Assembly (NCBI GenBank): GCA_963930775.1 | Contig: OZ005699.1 | Location: 8,825,501 to 8,889,500 of the forward strand | Length of the DNA: 64,000 nt | From: Cliona cf. orientalis | Taxonomy: Eukaryota > Porifera > Demospongiae > Clionaida > Clionaidae | Reading direction: 5' to 3' | Shown: positions 1 through 64,000 of the stretch, in pieces | Layout: each line of letters begins with the position of its first letter | Position numbering within the stretch: the first letter of the stretch is position 1 | Made by a program: the position numbers and the translations under genes | Notes under the pieces: generated by a model | What the model was told of the DNA's origin: nothing | Databases searched by the model: none | What the model saw: the letters and a program-made list of their open reading frames with translations, nothing else

Positions 1-3000
1 ACCTCTCTCCTTGCTCTGTTCAGCCATGGCCGCTCATCCTCCAGCAGCTGGATGCCAGACAGTTCACCGCCTCCTGTCAACTGGTCTGAAGAAATCAACA
101 CATAAAATGCATACGTAAAGCCATACCGTACAGCGGGAAACTTTAGTGAGATTTTAATTTGGCGATTTGGCGATTTCGGTATGGATCACCAAATTAAAAA
201 TTTACTAATTTTAACGCAATGCATACGCACCTATGGCAGTAAGCATTTAGATCACAAAATTCAATACCAGGAGCCTGCCTCACAATTGACATCACACAGG
301 TATGTATATCAAATACTGTGATCCGATTGGTTACTCAGAGGCCCGAGGCTGTAGCATCCCGAGCAAAGCGAAGTGAAACAGTGGACCACCAACTGACCAA
401 TCAGATTCCTGACCTACATTACCCTACAATACCTTACAATACCTTACAATACCTATAATACCTACATTACCCTATAGTTGTAACAAATACTGTGATCTGA
501 TTGGTCACTCAGAGGCCCGAGGCTGTAGCATCCCAAGCAAAATAAAGTGAAATAGTGAAATGCCAACTGATCAATCAGATTCCTGACCTACAATACCCTG
601 CAATACCTTACAATGCCTTAAAATACCGTAAATCGCGAATATTTCGTGTCTAAAATATTTCATGCGATAAATTTTCACGTTAAATAATTTTCGGACAAAC
701 GACCCTGTACCTATTATCGTTAATATTGCGCATGTATTTTCGTTGCGTTTAATTTTCGCACTAGCCAGGCTGTCCGAAAATATTTTAACATCGAAATATT
801 CGCGATTTACGGTACCTTATAATACCTACATTACAAATACTGTGATCTGATTGGTCACTCAGAGGCCCGAGGCTATAGCATCCCGAGCAAAATAAAGTGA
901 AATAGTGAACTACCAACTGATCAATCAGATTCCTGACCTACATTACCCTGCAATACCTTAAAATACCTTATAATACCTACATTACAAATACTGTGATCTG
1001 ATTGGTCACTCAGAGGTCCGAGGCTGTAGCATATAGCAAAGCAAAATGAAAAAAATATATAGTGGAGGGCAATACTGTGAATAATTCACAATTGTTTACG
1101 TCAACTTTTGAAAAGTTGAAAAAAAATAGTCCCAATCATCCCTCCCCCCGGGCCGGGGTGCCGCAGCTCCGGTGATCCGTTTGGGAGTGACACTGCGGAC
1201 ATTACCGCAATTGGCCATACTTCCAGGGATGGGGGGTATTGGTCAGTGGACCAAAGTGGCCAAGTGCTTTTTTGCTGAAATTCAAGCAAAATCTGCATTT
1301 CTGTTAAGAAATTTATAGCAATTTTGTGATTCAGTAGGTTTAGAAACCAAGAATTGAGAATTTGCATATGTTGGACCAAAGTGGCCATCTGATTTCCTTA
1401 TCTCACCCAGCAGAATCTCAAAATCCACAAGGTTGGACCAAAGTGGCCAAATGATACTTCTGCCTCACCTAGCTGAATTTCAGATTTCAACAGGTTGAAC
1501 CAAAGTGGCCAACTGATTTTTGTTGTCTGCCTAGCTGAATTTCAAAATGTACTGTGTTGGACCAAAGTGGCCAAATGACTTCGCTTCAAGGTTGGACAAG
1601 TTTACCGCGAGTATGTTTTGTGTAAACAAGCGCTGGCGCTAGGGTGCATGGGGGGAGGTAAGTTTGGATATTTTTTCTGGTCCGTACGAATATTACCAGC
1701 TCAACTAATCAATACATGATAATGTGTATGCACATAGTATAATAATTTCATGGAATCAATGTGTCAATTATTATGTAGTCAGATAAAATATTTTAAATAA
1801 ATTAGCCAGGTAAAGTTAAAAATGTCAATTGGCCGTGCACTTTGGTCCAATATAGTACATTTTGAAATTCAGCTAGGCAGACAACAAAAATCAGTTGGCC
1901 ACTTTGGTCCAACCTGTTGAAATCTGAAATTCAGCTAGGTGAGGCAGAAATATCATTTGGCCACTTTGGTCCAACCTAGTGAATTTTGAGATTCTGCTGG
2001 GTGATATAGGGAAGTCAGTTGGCCACTTTGGTCCAACATATGCAAATTCTCAATTCTTGGTTTCTAAACCTACTGAATCACAAAATTGCTATAAAGTTCT
2101 CAACAGAAATGCAGATTTCGTTTAAATTTCAGCAAAAAAGCACTTGGCCACTTTGGTCCACTGACCGGTATTCAAGGGAGGAACCTGGGCGACCCCTAAG
2201 CCATATATGCCCAGGACCATGTGCAGTTTTCAGCTGCAGGTGCCAGAGGGGATACCCCTGACACCGTCTAGCCCCGTTATCGATAGTCCCTCCCAGAAAA
2301 TGCTATTTATTGAGCTGGGACAGCGGGTAGCAAAACGCGTATGGTTTTCACGTTGGAATGTACAGACCGTGACGTAATTAATTAAAAGCTATGAATATCA
2401 TTAATTCTAAACCGCGGCGCGCGCCAAAGTGTATCTCAGCAAAGGAAAGAGCTATGGAGCTGGAACAAAAACCAAAATGTAGCTCTTGAGCAGATGAAAG
2501 CAGCTACCATGGTCCTAAACATGTTAGACTATGCCATATTCATACCATGTTTCTTCAAAGACACTTGCATGTCATAGTATAGCAAAAGCATATCTTTGTA
2601 GCAGTAATAGTTATGGAACTGGAACAAAGACCAAAATGTAGCTCATAATCAACAATAAATACTGTTTCAGACAATCAGTGTCCTTACCTGGGGGGGGGGG
2701 GGGGGGGGGGGCATTACTATGAATAATTTGTTGGTATATCAAACATTGTAGGTAAAATAATTTATTAAATTTTATCAGGGGCGGCTGAGGGTACATCAGT
2801 TTGGGGGGGGGGGCAGTCAGGCACCCACAAGTTTTATAACAAATGTCATAGATTTAGTACAGTTCGGTATACCGAGCTTGTAGCTAGCTAGTTAGGCCCA
2901 CCTTCATGGCTACTACATTAGAATTTTGGTTCCGCCGCCTACAGCGGCTCGATAAGCCCTTGGTTCAACGAACTTGAATTGATGATAGTAGGTGAGTTGC

Positions 3001-3761
3001 CAGAAATACAGTGCACATGCATCATAAGAATAATGTAGGTCTAACTATAGCCATCCAGTTTGAGGTGGGGGCAAGGCTCACTGATCTTAAGAATGCATCT
3101 CTATGGCCCCTAGGCCTTGGCAATCTTGTTTGTGCACATGGCACAACAATTGTGAGTCTTCTGAACTTGTAGGTCGCATCTTTTATGCCCTCCAGGTTAG
3201 GACACGGACTATATAAGAAAATTGATCGTCTGAAAAATATTTTTTGTTGTATATACATGGAGAACCATTTCGCCAAATTTGATACCCACCAAAGTTACCC
3301 AGTATTTGAACTACATGTACATGTATACTATAATAGTGTGTCATAATAAATCTATGTACATGTACATGTATTTGTATACATGCATACCTATTTCTGAGAA
3401 TGTCTGTGCCACTTTAGTGATCTCCCTTGTGCCTCCCTGCATCTGGCTCTTCAGTCTCTTCAGCAGATAAAGCATCCTGATCACCTTCCTCAGGAGGTCA
3501 CAGGCGGACTGGAGTCTGGCTAGCTGGGCCGTTCGAGAGACGATCTTCTGGTAAGGATCGACGATCTTTGCGCTGATTCTGTCCACTGCCGTCTGGAGGG
3601 ACTCTATACGAGTCTTCATCATTTTAAGGACACCTGCGAGAAAGAAAGGACGCACGTCACACTGGGTATACATGTAATCAATTTCGTTTGTAGGATATTT
3701 TTATTTTAACAAGGGTATGACAAAGCTATCTCTATACAAATGCTGGGGATTACTGACCATT

Positions 3762-3796
<35 letters not shown>

Positions 3797-4484
3797 GGAG
3801 GGTCTAAAAATGGAGAAAAAAATTTTGGGTCAAGTGGCATAAACACACCCAAATTTTCGTGTGCTATTGTGACAGAGTTTTAGGTCACCGGTTGAAAATC
3901 TTCGTGGTGCCGTTCTTGCCACTTGATCCAAAATTTTTTACTGATGACCATAAATCGCTACGTATACATTAGCAAATTTTTTATACCAATATACACCACC
4001 ATTCTCCTCTGAAAGGTACACATAGAAATGCAACGCTATAACTATCACGTGCATCACGTAATTACAAATTTACTTTCGAGAGCCTCTATTCCATTCGCCT
4101 GTGACAAGAGATCCTCGTAGTTGCCCACCACCTGGGAGTACAGCTCCTTGTCGAGGAGGGAAATCCCCTCAGCTAATTTAGACAGGGTCTCCCCCACCAT
4201 CTGTGCCTGGATTGTACGAGTGGCAAAGGACTTGGCCTCAAATTCGTCGCTGAGTAGAGGCTGAAGTGTCTCTGTGTGTGTGAGTGAGAGGGAGAGAGAA
4301 AAAAAAAACGTGCTGGTGTGACGTCCCTTTACCAAACGAAGATTAGTATACCCTACAGCCTCGTCAAGATTTTAATCCGCCCGTCAAGGAATATGGTCAA
4401 ATATAAATGAAACTCACCATCTCTGATCAGCTCTTCAGTGGTAGATGAGGTGTCCTTTACGCGCGCGTCCTTCACAACGGACAT
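1..4484 (-). CDS. COG5: COG5, conserved oligomeric Golgi complex subunit 5 (5' part)
   Basis: COG5 is a lobe-B subunit of the COG tethering complex, which acts in retrograde vesicle traffic within the Golgi. Four minus-strand exons are visible: 4484-4418 (ATG at 4484), 4271-4074, 3633-3388 and 85-1, the last running off the window. Intron phases agree throughout (67, 198 and 246 nt). The roughly 198 residues match the COG5 N-terminus: a LAQGIS-like stretch ([13 protein letters not shown]), then [14 protein letters not shown], the hallmark [29 protein letters not shown], and in exon 4 [12 protein letters not shown] (compare the vertebrate DLSGIEVIENDLLFI region). Intron 3 (86-3387) is 3.3 kb and filled with repeats, whereas introns 1 and 2 are 146 and 440 bp. 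The remaining three quarters of the protein lies to the left. The neighbouring plus-strand gene starts 322 bp away, so the two probably share a promoter region. The family identity is recognised from sequence; splice sites are read by eye. Confidence 0.93.
305..1075. repeat. Four-copy dispersed/tandem repeat in COG5 intron 3
   Basis: Units begin at about 311, 485, 835 and 985 with a shared AAATACTGTGATCTGATTGG start. They continue through CAGAGGCCCGAGGCTGTAGC and end in short runs of ATACCTTACA-like sequence. Each unit has a weak internal inverted symmetry (GATCTGATTGGT against CCAACTGATCAATC). The array is split by the MITE at 625-813. Confidence 0.75.
625..813. mobile_element. MITE-like element with 23-bp terminal inverted repeats
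   Basis: The left end TACCGTAAATCGCGAATATT and the right end (AATATTCGCGATTTACGGTA) are inverted copies bounding about 190 bp of AT-rich non-coding DNA. It is nested in the repeat array of the COG5 intron. No transposase is present, so it would be non-autonomous. Confidence 0.7.
1241..2166. mobile_element. Long foldback element with about 340-bp inverted arms
   Basis: The left arm (1241-1585) and right arm (1826-2166) are near-perfect inverted copies around a loop of about 240 bp. Within each arm the phrase GGCCACTTTGGTCCAA recurs four to five times at roughly 60-70 bp spacing, each copy followed by a related AT-rich segment. Open frames on opposite strands in the two arms are mirror images of each other and are not genes. 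The poly-G run at 2690-2711 lies further downstream. Confidence 0.8.
2690..2711. repeat. Poly-G run (22 nt)
   Basis: Uninterrupted G run in COG5 intron 3; a second, shorter G run follows near 2802-2813. The surrounding 2170-3380 is intron sequence in which no exon was found. Confidence 0.9.
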
Positions 4485-4806
4485 GTTTTCGCTGCAAAAA
4501 ATAAAACTGCTGATTCAGCGATTATTGGAACGGAATCATTCGGAACGGGGAATGAGAAGGTGAACGTGTCGCACGAAAAATTCAAATAATTAATCCCGCC
4601 CACTTTTGTTACTAAAAATAGTAACAAACACACGCACAGGAGCAGCTGTTGAGAGCGTGACTCTTCGCTTCTTGACTTCGCGAAGCGCCGTTACCCTCCC
4701 TCCTTTAATTACCGTGATACCTTCCCCCGGCCCCCTCAACTGTTTGGACTAGAGAGCTGTTTCTGAGAAAGAGAGAAGAGAAAGTGAGTCCCGTCGTCTA
4801 GCTATC
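4485..4806. promoter_or_regulatory. Shared spacer between divergent COG5 and UFD1-like genes
   Basis: 322 bp separate the two start codons, which point away from each other. The stretch contains no repeat element and no obvious TATA box. A bidirectional housekeeping promoter is inferred from the geometry alone. Confidence 0.55.
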
Positions 4807-7800
4807 ATGGACCCGGTAATGGAGTTGGCTTTGCTCCAGAGAAGGTTCCCTGAGGTACCCGTCAAGGACTGTGGCAAGCTTGTCAAAGGTTCGTGGGTGT
4901 ATTCAAGTGGTTGGGCTTTGTATTATTATTAATTTGAATTTGTGTGAAGCTGACTCAGCAATTTTCATGTGAGCCTCTTCTGTCCCCTCCCCTCTCTCTC
5001 CCTCTCTTCACTTTACTCTACTGCAGATGTATTCTGTGCTCGGAACATAGACTCCCACACCTATGAGGGAAGACTGTTCATAACAGAGAAAGCTGTATTC
5101 TTTGTTTCATCTTAGTAAGTATATTTAATATGCAAAGGGTATCTGCAATAGAGGGTTGCACTATAGTACTACATGTACACGCTAGTGCATACATACTGTT
5201 TTTTACGTGTACATGTACAGGGTCTGTGGTGCTCTAGTACAGTTTAGCTGCTATCAGCACAGACATGGATGAATGGCAGCCGTCCATATTAGGCTTGGTC
5301 TGAACTATAATGCATTAATGACCGTATTGTGCCATTATTCAGCTCGGATGCTAAGGTGTATGATGTTCACATCACCAGTGGTGAGATAGAGAGTGTCACT
5401 GCCTTTCACCGCAGCATCATACCATCACTGGAGTTCACACTAACCAAAGGAAAGGTGAGAACTTTCTCTTTCTCTTTCTCTCTCTCCTTCCCCCCTCCCC
5501 CTCTTTCCTTTCATCTAATTAATTGTTTCCATTCACCTAGAATTTAATGTGTGGATAATTATGGTAATGACTATTAATTTTTTCAATATCATGTATGTTA
5601 TGCATACATGTGTGGGGCATCTCTTGGAAATCTACTACATGTACTGTTTCCCTCAAGAATCTGGGGAATCCCCCAACTATCTGCTCAGATTACACATAAT
5701 GATAATAATTGTTATTATTACGCTAATTGTGTAATATTTCACTATGTGTGCTAGTTATATTATGTCATCCATTAGAAAAACACTTTCATGATGCCTACAC
5801 GCAACATCTGTGTACAATCATTATACATGTGTACATGTACAAAATCAATACTGTTTTCACTGTTGCCTTTATCGGTGCTATAATATACATATACATGTAC
5901 ATGTAGGAGGAGTTTACTAATTTCCACCAGCTTGGTTCAGTGGTGCAGTCTCTCTCTGATGTACTGCCTGGAAAGATCAACGAAGTCAACCCTTATGGTA
6001 AATTGACAATAATTGATAATTATAGACCTCTCCCATTGATAGAACTGTACGCGTGCGTGCTGTGTGTAAGGATGAGAGGAGTAGGGTTACTAATAGGAGG
6101 GTTTCTGAGTGACTGGGGGAAATACTATGATAGTGATACCATTTCCTGGCAGTGTATGTGTATGTGTAGGATCACATACATGTACATGTAGTGTAGATCA
6201 TTGATTCAATGATGCGTGTGTGTGTCCATGTCGAATTTGCAACCTGTAGACGCAATGCGTTGTGACCTCATACTTGTATTATGTGCTACTTTTTTTTTTT
6301 TACTCAGCAGGTAATCCTGTCAAGTTGAACCGTATGACCAGCGTTCCTGCTAGGCCACACCCCCCACTCTCTCCCACCCCACCTGTGATCGACCCACTAC
6401 ACTTAAAGAAGGTACCTTTACCTTACATGTACATAACATTGTTGTACATGTAGCTCTATTCATACTGACAGCCAAACATGGTCTATGTGTATGGGCTCTT
6501 GTTCACAGACTATGACACAGCAGTTACATGTACATGTCACATAGCACAGTCATGATCTCAGCATCAATTGTTGAGGAAATCTTATATGCAAATCTATGTA
6601 CATGTATTCGTATATGTTTAAGACATATACGTATTTGTTGGAAGTTACTAAGCAACCAAGTACATTAGAGTAGTGTTCAAGAGCTTTGTAAAACTGGTTG
6701 TTGAGAGCACATGTCATGCTGTCTACCCACTATCCAGTTAGGAGTGTAGGCATGCATAGACTTTGGGTTAACTTCCAGCAAAATAGTTATCTGTCAGTGA
6801 GTGAGCAATATGAGCCCTGCAAGGGCTCATATTGCTTTGCAGGGCTCATATTGCTCACTCACTGACAGATAACTATTATGTATTTCTCCATCTAGGCAAT
6901 ACCATGTCTTTTCTTTATATGTAGCATAGCACAGTCATGATCTCAGCATCAATTGTTAAGGAAATCTTATGTGCAAATCTATGTACCTTTATAAATTATG
7001 TTAAAGAAGTTAGTATCATAGAGTCGGTAGACTCTATAAGTAGGGATGACCCGGATATGCCATATAATTATGTAATACATTACAAAGTGTTAATTTTCTC
7101 CATCTAGGCGATACCATGTCCTTTTTTCACCAAAGCTGGCTTCTGTCCACGAAGGCCTTTCTGTCAGCTTGAGCACGGTACGTCCACGCTACTAGCCCTC
7201 TCTCCCTCCTCCCTCTCCAACACTAACGACCCTCTTAGACCAACGACAAGCAGTCCTTTGAGTGAACCAGCCATTGCTAAGTTAAAGCCACCTCATCTCA
7301 GACAATCTGACAGAGTTACACGATCGCCGACTAAAAGGTTGCATTTTGATAAGGATAGTGGTGAAAGGGAAGATTTGATTGGTTTTGACACGGGTATGAC
7401 GCAATCCGAAATTGATAGATTGGATCTTGGGAAACTTTCGCTGAAGAAAGTAGGTGGAGTTTCGGGAGTGGAGTACACGAGGTCAACTTCATTACCGGCT
7501 AGGGAGCTTCGGTTTGGAGATGGGGGTGAGTCCCATTCCCAGAATTCGTGTCGGAATGGGAATGAGACTGGTATACCAGATCGTAGTCGATCAGATAGTG
7601 CTATTAATCAAGAAAGAGAATCAAATGAGTCGGCAGTGAATTCTTCGCACAGTGAAACGATTGATTTGACTGGTTCAGACCGTGTGAAAAAAATGAAAGA
7701 GGATGAGAAAAAACCTATAAATCAAGAACAAGATAGGACCAATAATGAAGGGGCATCCCCTCTAAACGGTGCTACTGATGAATCTGTGTTAATTTCACCC

Positions 7801-10800
7801 GAGTTGGAAGTACCGAAAAATTTCGATTTTTCCGGGTGCAGTGATAATGGACCGTTGGCCGAGGCTTTGCCCAAGCAGAAGACAGACTCTAACGAGGTTA
7901 CTAACGAGAGGGGCAAGACTGATGAAGGGGTATTTGTATTCACAGCTACTACGAGTTCCTCAAACGATCCTAGTTCGCCAGATTATGTGAAATCGAAGCG
8001 AAGACCAGCTGTTGGGGGTGTGACCTTTAACCTGTCGCCAGAGGAGATTGGGAGGGTGGTGGGGGAGGGAGAGAGGTCAAAGGACGAGATGGCGATACTG
8101 GCTCAGCAGTTGGAACTAGGAGGATCAGATAATGTGAGTTGACTGGAGAGACATTGTACATGTCATGTTGCCATCATAATTTTGGTGTGCAATGTGAATT
8201 CCTTCTGAAGATTCGTAGTAGTTGCATACCTAATACTATGATTTTTTTTTAAAACACGCACTTTTCTGGTAAAGGTCGTCAATTGCTCATATATACATGT
8301 TATGAGAATTTGTAAAATGCTAATTTCTCATTAAATTAGATCATATGTTGTATTCGATTAACTACATGTACAGTACTAATAATAATTAATTGGCCCATGA
8401 CCCCCATGCCTCTATAGTACAATCTATTGGATAAAGCCATACCCTTTTCTGGAAAAATTTCAGACCGCCAAACTGCTAATAAATACTTGCTGGGACAAAA
8501 ATAGTAATTATTCCCCCCCCCCCCCCCCCCCCCCCCCGATACAAGATTCTGGGAGATGTACATATATGTTTGTGATATTATTGGTATTTACTTCTTCATC
8601 CATTGATTTTCAGGATTCTCTTCAAGGTGACCTTGACATTGAGTACCAGAGCAGGCTACTGGCCTCCTTCTCAAACGAGTCCACTGGGGCTAGCGGAGGA
8701 GCTGCTACTGCTACTGGAGCTAGTGGAGGGTCGTTCAGAAACGAGGGGGAGCTCCTGTCGTTACTTGGTAGGAAGAAGGGTCAGCAGCCTCCCCCAGCAC
8801 CACCTAGGCTGCCTAGGGTATTCCCCTTCACAACATCAAAATCACAAGGTACATGTAGGTAGTATACGTGTTCATAATAATATTATCGTAATACATGCAC
8901 TGTGTAAACTGTGTACCTTTATATAGACACAAACTTCTTATCTCTACCAATTCAATAATTCACGTACCCACACACCCACATTCTATGTGTACATGTACGT
9001 TTGGTATACCCTACATGCATGTAGAATTTTCTGCAAAAAACATTGAGTACTATTACAATGGACCCCTCTATAAGGACATCAGGCTGTCCGAAGAGTGTCT
9101 GGAATAGAGGGGTTCCACTGTGTACTGTGTTTATGCTAATAAAACACATGATCTAATTAGGACAAGAAAATTTGCATTCTAGGATTTTTCATAGTGTATC
9201 TTAATGGAGCGTGTGACGACCTTACCAGAAAATTACGTAAAATTAAAATCGTAATTATTTTTTAGCTTGCATTCTATTAGCATAAACACGGTACTTCCTT
9301 TTTGCTACAAGTGTTGATAATTTATTCTATATGAAAGAGGAGAGGAAGGATTCGTTTGATTCCTCCGATGAAGGCAGCAGTAGCTCCCCAACCCCCAAGC
9401 CCGGGGCAGTGACCAGCCCAGTCGTCAGCGGACAGAAGAGACAGCCATGTGTCTACTTCCTCTCAGGCTACTGCAGAAATGGAGCAGCCTGCCCAGACTT
9501 CCATGGAATGGACCCTGACCTGGATGAGTTTGAGGTATGGGCCGTAAAAACTTTTGATACACTGTACATGTATGTGTACTGTACAGTACATATTGATTCT
9601 ATTTCTCTCTCACCTCTCTCTCTCTCTCTCTCTCTCTCACCTCTTCTCACTCTCATTCTCTCTCTCTTACCCCCTCCCTCCCTCTCTCCTTCCCTCTCCA
9701 GTATGATGATCTTGCCATGCTTCCTATCCCTGCTAAGCTGTGTGTCCACTCTGCCAGCACTCTAGGCAGGCAAGATATCAACTCTGGAGATAAGATCATT
9801 CTATCACCACAAGTACTCATGTCGTGTGAACAGCAGGAGCTATCCTATCCTATAGTGAGTATGGAATCTTTGGAATGGAATATTGGAATGGAATATGGGA
9901 ATGGAACTTACCATACTTAATCTAATACAACGCATGGAAAAAAATAAGTTCAATTTTGAAAAAAACACATGTTTTTTCTGGTAAAGGTCGTCAATCGCTC
10001 CTATATAAAACATGAGAATTCGTAAAATGCTAATTTCTTGCATTAAATTGGATCATGCGTTGTATTCGATTAACTACGGTAACAGTCTCTCTCCCTCCTA
10101 TCTCTCTCTCTTTTCAACCTCAAACATTCTCTCTCCCCCCCTTTCCCCCAGTTCTTCCAGCTAGAGCACCCTGAGTCAGGTCAGCTGGTCTACGCTGGTG
10201 TGCTGGAGTTCACCAGTCCCTCTCCTGAGGCAGCCTACCTCCCCCAGTGGATGATGGACCACCTCGGAGCCAAGGAGGGACAGGAGATGAAGTTCGAGCA
10301 CGTTGATCTACCCAAGGGACAGTTTGTCAGGTTACAGCCTGTATCTTCAGCATGGCTGGTGAGTTTTATCAAGGGCTTGTAGGTCTACAGCATGACCAAT
10401 ACAAATTTCATGCTAAGAAATATGATGTACAGTGTGGTATAGCCTCTTGTAATAATTGCAGGGTATTCCCTATGACATGAGGATGGCCATGATGGAATTT
10501 CAGCTCAGAAATTTCCAGGCAAGGAAGCAAAATTTATCAAGCTGGTATCGTGTTTGAGTTTGCTTGATGTTTTTTAGACCTTAACGGAGGGTACAAAGGT
10601 CACCCTGACGTATGAGCTGAATCGCTACACACTCAAAGTATTGGAATGCAAGCCAGCGAAAGGTAAACATTCTGTACATGCATATAAGCTAGAGACTAGA
10701 CTAGACTTCACCTTTTATGGAAAATAAAAAAATTTATTGACAAATTATATGCAATATACAATCATGTTCTTTTAGGCATCTCAATAGTTGATTCTGATCT

Positions 10801-13328
10801 CACCACTGATATCGTTGAGCCAGCTGATTTCAATAGATATGTGAGTACTTTGAATTCCTAATTTATGCTTGCAGCCAATCCAAAAATAATCGTGTGTCTT
10901 TCCCCGTAGCATTCGATCATTGAGGGCCAGGCTGTTAACATTGGGCTGGATGAGCCAGTCAAGTGCCAAGTTGATGCCACCAACTACAGACACTTTGTTC
11001 TGGTAACAATACTAGCTGCTGTATGCATAATATCATAACTACCAGGAACATACAGTATAATACATGTGCACATGTACGTGCATGTACATGTATACATGTA
11101 ATATTATATCTTAGGCAGATTTTAGTATCCAAGTTTAAAGCAGTCTCTCTCTCTTTCTCTCTCTCAGTCTCTCTCTCTTTCTCTCTCTCTGTCTCTCTCC
11201 CTCCCTCCCCCCTCCTCTCCCACTCTCCCTCGAACATATACATGCACAACATATACTCACTCACCCCTTCCAGCTCTCCCTACCCGGGCAGCCCCTCCCC
11301 TCTCGTCTAGACGTGGAGGTCAAGTCCCACCGTGGCGACCCTGACCTGTTCCTCTGCCAGAGCTGCACTGCTCCCTCTCAGACGAGGTACACATGGTGCA
11401 ACCAAGACGTAGGGGACTCACTCATACAGCTATCCACAGATGAGAAAGGATTTGATATCAACAAGGTGAGCTTTTAGTTTGTTGTTTACTGTGCAAGATG
11501 GGGGTACTTTTGCTTGAATCGACAACAGCTTGTGTAGGTACACATACACATACACATACACGTATATACATGTACACATCTGTCTGTGATTGTGGTTTGG
11601 AATTCCTTAAGCCTACAATGTCATGTAACATGTGGTGCTCTAGTGTTTATGATCAACACAGACATCACATGTGAATAACCATTCAACCCCTTCCATAATG
11701 TTAGGCTATAATTATACATACATGTACATGTAAGCCTGAACTATCATTTTTCATTTCTCCTTCAGCCGCTGTATGCTGGTGTTGTTAGCCTGTGCGAGGA
11801 CACAGAGTTCACCATCATCTTCCATCGCAAAGACACCCTGGCTGCTGCTAAAGGTAACAACCACATTTCTTGACTATCACTCCTGGAGTCTGGGGTAATC
11901 GTGCATGTACATGTACATGTGAATGGGGCAAAGGTCTGTGGTGCTCTAGTACAGTTTGGCTGCTATCAACATAGACGTGAATGAATGTGAAGCTAGTAAT
12001 TTCTTGCTTTAACTTAGTGATTTTCTGGATACCAAAAGCTATTAATTTCTCAAGAGAAGTTCATGTATGTCACATTCGCAATCTTTTCTTGTTTTCTCTA
12101 TAGCTCGTCATCTTTCTCCTGGTTCCCTCCAATCAGGAAAGACCCTACGAGACCACAAGGTGACCCCTCCCACCAGCTCAGCAGGGACAACAACACAGAT
12201 GACCACACAAGCCACACCCACTCCTCCAACAAATCATACCCCTTCCCTGGAGGAGGCCACACCCACTGCCACTCCCCCTCCTCCCCCCGGGCATGGGCGG
12301 TGTTCCTACTGCGGTAGTGTGATGCCCTCTCTACGACTGATCATGCACGAGAGGCACTGTGCACAGAGCACATACAAATGTCCCCTCTGCCAGTGAGTAA
12401 ATTATTACTCTGCCCCTTTAATAATAGCAGGCATTCCTGGTAATACTTTTATGTACATGTACGACTCCATTTACACTGTAGAGCACCAAATAGTATCAGA
12501 TTCTGTACATTACATCTTTTTTCTTAGGACGTGTATTCCCAAAACAGCTGAGAAGAAGCATCACTTTATAGCCCACGAGTTACTGGTCTGCGAGTGTGGC
12601 CAAGAACTGACACAGGTACATGACATTGTAGTTTTTATGCAATGTATGACAAAGCAAGTGAAAGCTTTCATTTAATTTTATATCTCTAGCTTGCTCTTCA
12701 TCGACATCAAGAAATGGACTGCTCAAAGAGATCTGTCAAATGTCAATTCAAATGGTGCAACTTAGTAAGTCTGAACATGTGGTATCCACGTATGAATAGC
12801 CATTATCACATTTTTTGTACAGTCATTTCCAATGGACCAGCTGAGAGAACATGAAGATTTATGTGGTAGGAAGAAGACACCTTGTCCGGTCTGTAAAGAG
12901 GTTTGTCCCCCTCCCTCCTTCTAGATCTCCCTCTTCCTCTCTCTCTCTCTCTCTCCCTCTCCCTTTCTACAATCCTGTAATTTTGTCATCTATTGTCTTC
13001 TCTTTTCTTCTCCAGGAGGTATCAATGTTGGAGATAGCTGGTCATTTGGAAGCCTTCCATTCTGTGGACACTAATAAAATAGACTGGAGCAAGTCACTGT
13101 CTTCCCAGGCGGCTGTAGCTAGTGCCACGCCCACTCTGCCTGGGAGCTGTGAGGCACAGCAGAACTTTTCGTGTGCATGTGGAGCTAATTTTCAGTTTCA
13201 AGATGATCTCCAAGTGCATCAGGTGAGGAAATTGCTCATCCTTAATTTAATAATGATCCCTCTCTTCTTTTTCTCTCTCTCTCCCTTTCCCTTTCCCTCT
13301 CCCTCTCTCTCTCTCTTTTTCTCTCTCT

Positions 13329-13367
<39 letters not shown>

Positions 13368-13473
13368 CCCCCTCTTTCCTCTTCTACAGTTGACTGAGTG
13401 TACGTTAAGAAGAGTAGTAGCGGACGATCCTTTAGCAGTAGCTGACTTAAGACCAGAGGATATTGTAGGGTAG
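4807..13473 (+). CDS. UFD1-domain protein with GRAM-like, CCCH and TRAF/C2H2 zinc fingers
   Basis: Twenty-two exons can be joined without a frame break: 4807-4888, 5027-5114, 5343-5454, 5907-5997, 6311-6411, 7108-8133, 8614-8848, 9338-9534, 9702-9854, 10152-10358, 10462-10518, 10578-10662, 10776-10840, 10910-11002, 11274-11465, 11766-11853, 12104-12392, 12528-12615, 12690-12764, 12823-12900, 13016-13222, 13390-13473. They give 1230 residues. Residues ~35-140 look GRAM/PH-like (EGRLFITEKAVFFVSS). Residues ~162-181 are a C-x8-C-x5-C-x3-H finger and ~616-632 a C-x7-C-x5-C-x3-H finger, with a long polar low-complexity linker (exon 6) between them. Residues ~645-833 match the UFD1 double-psi barrel (GVLEFTSP, YLPQWMMDHL, LRNFQTLTEGTKVTLTYELN). 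Residues ~1022-1200 hold Cys/His pairs (CSYCGSVMPS, HERHC, CPLC, CPVC) as in PRLI-interacting factor K. UFD1 proteins act with p97/Cdc48 on ubiquitylated clients; RNA or membrane contacts through the other domains are inference. Exon 11 ends in a GC donor. Confidence 0.88.
6538..6985. repeat. Intron 5 duplication flanking a 92-bp perfect palindrome
   Basis: A segment of about 60 bp around AGCACAGTCATGATCTCAGC occurs at 6543-6605 and again at 6929-6987. Between them, 6784-6822 and 6837-6875 are exact 39-bp inverted arms (TAGTTATCTGTCAGTGAGTG and its complement). Just after the palindrome, 6886-6910 repeats the splice-acceptor region of exon 6 (CTCCATCTAGGC). Confidence 0.75.
8513..8537. repeat. 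Poly-C run (25 nt)
   Basis: Uninterrupted C run in intron 6 of the UFD1-like gene, about 75 bp upstream of exon 7. Confidence 0.9.
9603..9698. repeat. CT microsatellite at intron 8 acceptor
   Basis: (CT)n-rich tract directly before exon 9. Similar tracts precede exon 15 (11143-11222), exon 21 (12926-12970) and exon 22 (13262-13385) of the same gene. They act as extended polypyrimidine tracts; open frames through them are low-complexity shadows. Confidence 0.85.
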
Positions 13474-14646
13474 CCAGTTCAATGTGTTATCAGTGAATGG
13501 AGTCTTGTGTGGTTATGCTATGGTAATGTCATGACATTGTATAGTCTCATTCCCATACTAGATGCAAAGGTCTGGGAATGAGACTTCAACTAAATTGGTA
13601 GCTGCATACAATCGTACATACCTCCACGTGTATATATGTGAAGCTAGCTAAGCTTGAGCTCTCGGCAGAGTCTGCACACGGAAAGGATGCCTCCAGCTAC
13701 ACTTTATACACTTAATTCTCAGCTTTCATGATAATACTAATATTATAGTAGGCTGGGTTAAAGATTACCAGGTCCTAATAACTGCAAAAAAATAAAATCA
13801 TAAATTTTTGGCAAAATTTTTAATGGGCAAGTTTGGTACCTTAAACTTGCCAATTAAACTTAATACATATGGCGATAAGCATTCAGATAGCCAAAATTTA
13901 AACTTGGGCAATATCTATGGAGAGCCATTTCACCAAATGCTCACCAAAATTACCCACTATAAGTATGACATCATTGTTACAAGGATGCAGCAAAAATTAA
14001 TTATACAGATAGTAACAATATAACCATATGCATGCGGATATTATACTGTATACGTAGCTAGCCAGTGTCATAGTGTCACGCATAATAATGACTATAATAG
14101 GACCTGGTAAATTACAGTCTATAAAGTTGCTAATAAAGGTTACAGTAATCTACTCCATTTTCATTTCATCTGCCGGTATAGTTTTTTGTGCTACAGAAAA
14201 ACATGGGGTAATAATCATGCGAGTCCATAAAATTTTAATTATATTAATTGCTTCTCCATCTGTCCCCATTGTTACAGGCCACCAATGTATTGATCATTGA
14301 CCAAATTTAATATCTAGAATAATAATTATTATTATGATTGTGCTCTTGCTAGTGAAGGGCAACTTGAAATTTCATGACAACAACCAGCTAACCTGGTCCA
14401 AGGATCGGTGATATCGATAATAATAGTAATGATCTAATACTGAGAACAATAATTATTGGCCGAAGTTCTACAATGCTTTTGGCCACAATCCCTCACGTAC
14501 CCCTGTACATCTATACAGCATGCCAAGTCAACCACAAAAACAACCACTAGTACATGAAAATTACCCACCACACTATAATAATAAATTAAATTGAATAATT
14601 AAAATTTAATTTATTATTATTATTACTAGTGACATGCAGGGCCTGT
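13474..14646. other. 3' flank of the UFD1-like gene, no gene seen
   Basis: An AATAAA hexamer at 13791-13796 is the first plausible poly(A) signal after the stop. A small hairpin (13543-13555 with 13573-13585, AGTCTCATTCCCA and its inverse) belongs to the same family as the hairpins upstream of IFS6, IFS8 and IFS10. The remainder is AT-rich, with no exon or RNA gene recognised. Confidence 0.5.
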
Positions 14647-15253
14647 TTGGGGCGAGCCTGAGCTGAGCCTCTGAAAGTCTCTGTAAGTAGCTGCGACTCA
14701 AAAACTTTAATAAAGCCATAGCACGATAGATCTTAAAGACCACTGATACAGATCCAAGCAAACAATGACAGACAGTCTCATAATGCCGTGTAGGCCTGTA
14801 GGTCTACAGCAGCATGACAGTCCCCTCCATCCTTCAGTCGGCGGCCGACAGTCAATACAAAGTTTTACCAGAGTCATCAGTGAGCAGCACGTCTAGCCTA
14901 TCTTTATCGTGTTCTTAGCTGGTCCTTGCGTTTTTGAGCTGATGACAGGCTCTATCTCGCTCAGAGTCTCCTCCTTTGGAGCCTTCTGCTTGCTTCTGCA
15001 TGTTCTGTACGGCGCGGTACAGCAATGCAAAAACACAAGCTCGAGTGTAAATTTCCAATTCGCTAAATTAGAACGGCATATATACGGCTCGTAGTGTCAG
15101 GCATGAGAATGCGCAATAGACTATTTCGCGTTTATGTCCATAGCTGGCTATTATACCGACGTGACCGACGTACCATAATATATATATATATATATATATA
15201 TAATTCGCGCATGGTTGTACCGTTTATGTGGGGCTCGCTCAGGCTCGCCCCAA
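14647..15253. mobile_element. ~600-bp inverted-repeat element
   Basis: Ends TTGGGGCGAGCCTGAGCTGA (14647 on) and the inverse copy (15232-15253, GGCTCGCTCAGGCTCGCCCC) bracket about 600 bp with no transposase. A (TA)n microsatellite at 15178-15202 lies inside. A further small stem (15282-15356, around CGTCCCCAGGCT / AGCTTGGGGACG) follows it. Confidence 0.6.
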
Positions 15254-15539
15254 TTATTGGCACTGAATGGTCTGCACGTGATTCCAGCCTAGCATCGTCC
15301 CCAGGCTCCCCGATCTTTTCAACGCATGCAGAGAGCTTGGGGACGAGGCTAATTCCAGTCGCCCATGGTAGGCTCTTTCCCTCCGATGCATAACATTATT
15401 ATTATTATTGCCTGTGGCATAGCTAAGCTGAAACTACCTGTGTATAATATTATCATTATGATACTGATAGGCTGACTGATATAGGTTTTTCCTACAGTAA
15501 GTTAACAATCTGAGTAGCCGTGATTAATGGATGCCTTAC

Positions 15540-16962
15540 CCTTTTTTTTATCCTTCTTTGGGGTACAGCATATCACCAAAATGGAACACACAATGCAAGT
15601 AACGACGAGGAGGAGACACAGAAGTCCAACTACAACCGCTAGTGCTAGTTTATTACAAAGTATCAAAATAATACACTTAGTCTAATCATTGTGCATACAA
15701 AACTTACCTATCACCACTGAAGAATCTGCAAAAGAGGAAGAATTATTATAAGGTGATCATTATTTTCTTCTTGTTATGAGACTTACTATCAGGAGGCAGT
15801 TGAGCCACAACTCGGTTGTTAGTATAATCCCGGCATTCTCGTCCACAACGATTAATAGCACACAGAGTAGCAGAGTAGGTACCAGGGGGAAGTAGGACAG
15901 TGACATTGCTTTCAACAGAACGAACTGTAGTGCTATAATCTGAGTTCATAATTTGGAGCATAAACTCCTCAGTATTGTTTGGTGAGTCCCAGGATACATC
16001 CACTGGCACTTGCATCGTGTTTTCACTTAAAGATCCCGACACTTCAAATTCAAGTGAATCAGATGTTATAGGACTTGGTAAACCTGCACATTTGAGCAGG
16101 TATATATGTAGCTATGAACAATCTATACAAAATTCATAATTATTATGCCTATACAGTCACGAGAGATCAGAGGAAATGACTTGATTTCAACACACAGGGG
16201 ATAACATATCTCTGGTCACTGAGTGCTAATTAGAAGCCATCTTCACATATAGCTATATCATTAACCCCTATACCACAACATTTGAGTGCGACATGTGTAG
16301 TAGTTATGCAGGTATGTATTAATAATATTATAGCTGGCTGCATGATAAATCTGGGGCAAATAGGAAGGGGGGGACGCTTACGGTACCACATGCATGTACA
16401 ATCTATAGCTGTACACTCTTATTTAGTCTATTGGTGAAAATTCAGGATGGTATAAACATGTGCACATGATGCTATAAACCACAATACTTGTGAAGGCAAG
16501 AAATCAAAACAGAATCTGAATCGCCTGGTAACACCATTTACTCTGGTAACACTCAATGGCCAGATGTCCAATCATTTCCATGATATACTCTGTACATGTA
16601 CATAATATAATTATTACCGACGAAAAATGTAGTTATGTCTGTAGTAGGTGTTCCATCACTTGCAATAACACGGCAGGACACTGTGCGCTGTCCCTCACTT
16701 TGATCATCAGAAATGTACAAAGTAAAAGTTCCCATAAATGAAGCAGAGTCCACCAATACAATTGCAGCAGTTGAATTTGTTATAACATTGCAAGTCTGTA
16801 CAGCATCACCAGATAAGAGTGATATGGGATTGCTTTCCTCCACAACAGGAGGGCTGAACATCATCATAGCAATTCCACTACCAATGCAGTTGTAAGATAT
16901 GCTCTCTCCATGGCAAACGGTTGGATGCTTTTGAGGGAATAAAGTGACTATATTAGGTTGAG
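15540..16962 (-). CDS. Diverged Ig-FN3-TM receptor gene (partial model)
   Basis: Four minus-strand exons with phase-1 boundaries are visible: 16962-16618 (Ig-like), 16083-15787 (FN3), an 18-nt microexon 15725-15708, and 15644-15540 (membrane span). The Ig exon has a Cys pair (ISYNC and VSCRV) plus an extra early Cys. The FN3 exon carries VDVSWDSP and PPGTYSATLCAINRCG, typical B/C and F strands with two added cysteines. The last exon encodes about 23 hydrophobic residues (LAVVVGLLCLLLVVTCIVCS) followed by a lysine-rich CCTPKKDKKK start of the tail. The exon order matches the IFS cluster to the right, but sequences are only distantly similar and no Sushi exon is seen. Signal-peptide and tail exons were not found; the tail would continue left into transposon-rich DNA, so the gene may be incomplete or decayed. 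Confidence 0.7.
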
Positions 16963-19578
16963 CTGCATATGTGAATAATATTATAATAATAATCATTATA
17001 GTGTAAGAATGACATACAATCGCTAATCATACTACCGGAGTGGAGGTAAGTACCACCACACTTATATGTATGTAAACATGTATGTAATAATACATGGTTT
17101 TGTGTCTCCTATTTACTCAACAAGGACATAAATAAATGAGCATATAGATTAATTTGGATTTCCGTACTGTAGCTACTGTATAGTGGGAAACTCAATCTGT
17201 GAAAGTTTTCCCCTTGAATATTTCCCACTTTGTATATATATGGTACCAAGTATAGGTTGCACCTGAGCATTAGTCGCCTTCTTAAAACATACATACATAC
17301 ATACATGTATACTTTATTTCCATGGAGTATAAGTCACACTCTAAATACACTAGCTTTTGGTTGACTCCATACTCCCTTTCATTAGTTCTGATGCTATTCT
17401 TTATGGCTAGTTCAACTACCTGGAGCTTGAATCCATTCACCTAGCTCATCTCCTTTGCTATCTTCATAGCATGCAGGCGCTAGACCTAGGCACAGAGCAT
17501 GCATGATACATGACCCCGCCCATATGAGTGTGGCTATCATCGTACTACTAAATATCCATAATATTCAGAGTATAAGATGCACCCTGGATAAAAGCAGCAA
17601 GAATAATATGTGCCGTAACTACGACTTATAGCTACACAAATCCAGGAGCATATGTGCTGCCGAAGGCGGTGAAGGAGCGTACAACTACCATGTATGCCCA
17701 TGTGCCATCAAAATACAAATTCACACAGCAGTACTTTCGGAAATTGTGCGTCTATTGGATGCCTAGTAGCAGTACAGTATACGTATACACATATGGCTAG
17801 CCACGTGGCCACGCCCAGTGAATTTGTATTTCAATTGTATTTCAATTGTATTTCAATTGTATGCCCTTCACCAGCTCATATGATCCCTATAGGGAATTTT
17901 CTGCTATTACCAAACAAAAGGAGCTTGGAAGAGCCAATATTTGAGGTATTAGTGTCGTTAGATGAGAAAGCATGCCCAGATAAAGTACTTATGGATTTTC
18001 ATAATATCGTAGATACTATATAATATTGGTTTCAGTCTTATTCAAACAAGGTTACCAATTGAGAGCAAGGGTGTCCAGCTATCAGGCCGATATTGCACTA
18101 TGTGCCATTGATGGCAGCCATGGTTACGACTGCTAGCTGTGCACGATCGTTTATGTGTGCTAAAACGTGGCATAAGGCTAATTCTGTGGCTGTTTTGGCA
18201 GATTATATTACCTCGATTATTTGAAGTTCAGTCCTCAAACTAGCCATAATTTGAGCTGTGATTCATGGGGCCAGCACATATTCGAGTAAACCCCAAAGTG
18301 GGGGGGGGGGGGGGGGGGGAGGGGGGGGGGGGGGTTGGTGGGCCAATATTCCATAGCGGGCCCTCTTTCACGAAGGTATGGTATTACATGTGCTAACTTG
18401 ATCTGCCCATATCATCCATAGGTAGAATAATATTATGATGAGACTACAGCAATCAGTAGTTTACAGACACAACTCAGTGTGATGTCAAGTTTCTGAAACG
18501 CAGTAATATGTAGTTCAACATTCCTATCCCCTTATCTACTCCTGGTTTGTGCTATCTTGAACTCATAAGATTCTGTTTACAAAATCATGAATAGACATCA
18601 TTCATTTGTTGATACACTTCAAAATTCTTGAATCCACCCCCATATGAATAACCCTATCATGATATACCTACTCATAAATTTCAATCTGTACATAAGGTAT
18701 TCTATACAACTACTAGCTGTGTCTCAATTGCTTTGGGGGTATAACATCAGCTATAAACACCAATGGTGCCCTTATTGAATAAATAGTCAAATGCCATAAG
18801 GACATCTGTTATGTACCTATCTGTATCTTGAAGTCTATAATATCTAGTAAAGGAGTACCATATTTAGCCAATTCTAAAAATAGTTAGCTATATATATACC
18901 AATGAATTATAATAAGTATTATGACAATGGCTACTATTATTAACATAGCTATTTATAGCAGCAAGTTAGAAACACTTGACCAAATCCCCAGTAGCTGGAT
19001 CAGATGCTTACATGTTAGTGATATATATAGCACATGGTTAGCTTTCTTTATCCACGGGATTATGTAAGCCAAGAGAATGTGCGAAGTTCAACCAGCGGTA
19101 CTTGTCAGAGAAAGTAGCACGCTCCTTGTAAAGTATTCACTCGACACACGCGTACATGTAAGGTATTCACTGATTTCCAAGTTCGAGAGAAAGGCTCCAT
19201 CGAGGCCCTGACTTTTCTCCTGCTTACCTCATAGTCATAATTTCATTATCATAGGTTACACCATAATTACTTCATAACAATAATTGCTATGGATATATAT
19301 AATAATACCGTACGGTGTCCCAGGCAAGCACTAACTGTTGATTATACATGTAGCTATATGTTTGATGGAACATGTCCACCGATGCAAGCACTCCTTGGCA
19401 TGCAAATTTTGCCTGGGCACTTGCCACCTCGATTACTGGCTGATCTCGATTATCAGCCGAGTGCTCATCGATTATCAACCACACGTTTATACAGAAAATT
19501 TTACAAAGGTGATGCGGAATTCCGTATATGCTCGAAGAATGAATCAGAGGTTTTATACACATTTGAAGAAGATAGGTG
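16963..19578. other. Intergenic stretch without recognised gene
   Basis: Contains a (CATA)n run near 17286-17305, an 11-bp tandem repeat (ATTTCAATTGT) at about 17827-17862, and poly-G runs at 18300-18319 and 18321-18334. Some TCTCGATTATC-type phrases (19425-19475) resemble ends of pogo-like elements. No exon of the IFS family was recognised. Confidence 0.5.
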
Positions 19579-19801
19579 CCGTATCCGATCTAATTAACGC
19601 GCCTCTCTAATAGATGCGCCACCTCGGCCTGAAGTGCAATTTTCATGCTCTATTTAAATGCGCCCACCCACGCGTCCCTATACTTTTGTGTACAAATTTT
19701 GCGCGCCACCTGGTCACGAAGGATAATTTTCAGGCTCTAATGGCGCGCCACCCAGCACTCGTAATTATTTTTTCATGGCGCGTTAATTAGATCGGATACG
19801 G
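19579..19801. mobile_element. 223-bp MITE with 25-bp terminal inverted repeats
   Basis: CCGTATCCGATCTAATTAAC at the left end is exactly mirrored by GTTAATTAGATCGGATACGG at the right end. The interior is GCGCGCCACC-rich and non-coding. Confidence 0.8.
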
Positions 19802-20546
19802 TAGGCTTAACTTACTTCTACAACATAAATACAGGATATATAGAATCAATGATTTTGAACCAGTTTGGATGGGTATGACATGGTGTACTGAATGGTCGGC
19901 AATCGTAAGAGATGGAAACTAGCCACAAGGACTAATTTGATATTAGATACTTCACTTACTTTTATCCAGACCAGAAGAAAGGAGATAGTACTCATATATA
20001 AACCCCAGAAAGCATCGCCGAAGATAATAATAATATCATATTAAAACGTACAACGTGGGTAATGATTATCCATACTCATAGTCACTAAATCTTAATAATG
20101 AATGAGTTGGCAATCATACCTGTTGGATTCAGTACAGGAATTGCAATTTTGAATAGGTAAGAGTCAATAGACAAAAAGGCTCGATTTGGCCGATAATTGT
20201 TATATTGATGCGGCATGAACAACAGATAACAAATATCCATGGATGGTAATCAAGGCCCGACCATCGGGGTTTGGAGGACTATACTCTGATTATTGTATTG
20301 TCTTATCCCCTTCTAGAGGTGGTAAAGATCTGAACTGAAACATGGTCTAAAAGTTCATTTAAGCCGGCATGCTCTTAATCATGAATCAACTATTATAGTG
20401 CAATCTCCATTATCTGGACCTCGTTTATCTGGAATCTCGATTATCTGGACTACCTGAACATCAGAAAATACATTACCACGCATGCGCAGCTCAGAAGGCA
20501 TGATCAATGATCTTTGTGGGTATGGTTACAGTGTTGAGTGATGAGT

Positions 20547-21156
20547 AGTCTCGTGCCCAGACCCTACCCCAAAAGGGGGAAAAGGGTCTGGTGAATTTGG
20601 ACTGATTCCTTGGTTTGGCCAGCTCAGTGGGCGCGCACTGACATGGCAGTGGTCAAATAAATCTTGGATTTGATTGGTCAGCAGTCATGGGTGCGCGGGC
20701 CGATGATTCAAATTTATATAGCAGGCAATGGCGCTGCGGTTGGCGAGTCATATGACTACGCTAAAGCTGCAATCTCAAGAGGGAGGGAGGATCTGGAAGA
20801 CTGCCTACACCATTTTGGATCCGCGCGCACAGATCTTGGCGGGCCAATCAGATTGCAGAACACGAGTGACATCACACGTTTGAATTCTTAAGCCACCAGA
20901 TAGACTTTTCTCTTTGAATGTAGTAGCTCTGGATACCTTTCAAAGGCTAATTCGATCGTAGAGAAGGTTTTTAGTTTGCTTAACAGCAAAAAAGAGCATT
21001 ACTGGCTGGCTCTTGACATCATATGGGCGGACCCCAACGCGTGATGTCACGTACATCTTGCATAATAGGGATCCAAAACGGTATAAGCACCCTCCCTTCG
21101 CGTGTTTATCCTGAAAGAACTAAACGCTGCAGTGGGAGCGGTCTGGTTTCGAGACT
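20547..21156. mobile_element. ~610-bp inverted-repeat element
   Basis: The left end AGTCTCGTGCCCAGACC and right end GGTCTGGTTTCGAGACT are imperfect inverted copies (three mismatches in 17). The right-end phrase (GGGAGCGGTCTGG...CGAGACT) resembles the palindrome in the IFS3/IFS4 spacer. Only short chance frames lie inside. Up to 22386 nothing else is recognised. Confidence 0.5.
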
Positions 21157-22386
21157 AATATGGAACTGACTTGGAAAGCAACGACCACATGCCAATAACC
21201 TGGCAACTGGTCTCAGCCGGGGACATTAGCCTGGGTTCGAGGCCATCCAGACACCAAGTGCAATGAGCCTATTGAAGGTGCTCAAGTGTCATAAGTAACT
21301 GCAGAGAGTAGTTCACATTTACATGTACAGCGGGCAATAGCTACAAACTATTATGCCCTTGTGCGTATTGTACCATTAATAATCGAGATCCAACTGCACA
21401 CCAAGAGTAAAATAACCTAGTCAAGATATAAAAAAGGGCCATTAAAATGAAGCGATGGTGGGCTAAAGTTGCTTACCACTGCCATAACGATGATTATCTT
21501 GGGGACCCTGAAAGGAGTCTAGTCGGCGAGTCAGCTAATATTAAATGGCGGTACATTTATAATTTATATCCGGATATTTACGGGTCACATGATCGATTGG
21601 CTAACTAGCTTGACTTCTCAAAACTGCTTTTGAGGGTGTGGTTTCCTGGAACCGTCCAATTGGCCAAATAATTAGCAAAAAAAGAGGTGTGGCTGGTGTT
21701 AATGAGCGGTAGGTTGAAACAGACGCTGGAGGTGACAAGAAACTAACATACATGCATGGAAATGATTTACGTACTTTTCCTGACTGTGCCACGCAAAAAA
21801 TATATTAGTTTCTCAGACGCTTGATCTCGTTGGCTGGCTGTGTTTGAGCATCAGCCTTGCCGGCACTCCGACTCTGGCAGACATCTGACTTCTCAAAGCT
21901 GCTTCTTTGATGGCTAAGCTGCAAGAAGAGAGGAGGAGCTAGCTCGCCAGACTGGTGCATTATTAGCTTTTCCATAACTACTGTATGCATGCTCATTTAT
22001 CTCACCGGTGTCATTTGTACGAGGACACTCATAAACAGGCAGCAAGATCTTTAAGATAATTAATATGCATAAGCCGTGGATAGGCATCTTGTTTTCTTAA
22101 CTGTCAAGCAATAACCGTAATAAACTAAGATGGATATATGTTTTGGATTGCCTTCCCAATAGGACAACTTGATCACAATATTATAATAATACAATTATAC
22201 ATTAATTAAATAATGTCTATGGTATGATGTCTGATATTTCTTTATTGTTTATCAAACATTAATTTTGCAATGTACCAATAAGCAAAAATATCATATCCAG
22301 TAATTTTTGATGATTTCTAGCAAATTAGTATCACTGACTTAGAACAAAATACCACAGCTGAGGACCACCCTTTCCTGACCGGATCT

Positions 22387-24336
22387 TTAAATATGGCCGT
22401 AAGCAACGTTCTCCTCGAGTTCAATTTTTTGTCGAGAGTGTGAATCAGTTGTCACCTCTTCATATACGACTGGAGCATCATCTGCTGGTGTATCGGTGGG
22501 AGAAGGATGTTCACGTCTCTTCCCATTTGAATGTTTGATATCACCGGTACATGGCTTTATGAAGACTCTACCCCAGCGATGACAAAGAACTCCAACCAAG
22601 ATGCCAAGGAAGAAGAACACAAAAGTGCAGATGACTCCAGTAAGAATAGTCTGGCTACTGTTCGTGAGTGCCTTTTTGACATCAGCTGTTACAGCTACAG
22701 TAGCTAAATTTAGTAATAATTGTTATTATAGTGGTGGTATAATAAAAAAAAAATCAATGAACTTGATGTACACTGTATACCTGATTCAGAAGTTGCTGTA
22801 GTTACTGTACAGTCCAGTTCAGATGGGGGTGGCCTCCAACTTCCATCAGCATGGCACACTGTTGTTAGTTCAGTGTGGGACACATCATCACATTGGATAG
22901 TGATGTTAGTCCCCTCTGGGTAAAAACCGGTGGACTGATCACCGATGTGGGTACCAGTTGGAACATTGGGAGCAATACAGAAAACTGTAGGAGCAAAAGC
23001 ATAATATTATTTTTAAATTATCGATCCAGAAAAGATTAATTTTGTATTGCTTACCTGATGACTGATTCACACACATGTGATTAGCTGGATTAGGGCTCCA
23101 AACTCCAGTGCTCCCACAAACAGCCTCTATGGTGGTGTTTGGTAGGAGACCCTCTTCACAGTGAAAAACAATTGTAGCATTAAATATTGTGCTACTAAAT
23201 GGCTCAATAACAACTCCTGGACCACTGGAGGAGACGTTGGGATTACCACAGTCTAATGTAACCATGTTTTTACCATAACACTGTTATACATGTACTAAGC
23301 ATAAGCGTACTTGCCAGCATACACTGAGGGATAGGGACCCAAGTGCCATTTGCCATGCATGTCGATGTCACTAGCTGATGTGGAAGGTATCCAGTGTTGC
23401 ACTGAAAAGTCAGTGATGTTCCAACAGATCCGTTGTGATATTCATTGATCCTTCCATTGGTGGGAGAAGAGGGAGGACTGCACCCAGCTACAGGTACAAG
23501 GTATGAATAAATTTTAACTATGAATTAATGATCTCACTAATTGATAGAGAATAAACTGTGCTGTTGCTCCCAGCACAGTTTTGAACAGTGATGTTGACAG
23601 AGTAGCTTATATTATAGTCAATCATCAGTAGCAGGTTAGTGTCAGTGGTAGTGAAGTCAGATAACTGCCCTGGCATGATAGGTGGTGTCACATTAACAGT
23701 GTAGTTGTCAGCTCCCCTACTAGTAGACCAACTGACATTTACTGATGCTCCAGTTTTTGTGAACTGCTCACTGGTCACTATGACTCCACTTGGAGCAGCC
23801 GGAGGGTCTTCAGATTGGCATTGGTAAAAATGAATACTATGCCAGGGAGAATTATTATTAACTCACCAACTGAGGCAACTTGAATAGTTGCCTCAAAGGC
23901 TATAGATCCAAGACATTCCACTGTGACACCATTTAACTGTCTCACTGCAGTCACCCACAGCTCTGTGGTGATGATATTTGAATTGAAAGAAATTACGTGA
24001 AGCTCAAAATTAAAACCAGGATCATTCACAAATGTCAATACTGATCCAATTTGTGAATTTAGTGCCGTATTCTCTAGAGTTCCTGATGGCAAAAATATCA
24101 TCCATCTTGCAACAGCCCCAGACTGCTGGCAAATGAAAATGGCACGATTCCCTGGACACACAGGCTCACTGGGGGGTTGTAGCTCAGCATCTAAAATCAT
24201 GATATCATGTTGTAAATTTGAATAAACCACATGAATATAAATTGCTAGCTACTGAAGTAGTCTATCATAGTATGAATTGCTTACTTGAATTTTGGAATAA
24301 AACTAGAGCTATGATTACCGTCCACTGTGACCACAT
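22387..24336 (-). CDS. IFS1: class A receptor, Ig-FN3-3xSushi-TM-2xITIM
   Basis: Exons: 24336-24285 (signal, MWSQWTVIIALVLF), 24190-23867 (Ig), 23807-23538 (FN3), 23487-23311 (CCP1), 23252-23055 (CCP2), 22984-22781 (CCP3), 22703-22387 (TM and tail). All introns are phase 1 and the sum is 1542 nt (513 aa). The Ig has IFIC, ARW and VEC as B-strand Cys, core Trp and F-strand Cys. Each CCP has the C-C-C-W-C pattern (e.g. FCIAPN, HADGSW, ELDC). The membrane span is about 22 residues (GVICTFVFFFLGILVGVLC). The tail ends in VVYEEV (Y489) and VAYGHI (Y510), both of the V-x-Y-x-x-V/I ITIM form. Such motifs recruit SH2 phosphatases in vertebrates; the binding partner here is unknown. Its start codon faces IFS2 across 312 bp. 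An alternative acceptor at 22685 would remove six residues. Confidence 0.88.
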
Positions 24337-24648
24337 AATAGCTATCCACGTGCACCGTACTAGTCTGTATAATATATTCTTATAGGCTAGCTTTACTGCG
24401 TAGACAGCGGCTTAGCTAGCTACTGTTGAATTTAGGCAGATAGCAAAAGGGCTTCTTGGAAAAATCAACGTCACGCGTCATTAACGCTAAGGGGGCCGGG
24501 GGAGGGGGGGGGGGTCGGGGCCTTGACGCTAATTATTTTAGCACACGTATATCTGCTACTGTCTCGTGAGCCACACCCCTCTGAACTTGCAGCCTGTGAT
24601 AGCTAGCTATAGCTATCTGCCTAAGATTGACTACATAGTATGTGGAAT
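24337..24648. promoter_or_regulatory. Shared spacer of the IFS1/IFS2 head-to-head pair
   Basis: About 310 bp between divergent start codons. It contains a G-rich block (about 24490-24513) preceded by GTCACGCGTCATTAACGC. The same block recurs in the IFS3/IFS4 spacer, so it belonged to the ancestral pair. No TATA box is evident. Confidence 0.55.
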
Positions 24649-27600
24649 ATGTGGTGGACAGCAGTCTTAGCTCTAGTTTTACTCCAAAGTCTAGTTTTAC
24701 TCCAAAGTTCAAGTAAGTGTAGTTTATATTCATGTGGTTTATTCAAATTTACAACATGATATCATGATTTTAGATGCTCAGCTACCATCCCCCAGTGAGC
24801 CTGTGTGTCCAGGGAATCGTGCCATTTTCATTTGCCAGCAGTCTGGGGCTGTTGCAAGATGGATGATATTTTTGCCATCAGGAACTCTAGAGAATACGGC
24901 ACTAAATTCACAAATTGGATCAGTATTGACATTTGTGAATGATCCTGGTTTTAATTTTGGGCTTCACGTAATTTCTTTCAATTCAAATATCATCACCACT
25001 GAGCTGTGGGTGACTGCAGTGAGAGAACTGAATGGAGTCACAGTGGAATGTGGTGGATCTGTAATATTTATGTCAACTATTCAAGTGGCCTCAGTCGGTG
25101 AGTTAGTAATAATTCTGGGCATATTCATTTTTATCAATGTCAATCTGAAGATCCTCCGGCTGCTCCAAGTGGAATCATGGTGACCAATGAGCAGTTCACA
25201 AAAACTGGAGCCTCAGTAAATGTCAGTTGGTCTACCAGCAGGGGAGCTGACAACTACACTGTTAATGTGACACCACCTATCATGCCAGGGCAGTTATCTG
25301 ACTTCACTACCACCGACACTAGCCTGCTACTGATGCTGGACTACAATGTAAACTACACTATCAACATCTCTGCCCAAAACTGTGCTGGGAGCAACAGCAC
25401 AGTTTATTCTCTACCAATTAGTGAGATCAATTAATTCATAGTTAAATTTATTCATCCCTTGTTCCTGTAGCCGGGTGCAGTCCTCCCTTTCCTCCCACCA
25501 ATGGAAGGATCAATGAATATCACAACGGATCTGTTGGAGCATCACTGACTTTTCAGTGCAACACTGGATACCTTCCACATCAGCTAGTGACGTCGACATG
25601 CATGGCAAATGGCAGTTGGGTCCCTATCCCACCTCTGAGTCAGTGTATACTGGCAGGTATGTTGAATACATGCATAATAGTATCAGATTCTATAAAATAT
25701 TTTACTAGACTGTGGTAGACCCAGGGTCTCCAGTGATCAACAAGTTGTCATTGAGCCATTCAATAACACCTTATTCAATGCTACAATCGCTTTTCACTGC
25801 GAAGAGGGTCTCCTACCAAACACTACCATAGAGGCTGTTTGTGGGAGCACTGGAGTTTGGAACCCTAATCCAGCTAATCACATGTGTGTGAATCAATCAT
25901 CAGGTAAGCGTGCAGCACAAATTTAATCATCTTTAGACTATGATTTTGCTCCCACAGCTTTCTGTAGTGCTCCTGCAGTTCCAACTGGTGCCCACATCAG
26001 TGATCAGTCCACTGGTTTTTACCCAGTGGGGACTAACATCACTTTGCAATGTAATGTATCCCAGGCTGAACCACTCATAATTACTATGTGTCATGCTGAT
26101 GGAAGTTGGATACCTTCCCCCTTTGAACTGGACTGTATCACTAGTACTAGTCCTGTAATAATAGGTAACTATTATTATATTTATAACTTGAACTGATTGC
26201 ATGATCTGAGTAGCTAAGAATATGACATAATACTTTATCCAGTTACTGAACTTCAAGGCAGCTCAAGTGTTCCTATTATCATTGGAATATCCTTGGGTGT
26301 CTCATTTCTGCTTATCATCCTAATATTAATGGTTATAGGCATTGTGCTGAAAATGAAAAGATCAGGTGAATACTTGCACTATAGTGTGACATTGTAGCTG
26401 CTATGTTATTGAATATAATAATAACCCACACAACTATCATAGGTGTCAAATCCAAGCCACTAAGGTTTGTGGAATTTAATACTTATCCAAATTGATTTTA
26501 TGATTTCTTTATGTATCATGTTTTCATGAAGACATCTAGGTACAAGTCAGGTATGTATGCATACAATAAAATTAAATTTTATGATCAGCTATGTAAGAGA
26601 AAATGGGATTTTTTATTTGCATAACATTATATATTGTGTGTACCGTGTAATACTGTAACAATAATACTGTACACAATAATAATCTGCTGTGTGTCTATGT
26701 GTATACATGTGCCTATCTATAGCTACATCAATACAAGCAGGTCACAACAATAATAATAATATTGATGTTATGTTGTTCAGGATGGAGTAGAGTACTCTGA
26801 AACAAGGCACCCTGGACCAAGGGGTGGTCAACATCAGGTAAACTTATATAAACAATTCTGGCATAACTATAATATACATTGTTATAGTAACTAAAAAAAT
26901 ATACTTTATATTGAGACATGTGATCACTACACTTGTTATTCTAATGGTAGCTGCCATGCATACGTTGTCAACACTCTTCAGCTACAGGTTAATGTTGGTG
27001 GTGATGAGTATAGTGTAATCAGCCGTCCGGCAAAAACAGAAGGAAGCTCTAAGGTACTTAAATAAACTACATGTTAGTATAACCTATTAATTGCCCTGAG
27101 CTGAGGCTCTACAGCGTTTTTGAAACCCAAGGGATATTGCATAGTCACTAATCGTGGAGGGCAATAATTAATATTGTTATTATTATTATGCAATTCTTGA
27201 ACATTAATTCTTATATGTAGGCCAACACACCCTCTGGCCAAGATAGCCGCACTCTAATATACGCTGACTTAGGCCCCTCCTCCTCTTCAAAGCGGTTGCT
27301 ACCCTCTTTAAGCGTTCGTACAGAGGACCGAGTTGTGTACTCTGCTTTGAATCATGCTGCATCCGCTCAACGGCCAACAGTTAAGAGTGAACCAGAACAT
27401 AATAAACCTGATCCTTCTCTCATTGGTGAGTCATCAACACATAGCTACTTTAAAAACATTGCATAATTTACACAAGAAGTGAGCAACTTTAATTAGAAGT
27501 GACCACTTCCATGTATGTAGGCATAATAATAATATTATGTACCCTTTATGGGCATCCTTTTGGCCCATAATTATGACCTTTAAAAGTTTTCATATTATTG

Positions 27601-29761
27601 CGAGATCCGCTATTGAATTGTAATTGTTTAGGTTCCATGTTGTGAATGTGTCAAAGGAAGGTGATCAGATTCACATGTCTTGATTATTGTTTTATTAAGA
27701 CTTAGTGCTAGAGAAGCCCTGGTCATGCATCAGCCCTAGCTGGTTTTATCACCTGTTCTATTTTTATCAACTAAATCCAAGTGTGCATCATCATCTATTT
27801 TACATCTAACTAAGCTTAGTACGGTGGAGAAACGTTACTATTATATAAGTATAGCTTTTTCTGAGGCTTTTGTACCTTAATTAGCCAGCATTTTGCACTC
27901 AGCAGTTGAAGATATACATGCATGGTTGACATTTTTATCCTATATGGTATGGAATGCCATACATTAGGGTACTTGGTCAACAGTGCATCATGCACAAACA
28001 ACAAACTTTCAACATCTGCTTCTGAATCAGTTGATCCCTCAGTCTGCCTGTAAATCTCCATATAATTATAACCTAGCTCATTACTGGTACATTTATGCCA
28101 GCATGCCATGATAGCTATTAATTTTAATCTGATCACACTACAAATACAGATTCTACCTTGGATCTAGACAGCCTACTGATCCAGCTAAAGCCACAAGTGA
28201 CACAGAAATGGAAGGAATTCGCTAATGTTGTGGGTTTGTCCAACATGATAAGGCAACTTTCGAGGTACAGTGCAGAGGAGTGTATTGTGGAAATCTGCGA
28301 CCAGTGGCTCAAAAGCCACCCCACCAAACCGACATGGAGAGATGTCGCTAATGTGGTCAAAGAAATCGGTCTCGACCAGTTATCGGAGGGCTTACTCATG
28401 GCCTACAATACAGGTTATTTATCAATGTGAAGTTAACACTGATGGTATCCGGTAGTTACAGTCTTTAGTGATGTATGAACAACGGTAGCAAGTTGCACTG
28501 TTGTACGGTATGAAGGAACCATCTGATTTTTTGTGTAGCTAGCTAGCTACCACATCACATACCATGATTCAGACAAGCACAAACAGAAAAGGTGTTATTG
28601 AGCATAGGCTTCAGCTATAAAAGTACCTACATACCATAAATTTTGAGTGAGCCCCACTCATACTAATTATTTGTGTGTATGCATGTGTGTATGTAGGGAT
28701 ACATCCTTTATGTATTCTCTAGCTCATAAAACATGCACCTCCTATTTAGCTACTGTGTGTATTGCTTTATCCTTTGTCAATGCAAACTGCTAAAGCCCAC
28801 TTCCTTTCTGTACTCTATGCCAGTTAGCTGCTTTACTCTTTACACCTTTTGGGTGATAATTAAGGTGTGTGCAAATTCCCATACCACAATGCCACTCATT
28901 GTTGATCCTCTCAAGATTCAGAAATAACCAGATCCTGCTTCTTGTTTAAATTGATCTCCACAACTTTCACATTAATTAATTTTCCTCCATACCCTTTGGG
29001 CAACATGTGTGTAAACTCCTATACCATAATTTCATGCACAGTTGATTAGCTTAATCTACCGCTTATGTATCTGTTAATTAGCTATTGCTTTCACATTGCA
29101 GTGGGTTTGCCCCTATCAAATACATGCAAGCTGCTGTAGCCCACATACTTTCTATGCTATATTATATTATGTACTTCATACCTTTTGGGAAAGATGTGTG
29201 CAAATTCTCTAGTGTACCCATTCCTGTTGACCTTATCTTAGACTAAGTAATGCACGATTCAGAATTGATCGGCTTCCAGCTGTTTTAAGTTAATCTTTCA
29301 CCTAAAAATATCAAACATTATAAAGTCATTGATTGTTGAAGTGTTAAACTACAGTCATGCATGCATTAATTTTATAGCTAGTGTTTCATCTGCATGAAAA
29401 AAGCTAAATAATGTACAGTAAATTGTGTAGGCAAATATTATTTTGTGCTTTTTATTTCACATTTCCATGGGTTTGTTTGTGCAAGCAATTACGTCGACTA
29501 TGCATGACATGGCTAATAAGTGATAAATACTATTATGTACTTACTGATGCAGGTGAGCTGCCAATATCATTTGACATGGATGCTATTCCCGACAGCTTTC
29601 TCGCTGATGATAATGAGATACCACCACCTCTTCCTCCAAAGATTGATGAAGATAATTTGACGTAAATATTAATAAATTTTAGGATAGTCCATTATGAAAT
29701 ATTATTAATCTCATGCAGATGTGCTCCACCTAAAGTGCCCGCACGGCCACCCAGGTCATGA
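24649..29761 (+). CDS. IFS2: class B receptor, Ig-FN3-3xSushi-TM-ITIM-Death-PxxP
   Basis: Exons: 24649-24712 (signal), 24774-25097 (Ig), 25151-25420 (FN3), 25471-25656, 25709-25903 and 25958-26164 (CCP1-3), 26243-26365 (TM, PIIIGISLGVSFLLIILILM), 26443-26464, 26532-26550, 26781-26837, 26988-27053, 27221-27425, 28150-28413 (Death), 29553-29661, 29719-29761. These total 717 aa. Tail tyrosines: VEYSET (Y475), DEYSVI (Y497), LIYADL (Y525) and VVYSAL (Y551); the last two fit the ITIM consensus. Residues ~580-667 form a Death domain (WKEFANVVGL, CDQWLKSHP, TWRDVANVVKEIGL). The C-terminus has two proline-rich SH3-type motifs (PPPLPPK, KVPARPPR). A second in-frame ATG lies at 24640. The signal exon holds an 18-bp internal duplication absent from IFS4. 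Domain calls rest on motif recognition. Death domains assemble apoptotic or NF-kB complexes in other animals; the output here is unknown. Confidence 0.88.
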
Positions 29762-30132
29762 CTCTCAAGGCAGCTATAGACAAGTTTCAGGATTCATAAA
29801 ATTAAGGCTTAAACATTTACCTGGTACAGCACTAGCACATTATATTATACTGCTAGTACTATTAGAATAGAATTATGCTTATAGTATGTATATTGTTAGA
29901 GATTTAGTGAACTATAGGTACATCTTACAAACCTTTACATAATTGTATCAAGTTGCATTCAAAAAGAAAGCCATGATATTGTGTGCTATAACTAACACTT
30001 GTACTGTGTTAATTGCTGGGAGCTTTTGCTACCAATAATTGGTGGGATTATTAATGATTATGAGTGTCATAATCTATTTTTCACCCCCTTAATAATAATT
30101 ATTGTTCCAATAGCTGCGCATGCAAACATGTA

Positions 30133-33100
30133 GCTGCAGTTCTCCCTCTTCTCCCGCCAATGGAAAGATCAATGAATATCAAAACAAATCAGCGGGAGCA
30201 TCATAGTGCAACACTGAATGGATACTACAGGGCCAAGTGATATCAACATGCGTGCACGCAAAATAGCACTTGGGTCCCTAGCTACCCCGCAGTGTATACT
30301 GGCTGGTATGTATACCTTACTGAATACATGCATAATATTATTATTTAAAAATTTTAGTGATAGATCTAATAGACTGCGGTAGATCAGTTGTCTCCAATAG
30401 ATCCATGGAGCATGCACCCTATTTAATATTAAGATTGTTTAATTAAGAGGCAGACACTGTTGACATGTCATAGAGGCTGTTGATGGGAGCACAGTGACAG
30501 GAGTTTGGAGCCCTAATCCAGCTAATCACATGTGTGCAAATAGCTAAACTATGTATTTCTCCAACTGGTGCCACATAAGTGATCAGTCTGCTAGTGTGTA
30601 TGTAACCAAACCCAAACCCACAACTATCATTACTTGTAGCTAATATCAAAAAGTACTCTCGCTGACAGATACATTGCAAATTAATAATTATACTTACTGG
30701 TATCATCTGCTCTTTTGTGTTCTTCCTTGGCGTCCTATAGTTGAAGTTCTTTGTCATCACTGGGGTAGAGTCTTCGTAAAACCATGTATACCAGTCGTAT
30801 CTTATGTAATATGAAGAGGTGACAACTGCTTTACACTCTTCACAAGAAATTGCCGGAACCCAAGTTGCATGCTTATGGCCCAATTTCGAGATCAGGAAAG
30901 GATAGTCCGGGACCTATGGGGTACTGGACCAGGTGCTGAGCCATGCACTGCTATGTCAATAATACTATATTATATCATAGTTTTAAGAAATCAGAAAAAA
31001 ATAATTAGCTTGATAATTTATTGAAGTCCTTTATCTTGCGTAGCTATTACAGGTACTTGCAAATGTTTAATAAACAAAACTATAACAGAAATAACAGACA
31101 TTAGTCTAAGTACACAGGTTTAGAGTATGTCATGGTAGCTAAAATAATAACAGCTGCATTACGATGATCGGGATTATTTTGCTTTTCGTTGGAAGAATAA
31201 TCCATAACAGATGGATCTTGTTTACTGTTATTGCAATCTTGACAAGCATGCAGTTATGCAAACATGCAAGTAGCCTGTCCATGGCTTAACTGTAATACCT
31301 GTATTATCATTGCACTGCATCTTGAAGAATATGCTGACTTGTTTATGGTTATCCTAGCTTGTTGAAATGACACCCCCAAAAATAGCGTACACAGTTACAG
31401 AAATAATATCATGTACTTGATGGGCAGCCAATAATAATATTATATTACTGGCCACTTTCAGTATGCTGAGTACTATACTATTGCAAAAATTAATGCCGGC
31501 TTGGATCTGAATAGCTTATTGATTCAGCTTCAGCCACAAATGACACAAACATGGAACTTCAAGCAATTCGCTAATGATGTGGGTTTGTCAAATATGATAA
31601 AGCAATTAACTTTGAGGTACAGTGCTGAGGAGTGTACTGTGGAGGTCTGTGACCAGTGGCTAAAGAGCCACCCCACCAAACTGACATGGAGAGATGTCGC
31701 TAATGTTGTCAAAGAAATTGGTCTCTGCACCAGTTGTCAGAGGGCTTACTCATGGCCTACAATACAGATTGTTTATCAATGTATGAATTTAAGTACATGT
31801 ACCCACATACCATAATCAAAGTTTCGGGTGAGCCCCAGTCATAATAGTTATTTTATATGAGTGTGAGCATGTGTGTATGTAGGGATACATCCTTTATGTG
31901 TTCTCTAGATCATAAAACATGCATACCATGTATAGCTACTGTGTGTATGCTGCTTTGTCCTTTATCAATGCAAACTGCTGAAGCCCACTTCCTTTCTGTA
32001 CTCTATGCCAGCTGCTTTTCACATCCCACCTTTGGGCAATTAAGATGTGTGTAAATTCCTGTACCACATGTACAATGTCTTTCATTGTTGACACTCTCAA
32101 GTAATCTGCTTCCTGTTTAAGTTAATTTCTGCTTTTGCTACTGTTAATTAGCTATCACTTTTGTATAACTTTCCTCCTTTATATTTTATATCTTTCGGGC
32201 TAGATGTGTGTAAATGTGACCTGCTATGAGAAAAGGGACCATTCATAATAATTATTAGTATGAAACAAGATCAATTTTTATCATGACAATGGCCAACTTG
32301 TTTTCTACAAAATTAATGTAGTAGTGAGTATACTTGTATCAGCGTATATATTGGCACCAACAAAGAGCGGATTCACTTACAGAATATATATACATTATCC
32401 TCTATGCATACTAGCTACATACATACGACAAACACGAAGTCCCAATGCAAATGGTCCCTTTTCTCGCAGTTGGTCACAAATACCTGTAACACAATTTCGC
32501 GCATAATATTATTGACCCTCTCTTAGAAATGCACAATTCAGGATGATGATTAAGCTAATCTCCACAAATTTCCCGCTTTCTATTGTTTCGTTAACTAGCT
32601 ATCACTTTCACATTTCTATGGATTCATCTTTATCAAATCACTGGTAAGCAGCTGCTTATCCCACATCCATCCTTTCTATAATTTACCTTAGCATCTTTTG
32701 GGCAAGATGTGTGTAAATTTGTATACCATAATGCCATTATTGATATACCCTAAATCCACTATTCAGAAGACTATAAGTGACCTGCTTCCAGCTGTTTAAG
32801 TTAATATTCCACCTAAAAACATCAGTTTATATAATGTATTCCTTCATTATTGCAGTGTTTCCCTGATTATACGTACATTTAAATGTAGCTACTTTGTTTG
32901 TCATAATATGCATAAAATAATAATAGCTAGCTACTTCACAAATATCAACTTTTCGCCGGACAGTTTCCTTGCTGATGATAACCACTACCTCTTCCTCCTA
33001 AGATTAGTGAAGACAACCCTCTTTCCGAGTATACTGCTGAGTGTGAATTAAAGTAGCTATTAGATTCCATGTTATTGCAAGGGTAGCTTATAAAATTATA

Positions 33101-33424
33101 TGAAGCAATTACCATATCCCTAGTAGCTTCATTGTATGTGGTAAGGGGTCACTACGTATGTAAGTGAGTTATGTAACGTTACGTAATTATCAAAATTAAT
33201 GCCTGAAGTGGAATACCGTAACTTGTAAATGAAAACAGATGACAAACTTTAAAATATTAAATTTTATAGAACCATTTTCCATATTCACCTGTATCTGTGC
33301 CAAATTTCACGATTCGATACCCTTGCGATTCGATACCTGTTTCAGAAAAGTAAATTACTACTATAGGGATGTAATAATGCAGGTCTGTTCCACTCAAAGT
33401 ACCAGCATGGCCACCAAATCATGA
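30133..33424 (+). pseudogene. psiA: decayed IFS copy with class A tail relic followed by class B exon relics
   Basis: Relics in order: CCP1 (30133-30305, internal deletions), CCP2 (about 30370-30545), a CCP3 scrap (about 30556-30600), class A TM/tail (about 30703-30885, with stops and a deletion removing the middle of the tail), Death-domain exon (31501-31770), proline-rich exon (about 32955-33020) and last exon (33381-33424). The Death relic stays open through KPTW-equivalent KLTWRDVANVVKEIGL, then shifts frame by a 2-base insertion. No Ig, FN3 or signal exon is recognisable. The mix of class A membrane exon and class B tail exons is unlike any intact gene here. Confidence 0.8.
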
Positions 33425-33520
33425 CTGTTAAAGCATAAAGTAGCTCGCGGCTACAAGTTTCATGCTTTAACTTCTACAGTCATAGGCGGCGGAAGAGGGG
33501 GGGGGCAGGGGGGGCTGGAG

Positions 33521-33556
<36 letters not shown>
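33521..33556. repeat. Poly-C run (36 nt)
   Basis: Longest homopolymer in the window, preceded by G-rich sequence (33495-33515), so it could also fold back on itself. It lies between psiA and the orphan signal exon. Confidence 0.9.
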
Positions 33557-33869
33557 ACTTTTCAAGGCTGACACACCCACTTTGACCTTGTGCTAAGCAA
33601 AAACAATGACGTTGAACTTGTCAATTTTACCAGTCTGCAATAGCCTTCTATCAGTTATGAGTCAAAAATATGCTAGTTTCATTGCTGCTCTCCTTGAAAT
33701 CGACTGTTTTTTTGCCTGTTGTCCATCGTTGTTTCTTGACTTTCACGAACGCGTTACCGCTAATTAGTGGGCGTGGCTTAAAATTTTGCGCGCGGATCCT
33801 CTAACATCTTAGCCCCCTCACATTCAATATGCTTCTGCCACCTATGACAGTGTACTATGGAGTCATAAA

Positions 33870-34390
33870 ATTAATAGCTAAACACTTATAATCCACTTCA
33901 TCCTGGCCAGATAGATACCGTATTTCCTCGAGTAGACGCCGCGGCGACTAATTTTTTCCCTCTGCTGAAACTAGCGGCGACTATTCGAGGGCGGCGACAA
34001 AAACTTTCATAGTAGTAGAACTGCATACAAGAATAATGAAAAGGTTTGTTTTAAGCTCAATACCTAGCTGCTTTTCACCGTCTGCCTTCGTCAGAAGCTT
34101 TACTAGTCTCTTGATGGCTTTCTCGCGTACAGCAGCACCGCTCGCAAGCACATGGACACCATTTAAGGGCGTGGCAAGTGGGCTCTAATTAGAGAGTGCG
34201 GCGATAATTCGAGGGCGGCGACAGTTAAGATCGGGCTTGTGTAGCTAGCGGCGACTATTCGAGTGCGGCGTCTATTCGAGGGCGGCGTCTGATCGAGGAA
34301 ATACGGTACTCAGGATTATTTACATGAATCAGAATGCATCTCACAGTCTCATTCCCAGACCTTGAGATTGGGATCAGAATGAGACTGTGC
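33870..34390 (-). pseudogene. Orphan MKW-type promoter and signal-exon relic split by a MITE
   Basis: On the minus strand, a hairpin (34344-34387) and flank matching those upstream of IFS6, IFS8 and IFS10 are followed, after a transposon, by CTATCTGGCCAGG and ATG at 33901. The signal exon begins M-K-W-I-I-S-V and then hits a stop at codon 8. No Ig exon follows. It is a remnant of a minus-strand MKW-type gene. Confidence 0.7.
33916..34308. mobile_element. 393-bp MITE, terminal inverted repeats TACCGTATTTCCTCGA
   Basis: Ends TACCGTATTTCCTCGAGTAG and the inverse (TCGAGGAAATACGGTA at 34293-34308) flank a non-coding interior with repeated GGCGGCGAC/CTATTCGAG units. It sits inside the orphan promoter relic. 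Confidence 0.8.
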
Positions 34391-34445
34391 GTGTATGTAG
34401 TATATAATATACTAAAAGTGGATCAAGCCACCATGCACCCATCAA

Positions 34446-34909
34446 TAGACGGGTTGCCTTAATATGATTAGCATGGCAAGGTCATAAATTAGAAAAATCA
34501 GTACCCTCAAGACATGTTATTTAGGCAATGATTTTTTTTTTAGATAATGCTATTGACCCATGTAATCATCACACTGAAGTTTGAGACTTGTCTGATCTAT
34601 TGCTGATTTTATAAAAATCTTAGAAGTGAGCAATTTTCCCATATGTTTGTATTGCGGTAGGGCACATTTTGCCCTACTGCCATACAAACATATGGGAAAA
34701 TTGCTCACTTCTAGGATTTTTATAAAATCAGCAATAGATCAGACAAGTCTCAAAGTTGGTGTGATGATTACATGGGTCAATAGCATTATCTTAAAAAACA
34801 TTCATTGCCATAGCAACAAGCCTTGATGGTATTGATTTTCCTAATCATGGCCGCATGTTCATGTGGCTTGAACTTTCATGTCATGAATCACATTAAGGCA
34901 ACCCGTCTA
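34446..34909. mobile_element. 464-bp foldback (palindromic) element
   Basis: The element reads almost the same on both strands: TAGACGGGTTGCCTTAAT at the left end mirrors ATTAAGGCAACCCGTCTA at the right. The centre (34624-34713) is a near-perfect palindrome around GGGCACATTTTGCCC. Arms are about 220 bp each. No protein is encoded. Confidence 0.8.
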
Positions 34910-35363
34910 TACTTACAGTCTAGGGTATTCAGTAACTATACAGGCTATTTACTTACAGTACTATGGTATTTCTTTAATTATGCATGCTTTTATGGTGTAG
35001 TTCATTGTTGTCATTTTTAGCTACAAGGATACAGACCTCGTAGACAGGTAGCAAGATCTTTAAGACAGATATTATAAGCCGTGGATAGGCATTTTGTTTC
35101 CCTAACTGTCAAGCAATAACAATAAACTAAGATGCATCTGTTTTGGATAGCCTTCCCAATAGGACAACTTGATTGCAATACAGTTATTTACCATAATGCT
35201 ATTATTAAACATCTATGACTTAAATTAATGTCTGGTATTTCTTCATTGTTTATCAAACACTTGCATGTCAAAACAATGTCATATACTTTTTGCTGCTTTC
35301 TTAAAGCTAATTAGTATCATTTACTTAGTATCAACACACCACAGCTGAGGACTATGATAATCT

Positions 35364-37570
35364 CTAGATATGGCCATAAGCAACATTCTTCTCGAGTTCA
35401 ATTTTTTGTCGAGAGTGTGAATCAGTTGTGACCTCTTCATATACGACTGGAGCATCATCTGCTGGTGTATCGGTGGGAGAAGGATGTTCACGTCTCTTCC
35501 CGTTTGAACGTTTGATATCACCGGTACATGGCTTTACGAAGACTCTATCCCAGCGATGACAAAGAACTCCAACCAAGACACCAAGGAAAAAGAACACGAA
35601 AGAGCAGATGACAGTAGCAAGAATAGTCTGGCTACTGCATGAGAGCACCTTTTTGACATCAGCCATTACAGTTACAGTAGCTAAATTTAATATTATAATA
35701 GTAGAGATATATTATTATTGTCATAATATGAATGAACTTGATGTACACTATAGCTATTATATAGCTATATACCTGATTCAGAAGTTGCTGTAGTACAGTC
35801 CAGTTCAGAGTGGGAAGGTATCCAACTTCCATTAGTATGACACATAGTTATTAGTGGTTCAGCCTGGGATACATTACATTGCAAAGTGATGTTAGTCCCC
35901 ACTGGGTAAAAACCAGTGGACTGATCACTGATGTGGGCACCAGTTGGAACTGCAGGAGCACTACAGAAAGCTGTGGGAGCAAAATCATAGTCTAAAGATG
36001 ATTAAATTTGTGCTGCACGCTTACCTGATGATTGATTCACACACATGTGATTAGCTGGATTAGGGTTCCAAACTCCAGTGCTCCCACAAACAGCCTCTAT
36101 GGTGGTGTTTGGTATGAGACCCTCTTCACAGTGAAAAGTGATTGTAGCATTGAATAAGGTGTTATTGAATGGCTCAATGACAACTTGTCGATCACTGGAG
36201 ACCCTGGGTCTACCACAGTCTAGTAAAATATTTTATGGAATCTGATACTATTATGCATGTATTCAACATACTTGCCAGCATACACTGACTCAGAGGTGGG
36301 ATAGGGATCCAAGTGCCATTTTCCATGCATGTTGATGTCACTAGCTGATGTGGAAGGTATCCAGTGTTGCACTGAAAAGTCAGTGATGCTCCAACAGATC
36401 CGTTGTGATATTCATTGATCCTTCCATTGGTGGGAGGAGAGAGAGGACTGCACCCAGCTACAGGAACAAGGACCTGGTATGAATAAATTTTAACTATGAA
36501 TTAATGATCTCACTAATTGGTAGAGAATAAACTGTGCTGCTGCTCCCAGCACAGTTTTGAGCAGTGATGTTGACAGAGTAGCTTATATTGTAGTCCAGCA
36601 TCAGAATCAGGCTGGTGTCAGTGGTAGTGAAGTCAGATAACTGCCCTGGCATGATAGGTGGTGTCACATTAACAGTGTAGTTGTCAGCTCCCCTGCTAGT
36701 AGACCAACTGACATTCACTGAGGCTCCAGTTTTTGTGAACTGCTCACTCAGTCTGGTCACTATGACTCCACTTGGAGTAGCCGGAGGGTCTTCAGATTGG
36801 CATTGATAAAAATGAATATGCATGGAGAATTATTATTAACTCACCGACTGAGGCAACTTGAATAGTTGACTCAATTGAGTCTCCAGATCCACCACATTGC
36901 ACTGTGACACCATTTAGCTGTCTCACTGCAGTTACCCGCAGCTCTGTGGTGAGGATGTTTGAATTGAAAGAAACTACATGGAGCTCAAAATTAAAACCAG
37001 GATCATTCAAAAATGTCAATACTGATCCAATTTGTGAACTTAGTGCCGTATTCTCTAGAGCTCCTGATGGTAAACTTATCCTCCATCTTGCAACAATCCC
37101 AGACTGCTGGCAAGTGAAAATTACACGATTTCCAGGACACAAAGGAGCACTGGGGGACAGTAGCTGAGCTAAAATCATGACATCATGTTGTACATTTGAA
37201 TAAACCACATGAATATACATTAGTTAGACACTAGGTTTCTGCGTGATTTAGAAGACCGAAGGGATCTATGTAGAATCCCGAGCGAGGTCTTCTAAATCAC
37301 GTGGAAACCGACTAAACAGTGTCTAATAAGTTTAGATCATAATAATAATTATTATTATAGTAAAACACTGTAATAGCCCGAGGATACAAAGTTGTATGGG
37401 TTTTATCAAAATCTTGTAGGCTACAGGGGTTCTATCACATATAGACAGCTACCTGCTAATGACCAATCAGATTGCAGTATTTACTATCATCTCGACTATC
37501 ATAGTATGAGTCGCTTACTTGAATTTTGGAATAAAACTAGAGCTAAGATTATCGTCCACTGTGACCACAT
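35364..37570 (-). CDS. IFS3: class A receptor, Ig-FN3-3xSushi-TM-2xITIM
   Basis: Exons: 37570-37519 (signal, MWSQWTIILALVLF), 37168-36845 (Ig), 36789-36514 (FN3), 36457-36272 (CCP1), 36219-36025 (CCP2), 35970-35773 (CCP3), 35680-35364 (TM and tail); 1548 nt, 515 aa, all introns phase 1. The tail keeps VVYEEV (Y491) and VAYGHI (Y512). HRWGRVF of the paralogues reads HRWDRVF. The inner acceptor used by several paralogues (AACAG before CTGATG) has changed to AATGG, so the outer acceptor at 35680 is needed; it stays in frame. The first intron contains a small MITE (37224-37326). The ectodomain, including the intron before CCP3, matches IFS4 more closely than IFS1, although IFS1 is the positional homologue. 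Confidence 0.87.
37224..37326. mobile_element. ~103-bp MITE in IFS3 intron 1
   Basis: TTAGACACTAGGTTTCTGCG at the left is mirrored imperfectly by CGTGGAAACCGACTAAACAG plus TGTCTAA at the right, with GATTTAGAAGAC / GTCTTCTAAATC forming the inner stem. It is absent from IFS1. Confidence 0.65.
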
Positions 37571-38325
37571 AATAGCTAGTTATTCACGTGCACTGTAGTC
37601 TGTATATTTAATATAGGCTAGCTCGCTATTAACTTTTACTGCGTAGAGAGCGGCTTAGCTACTGTTGAACTTAGGCAGATAGCAAAAGGGCTTCTTGGAT
37701 AAATCAACGTCACACGTCATTAACGCTAAGGGGGTCGGAGTGGGGGGGGGGGGGGGGGAATCGGGGCCATGACGCTAATTTTAGCACAAACTTCAATAAA
37801 TTTTCTGATTCTGTCTTTGATTGTCTCTTGAGCCACACCCCTCTGACGCTCCTCTCCCCCTCCCTTTGAAAAGAGGGGGCTGAGCCCCCTCAGATTAGAT
37901 TTCGCAGTTTATGCGTGCACTTGCATAGCTACCGGAGCCGGGCCTATGCATGTACCTATGATACCAGACCACTCCCTCCGCAGCGCTGGATGTATTGCAT
38001 ATCGAAAATGCAATGGATCTCGTTATGTACAGAGATCCTATCAAGTTCGATATTTACATCCAGCGCTGCGAAGGGAGTGGTCTGGTTCACGAGACTAGAG
38101 GCGGGCCATGGGGGGGGGGGGGGGGGGGGATCTTTTGCATACCGTCAATGACGAAACTAGCTTCAAGTAAAGTCACACACAGCAGCTAGGGTTCAGTGGT
38201 CCAGAAATTGATCCTGCCAGCTTGCCCTAGCTAGCTACATGTAGCTACAAAACTAGCTATAGTGAATTTGCGGCCTATGATAGCTAGCTATCTGCCTAAG
38301 ATTGACTACATAGTGTACGTGGAAC
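37571..38325. promoter_or_regulatory. Shared spacer of the IFS3/IFS4 head-to-head pair
   Basis: 755 bp against 312 bp in the IFS1/IFS2 spacer. It keeps the G-rich block (37742-37758, after CACACGTCATTAACGC) and adds a 124-bp palindromic element (37963-38086, ACCAGACCACTCCCTCCGCA and its inverse) and a second poly-G run (38110-38129). Confidence 0.55.
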
Positions 38326-41300
38326 ATGTGGTGGACAGCAGTCTTAGCTCTAGTTTTACTCCAAAGTTCAAGTAAGTGTAGTTTATATTCATGTGGTTTA
38401 TTCAAATTTACAACATGATATCATGATTTTAGATGCTCAGCTACCATCCCCCAGTGATCCTGTGTGTCCAGGGAATCGTGCCATTATCACTTGCCAGCAG
38501 TCTGGGGTTGTTGCAAGATGGAGGATAAGTTTACCATCAGGAGCTCTAGAGAATACGGCACTAAGTTCACAAATTGGATCAGTATTGACATTTTTGAATG
38601 ATCCTGGTTTTAATTTTGAGCTCCATGTAGTTTCTTTCAATTCAAACATCCTCACCACAGAGCTGCGGGTAACTGCAGTGAGACAGCTAAATGGTGTCAC
38701 AGTGCAATGTGGTGGATCTGGAGACTCAATTGAGTCAACTATTCAAGTTGCCTCAGTCGGTGAGTTAATAATAATTCTCCATGCATATTCATTTTTATCA
38801 ATGCCAATCTGAAGACCCTCCGGCTACTCCAAGTGGAGTCATAGTGACCAGACTGAGTGAGCAGTTCACAAAAACTGGAGCCTCAGTGAATGTCAGTTGG
38901 TCTACTAGCAGGGGAGCTGACAACTACACTGTTAATGTGACACCACCTATCATGCCAGGGCAGTTATCTGACTTCACTACCACTGACACCAGCCTGATTC
39001 TGATGCTGGACTACAATATAAGCTACTCTGTCAACATCACTGCTCAAAACTGTGCTGGGAGCAGCAGCACAGTTTATTCTCTACCAATTAGTGAGATCAT
39101 TAATTCATAGTTAAAATTTATTCATACCAGGTCCTTGTTCCTGTAGCTGGGTGCAGTCCTCCCTCTCCTCCCACCAATGGAAGGATCAATGAATATCACA
39201 ACGGATCTGTTGGAGCATCACTGACTTTTCAGTGCAACACTGGATACCTTCCACATCAGCTAGTGACATCAACATGCATGGAAAATGGCACTTGGATCCC
39301 TATCCCACCTCTGAGTCAGTGTATGCTGGCAAGTATGTTGAATACATGCATAATAGTATCAGATTCCATAAAATATTTTACTAGACTGTGGTAGACCCAG
39401 GGTCTCCAGTGATCGACAAGTTGTCATTGAGCCATTCAATAACACCTTATTCAATGCTACAATCACTTTTCACTGTGAAGAGGGTCTCATACCAAACACC
39501 ACCATAGAGGCTGTTTGTGGGAGCACTGGAGTTTGGAACCCTAATCCAGCTAATCACATGTGTGTGAATCAATCATCAGGTAAGCGTGCAGCACAAATTT
39601 AATCATCTTTAGACTATGATTTTGCTCCCACAGCTTTCTGTAGTGCTCCTGCAGTTCCAACTGGTGCCCACATCAGTGATCAGTCCACTGGTTTTTACCC
39701 AGTGGGGACTAACATCACTTTGCAATGTAATGTATCCCAGGCTGAACCACTCATAATTACTATGTGTCATGCTGATGGAAGTTGGATACCTTCCCCCTTT
39801 GAACTGGACTGTATCACTAGTACTAGTCCTGTAATAATAGGTAACTATTATTATATTTATAACTTGAACTGATTGCATGATCTGAGTAGCTAAGAATATG
39901 ACATAATACTTTATCCAGTTACTGAACTTCAAGGCAGCTCAAGTGTTCCTATTATCATTGGAATATCCTTGGGTGTCTCATTTCTGCTTATCATCCTAAT
40001 ATTAATGGTTATAGGCATTGTGCTGAAAATGAAAAGATCAGGTGAATACTTGCACTATAGTGTGACATTGTAGCTGCTATGTTATTGAATATAATAATAA
40101 CCCACACAACTATCATAGGTGTCAAATCCAAGCCACTGAGGTTTGTGGAATTTAATACTTATCCAAATTAATTTTATGATTTCTTTATGTATCATGTTTT
40201 CATGAAGACATCTAGGTACAAGTCAGGTATGTATGCATACAATAAAATTAAATTTTATGATCAGCTATGTAAGAGAAAATGGGATTTTTTATTTGCATAA
40301 CATTATATATTGTGTGTACCGTGTAATACCGTAACAATAATACTGTACACAATAATAATCTGCTGTGTGTCTATGTGTATACATGTGCCTATCTATAGCT
40401 ACATCAATACAAGCAGGTCACAATAATAATAATAATATTGATGTTATGTTGTTCAGGATGGAGTAGAGTACTCTGAAACAAGGCACCCTGGACCGAGGGG
40501 TTGTCAGCATCAGGTAAACTTGCTTAAACAATTCTGGCATAACTATAATATACATAACTAAAAAAATATACTTTACATTGAGGACATGTGACCACTACAC
40601 TTGTTATTCTAATGGTAGCTGCCATGGCATGCATTGTTGACACTCTTCAGCTACAGGTTAATGTTGGTGGTGATGAGTATAGTGTAATCAGCCGTCCGGC
40701 AAAAACAGAAGGAAGTTCTAAGGTACTTAAATAAACTGCATGTATAACAATAATCATTAGTATAGCTATAGGTTACTGTCCTAAGCCGAGGCTCTTCGGC
40801 ATTTTAGAAACCCGAGGGATGTTGCATAATCACTAGCTACATGTAGAGCCAAGGTGTGGGTAATACTAATAATAATAATATTAATGTTGCTATACATTTT
40901 GAACATAACATTCATTTTTATAGGCCAATACAGGCTCTGGCCAAGAAGGCCACACTCTCATATACGCTGACTTAGGCCCCTCCTCCTCTTCCAAGGCTAA
41001 GCGATTGCTACCCTCTTTAAGCATTCGTACTGAGGACCGAGTTGTGTACTCTGCTTTGAATCATGCTGCATCCGCTCAACGACCAGCGGTTAAGAGTGAA
41101 CCAGAACGTGCTAAACCTGATCCTTCTCTGATTGGTGAGTCATTCAAAGTGTTGCTACTTTAAAAACATTGCATAGTTTACATAAGAAGTGAGCAACTTT
41201 AATTAGAAGTGACCGCTTCCATGTATATAAGCATAATAATATTATGTATATACCCCTTATGGGCTTTATCCCTTTGGCCTATACATTATAGTATGACCTT

Positions 41301-43948
41301 TAAATATTGTAGTGAGATTCGCTATTGAATTGTAATTGTTTAGGCTCCATGTTGTGAATGTGTCAAAGGAACTATTATAATAGTGATCACCTGTCTCGCT
41401 TATTGTTTTAAGTGCTAGAACAGCCCTGGTCATGTCCTATTTTGATCTGTAATAATAGAACTAAATCCAAGTGTACATCATCATCTATTTTACATCTAAC
41501 TAAGCTTAATTAGTGCAGTGCACGTGTCTATCAGGCCAAGTGCCGCCCTCTGAATAGCTTGCTATAGGCTGCCTTTGGTGAAGTGACTCCTGCTGCCTAT
41601 ATATGGTAGTCTCAGGCTCACATGTACAGCGGAGAAACATTACTGTATACAAGTATTATAGCTTTTCTGAGGCTTTTGGACCTTAGCCAGCATTTTGCAC
41701 TCAGCAATTGAAGCATGGTTGACATTTTTGTCCTACATGGCATGGAATGCCATACATTAGAGTGTTTGGTCAACACTGTATCATGCATAGCAAACTTTCA
41801 ACATCTGCTTCTGAATCGGTTGATCCCTCAATCTGCTAATAAATCTCCATAAACTAGCTCAGTACTGGTACATTTATGCATGCCATGACAGCTATTTAAC
41901 CTGATCACACTACAAATACAGATTCTACCTTGGATCTAGACAGCTTACTGATCCAGCTAAAGCCGCAAGTGACACAGAAATGGAAGGAGTTCGCTAATGT
42001 TGTGGGCTTGTCGAACATGATAAGGCAACTTTCGAGGTACAGTGCAGAGGAGTGTATTGTGGAAATCTGCGACCAATGGCTCAAAAGCCACCCCACCAAA
42101 CCGACTTGGAGAGATGTCGCTAATGTGGTCAAAGAAATTGGTCTCGACCAGTTGTCAGAGGGCTTACTCATGGCCTACAATACAGGTTATTTATCAATAT
42201 GAAGTAAACAATGACGTCTCCAGTAGCTGTTTAACTGGGTGCAAGTTATTGAAAATTACTAAACAGGCAAACCCATAAAGCTAGCTATAGTGGAATTGAG
42301 TATGAATGTAGCACTATTAGGTGTTTTTCCATGTAGATAGTCTTGTTATAATACATAAAACCTTACATTACTAATTGTGACAGTGTAGTGAAACATGCAT
42401 GCTGTGATAGGCTATACATGTAGGTAAGCAATAAAACTACATGCACATGCATAGGATGGGTGCACAGGTGCATAGATTGGGTGCAAATGAACCCACATGC
42501 ACCCCCCCCCCCCCCCCCCCCCCCCCCCCGGCGACACCACTGGAAGTAAACACTGATGGTATCCGGTAGTTACAGTCTTTAGTGATGTATGAACAACGGT
42601 AGCAAGTTGCACTGTTGTACGGTATGAAGGAACCATCTGATTTTTTGTGTAGCTAGCTACCACATCACATACCATGGGGGGCGTTATGATTCAGACAAGC
42701 ACAAACAGCAAAGGTGTTATTGAGCATATTATAGGCTTCAGCTATAAAAGTACCTACATACCATAAATTTTGGTTGAACCTCACTCATAATAATTATTTG
42801 TGTGAGTGTGTGCATGTGTGTATGTAGGGATACATCCTTTATGTGTTCTCTAGTTCATATAACATGCACCTCCTATTTGGCTACTGTATGTATGCTGCTG
42901 TATATTATGCTGCCCACTAGCTCATATCACATGCATCTCCTATTTAGCCATGGCCACGGTGTGTATGCTGTTTTATCCTTTGTCAATGCAAATCTCTGAA
43001 GCCCACTTCCTTTCTGTACTCTATATATCAATGCCAGCTGCTATACTCTTTACACCTTTTGGGTGATAATTAAGGTGTGTGCAAATTCCCATACCACAAT
43101 GCCACTCATTGTTGACCCTCTCAAGATTCAGAAATAACCAGATCCTGCTTCTTGTTTAAATTGATCTCCACAACTTTCACATTAATTAATTTTCCTCCAT
43201 ACCCTTTTGGGGGACATATGTGTAAACTCCTATACCATAGTTTCACGCACAATTGATTAGCTTAATTTACCGCTTTATGTATCTGTTAATTAGCTATCGC
43301 TTTCACATTGAGGTGGGTTTGCCCCTATCAAATGAAAGCTGCTGCAGCTAATCACTTCTTTGATTTATATGTACTTCATACCTTTTGTGTGCAAATTCCT
43401 GTTACTGTAGTGTACCCATTCCTGTTGACCCTCTCTTAGACTAAGTAATGCACGATTCAGAATTGATCGGCTTCCAGCTGTTTTAAGTTAATCTTTCACC
43501 TAAAAATATCAAACATAAACATTGAAGTGTTCAACTACAGTCATGCATTAATAATATAGCTAGTGTTTCATCTGCATAATAACAGTAAGTTGTGTAGGCA
43601 AATATTTTCACAAATTTGTGTTTTTATTTCACATTTCCATGGGTTCATTGGTGATTGTGCATGGCATGTCTAATAAGTGATAAGTAGGCAGTTAAACTGT
43701 TTATATGTATGTACTTACTGATGCAGGTGAGCTGCCAATATCATTTGACATGGATGCTATTCCTGACAGCTTCCTCGCTGATGATAATGAGGTACCACCA
43801 CCTCTCCCTCCAAAGATTGATGAAGATAATTTGACGTAAATATTAATAAAACTTAATAATGATTGTTAGGATAGTCCGTTATGAAATATTATTAATCACA
43901 TGCAGGAGTGCTCCACCTAAAGTGCCCGCACGGCCACCCCGGTCATGA
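38326..43948 (+). CDS. IFS4: class B receptor, Ig-FN3-3xSushi-TM-ITIM-Death-PxxP
   Basis: Exons: 38326-38371 (signal), 38433-38759 (Ig), 38815-39090 (FN3), 39147-39332, 39385-39579 and 39634-39840 (CCP1-3), 39919-40041 (TM), 40119-40140, 40208-40226, 40457-40513, 40657-40722, 40924-41134, 41922-42185 (Death), 43727-43835, 43906-43948. The model is 716 aa, and exon lengths match IFS2 except signal (-18), Ig (+3), FN3 (+6) and the ITIM exon (+6, SSSSKAKR). Tyrosine motifs LIYADL and VVYSAL, the Death domain and the proline-rich end are all kept. The CCP3 and TM exons are nearly identical to IFS2. The intron after the Death exon carries a 28-nt poly-C run (42502-42529). The signal peptide is short (15 residues, MWWTAVLALVLLQSS) but hydrophobic. 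Confidence 0.88.
42502..42529. repeat. Poly-C run (28 nt)
   Basis: In the IFS4 intron between the Death and proline-rich exons; absent from the matching IFS2 intron. Confidence 0.9.
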
Positions 43949-44310
43949 CTCTCAAGGCAGCTACAAGTTTCATAACTTAATTCTGTGTACCATGGATTCG
44001 TAAAATTAAGGCTTAAACATTTACCTAGTACAGCACTAGCACAATGTCATTATATTATACTGCTAGTACAATTAGAATAGAATTATGCTTATAGTATGTA
44101 TATTATTAGAGATTTAGTGAACTATAGCTACATCTTACAAGCCTTTACATATACATGTACATGTATCAAGTTGCATTCAAAAAGAAAGCCATGATATTGT
44201 GTGCTATAACTAACACTTGTACTGTGTTAATTGCTGGGAGCTTTTACTACTAACAATTGGTGAGATTGGTAATGATTATAGTATCATAACAGTTGTGCAT
44301 GCATACATGT

Positions 44311-47100
44311 AGCTGCAGTCCTCCCTCTTCTCCCACCAATGGAAAGAATATCAAAACAAATCAGCAGGAGCATCATAGTGCAACACTGCATGGATACTAC
44401 AGGGCCAAGTGATGCGTGCACACAAAATAGCACTTGGGTCCCTAGCCCGGCCCGCAGTGTATACTGGCTGGTATGTATACGTTACTGAATACATGCATAA
44501 CAAAACTTTTAGTGATAGATCTATAGTAATAGACTGTGGTAGAGACTAGACCTGTTGTCTCCAGTAGATCCATGGAGCATGCACCCTATTTAATGTTAAA
44601 AAAGAGGCAGACACTGTCATAGAGACTGTTGATGGGAGCACAGTGACTGGGGTTTGGAGCCCTTATCCAGCTAATCACATGTGTGCAAATAGCTAAACTA
44701 TGTAGTTCTCCAACTGGTGCCACGTAAGTGATCAGTCTGCTAGTGTGTATGTACCCAAACCCAAACCCACAACTATCATTACTTATAGCTAATATCAAAA
44801 AGTACTCTCAGATATTGCAGAATTAACAATTATACTTACTGGTATCATCTGCTCTTTTGTGTTCTTCCTTGGCGTCCTTGTTCACGGTTCTTTATCATCC
44901 CTGGGGTAGAATCTTTGTATACCAGTCGTATCTTATGTAATATGAAGAGGTGACAACTGCTTTACACTCTTCACAAGCAATTGAACCCAAGTTGCATGCT
45001 TATGGCCCAATTTCGAGATCAGGAAAGGATAGTCCGGGACCTATGGGGTACTGGACCAGGTGCTGAGCCATGTACTGCTATGTCAATGATACTATGTTAT
45101 ATAGTTTTAAGAAATCAGTAAAAAAAAATTAGCTTGATAATTTATTGACGTCCTTTATCTTGCTTAGCTATTACAGGTACTTGCAAATGTTTAATAAACA
45201 ATACTGTATAACAGAAATAACAGGCATTAGTCTAAGTACACAGATTTAGAGTATGCCGTGGTAGCTAAAATAATTACAGCTACATTACGATGCATGATCG
45301 GGATTATTTTGCTACTCGTTGGAAGAATAATCCATAACAGATGGATCTTGTTTACTGTTATTGCAATCTTGACAAGCATGTAGTTATGCAAACATGCAAG
45401 TAGCCTGTCCATGGTTTAACTGCAATATCTGTATAATAATTACATATTATCGCACTGCATCTTGAAGAATATGCTGACTTGTTTATGGTTATCCTAGCTT
45501 GTTGAAATTACACCCCCAAAAATAGCGTACACAGTTACAGAAATAATATCATGTACTTATGGGCAGCATTAATATTACTGACCACTTTCAGTTATGCTGA
45601 GTACTGCATACTATAAAAATTAAGGACAGCTTGGATCTGGATAGCTTATTGATTCATCTTCAGCCACAAATGACACAAAAATGGAAGGAGTTCGCTAATG
45701 TTATGGGTTTGTCAAATATGATAAAGCAATTAACTATTGAGGCCTCGGGTACAGTGTATTGCGGAGGTCTATGATCAGTGGTTCAAAAGCCACCCCATGC
45801 ACCAAACCAACGTGGAGAGATATTGCTAATGTGGTCAAAGAAATTGGTCTCCACCGGCCAGGCTTACTCATGGACTACAATACAGGTTGTTTATCAATGT
45901 ATGAATTTAAGTACACGTATACATGTACCTACATACCATAATCAAAGTTTCGGGTGAGCCCCATGCAGTCATAATAGTTATTTTATGTGAGTGTGAGCAT
46001 GTGTGTATGTAGGGATACATCCTTTATGACATTGTGTTCTCTAGCTCATAAAACATGCATACCATGTATAGCTACTGTGTGTATGCTGCTTTGTCCTTTG
46101 TCAATGCAAACCTCTGAAGCCCACTTCCTTTCTGTACTCTATGCCAGATGCTTTACACATCACACCTTTTGGACAATTAAGATGTGTGTAAATTCCTGTA
46201 CCACATGTACAATGTCTTTCATTGTTGACACTCTCATGATTCAGAAGTAACCTGCTTCCTGTTTAAGTTAATTTCTGCTTACGCTACTGTTGATTAGCTA
46301 TCACTTTCATATAATCTTCCTCCTTTATGTTTCATAATTATCTTTCAGGCTAGATGTGTGCAAATGTGACCTGCTATGAGAAAAGGGACCATTTATGTTA
46401 GTATGAAACAAGATCAATTTTTATCATGACAATGTCCAATTTGCTTTCTACAAAATTAATGTATATAGTAGTGTATCAGCGTATTGGTACCAACAAAGAA
46501 CGGATACACTAAGTCTTACAGAATATACATTATCCTCTATGCATACTAGTACAAGCTACATAGCTACATACAACAAACACGAAGTCCTAAATAGTCCCTC
46601 TTCTCGCAGTTGGTCACAAATACCTGTACCATAATTTCGGGCATAATATTATTGACCTTCTCTTAGAAATGCATAATGCAAAAGTGATTAAGCTAATCTC
46701 CACAAATTTCCTACTTTCTATTGTTTCGTTAACTAGCTATCACTTTCACATTTCTATGGGTTCACCTTTATCAAATCACTGGCAAACAGCTGCTTATCCC
46801 ACATCCATCCTTTCTATAATTATTTACCTTAGCATCTTTTGGGCAAGATGTGAGTAGCTAAATTGCTATACCACAATGCCATTATTGATATACCCTAAAT
46901 ACACTATTCAGAAGACTAAGTGACCTGCTCCCAGCTGTTTAAGTTAATCTTCCACCAAAAAACATCTGATTCAATGTATTATCGAAGCATTCTGCTACGG
47001 ACATATATAGATGTAGCTGCTTTTGTTTGTCATCTGCATAGTAATAATATTATTATTATAAAAAACTTCACAAAATTAATGTCAACTTTCTGTTTTTGTT
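44311..47100 (+). pseudogene. psiB: decayed copy matching psiA
   Basis: Relics correspond to psiA: CCP1 (about 44311-44475), CCP2 (about 44527-44700), class A TM/tail (about 44840-45005) and Death exon (about 45628-45890). The Death relic carries insertions around 45740 and 45798 and a deletion after the GLH equivalent, so decay has gone further than in psiA. Proline-rich exon relics are no longer clear. Flanks remain alignable to psiA to about 47100. Confidence 0.78.
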
Positions 47101-47916
47101 GATTTAGCTATGCCACTTTCACATTTTCATGGGTTCCCTGTACTACTAACAATTAACACACTGTCAGTGACTGTGCATGACATGGCTAAGCAGATTAACT
47201 ATTCACAATATATACATTTGTACAACCCTTGCTGCAAAGCGTAGACAGAGGGGTTACTGCACCTGTGCTAAATGGTAAGGGTCGTCTGAGAGAAAGTACG
47301 CATTCAGTACTGTGCAGCTATTGAGCTTACTATGCGCATGATGTGGGTGTGGCTGCTTGCGTGATCAACATGCGGCGCATGAGATCGTGACAGCAGGACT
47401 GAGCTGCATGAACTGCACCGAAATGGGAGGGGTCTGGACACTCATGCATGATAATAATAATTATGTCATAATTTAGGGGGCGGTATCACACGATTCAGTG
47501 CGGACGATCCAGTCACCTTACCCTTCAGGATGGAGTGGCCATGCATGTCTATCGTTTCGGTACTCATTTCTGTGGAAATTATCTGGTAGGCCTATCATTA
47601 ATTTTATCATAATATTATGATAGCTACACTGAGACCACCGCACCATGGCAGCTAGCTTTAATATATTAAAACTGTTATCAGAAATAAAGCTATCAATGCT
47701 GCTGCTCGATTTGATGATGAATATGACAGTATTAAACGCCATGTTCAAGTTGGGTGTAACTTCTTGTACAGATAGCTGAACTTCTGATTGTTTATGACGC
47801 ATGACTGTGATAATAAACAATAATTTTTATGGTTGATCGTACAAATTACAATAGCCCCCACAATAATCCAAACTAGTAATAATATGAAGTGACATCGTTC
47901 TCAGTTGCTCTGCATG
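47101..47916. other. Spacer before the class A array, no gene supported
   Basis: An ATG at 47530 opens a short hydrophobic frame (MEWPCMSIVSVLIS) resembling a signal peptide, but its GT donor leaves phase 2, incompatible with the phase-1 Ig exon of IFS5. Nothing else was recognised. Confidence 0.4.
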
Positions 47917-48040
47917 AATAAACGAAGATTCTTTTCGGACAACTTAACTGTTCGGCCCTGAGGATGACTAGAGCATCTAGTCGAAACGTCGGCAAGTTTT
48001 ACCGAACAGTTAAGTTGTCCGAAAAGAATCTTCGTTTATT
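47917..48040. repeat. 124-bp hairpin element at the 5' end of IFS5
   Basis: Exact 39-bp inverted arms (47917-47955 and 48002-48040; AATAAACGAAGATTCTTTTC and its inverse) enclose a 46-nt loop. The loop contains CTGAGGA, a 6-bp stem (GACTAG / CTAGTC) and CGAAACGTC. It lies 33 bp upstream of the IFS5 Ig exon. Confidence 0.8.
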
Positions 48041-48072
48041 AGTAACAATATACTCTTTAACTATTAGTATAG

Positions 48073-49620
48073 GTGGCCAAATTACAGTATCACCCAGTGA
48101 TCCTGTGTGTCTTGGAAATCATGTCATTTTCACTTGCCAGCAACCTGGGGCTATGGAATGGAGCATACACTTGCAACCAACACTACGTCAGACTGCACAA
48201 AGTACACAAGTGGGATCAGTCATCACATTTGGAGCTGAACGTAGTTTTAATCTTGAGCTTCATGTGGTTTCTTTCAGTTCAGGCATCCTCACCACAGAGC
48301 TACAGGTGACTGCAGTGAGAGAGCTAGATGGAGTCAGAGTGGAATGTACTGGATTTAATGGAACATCTTCATCCATGATTGAAATTGCCTCTATTCGTGA
48401 GTTTGTAATTATCAATTATTCTAAGTGTAGCTACTTCATTGAATACCCTCCAGCTGTTCCAAGTGGAGTCATGGCAACCAATAAGCAGTTCACAAAAACT
48501 GGAGCCTCAATGAATGTCAGTTGGTCTACTAGCAGGGGAGCTGACAACTACACTGTTAATGTGACACCACCTATCATGCCAGGGCAGTTATCTGACTTTA
48601 CTACCACTGACACTAGTCTGCTACTGATGCTTGAGTACAATGTAAACTACACTATCAACATCACTGCCCAAAACTGTGCTGGGAGTGATAATACAATTTT
48701 TCCTCTGACAATTGGTGAGATTTATTAATTCTTATCTACAGTCAAAATTAATCATGTGCTTCTTTTTCAAATAGCTGGGTGCAGTCCTCCCTCTTCTCCC
48801 GCCCTGAATGGAAAGATCAATGAATATCACGACGGTTCTGTAAGAGCACCACTGACTTTTCAGTGCAACACTGGATACCTTCCACATGAGCAAGTGACAT
48901 CGATATGCATGGTAGATGGCTCTTGGATCCCTATCCCTCAGTGTATACTGGCAGGTATGTTACTGAATACATGTACAAGTATAATATTGGATATTATTGT
49001 TACATTTACACTAGACTGTGGTACCCCCAATATCTCCAGTACTAGTGGAGTTGTTATTGAGCCATTCCATAGTACCACGTTTAATGCTACAATTGCTTTC
49101 CACTGTGAAGAGGGTCTCATACCAGATATTGTCATAGAGGCTGTTTGTGGGAGCACTGGAGTTTGGAGTCGGAACCCTGCTAATCACTTGTGTGTAAATC
49201 AATCATCAGGTAAACCATCTCTGAATAAGTATGTTGCTCCTGCAGTTTCCTGTATTGTTCCAACTGATGCCCACATCTGATTCTGATCGAATCAGTGATC
49301 AGACTGCTAGTGTATATCATTCACAGTAATAATCAATTTCAGCTTATGTGCTCTCAACGATTCTTACTGGAGTCATCTGCACTTTTGTGTTCTTCTTCCT
49401 TGGAGTCTTGGTTGGAGTTCTTTGTCATCGCTGGGGTAGAGTCTTCGTAAAGCCATGTACTGGCGGTACCAAACGTTCAAACAGGAAGAGACGTGAACAT
49501 CCTTCTCCCACCGATACACCAGCAGATGATGCTCCAGTCGTATATGAAGAGGTGACAACTGATTCACACTCTCAACAAAAAATTGAACTCGAGGAGAATG
49601 TTGCTTATGGCCATATCTAG
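48073..49620 (+). CDS. IFS5: class A receptor with two Sushi exons; abnormal 5' end
   Basis: Exons: 48073-48396 (Ig), 48445-48714 (FN3), 48775-48954 (CCP1), 49015-49209 (CCP2), 49343-49620 (TM/tail, VVYEEV and VAYGHI intact). The Ig begins GGQI and has VIFTCQQPGA, of the IFS6/IFS10 type. No signal exon of the MKW or MWW type was found upstream; a hairpin element occupies the place. The FN3 acceptor AAG of the paralogues reads AAT at 48442-48444, but the 48-nt intron is open and in frame, so Ig and FN3 could be read as one exon with 16 extra residues. CCP3 survives only as a relic (about 49246-49310) with an early stop. Skipping it keeps phase 1. Possibly functional, possibly a pseudogene in progress. 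Confidence 0.7.
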
Positions 49621-50242
49621 GGACTGATCTAGAAAGGATAGCCCTGTGGTGTGCCATGTTGATTGATGCATTACTGATTCAGTGATACTAATAAATTTAA
49701 TGTTATTAGATATAAATTTGCCTTCAGCAAAAACTAATGTCTTATATAATTGATATAATTATATGACATTATTTTCTTGCATATAGGTACATGAATGCAA
49801 GATATATACATTAGTCTATGCATAATATAGCTATAATATTATTAGTGTACATAGCTATGGTAACAAAATAATGGCATTACGATGATCGAAGACATAATCA
49901 ATTGAAACAAGGAAAACAATTAAGATGCATATTGGATGGTTTGTATGATCTGTATTGCATTGTACTATAATTTTTGCTACCTGGCATTGTTTACGACTGA
50001 CAAAATTAATGACATTGGACCAAAACTAAGATTTCCTTGTACCAAAACATGAGCTTTAATTTCCTACACATGTTTGTCAGAGGTGACACCAACCAGCTAC
50101 ACCAAGTAGCAGCTTGCATAGTTACAGAAAATTACCATAGTATTGATGGTTGGCTCATAATCATGAAGTTATTATTGATCAATCCACTTTCAGTATGTAG
50201 CAGATAATAATTATTATTATGACATTGTGCTACATACACGTA

Positions 50243-50333
50243 CAGTCTCATTCTGATTCTGATCCCAGATTAAGATCTGGGAATGAGACTGTGAGATACA
50301 CGCTGAACATGCAAATAATGCTATCTGGCCAGG
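50243..50333 (+). promoter_or_regulatory. MKW-type upstream module of IFS6: hairpin plus octamer
   Basis: A hairpin (50243-50291; CAGTCTCATTC ... GGGAATGAGACTG), then ATGCAAAT at 50309-50316, then CTATCTGGCCAGG directly before the ATG. The same order and spacing recur before IFS8 (55200-55295) and IFS10 (60627-60725). ATGCAAAT is the POU/Oct consensus; use as such here is inference. Confidence 0.5.
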
Positions 50334-52125
50334 ATGAAGTGGATTATAACGGTTGTCTTAATTTACTTGCTTAAGTGGGACTTGTCAGGTATTATCATGA
50401 ATATTATTATAGTAGCTAGCTAGCTATAATATGGCATGCAAAAGTATCAGCAGTGATTGTGATCATGGATATTTCATTACCAGTAGTTCATGCATGCTGG
50501 ACTAATAATAATTATCTAGCTACTGAGTTTATAGCTATATTTGATATTAAAGTCACTATAACCAATCATTGAATTCAGGTGCCCAACTAGCATCCCCTAG
50601 TGAGCCTGTGTGTTCTGGGAATCGTGTCATTTTCACTTGTCAGCAACCTGGGGCTTTTGCCCAATGGAGAATAAACTTGCAACCAACACTACGTCAGACT
50701 GCACAAAGTACACAAGTGGGATCAGTAATCACATTTGGAGTTGACAGTGGCTTTAATTTTGAGCTTCACATAGTATCTAACAGTTCAGGCATCCTCACCA
50801 CAGAGCTGCAGGTAACTACAGTGAGAGAGCTGAATGATGTCACAGTGGAATGTATTGGATCTAGTGGAACGTTTATGTCAATTATTGATGTTGCCTCAGT
50901 CGGTGAGTTAATAACAACTATGGTTTCTAAGTAAACTTCAATGAAGATCCTTCAGTTGCTCCAAGTGGAGTCATGGCAACCAATAAGCAGTTCACAAAAA
51001 CTGGAGCCTCAGTAAATGTCAGTTGGTCTACTAGCAGGGGAGCTGACAACTACACTGTTAATGTGACACCACCTATCATGCCAGGGCAGTTATCTGACTT
51101 CACTACCACTGACACTAGCCTGCTACTAATGCTGGACTACAATGTAAATTACACTATCAACATTACTGCTCAAAACTGTGCTGGGAGTGATAGTGCAATT
51201 TTGCCTCTAACAATTGGTAAGATTAATTAATTCTTATCTCTAGTCAAAATTAATACAATTATGTGTTTCTTTTTCAAATAGCTGGGTGCAGTCCTACCTC
51301 TCCTCCCACCAATGGAAGGATCAATGAATATCACAACGGATCTGTTGGAGCATCACTGACTTTTCAGTGCAACACTGGATACCTTCCACATGAGCAAGTA
51401 ACATCGACATGCACAAAAAATGGCTCTTGGGTCCCTGTTCCTCGGTGTGTAATGGCAGGTATGTTACTAAATTTAATATGTGAGTATAATAATATTATTG
51501 CTATAAACTAGACTGTGGTAGCTCCGATATCTCCAGTCAAGTTCCTTGCTATAAACTGAGCCATTCAGTAGCACTATGGTAAATGCTACAATTAATAGGG
51601 TCTCATACCAAACACTGTCATAGAGGCTGTACATGTTTGTGGGAGCACTGGAGTTTGGAGCCCTAATCCAGCTAATCACATGTGTGTAAATGAATCATTA
51701 GGTGATGAATAGCTAAACCATCTCTGAATGAGTATGTTGTTCCTTCAGTTTCCTGTATATTGCTCTAACTGGTGTCCACATACATAGTGATGGTGTTTCC
51801 CGATCATTATAATTTAATGTTTGCAGCTAATATCAAACAGGTGCTCTCAACCAGCAGCCAACTGATTCTTACTGCTGTCATCTGCTCTTTTATGTTCTTA
51901 TTCCTTGGAGTCTTGATTGGACTTCTTTGTCATCGCTGGAGTAGAGTCTTCATAAACCCATGTACCAGTGATATCAAACATTCAAACAGGAAGAGACATG
52001 AACACTCTTCTCCCACCGATACACCAGCAGATGATGCTCCAGTCGTATATGAAGAGGTGACAACTGATTCACACTCTCGACAAAAAATTGAACTCGAGGA
52101 GAATGTTGCTTATGTCCATATTTAG
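50334..52125 (+). CDS. IFS6: class A receptor with decayed CCP2 and CCP3
   Basis: Exons: 50334-50388 (signal, MKWIITVVLIYLL), 50579-50902 (Ig), 50947-51216 (FN3), 51282-51458 (CCP1), 51827-52125 (TM/tail). The CCP2 position (51512-51701) keeps its splice sites but has lost part of the middle, and the frame reaches a stop. CCP3 is a scrap near 51749-51800. Because all ectodomain exons are phase 1 on both sides, skipping both would leave a 374-residue Ig-FN3-CCP1-TM-tail protein; inclusion of CCP2 would truncate the protein before the membrane. The tail has VVYEEV and VAYVHI, both still ITIM-like. Whether the gene is expressed cannot be told from sequence. Confidence 0.72.
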
Positions 52126-52636
52126 ATATTGGAAAGGATAGTCCTGTGATGTGTTGATTCATACATTATTAAGTTAATCACTTTCTAAAGCCAGCCATGT
52201 AATTAATAAATTGAATTTGCTAGTTTGACAATGTAATTTACACCGGCTATAATTAGCTTTACTATTATTGTGTGATATTATGACCTTACATGTTTTGCTA
52301 GCATAGAGTTGTATACGTAAGTACAAAAAGTCTAAATACACAATGCACATCTATTATTATAGCTACTGAAGCACTGAATCCAAAACAGATGCATCTTAGT
52401 TTATTGTTATTAATATTGCTTGATAGTTGGAATAACATGTCATGCTCCAATTTTGACAACTTACAATATCTAAAGTAGTCGTATCTTGAAGATTTTGCTG
52501 ACCGACTGATTTGTAGAAAATTAAAATTTTAATGATACCCGAAAGTTTACAGAGTCGGAAATGGTCGTCATTGACCTGCGTATCAGGGGTTAGATCTGGT
52601 TGATTGTATTCAACAGTAAGTTTATTATAGTGGAAT

Positions 52637-54876
52637 ATGTGGTGGACAGCAGTCTTATATATAGCTCTAATTTTACTCCAAAACTCAAGTAAGCAGCTCA
52701 TAGACTAACTCTGAGTATGATAATATTATAGCAACCAATAATAATAATAATTATATGTTTATGTGGTTTACTCGAGTCAGAGTCACAACACAATATCATG
52801 ACTGTAGATGCTCAGCTGATGTCCCCCATTGAGCCTGTGTGTCCTGGGAATCGTGCCATTTTCACATGTCAGCTGCCTGGGGCTATTACAAGATGGAGGG
52901 TATATATAGTTTTGCCACAACAAGTAACTCTGGAGAATACAGCACGTAGTTCACAATATGGATCACCAGTGAAATTTACGGCTGATCCTGGTTTTAATTT
53001 TGAGATTCATGTATTGTCCAACAGTTCAACCAATATCACCACAGAGCTGCAGGTAACTGCAGTGAGAGAACTGAATGGAGTCATAGTGGAATGTTCTGGA
53101 CCTGGTACTAACCCCATTAGTTCAACTATTCAAGTTGCCTCAATTGGTAAATTGTATAATATTTAATTTATTGTGTTTTCATTAATTATGAGTGAATTTG
53201 AAGACCCTCCAACTGCTCCAAGTGGAGTCATGGAGATCAAAAAGCAGTTCACAAAAACTGGAGCCTCAGTAAATGTCACTTGGTCTACTAGCAGGGGAGC
53301 TGACAACTACACTGTTAATGTGACACCACCTATCATGCCAGGGCAGTTATCTGACTTCACTACCACTGACACTAGCCTGCTACTGATGCTGGACTACAAT
53401 GTAAACTACACTATCAACATCACTGCTCAAAACTGTGCTGGGAGCAACAACACAATTTTACCGCTAACTATTGGTAAGTTTATGAATTGTGATTTATCAG
53501 CACCTCTTACGAATCAATAGCTACACAGTAGAAGGCATGATTGAAATTAGTAGCTATCTCAACAGTACTATAATAGTCATGTGACTTGAGTGGCCACATG
53601 CAGGTACTTGAGGTGGAGCACACTTAGTACATGAACACTAGCTAGCTCTGTAAAAAGGCCTAGGGATTACTCCTGGTAATCTCAGTTGCACATAGCACTC
53701 ATTCCATCTCAGAAACATCAGTGTCTCTTCCACTACAAATAATCTAGTGTTCCATTAATTCACCCCTTGTTCCTTGTAGCTGGGTGCAGTCCTCCCTCTC
53801 CTCCCACCAATGGAAGGATCAATGAATATCACAACAGATCTGTTGGAGCATCACTGACTTTTCAGTGCAACACTGGATACCTTCCACATGAGCAAGTGAC
53901 ATCAACATGCATGGCAAATGGCACTTGGGTCCCTATCCCTCAGTGTACACTGGCAAGTATGTTACTGAATACACGCATAAGAGTGCTCCTAACTAATTAC
54001 TATTATTCCACTAGACTGTGGTAGACCCAGTGTCTCCAGTGATCGAGGAGTTATTATTGAGCCATTCGATGAAACCATGACATTCTTTAATGCTATAATT
54101 CTTTTTCACTGTGAAGAGGGTCTCATACCAGACACTGTCATAGAGGCAGTTTGTGGGAGCACTGGAGTTTGGAGCCCTAATCCAGCTAATCACTTCTGTG
54201 TGAATCAATCATTACGTAAGCAATATACAACATTAATCATCTCTGGATATAATTAATATAATTTTGCTCCTACAGCTTTCTGTAATAGTGCTCCTGCAGT
54301 TCCAATTAATGCCCACATCATTGATCAGTCTACTGGTTTTTACCCTGAGGGGACTAACATTACTTTGCGATGTGATAATATATCCCACACTGAACTAACA
54401 ACTGTGTGCCATGCTGATGGAAGTTGGATGCCACCCCCATTTGAACTGGACTGTACTACAGCAACTTCTGAATCAGGTAGTATAGCTTAGTAGCTATACA
54501 TGTAGCTATAGCTACAGTGTACATCTGATCTAGTTCATTGATATAATTATGCAACCACTATAATAATATTTATTTAGCTACTGAAATAAAGGTGCTCTCA
54601 ACCAGCAGTCAACTGATTATTACTGGAGTTATCTGCTCTTGTATGTTCTTCTTCCTTGGAGTCTTGGTTGGAGTTCTTTGTCATCGCTGGGGTAGAATCT
54701 TCGTAAAGCCATGTACCGGTGCTATCAAATGTTTAAACGGGAAGAGACGTGAACATCCTTCTCCCACCGATACACCAGCAGATGATGCTCCAGTCGTATA
54801 TGAAGAGGTGACAACTGATTCACACTCTCGACAAAAAATTGAACTCGAGGAGAATGTTGCTTATGGCCACATTTAA
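52637..54876 (+). CDS. IFS7: intact class A receptor, Ig-FN3-3xSushi-TM-2xITIM
   Basis: Exons: 52637-52688 (signal, MWWTAVLYIALILLQ), 52808-53146 (Ig, with extra residues), 53204-53473 (FN3), 53780-53956 (CCP1), 54015-54215 (CCP2), 54276-54476 (CCP3), 54578-54876 (TM/tail); 1539 nt, 512 aa, all phase 1. ITIM tyrosines are Y488 and Y509, 21 residues apart. The FN3 exon is almost identical to the other members, while the Ig has its own variable middle (VYIVLPQQVTLENTARSS). The FN3-CCP1 intron is 306 bp, against 50-75 bp in the other genes except IFS10. The nearest upstream gene ends 511 bp away on the same strand. Confidence 0.92.
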
Positions 54877-55295
54877 AGATAGGATTATCATAGTCCTCAG
54901 CTGTGGTGTATATATTGTTACTAAGTAAATAATGAATATTAATTAAGAAATACCAGATAATAATATGTCATTAGTTTAAGTCATAGATGTTTAATAATAG
55001 TATTATGATAAATGAGTGTATTGTGATCGTGTTGTCCTATTGGAAAAACAATCCAAAACAGATGCATCTTAGTTTATTGTTATTGCTCGATAGTTAGGGA
55101 ACAAGATACCTTTCCATGGCTTATGATATCTGTATTGCATACCTTAAAGATTTTGCTACCTGTTTATGAGCTCAGTGTCCTTGTAAAAATGACAACGATG
55201 TCATTCTGATCCCAATCTCAGACTAAGGTCTGAGAATGAGACTACGACATGCACATCGATTCATGCAAATAATGTTGAGTATCTATCTGGCCAGG

Positions 55296-57818
55296 ATGAA
55301 ATGGATTACAACGGTTATCTTAATTTACTTGCTTCAGCGGGACTTGTCAGGTAATAATATTAGTATATATAGCCATAGCTAGCTATTGTAATAATATCAG
55401 CAGTTCATGACTGCATGTGATCATGGATAATATTATAGACTGGTAGTTCATGCATGTTGGGCTATAATTATCTAGCTACTGCATGAATTTATTTAATTTT
55501 TATCATTGACTTCAGGTGCCCAACTAACATCCCCCAGTGAGCCTGTGTGTCCAGGGAATCGTGTCATTTTCATTTGTCAGCAATCTGGGGCTTTTGCAAG
55601 ATGGAGGATACGTTTGCCATCAGTAACTCTACAGAATACGGCACAAAGTTCACAAATTGAATCAATATTATCATTTGTGAATGATCCTGGTTTTAATTTT
55701 GAGCTTCATGTAGTTTCTTTTAATTCAAGTATCATCACCACAGAGCTACAGGTAACTGCAGTTAGAGAGCTGAATGGAGTCACGGTGGAATGTGGAACCA
55801 TTATGTCAATTATTCAAGTTTCCTCGGTCGGTGAGTTGATAATAATTCTCCTAAGCTTAAAATTGTGAAGACCCCCCAGCTGCTCCAAGTGGAGCCACGG
55901 CAACCAATAAGCAGTTCACAAAAACTGGAGCCTCAGTAAATGTCACTTGGTCAACTAGCAGGGGAGCTGACAACTACACTGTTAATGTGACACCACCTAT
56001 CATGCCAGGGCAGTTATCTGACTTCACTACCACTGACACTAGCCTGCTACTGATTCTGGACTACAATGTAAATGAACACCATTGGTGCCAAACGCTCGGC
56101 GGTAGAGCATCTCCATGATCTGGTGCATGGTTTCCATATACAAACATAATAGGAGGTACCCTAGGAAAATTATTCAATTGTTAATTTGGAACCATCACCC
56201 TGCATACGGTGTGAAAAGTTTTAGTGTGAATTAAGTGTCTGGCGCTTATATTCCCTTGTCATGTGAAGTGATTGTGCAATAAGAAAGCATGCATGTATTC
56301 TGCAAAGCAACAAGGTTTTCCCAAGGGCTTATAAGCCCTTGGTTTTCCCAATCAGGAGTGCAGCAAGCAGTGGCTGCAGCCAGCTGGCTGTGTGCACACA
56401 TACATATCAAATCAACCACATCCACACTACAGACCTGGTTACAAACCACACTACAGACTTGGTTTCCACAGGTAAGGAAGTGCTATATAAGCTCTTGGCA
56501 AATGGAGCTAAATTTAACCTAGTGCTATTAATAGACTAACGCATATGCGCTAGGGCTATAACTGAAAAATGGCTGACTTTGGTGTGCTAAAACGAAGAAT
56601 AAGCTATAACTCGTGAGAGAAAGCTTTTTAACGAAATCCCTTAGTTGAAAACCTTTGGAGTTCGGCGCAAAATTGGCTGGTACGTTCAATTTTATTCATA
56701 AATACCTTACGCACGCAGTAGAGTGGTAACAGACAGACAGACAGACAGACAAACTGAGTACTGTAACGCTCGTGCGCATGCGCCGAGCGTTAACTACACT
56801 ATCAATATCACTGCCCAAACCTGTGCTGAGAGTGATAGTGCAATTTTGCCTCTAACAATTGGTGAGATTTATTAATTCTTATCTATATAGTTAATATTAT
56901 AATCATGTACTTTTTCAAATAGCTGGGTGCAGTCCTCCCTCTCCTCCCACCAACGGAAGAATCAATGAATATCATGACGGTTCTGTAAGAGCACCACTGA
57001 CTTTTCAGTGCAACACTGGATATCTTCCACATGAGAAAGTAACATCAATATGCATGGAAAACGGCTCTTGGATCCCTATCCCTCAATGTGTACTGATAGG
57101 TATGTTATAATTACTGAATACACTAAGTATAATAATAATATTATTAAACTAGACTGTGGTAGCCCCAATATCTCCAGTGGAGTTGCTATTGAGCCATTCA
57201 GTAGTACTATAATAATATTATTATTATACATAATTATGACTGTTAATTCTACAATTTTTTTTTCACAAGAGGATGTCCTATATTATACCAGACACTATCA
57301 TAGAGGCTGTTTGTATAGGAACACTGCATGCATGGACTATGAAGCCCTAATCCAGCTAATCACATGTGTGTAAATGAATCATTAGGTAATGAATAGCCAA
57401 ACTATCTCTGAATAAGTATGTTGCTCCTTCAGTTTCCTGTTTATCACTGTAACTTGTGTCCACATGCATCAGTGATAGTGTTTCCCTAATAATATTATGC
57501 CATTGTAATATAATATTTGCAGCTGATGTCAAGAAAGTGCTCTCAACCAGTAGCCAAGTAGTTCTTGCTGCTGTCATCTGCTCTTTTGTGTTCTTCTTCC
57601 TTGGTGTCTTGGTTGGGCCAGGAGTTCTTTGCCATTGCTGGGGTAGAGTCTTCGTAAAGCCATGTACCGGTGATATAAACAGTAAGAGATGTGAACATCC
57701 TTCTCCCACCGATACACCAGCAGATGATGCTCCAGTCGCATATGAAGAGGTCACAACTGATTCACACTCTCAACAAAAAATTGAACTCGAAGAGAATGTT
57801 GCCTATGGCCATATTTAG
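55296..57818 (+). pseudogene. IFS8: class A receptor interrupted by a 721-bp insertion
   Basis: Exons: 55296-55350 (signal, MKWITTVILIYLL), 55516-55830 (Ig), FN3 in two parts (55871-56070 and 56792-56861, together exactly the usual 270 nt), 56923-57099 (CCP1), 57523-57818 (TM/tail). The insertion at 56071-56791 brings stops. CCP2 (57153-57385) is also damaged by AT-rich insertions and lost motifs, and CCP3 is a scrap near 57434-57480. The tail reads VAYEEV and VAYGHI and has a two-residue insertion after the membrane span (VGPGVLCH). Upstream exons remain open, so a truncated Ig-only product is possible. Confidence 0.85.
56071..56791. mobile_element. 721-bp insertion in the IFS8 FN3 exon
   Basis: The boundary is exact by comparison with nine intact paralogue exons. 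Near its ends lie inverted copies AACGCTCGGCG (56091) and CGCCGAGCGTT (56781). A (GACA)n run lies at about 56733-56750. No transposase is visible and no clear target-site duplication could be read. Confidence 0.8.
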
Positions 57819-58252
57819 ACATTGGAAAGGATATATAATAATATTATGTAGTCCTGTGGTGTGTTGATTTATGCATTATTAATGTAATTACACCGGCAGC
57901 CGGGCTATGAAATTGCTATAATATTATATTATGCGTGATATTATGACCGTAAAATGTCATGTTTTGTTTGCATAGCTGTATACGTAAGTACAATTAAGTT
58001 GATAAAATACACAATGCATACACATCTTAGACTATTAATGCAATCCAAAACAGATGCATCTTAGTTTATTGTTACTGCTCAATAGTTGGAATAATAAATC
58101 ATGCTCTAATTTTGATAAGTTATACAATATCTAAAGTAACTGTGTCTTGAAGATTGGTGGAAATGACAAAGCTAGTTTACGGAATCGGAAATGGTCATCA
58201 TTGAACTGTTTTTTCATCAACAGTAAGCTTATTACAGTAGCTACAGTGGAAC

Positions 58253-60139
58253 ATGTGGTGGACAGCTGTCTTATATGTAGCTCTAGTTTCACTCAAAAAT
58301 TCAAGTAAGAATCTCATAGAGTAACGTATAATAATAGCAAGTAATTTCATGACTGTAGATGCTCAGCTGATATCCCCCAGTGAGCCTGTGTGTCCCGGGA
58401 ATCGTGTCATTTTCACATGTCAGTTGCCTGGATCTTTGATAAGATGGACAATAACTTTGTCGTCATCAACTATAGATAATTCAGTACAAAGTCCACAAAA
58501 TGGTCCAGGATCAATATTGAGGTTTCCAGAGGATCCTGGTTTTAATTTTGAGATTCATGTAATTTCTAGCGGTTCAGACGGCATCACCACGGAGCTACAG
58601 GTAACTGCAGTGAGAGAGCTGAATGGAGTCATGGTGGAATGTGCTGGACTTACTACAAGGTTTACATCTACTATTAGTATTGCCTCTATAAGTGAGTTCA
58701 GAATTATAATTTCCTATATTGATTGTTTATCAGTTAAAAATTTGAAGATACCCCAGCTGCTCCAAGTGGAGTCATGGCAACCAATAAGCAGTTCACAAAA
58801 ACTGGAGTCTCAGTAAATGTCAGTTGGTCTACTAGCAGGGGAGCTGACAACTACACTGTTAATGTGACACCACCTATCATGCCAGGGCAGTTATCTGACT
58901 TCACTACCACTGACACTAGCCTGCTACTGATGCTGGACTACAATGTAAACTACACTATCAACATCACAGCTCAAAACTGTGCTGGGAGCAACAGCACAGT
59001 TTTCTCTCTAATTAGTGGTAAGATCATTAGCTAATTCATGGTCAAAGTTTATTCACCCCTTGTTCCTGTAGCTGGGTGCAGTCCTCCCTCTCCTCCCACC
59101 AATGGAAGGATCAATGAATATCACAACGGATCTGTTGGAGCATCACTGACTTTTCAGTGCAACACTGGATACCTTCCACATGAGCAAGTGACATCGACAT
59201 GCATGGCAAATGGCAATTGGGTACCGATCCCTCAGTGTATGTTGGCAGGTATGTTACTGAATACACGCATAAGAGTGCTCCTAACAAATTACTATTATTC
59301 TACTAGACTGTGGTAGACCCATGGCCAGTGTCTCCAGTGATCGAGGAGTTGTTATTAAGCCATTCAATGACACCTTGACATTCTTTAATGCTTTAATTCT
59401 TTTTCACTGTGAAGAGGGTCTCATACCAAACACTATCTTAGTAGCTGTTTGTGGAAACACTGGAGTTTGGAACCCTAATCCAGCTAATCACATGTGTGTA
59501 AATCAATCATCAGGTAAACAATAATACAAAAATTAATTATCATGGATATACAATTTTGCTCCTACAGCTTTCTGTAGTGCTCCTGCAGTTCCAATTGGTG
59601 CCCACATCATTGATCAGTCCACTGGTTTTTACCCAGAGGGGACTAACATCACTATCCAATGTGATGGGTCCCTGGCTGAACCACTAACAACTGTGTGCCA
59701 TGCTGATGGAAGTTGGAGGCCACACCCATCTGAACTGGACTGTACTACAACAACTTCTGAATCAGGTATACATTGTTCATCAATTGACGTAATAATTATA
59801 CTATATTATTATCATTATTAAATTTTTGGTACTGTAACAGCTGATGTCAAAAAGGTGCTCTCAAACAGTACCCAAGTAGTTCTTGCTGCTGTCATCTGCT
59901 CTTTTGTGTTTTTCTTCCTTGGCATCTTGGTTGGAGTTCTTTGTCATCGCTGGGGTAGAGTCTTCATGAAGCCATGTACTGGTGATATCAAACGTTCAAA
60001 TGGAAAGAGACGTGAACATTCTTCTCCCACCGATACACCAGCAGATGATGCTCCAGTCGTATATGAAGAGGTGACAACTGATTCACACTCTCGACAAAAA
60101 ATTGAACTCGAGGAGAATGTTGCCTATGGCCATATTTAG
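58253..60139 (+). CDS. IFS9: intact class A receptor, Ig-FN3-3xSushi-TM-2xITIM
   Basis: Exons: 58253-58304 (signal, MWWTAVLYVALVSL), 58359-58691 (Ig), 58748-59017 (FN3), 59072-59248 (CCP1), 59307-59513 (CCP2), 59568-59765 (CCP3), 59841-60139 (TM/tail); 1536 nt, 511 aa. ITIM tyrosines are Y487 and Y508. The Ig is the most divergent of the array (TISIASI end, DNSVQSPQNGPGS middle), whereas FN3, CCP1 and tail are almost invariant. CCP2 has an insertion (RPMASVSS). The short FN3-CCP1 intron is of the IFS1-4 type. All introns are phase 1. Confidence 0.92.
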
Positions 60140-60725
60140 GGATTGGAAAGCTAGGGTAGACCTCAACTGTTGCGTGTTGATTCTAAGTCAGTGATACTAC
60201 ACAATTACCTTGATATCACATTGTTTTGCTTTAAGTTATAGGTACACACAAATCAATAAAGAAATGCCGGGCATTAGTCTAAGTCATAGATGTTTATATT
60301 TGCAAATGACTGCATTGTGATCAAGTTGTCCTATTAGGAAAGTAATCCAAAACATATGCATCTTAGTTTATTATTATTGCTTGACAGTTAGGAAAACAAG
60401 ATGCCTTCCATGGCTTATGATACCAGTATTGCATATCTTAAAGATCTTGCTACCTGTTTACAAGTTCAGTGCATGCATGTGTCCTTATAAAAATGACAAC
60501 AATAAACTACATCAAAACAGCATGCATAGTTACAGAAATATACCATGATAGTATAAGTATTGATGGGCAGTGGCTAATCATAGGAGTTATTAATTATTGA
60601 TCCATTTTTAGTATGCATGCATGTATAGTCTCATTCTGATCCCGATTCCAGGCTAAGATCTGGGAATGAGACTGCGAGATGCACACTGATTCATGCAAAT
60701 AATGCTGAGTGTCTATCTGGCCAGG

Positions 60726-62962
60726 ATGAAGTGGATTATAACAATTATCTTAATTTACAAGCTTCAGTGGGGCTTGTCAGGTACTAATAGCTATAACTAG
60801 CTATAATAATATCAGCAGTGATTGCATGTGATCATTGATATTAAATTGCGGCATTACTTCTGGACTATATCTAGCTACTGAGTTTATAGCTATATTTGAT
60901 ATAATTATAAGTCATAAAATGAATTCAGGTGCCCAACTAACATCCCCCAGTGAGCCTGTGTGTCCTGGAAATCGTATCATTTTCACTTGTCAGCAACCAG
61001 GGGCTTTTGCCCAATGGAGAATAGATTTGCAGCCAACACTACGTCAGACTGTACAAAGTACACAAGTGGGATCAGTAATCACATTTGGAGTTGACCGTGG
61101 TTTTAATTTTGAGCTTCACATAGTATCTAACAGTTCAGGCATCCTCACCACAGAGCTACAGGTAACTGCAGTGAGAGAGCTAGATGGAGTCAGAGTGGAC
61201 TGTACTGGGAGTATAACCTTTGAGTCAACCATTCAAGTTGTCTCTGTCGGTGAGTTAGCTACATGTAATTAAAATAAATTCTGAGCTTGTCAATGTCGTA
61301 AACTTCAATGCAGACCCTCCATCTGCTCCAAATGGAGCCATGGTGACCAATATGCAATTCACAAACACTGGAGCCTCAATAAATGTCAGTTGGTCTACTA
61401 GCAGGGGAGCTGACAACTACACTGTTAATGTGACACCACCTATCATGCCAGGGCAGTTATCTGACTTCACTACCACTGACACTAGCCTGCTACTGATGCT
61501 GGACTACAATGTAAACTACACTATCAACATCACTGCTAGAAACTGTGCTGGAAGCGATAATACAGTTTTATGGTTAACAATTGGTAAGATCATGAATTGT
61601 TGTGATTTATCAGAGCCTCTTATGAATCAATAGTACACTGTAGAAGGCATGATTATTAGTAGCTGCCTCAACAGTACGTACTAGTCATGTGACTTGGGTG
61701 GCCATGCATGTACTTGAGGTGGAGCACACTTATTAACTTAGTACATGTAAAAGGGGCATATTACATCAACCATTTCAGCTGGGTAATCTCTGTTGCACAT
61801 AGCATTCATTCCATCTCAGGAACATCAGTGTACTCTTCCATTAACTACAAATAATCTAGTGTTCCATTAATCCATCCCTTGTTCCTGTAGCTGGGTGCAG
61901 TCCTCCCTCTCCTCCCACCAATGGAAGGATCAATGAATATCACAACGGATCTGTTGGAGCATCACTGACTTTTCAGTGCAACACTGGATACCTTCCACAT
62001 CAGCAAGGGGCATTGACATGCATGGAAAATGGCAACTGGGTCCCTCTCCCTCAGTGTGTACTGGCAGGTATAATATATTACTATAAGAATGCTCCTAACT
62101 AATTACTATTATTCCACTAGACTGTGGTAGTCCGAGTGTCTCCAGTGATGGAGGAGTTGTTATTGAGCAATTCAATGAAACCATGACATCGTTTAACAAT
62201 ACAATCACTTTTCACTGTGAAGAGGGTCTCCTACCAAACACCACCATAGAGGCTGTTTGTGGGAGCACTGGAGTTTGGAGCCCTAATCCAGCTAATCACT
62301 TCTGTGTGAATCAATCATCAGGTAAGCAATACAAAATTAATCATCTCTAGATATACGATTTTTCTCCTATAGCTTTCTGTAGTGCTCCAGCAGTTCCAAC
62401 TGGTGTCCACATCAGTGATCGGTCCACTGGTTTTTACCCAGAGGGGACTAACATCACTTTGCAATGTGATGATGTGTCCCACACTGCACTGACAACTGTG
62501 TGCCATGCTGATGGAAGTTGGAGGCCACCCCCATCTGAACTGGACTGTACTACTGCAACTTCTGAATCAGGTATACAATGTACATCAATTAACTTCATTA
62601 ACGTAATAATTATGCCTGTATACTAGCTATATTTTTATTATCATTATTTAGCTACTGTAACAGCTGATGTCAAAAAGGTGCTCTCATGCAGTAGCCAGAC
62701 TATTCTTGCTGCTGTCATTTGCTCTTTTGTGTTCTTCTTCGTTGGAGTCTTGGTTGGAGTTCTTTGTCATCACTGGGGTAGAGTCTTCATAAAGCCATGT
62801 ACCGGTGATATCAAACGTTCAAACTGGAAGAGACGTGAACATCCTTCTCCCACCGATACACCAGCAGATGATGCTCCAGTCGTATATGAAGAGGTGACAA
62901 CTGATTCACACTCTCGACAAAAAATTGAACTCGAGGAGAATGTTGCTTATGGCCATATATAG
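60726..62962 (+). CDS. IFS10: intact class A receptor, probable crossover product
   Basis: Exons: 60726-60780 (signal, MKWIITIILIYKLQ), 60929-61249 (Ig), 61314-61583 (FN3), 61891-62067 (CCP1), 62121-62321 (CCP2), 62373-62570 (CCP3), 62652-62962 (TM/tail); 1533 nt, 510 aa. ITIM tyrosines are Y486 and Y507. Promoter, signal and Ig are of the IFS6 type (RQTVQSTQVGSVITFGVD), but the long FN3-CCP1 intron (307 bp) and three intact CCP exons are of the IFS7 type. The switch falls inside or next to the FN3 exon. The longer TM exon uses the outer acceptor, adding ATV before TADV. Confidence 0.92.
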
Positions 62963-63254
62963 AGATTATCATTGTCCTCAGCTGTGGTGTGTTGTTACTA
63001 AGTAAATGATACTAATTAGCATTAAGAAAGCAGCAAAAAGTATAATTATGACATTGTTCTGATATGCAAATGTTTGATAAACAATCAAGAAATACCAGAC
63101 AATAATTTAAAGTCGTAGATGTTTAATTATAGTATTATGGTAAATAAGTGCAATGTGATCAATTAGAAAAACAATCCAAACAGATGCATCTTAGTTTATT
63201 ATTATTGCTTGACAGTTGGGAAAACAAGATGCCTTTTACGGTGGCCCTGGAGGT
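62963..63254. other. 3' flank of IFS10 with conserved block
   Basis: Around 63170-63215 lies the block CAGATGCATCTTAGTTTATT, which also occurs about 190-250 bp after the stops of IFS6, IFS7, IFS8 and IFS9 (52385, 55065, 58045, 60350) and, on the minus strand, after IFS1 and IFS3. It may be part of the 3' UTR. No other feature. Confidence 0.5.
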
Positions 63255-63515
63255 CACGCGTCATTCCAGTTTGGCTCCTCCTACCTCCGTGCGTCGTCAT
63301 GCCAGTTCCTGTCCTCCCACCTCCGTCACTCCAGTTCTGCATTGGTCGTCATGCCAGTTGCTGTCCTCCGTCACGCCAGTTCCTGTCTTCGCACCTCCGT
63401 CACTCCAGTCGCTGTGTTCGAATCTCCATCATTCCAGTACTTCTCAGTCCTCACTCCAGTGACCTACCCTCGTCAGTCGTCACGCCAGTTGCTGTCCTCC
63501 ATCATTCCAGTGAGG
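63255..63515. repeat. Irregular minisatellite, CGTCACTCCAGT units
   Basis: CGTCATGCCAGTT / CGTCACTCCAGT / CATCATTCCAGT recur about nine times with 8-17 bp spacers. All three forward frames are open because of the composition; none resembles a protein. Confidence 0.7.
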
Positions 63516-63539
63516 GGCTGTCCGACTTGAACCTCGTGC

Positions 63540-64000
63540 CTTTGCACCCTGAACCCCTCATAACACTAATGAAGATGAAAATCTTCTTGTACTTTTACTG
63601 ATGACCAGTGTCTGGTCTAGCTACACAGGGATGTTCCTGAGGTTGATAGTGAGTCAGCTAGACTACTCTATGGCAAGTGTATGAATGTTGCTAGTGACTC
63701 CCCGAATTGCAACCCACTGGCTTGGCAGTCAAGTGCACTATTTCAAGACTATCATGAGTATGCCTGGGTCATCAACTCGGGACTGTTGGGGCCCTGCTTC
63801 AGACTAAGTCTTAACCCAGCTCTACAAATTTCTGGTGTTGCCTACACTGGACTACTGCGCTCCTTTGTGGGACCCTCACTTTGCAATCCACTCCCAAAAG
63901 CTGGAAGCTATCCAACGGTTTGGTTACCGAGAACTGGAGTGACAGTTATGACCACCTGCTCATCTAAACCGGTCAACTCTCTCCACAAAGAGAAAAACAG
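63540..64000 (+). mobile_element. Non-LTR retrotransposon relic (reverse transcriptase C-terminal part)
   Basis: From about 63826 the plus strand reads YKFLVLPTLDYCAPLWDPH and then SQKLEAIQRFGYRELE before a stop. This corresponds to the LDYCSPVWDPH...KLEKVQRRAARF signature near the end of non-LTR reverse transcriptase ORFs; further motif traces follow a frame break. It is a dead copy, cut by the window edge. The upstream portion (63540-63820) shows only scattered similarity. Confidence 0.7.

Follow-up and report, generated by a model that had tools for sequence, protein, structure and literature searches.

In Hydractinia, variable Ig-type receptors form a large cluster, the allorecognition complex (Alr); some of them have ITIM- or ITAM-like tails, and we know of no Death-tailed partner in this complex. 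In vertebrates, gene conversion has been described as keeping paired receptors alike for Siglec-11/Siglec-16 (PMC5701461), for CEACAM1 and the ITAM-bearing CEACAMs (PMC2832619) and for CD300A/CD300C (PMC12447643), and the accessible portions of these sources present them as neighbouring or related genes with a near-identical ligand-binding exon and unlike signalling parts, with conversion around the binding exon and signalling ends that differ. According to the available part of a report on Botryllus, the fester family and fester co-receptor (FF/FcoR) combine Ig and sushi ectodomains with ITIM or YxxI/L/V tails and lie as adjacent gene pairs (PMC12065747).

Here, we describe IFS1/IFS2 and IFS3/IFS4, two putative cell-surface receptor pairs of the sponge Cliona cf. 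orientalis, in each of which a matched outermost exon would be joined to two unlike signalling tails. They lie in the window, a 64,000-nucleotide stretch of contig OZ005699.1 (C11 below). The open-access literature that we searched yielded no report of such receptor pairs in a sponge, which does not prove their absence. In the mitochondrial COX1 TGA stands for Trp, and AGA or AGG occurs at 8 codons where Arg would be expected, which fits a non-bilaterian code. The four genes and their tandem neighbours are arranged in the window as follows:

22387..24336, minus strand: IFS1; signal exon 24285-24336, first ('Ig-like') exon 23867-24190, FN3 23538-23807, CCP1 23312-23487, CCP2 23055-23252, CCP3 (core) 22835-22983, transmembrane (TM) segment and short tail 22387-22709 (motifs VVYEEV and VAYGHI)
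About 24011..24181, minus strand: identical tract of 171 bp in IFS1/IFS2 (IFS2 side about 24783-24953)
24337..24639: gap of 303 bp separating the IFS1 and IFS2 start codons
24640..29762, plus strand: IFS2; signal exon 24640-24712, first exon 24774-25097, FN3 25152-25420, CCP1 25472-25655, CCP2 25709-25903, CCP3 (core) 25958-26110, TM exon from 26243, Tyr exon 27222-27424 (LIYADL and VVYSAL), Death exon 28149-28413, PPLPPK exon 29553-29664, last exon about 29720-29762
35364..37570, minus strand: IFS3; signal exon 37519-37570, first exon 36845-37169, FN3 36514-36789, CCP1 36273-36457, CCP2 36025-36219, CCP3 35821-35970, TM segment and short tail 35364-35687
Approximately 35800..37100, minus strand: near-identical tract of IFS3/IFS4 (partner about 38500-39780 on the plus strand)
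37571..38325: gap of 755 bp separating the IFS3 and IFS4 start codons
38326..43948, plus strand: IFS4; signal exon 38326-38371, first exon 38433-38759, FN3 38815-39090, CCP1 39147-39331, CCP2 39385-39579, CCP3 39634-39786, TM exon from 39919, Tyr exon 40925-41133, Death exon 41921-42185, PPLPPK exon from about 43727
48088..62960, plus strand: six tandem short-tail family members, T5 (48088-49618), T6 (50580-52124), T7 (52808-54875), T8 (55517-57817), T9 (58359-60138) and T10 (60930-62960), used as outgroups for IFS1-IFS4

The exon limits predicted for IFS1 are those of open exons with GT/AG borders judged by eye, the end of IFS4 is the figure given by the first-pass annotation, and both tracts were placed from alignment columns (64-234 for the 171-bp tract), the limits of the IFS3/IFS4 tract being approximate. 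A hand search for the joins between TM and Tyr exons in IFS2 and IFS4 gave no frame-consistent chain. The 303-bp gap is a possible two-way promoter common to IFS1 and IFS2.

The tails of IFS1 and IFS3 are short with two YxxV/I motifs, and those of IFS2 and IFS4 combine two YxxL motifs with a predicted Death domain and a PPLPPK stretch. All eight Death members compared with the Pfam Death family matched it (best E 4.8e-7), the IFS2 exon itself doing so at E 5e-4, under Pfam's cut-off, and no PDB sequence matched at E 0.1. Two ITIM-type motifs ([S/I/V/L]xYxx[I/V/L]) were present per tail in 14/14 stop-free C11-type short tails (the B4 tail, with its broken frame, was omitted) and in 5/5 long tails; of seven short tails on contig C2, one had the strict motif once and six had two looser YxxI/L/V/M motifs. 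Two motifs arose by chance in 0.11% of shuffles of the IFS1 tail and 0.29% of those of the IFS2 Tyr exon. The first exon shows a C-x8-C-x8-W-x62-C pattern that is Ig-like by eye, and among 34 members compared with Pfam one matched C2-set_2 (E 0.0022) and one ig (0.015). A profile search with two consensus and three single sequences gave no match, no PDB sequence passed 0.1 (best 0.29), and hhalign against I-set, with a poor template of only two sequences, returned a probability below 1%. The putative Ig fold of this exon is unconfirmed.

The resemblance to vertebrate paired receptors proposed by the first-pass annotation holds for the working principle, namely a near-identical putative ligand-binding exon in neighbouring genes, unlike signalling parts, and a likeness apparently kept by conversion (tracts of identity, rejection of the block tree, and synonymous distances that are low on C2, in one genome). 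It does not extend to an ITIM in one member and a charged TM residue with an ITAM link in the other. In IFS, one member has a Death-domain tail and the other a short one, and YxxL/V/I motifs occur in both; inspection by eye showed no charged residue within the predicted TM stretch, no ITAM partner was seen, and the putative binding domain is unrelated by sequence. Hydractinia Alr differs from IFS in phylum and domain order. Compared by description, Botryllus FF/FcoR and IFS share an Ig(-like)/sushi ectodomain, tyrosine-motif tails and adjacent pairs, but the Botryllus pair consists of two related proteins thought to heterodimerise, and the accessible part of that account mentions neither the sharing of a single exon by conversion nor a Death tail (PMC12065747).

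On C11, the first exons group as IFS1+IFS2 and IFS3+IFS4, ranking 1 and 2 among the 105 exon pairs of 15 family members. DNA identity is 93.5 and 96.9% within the pairs versus 88.2% (IFS1-IFS3) and 90.1% (IFS2-IFS4) across blocks, which bears out the first-pass annotation, whose quoted shared peptides are also present. Over the stretch from the intron 1 end through CCP3, 31 sites join 1+2 against 3+4, two join 1+3 and none joins 1+4; the first exon alone gives 20:0:0. With 11 outgroups, the maximum-likelihood tree of this exon was the pair tree, and an AU test rejected the block tree ((1,3),(2,4)) that the annotation had named as refuting its claim (p 1.2e-8). A run-length permutation test with 5000 shuffles (our own implementation, not the GENECONV program) detected a run of 18 variable sites over 171 identical bp in IFS1/IFS2 and stretches of 659 and 620 identical bp in IFS3/IFS4, all at the floor of p 2e-4.

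The remaining exons are less uniform. IFS3 and IFS4 share nearly the whole ectodomain, including identical CCP2 and intron 5 and a 97% identical CCP3, as had been noted, whereas the clear sharing of IFS1/IFS2 is limited to the 171-bp tract inside the first exon, so that, of these two pairs, the claim of a shared ectodomain goes too far for IFS1/IFS2. Counting against a pair-specific reading, IFS1 is not nearest IFS2 outside the first exon: it lies closer to IFS3/IFS4 in FN3 and CCP1 and is the outlier in CCP2-CCP3, with CCP3 rejecting the pair tree at p 6e-5. As sole proof of IFS1/IFS2 conversion, the first-exon synonymous distance fails (0.109, versus 0.107 for IFS1-IFS4). The tails had been said to follow the opposite pattern to the first exon; this is correct for tail type, which sorts as 1+3 and 2+4, but the IFS1 short tail is nearer T5 (93.9% over 264 bp) than IFS3 (91.6% over 322 bp).

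The same arrangement recurs on C2. Death exons have at least 128 matches genome-wide (150 of 300 candidates scored), at least 19 of them on C2:12.5-13.96 Mb; 12 of the 19 listed there have a surveyed first exon within 7 kb upstream and seven do not. The C2 sample comprised the best 57 of 105 first-exon matches, all within C2:12.6-13.96 Mb, the other rows being two on C10 and 46 weaker ones. Twelve genes were labelled Death-tailed, including L081, which has both a short-tail and a Death match, and 45 not Death-tailed; 14 of the latter first had no tail match, of which five were later read as short and nine are without tail assignment. Seven of the 15 reciprocal-best first-exon pairs in this sample are adjacent genes, and all seven consist of one Death-tailed gene and one without a Death tail, the partner's short tyrosine tail being read in five and a search match only in two. 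Shuffling labels gave a mean of 2.4 such mixed neighbours (p 2e-4), and shuffling gene order p 5e-5; a Fisher test, which omits partners, is less strict. Five of the 12 Death-tailed genes have no adjacent reciprocal-best partner. Four C2 pairs are convergent and three tandem, and the two C11 pairs are divergent; inverted arms, which the first-pass annotation had made part of the conversion, are therefore not required, and inverted orientation was rejected as a general cause given the three tandem pairs among the seven.

How far does similarity extend within the C2 pairs? First-exon identity is 97.9, 95.6, 95.5 and 91.1% within P1, P2, P3 and P4 versus a between-pair mean of 74.2 and maximum of 82.3%, and synonymous distances within the seven pairs are 0.028-0.151 against a background median of 0.386 (1533 pairs). 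In three of the four fully read pairs, the first exon is far over background while FN3 and the CCPs are at or modestly over it; last-CCP identity is 92.6, 77.0, 74.0 and 75.4% in P1-P4 (between-pair 75.2), CCPa exceeds the between-pair mean in P3 and P4, and FN3 identity in P4 is 87.7%, above the highest between-pair value (84.5). The similarity block stops at the first-exon borders in P2 and P4 and extends about 200 bp past them in P3. A recent duplication with tail exchange, in which a copy was joined to the other tail and the ectodomain is merely young, without ongoing conversion, could account for IFS3/IFS4 and P1, which are alike across most of the ectodomain as a fresh copy would be. We nevertheless consider it unlikely, given the mostly background-level FN3 and last CCP of P2-P4 beside alike first exons, signal exons and 5' flanks that are not common to pair members, and the sorting of tails and signal exons of IFS1-4 by block (signal exons: IFS1-IFS3 96.2%, IFS2-IFS4 93.5% gapped) but of the first exon by pair.

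Slightly less probable still is a family-wide homogenisation in which neighbours exchange DNA through proximity and tail type is irrelevant. FN3 and CCP1 are indeed 89-97% alike across the C11 family, and exchange is not confined to pairs: IFS2 and IFS4 are near-identical over about 25800-26700 (IFS2 coordinates), showing that between-block exchange also occurs, and C2 exons L052 and L057 are 99% alike at 177 kb separation. However, first-exon identity reaches at least 90% in 7/17 mixed C2 neighbours versus 3/36 without a Death-tailed member, the best match is the adjacent gene for 8/12 Death-tailed genes (one of which matches another Death-tailed gene) versus 2/38 non-partners, and tandem C11 first exons never share more than 64 identical bp. 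That the blocks are alleles set in tandem, or arms collapsed or copied by the assembler, is very improbable: although such loci assemble poorly and a very polymorphic animal might show block differences of several per cent between alleles, many indels and unequal intergenic lengths set the blocks apart, exon differences are dispersed substitutions, and the pattern recurs at seven further places on C2.

We therefore favour, with reasonable confidence, recurrent gene conversion, retained by selection, through which two tails continue to carry a matched recognition exon. Identical tracts, the rejected block topology and low synonymous distances support gene conversion, or equivalent local DNA copying, between the arms. 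Both tail types would be old, since both are present on C11 and C2, and the first exon would diverge fast between pairs, while local conversion would copy it between pair members, at times together with the remaining ectodomain exons. Selection probably retains copies that keep a pair matched, so that one ligand may be read by two outputs, opposed or graded. That a single specificity may serve two outputs, already put forward in the first-pass annotation, gains strength from the seven C2 pairs, where Death and short tails are again paired on a common first exon.

More speculatively, and on balance doubtful, the C2 and C11 clusters might serve an early-branching animal as a recognition complex; in it, Death receptors would be licensed by a same-specificity neighbour with a short tyrosine tail, conversion would keep both in step while pairs diversify, and a paired-receptor logic independent of that of vertebrates would serve, perhaps, self/non-self discrimination. 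If the favoured reading is true, a non-bilaterian animal would have arrived at paired-receptor logic (one specificity, two outputs, gene conversion) with Death-domain signalling replacing ITAM adaptors. The first exon should then vary between individuals yet remain matched within a pair, and concrete gene pairs can now be named for the question of how sponges recognise self, non-self or microbes.

Ten genes of a single family lie in the window, which spans positions 8825501-8889500 of contig OZ005699.1 (hereafter C11), as two head-to-head pairs and six genes in tandem, and further members are found elsewhere on C11 and on contig C14 of this 216.8 Mb assembly:

Window 22387..29762, IFS1 (minus strand), head to head with IFS2 (plus strand)
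Window 35364..43948, IFS3 (minus strand), head to head with IFS4 (plus strand)
Window, plus strand, T5-T10, six tandem family genes
Window 30134-30885, 31496-31781, 44313-45012 and 45628-45899, downstream fragments
C11:6.665-6.679 Mb, C11:2.22 Mb and C14:3.22 Mb, additional family members

In each gene, a putative Ig-like first exon is followed by an FN3 exon, two to three CCP (sushi) exons and a transmembrane tail exon. CCP1 and CCP2 of IFS2 match Sushi above the Pfam cut-off, and its FN3 exon gives an fn3 match below the cut-off. The downstream fragments, located 3' of each Death exon, comprise CCP and short-tail pieces of another family gene plus a second Death-like exon, and are probably relics duplicated along with the block. 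The DNA separating the blocks contains a near-perfect inverted repeat (window 34488-34845, 89% identical to its own reverse complement), and the IFS3/IFS4 interval a palindrome-like stretch (window about 37880-38150); both are possibly traces of mobile elements.

The genes carry two types of tail. The short tail was present in 15 genes, namely IFS1, IFS3 and every other C11-type copy recovered by the tail search; one of these (B4) has a broken frame, and all 14 tails without stops contain two ITIM-form tyrosine motifs. The predicted tail exons of IFS2 and IFS4 encode a transmembrane segment, then the two tyrosine motifs LIYADL and VVYSAL on one exon, and a Death domain and PPLPPK on further exons. 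The Death match of IFS2 alone was weak (E 5e-4, below the cut-off), and a Death match was obtained for all eight aligned relatives (best E 4.8e-7). Tail type and signal exon both group by block, i.e., opposite to the first exon, as the first-pass annotation had claimed for the tails.

That first exons pair as IFS1/IFS2 and IFS3/IFS4 was borne out by the exon phylogeny. Among the four genes, 20 informative first-exon sites support this grouping and 0 support either alternative, and with 11 outgroups the pair tree was the best tree, while the block tree expected from block duplication was rejected (p-AU 1.2e-8). Because IFS3 and IFS4 are so similar, such sites may alternatively reflect changes on their common branch, and reading them requires the outgroup trees. 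Among the 105 first-exon pairs formed by 15 genes, IFS3-IFS4 ranked first (96.9%, 252 identical bp) and IFS1-IFS2 second (93.5%, 171 identical bp), the next longest identical tract being 64 bp. The similar stretch starts in intron 1 and, for IFS3/IFS4, stops close to where the CCP3 exon ends; these genes are indeed alike into CCP3.

The pairing is not simple throughout. IFS1 and IFS2 agree with each other in the first exon only: IFS1 is closer to IFS3/IFS4 in FN3 and CCP1 and is the outlier to the other three genes in CCP2-CCP3. Synonymous distances, suggested earlier as a check, did not set IFS1-IFS2 (0.109) apart from IFS1-IFS4 (0.107) in the first exon, and the case for IFS1/IFS2 thus rests on the clustered 171-bp tract and the tree. 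Moreover, the near-identity of IFS2 and IFS4 at about 25800-26700 shows that exchange occurs between blocks too. Within the C11 family, the most divergent exon was the first (pooled dS 0.345, dN 0.245, ratio 0.71, compared with dS 0.12-0.19 and ratios of 0.52-0.64 for the remaining exons; pools exclude IFS3 and gene numbers vary by exon), and it has therefore escaped the family-wide likeness, except within the pairs. No C11 family exon had a pooled ratio above 1.

Long-tail and first-exon searches revealed a large related cluster on another contig (C2:10.9-14.0 Mb), where Death-tail and short-tail receptor exons are numerous; at least 128 Death-exon matches exist genome-wide, most of them on C2. 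At locus L026, a short-tailed plus-strand gene (LYEEL, VAYGPI) and a Death-tailed minus-strand gene have their tails facing, and their ectodomains are 94.8% alike across 1285 bp. From C2:12.6-13.96 Mb, part of the cluster, we compared the best 57 first exons, out of 105 matches overall; 12 of the 57 belong to Death-tailed genes. Seven of the 15 reciprocal-best pairs were positional neighbours, and all seven combined a Death-tailed gene with one lacking a Death tail (label shuffling: mean 2.4, p 2e-4; order shuffling: p 5e-5). Reading five of the seven non-Death partners showed in each a short tail that carries two YxxI/L/V/M motifs; for L064 and L076, the short tail was assigned by search hit. 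Identities of at least 90% occurred in 7/17 mixed neighbours, 3/36 neighbours without a Death-tailed member and 1/3 neighbours that were both Death-tailed. For 5 of the 12 Death-tailed C2 genes, an adjacent reciprocal-best partner of unlike tail was absent. The first exons of L052 (C2:12999988) and L057 (C2:13176760), 177 kb apart, are 99% alike, which would fit recent long-distance duplication or exchange.

Identity (%) by exon for C2 gene pairs P1 (L026a/b), P2 (L044/L041), P3 (L060/L073) and P4 (L065/L080)
Exon; P1; P2; P3; P4; between pairs
First exon; 97.9; 95.6; 95.5; 91.1; mean 74.2, max 82.3
FN3; 100; 77.5; 78.6; 87.7; 77.7, max 84.5
CCPa; 96.5; 84.3; 91.1; 92.4; 83.3, max 93.8
CCPb; 92.6; 77.0; 74.0; 75.4; 75.2, max 92.7

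Similarity drops at both first-exon ends in P2 and P4, extends about 200 bp past the first exon in P3 and spans the examined part of the ectodomain in P1. Inside the seven C2 pairs, dS was 0.028-0.151 versus a background median of 0.386 (1533 pairs; background minimum 0), and this silent-site likeness points to copied DNA and not to protein-level selection alone. The first-pass observation is right, and it is one case of a wider pattern.

Elsewhere in the genome, long sushi-exon arrays occur at C18:0.706-0.733 Mb, C14:7.39-7.45 Mb and C12:8.65 Mb, and many strong I-set immunoglobulin matches cluster at C15:7.87-8.06 Mb; an I-set search revealed no relation between this cluster and the first exon studied here. 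In mitochondrial COX1, TGA encodes Trp, and AGA/AGG fall at expected Arg positions, which fits a non-bilaterian animal. The COX1 translation is identical on C111 and C149, suggesting that the assembly holds the mitochondrial genome twice.

Conversion keeps the binding exon alike in mammalian Siglec-11/16 (PMC5701461), CEACAM1 and its ITAM-bearing relatives (PMC2832619) and CD300A/C (PMC12447643), and the Botryllus FF and FcoR genes, encoded as pairs, combine Ig and sushi domains, with ITIM, hemITAM or YxxI/L/V in the FcoR tails (PMC12065747). The sponge pairs would work like the mammalian paired receptors and resemble the Botryllus genes in parts, but they differ in their combination of Death and short tails. 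The likeness would be one of working principle or partial resemblance, and we claim no homology. We found no sponge report of such an arrangement in the one open-access library searched.

The most likely mechanism would be local gene conversion between neighbours with different tails, transferring either the first exon by itself or a longer part of the ectodomain, and copies preserving the match within a pair would be retained. Sequence comparison supports the copying and matching of the first exon within pairs, and this part of the earlier proposal of conversion between inverted arms stands. The C11 pairs start head to head, 303 bp (IFS1/IFS2) and 755 bp (IFS3/IFS4) apart, a spacing that would allow a common promoter; the C2 pairs are convergent or tandem, and hence neither a common promoter nor inverted arms can be general. 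The outcome would be one binding specificity on both a short tyrosine tail and a Death-domain tail; for the paired members we infer a common ligand, co-expression and the output.
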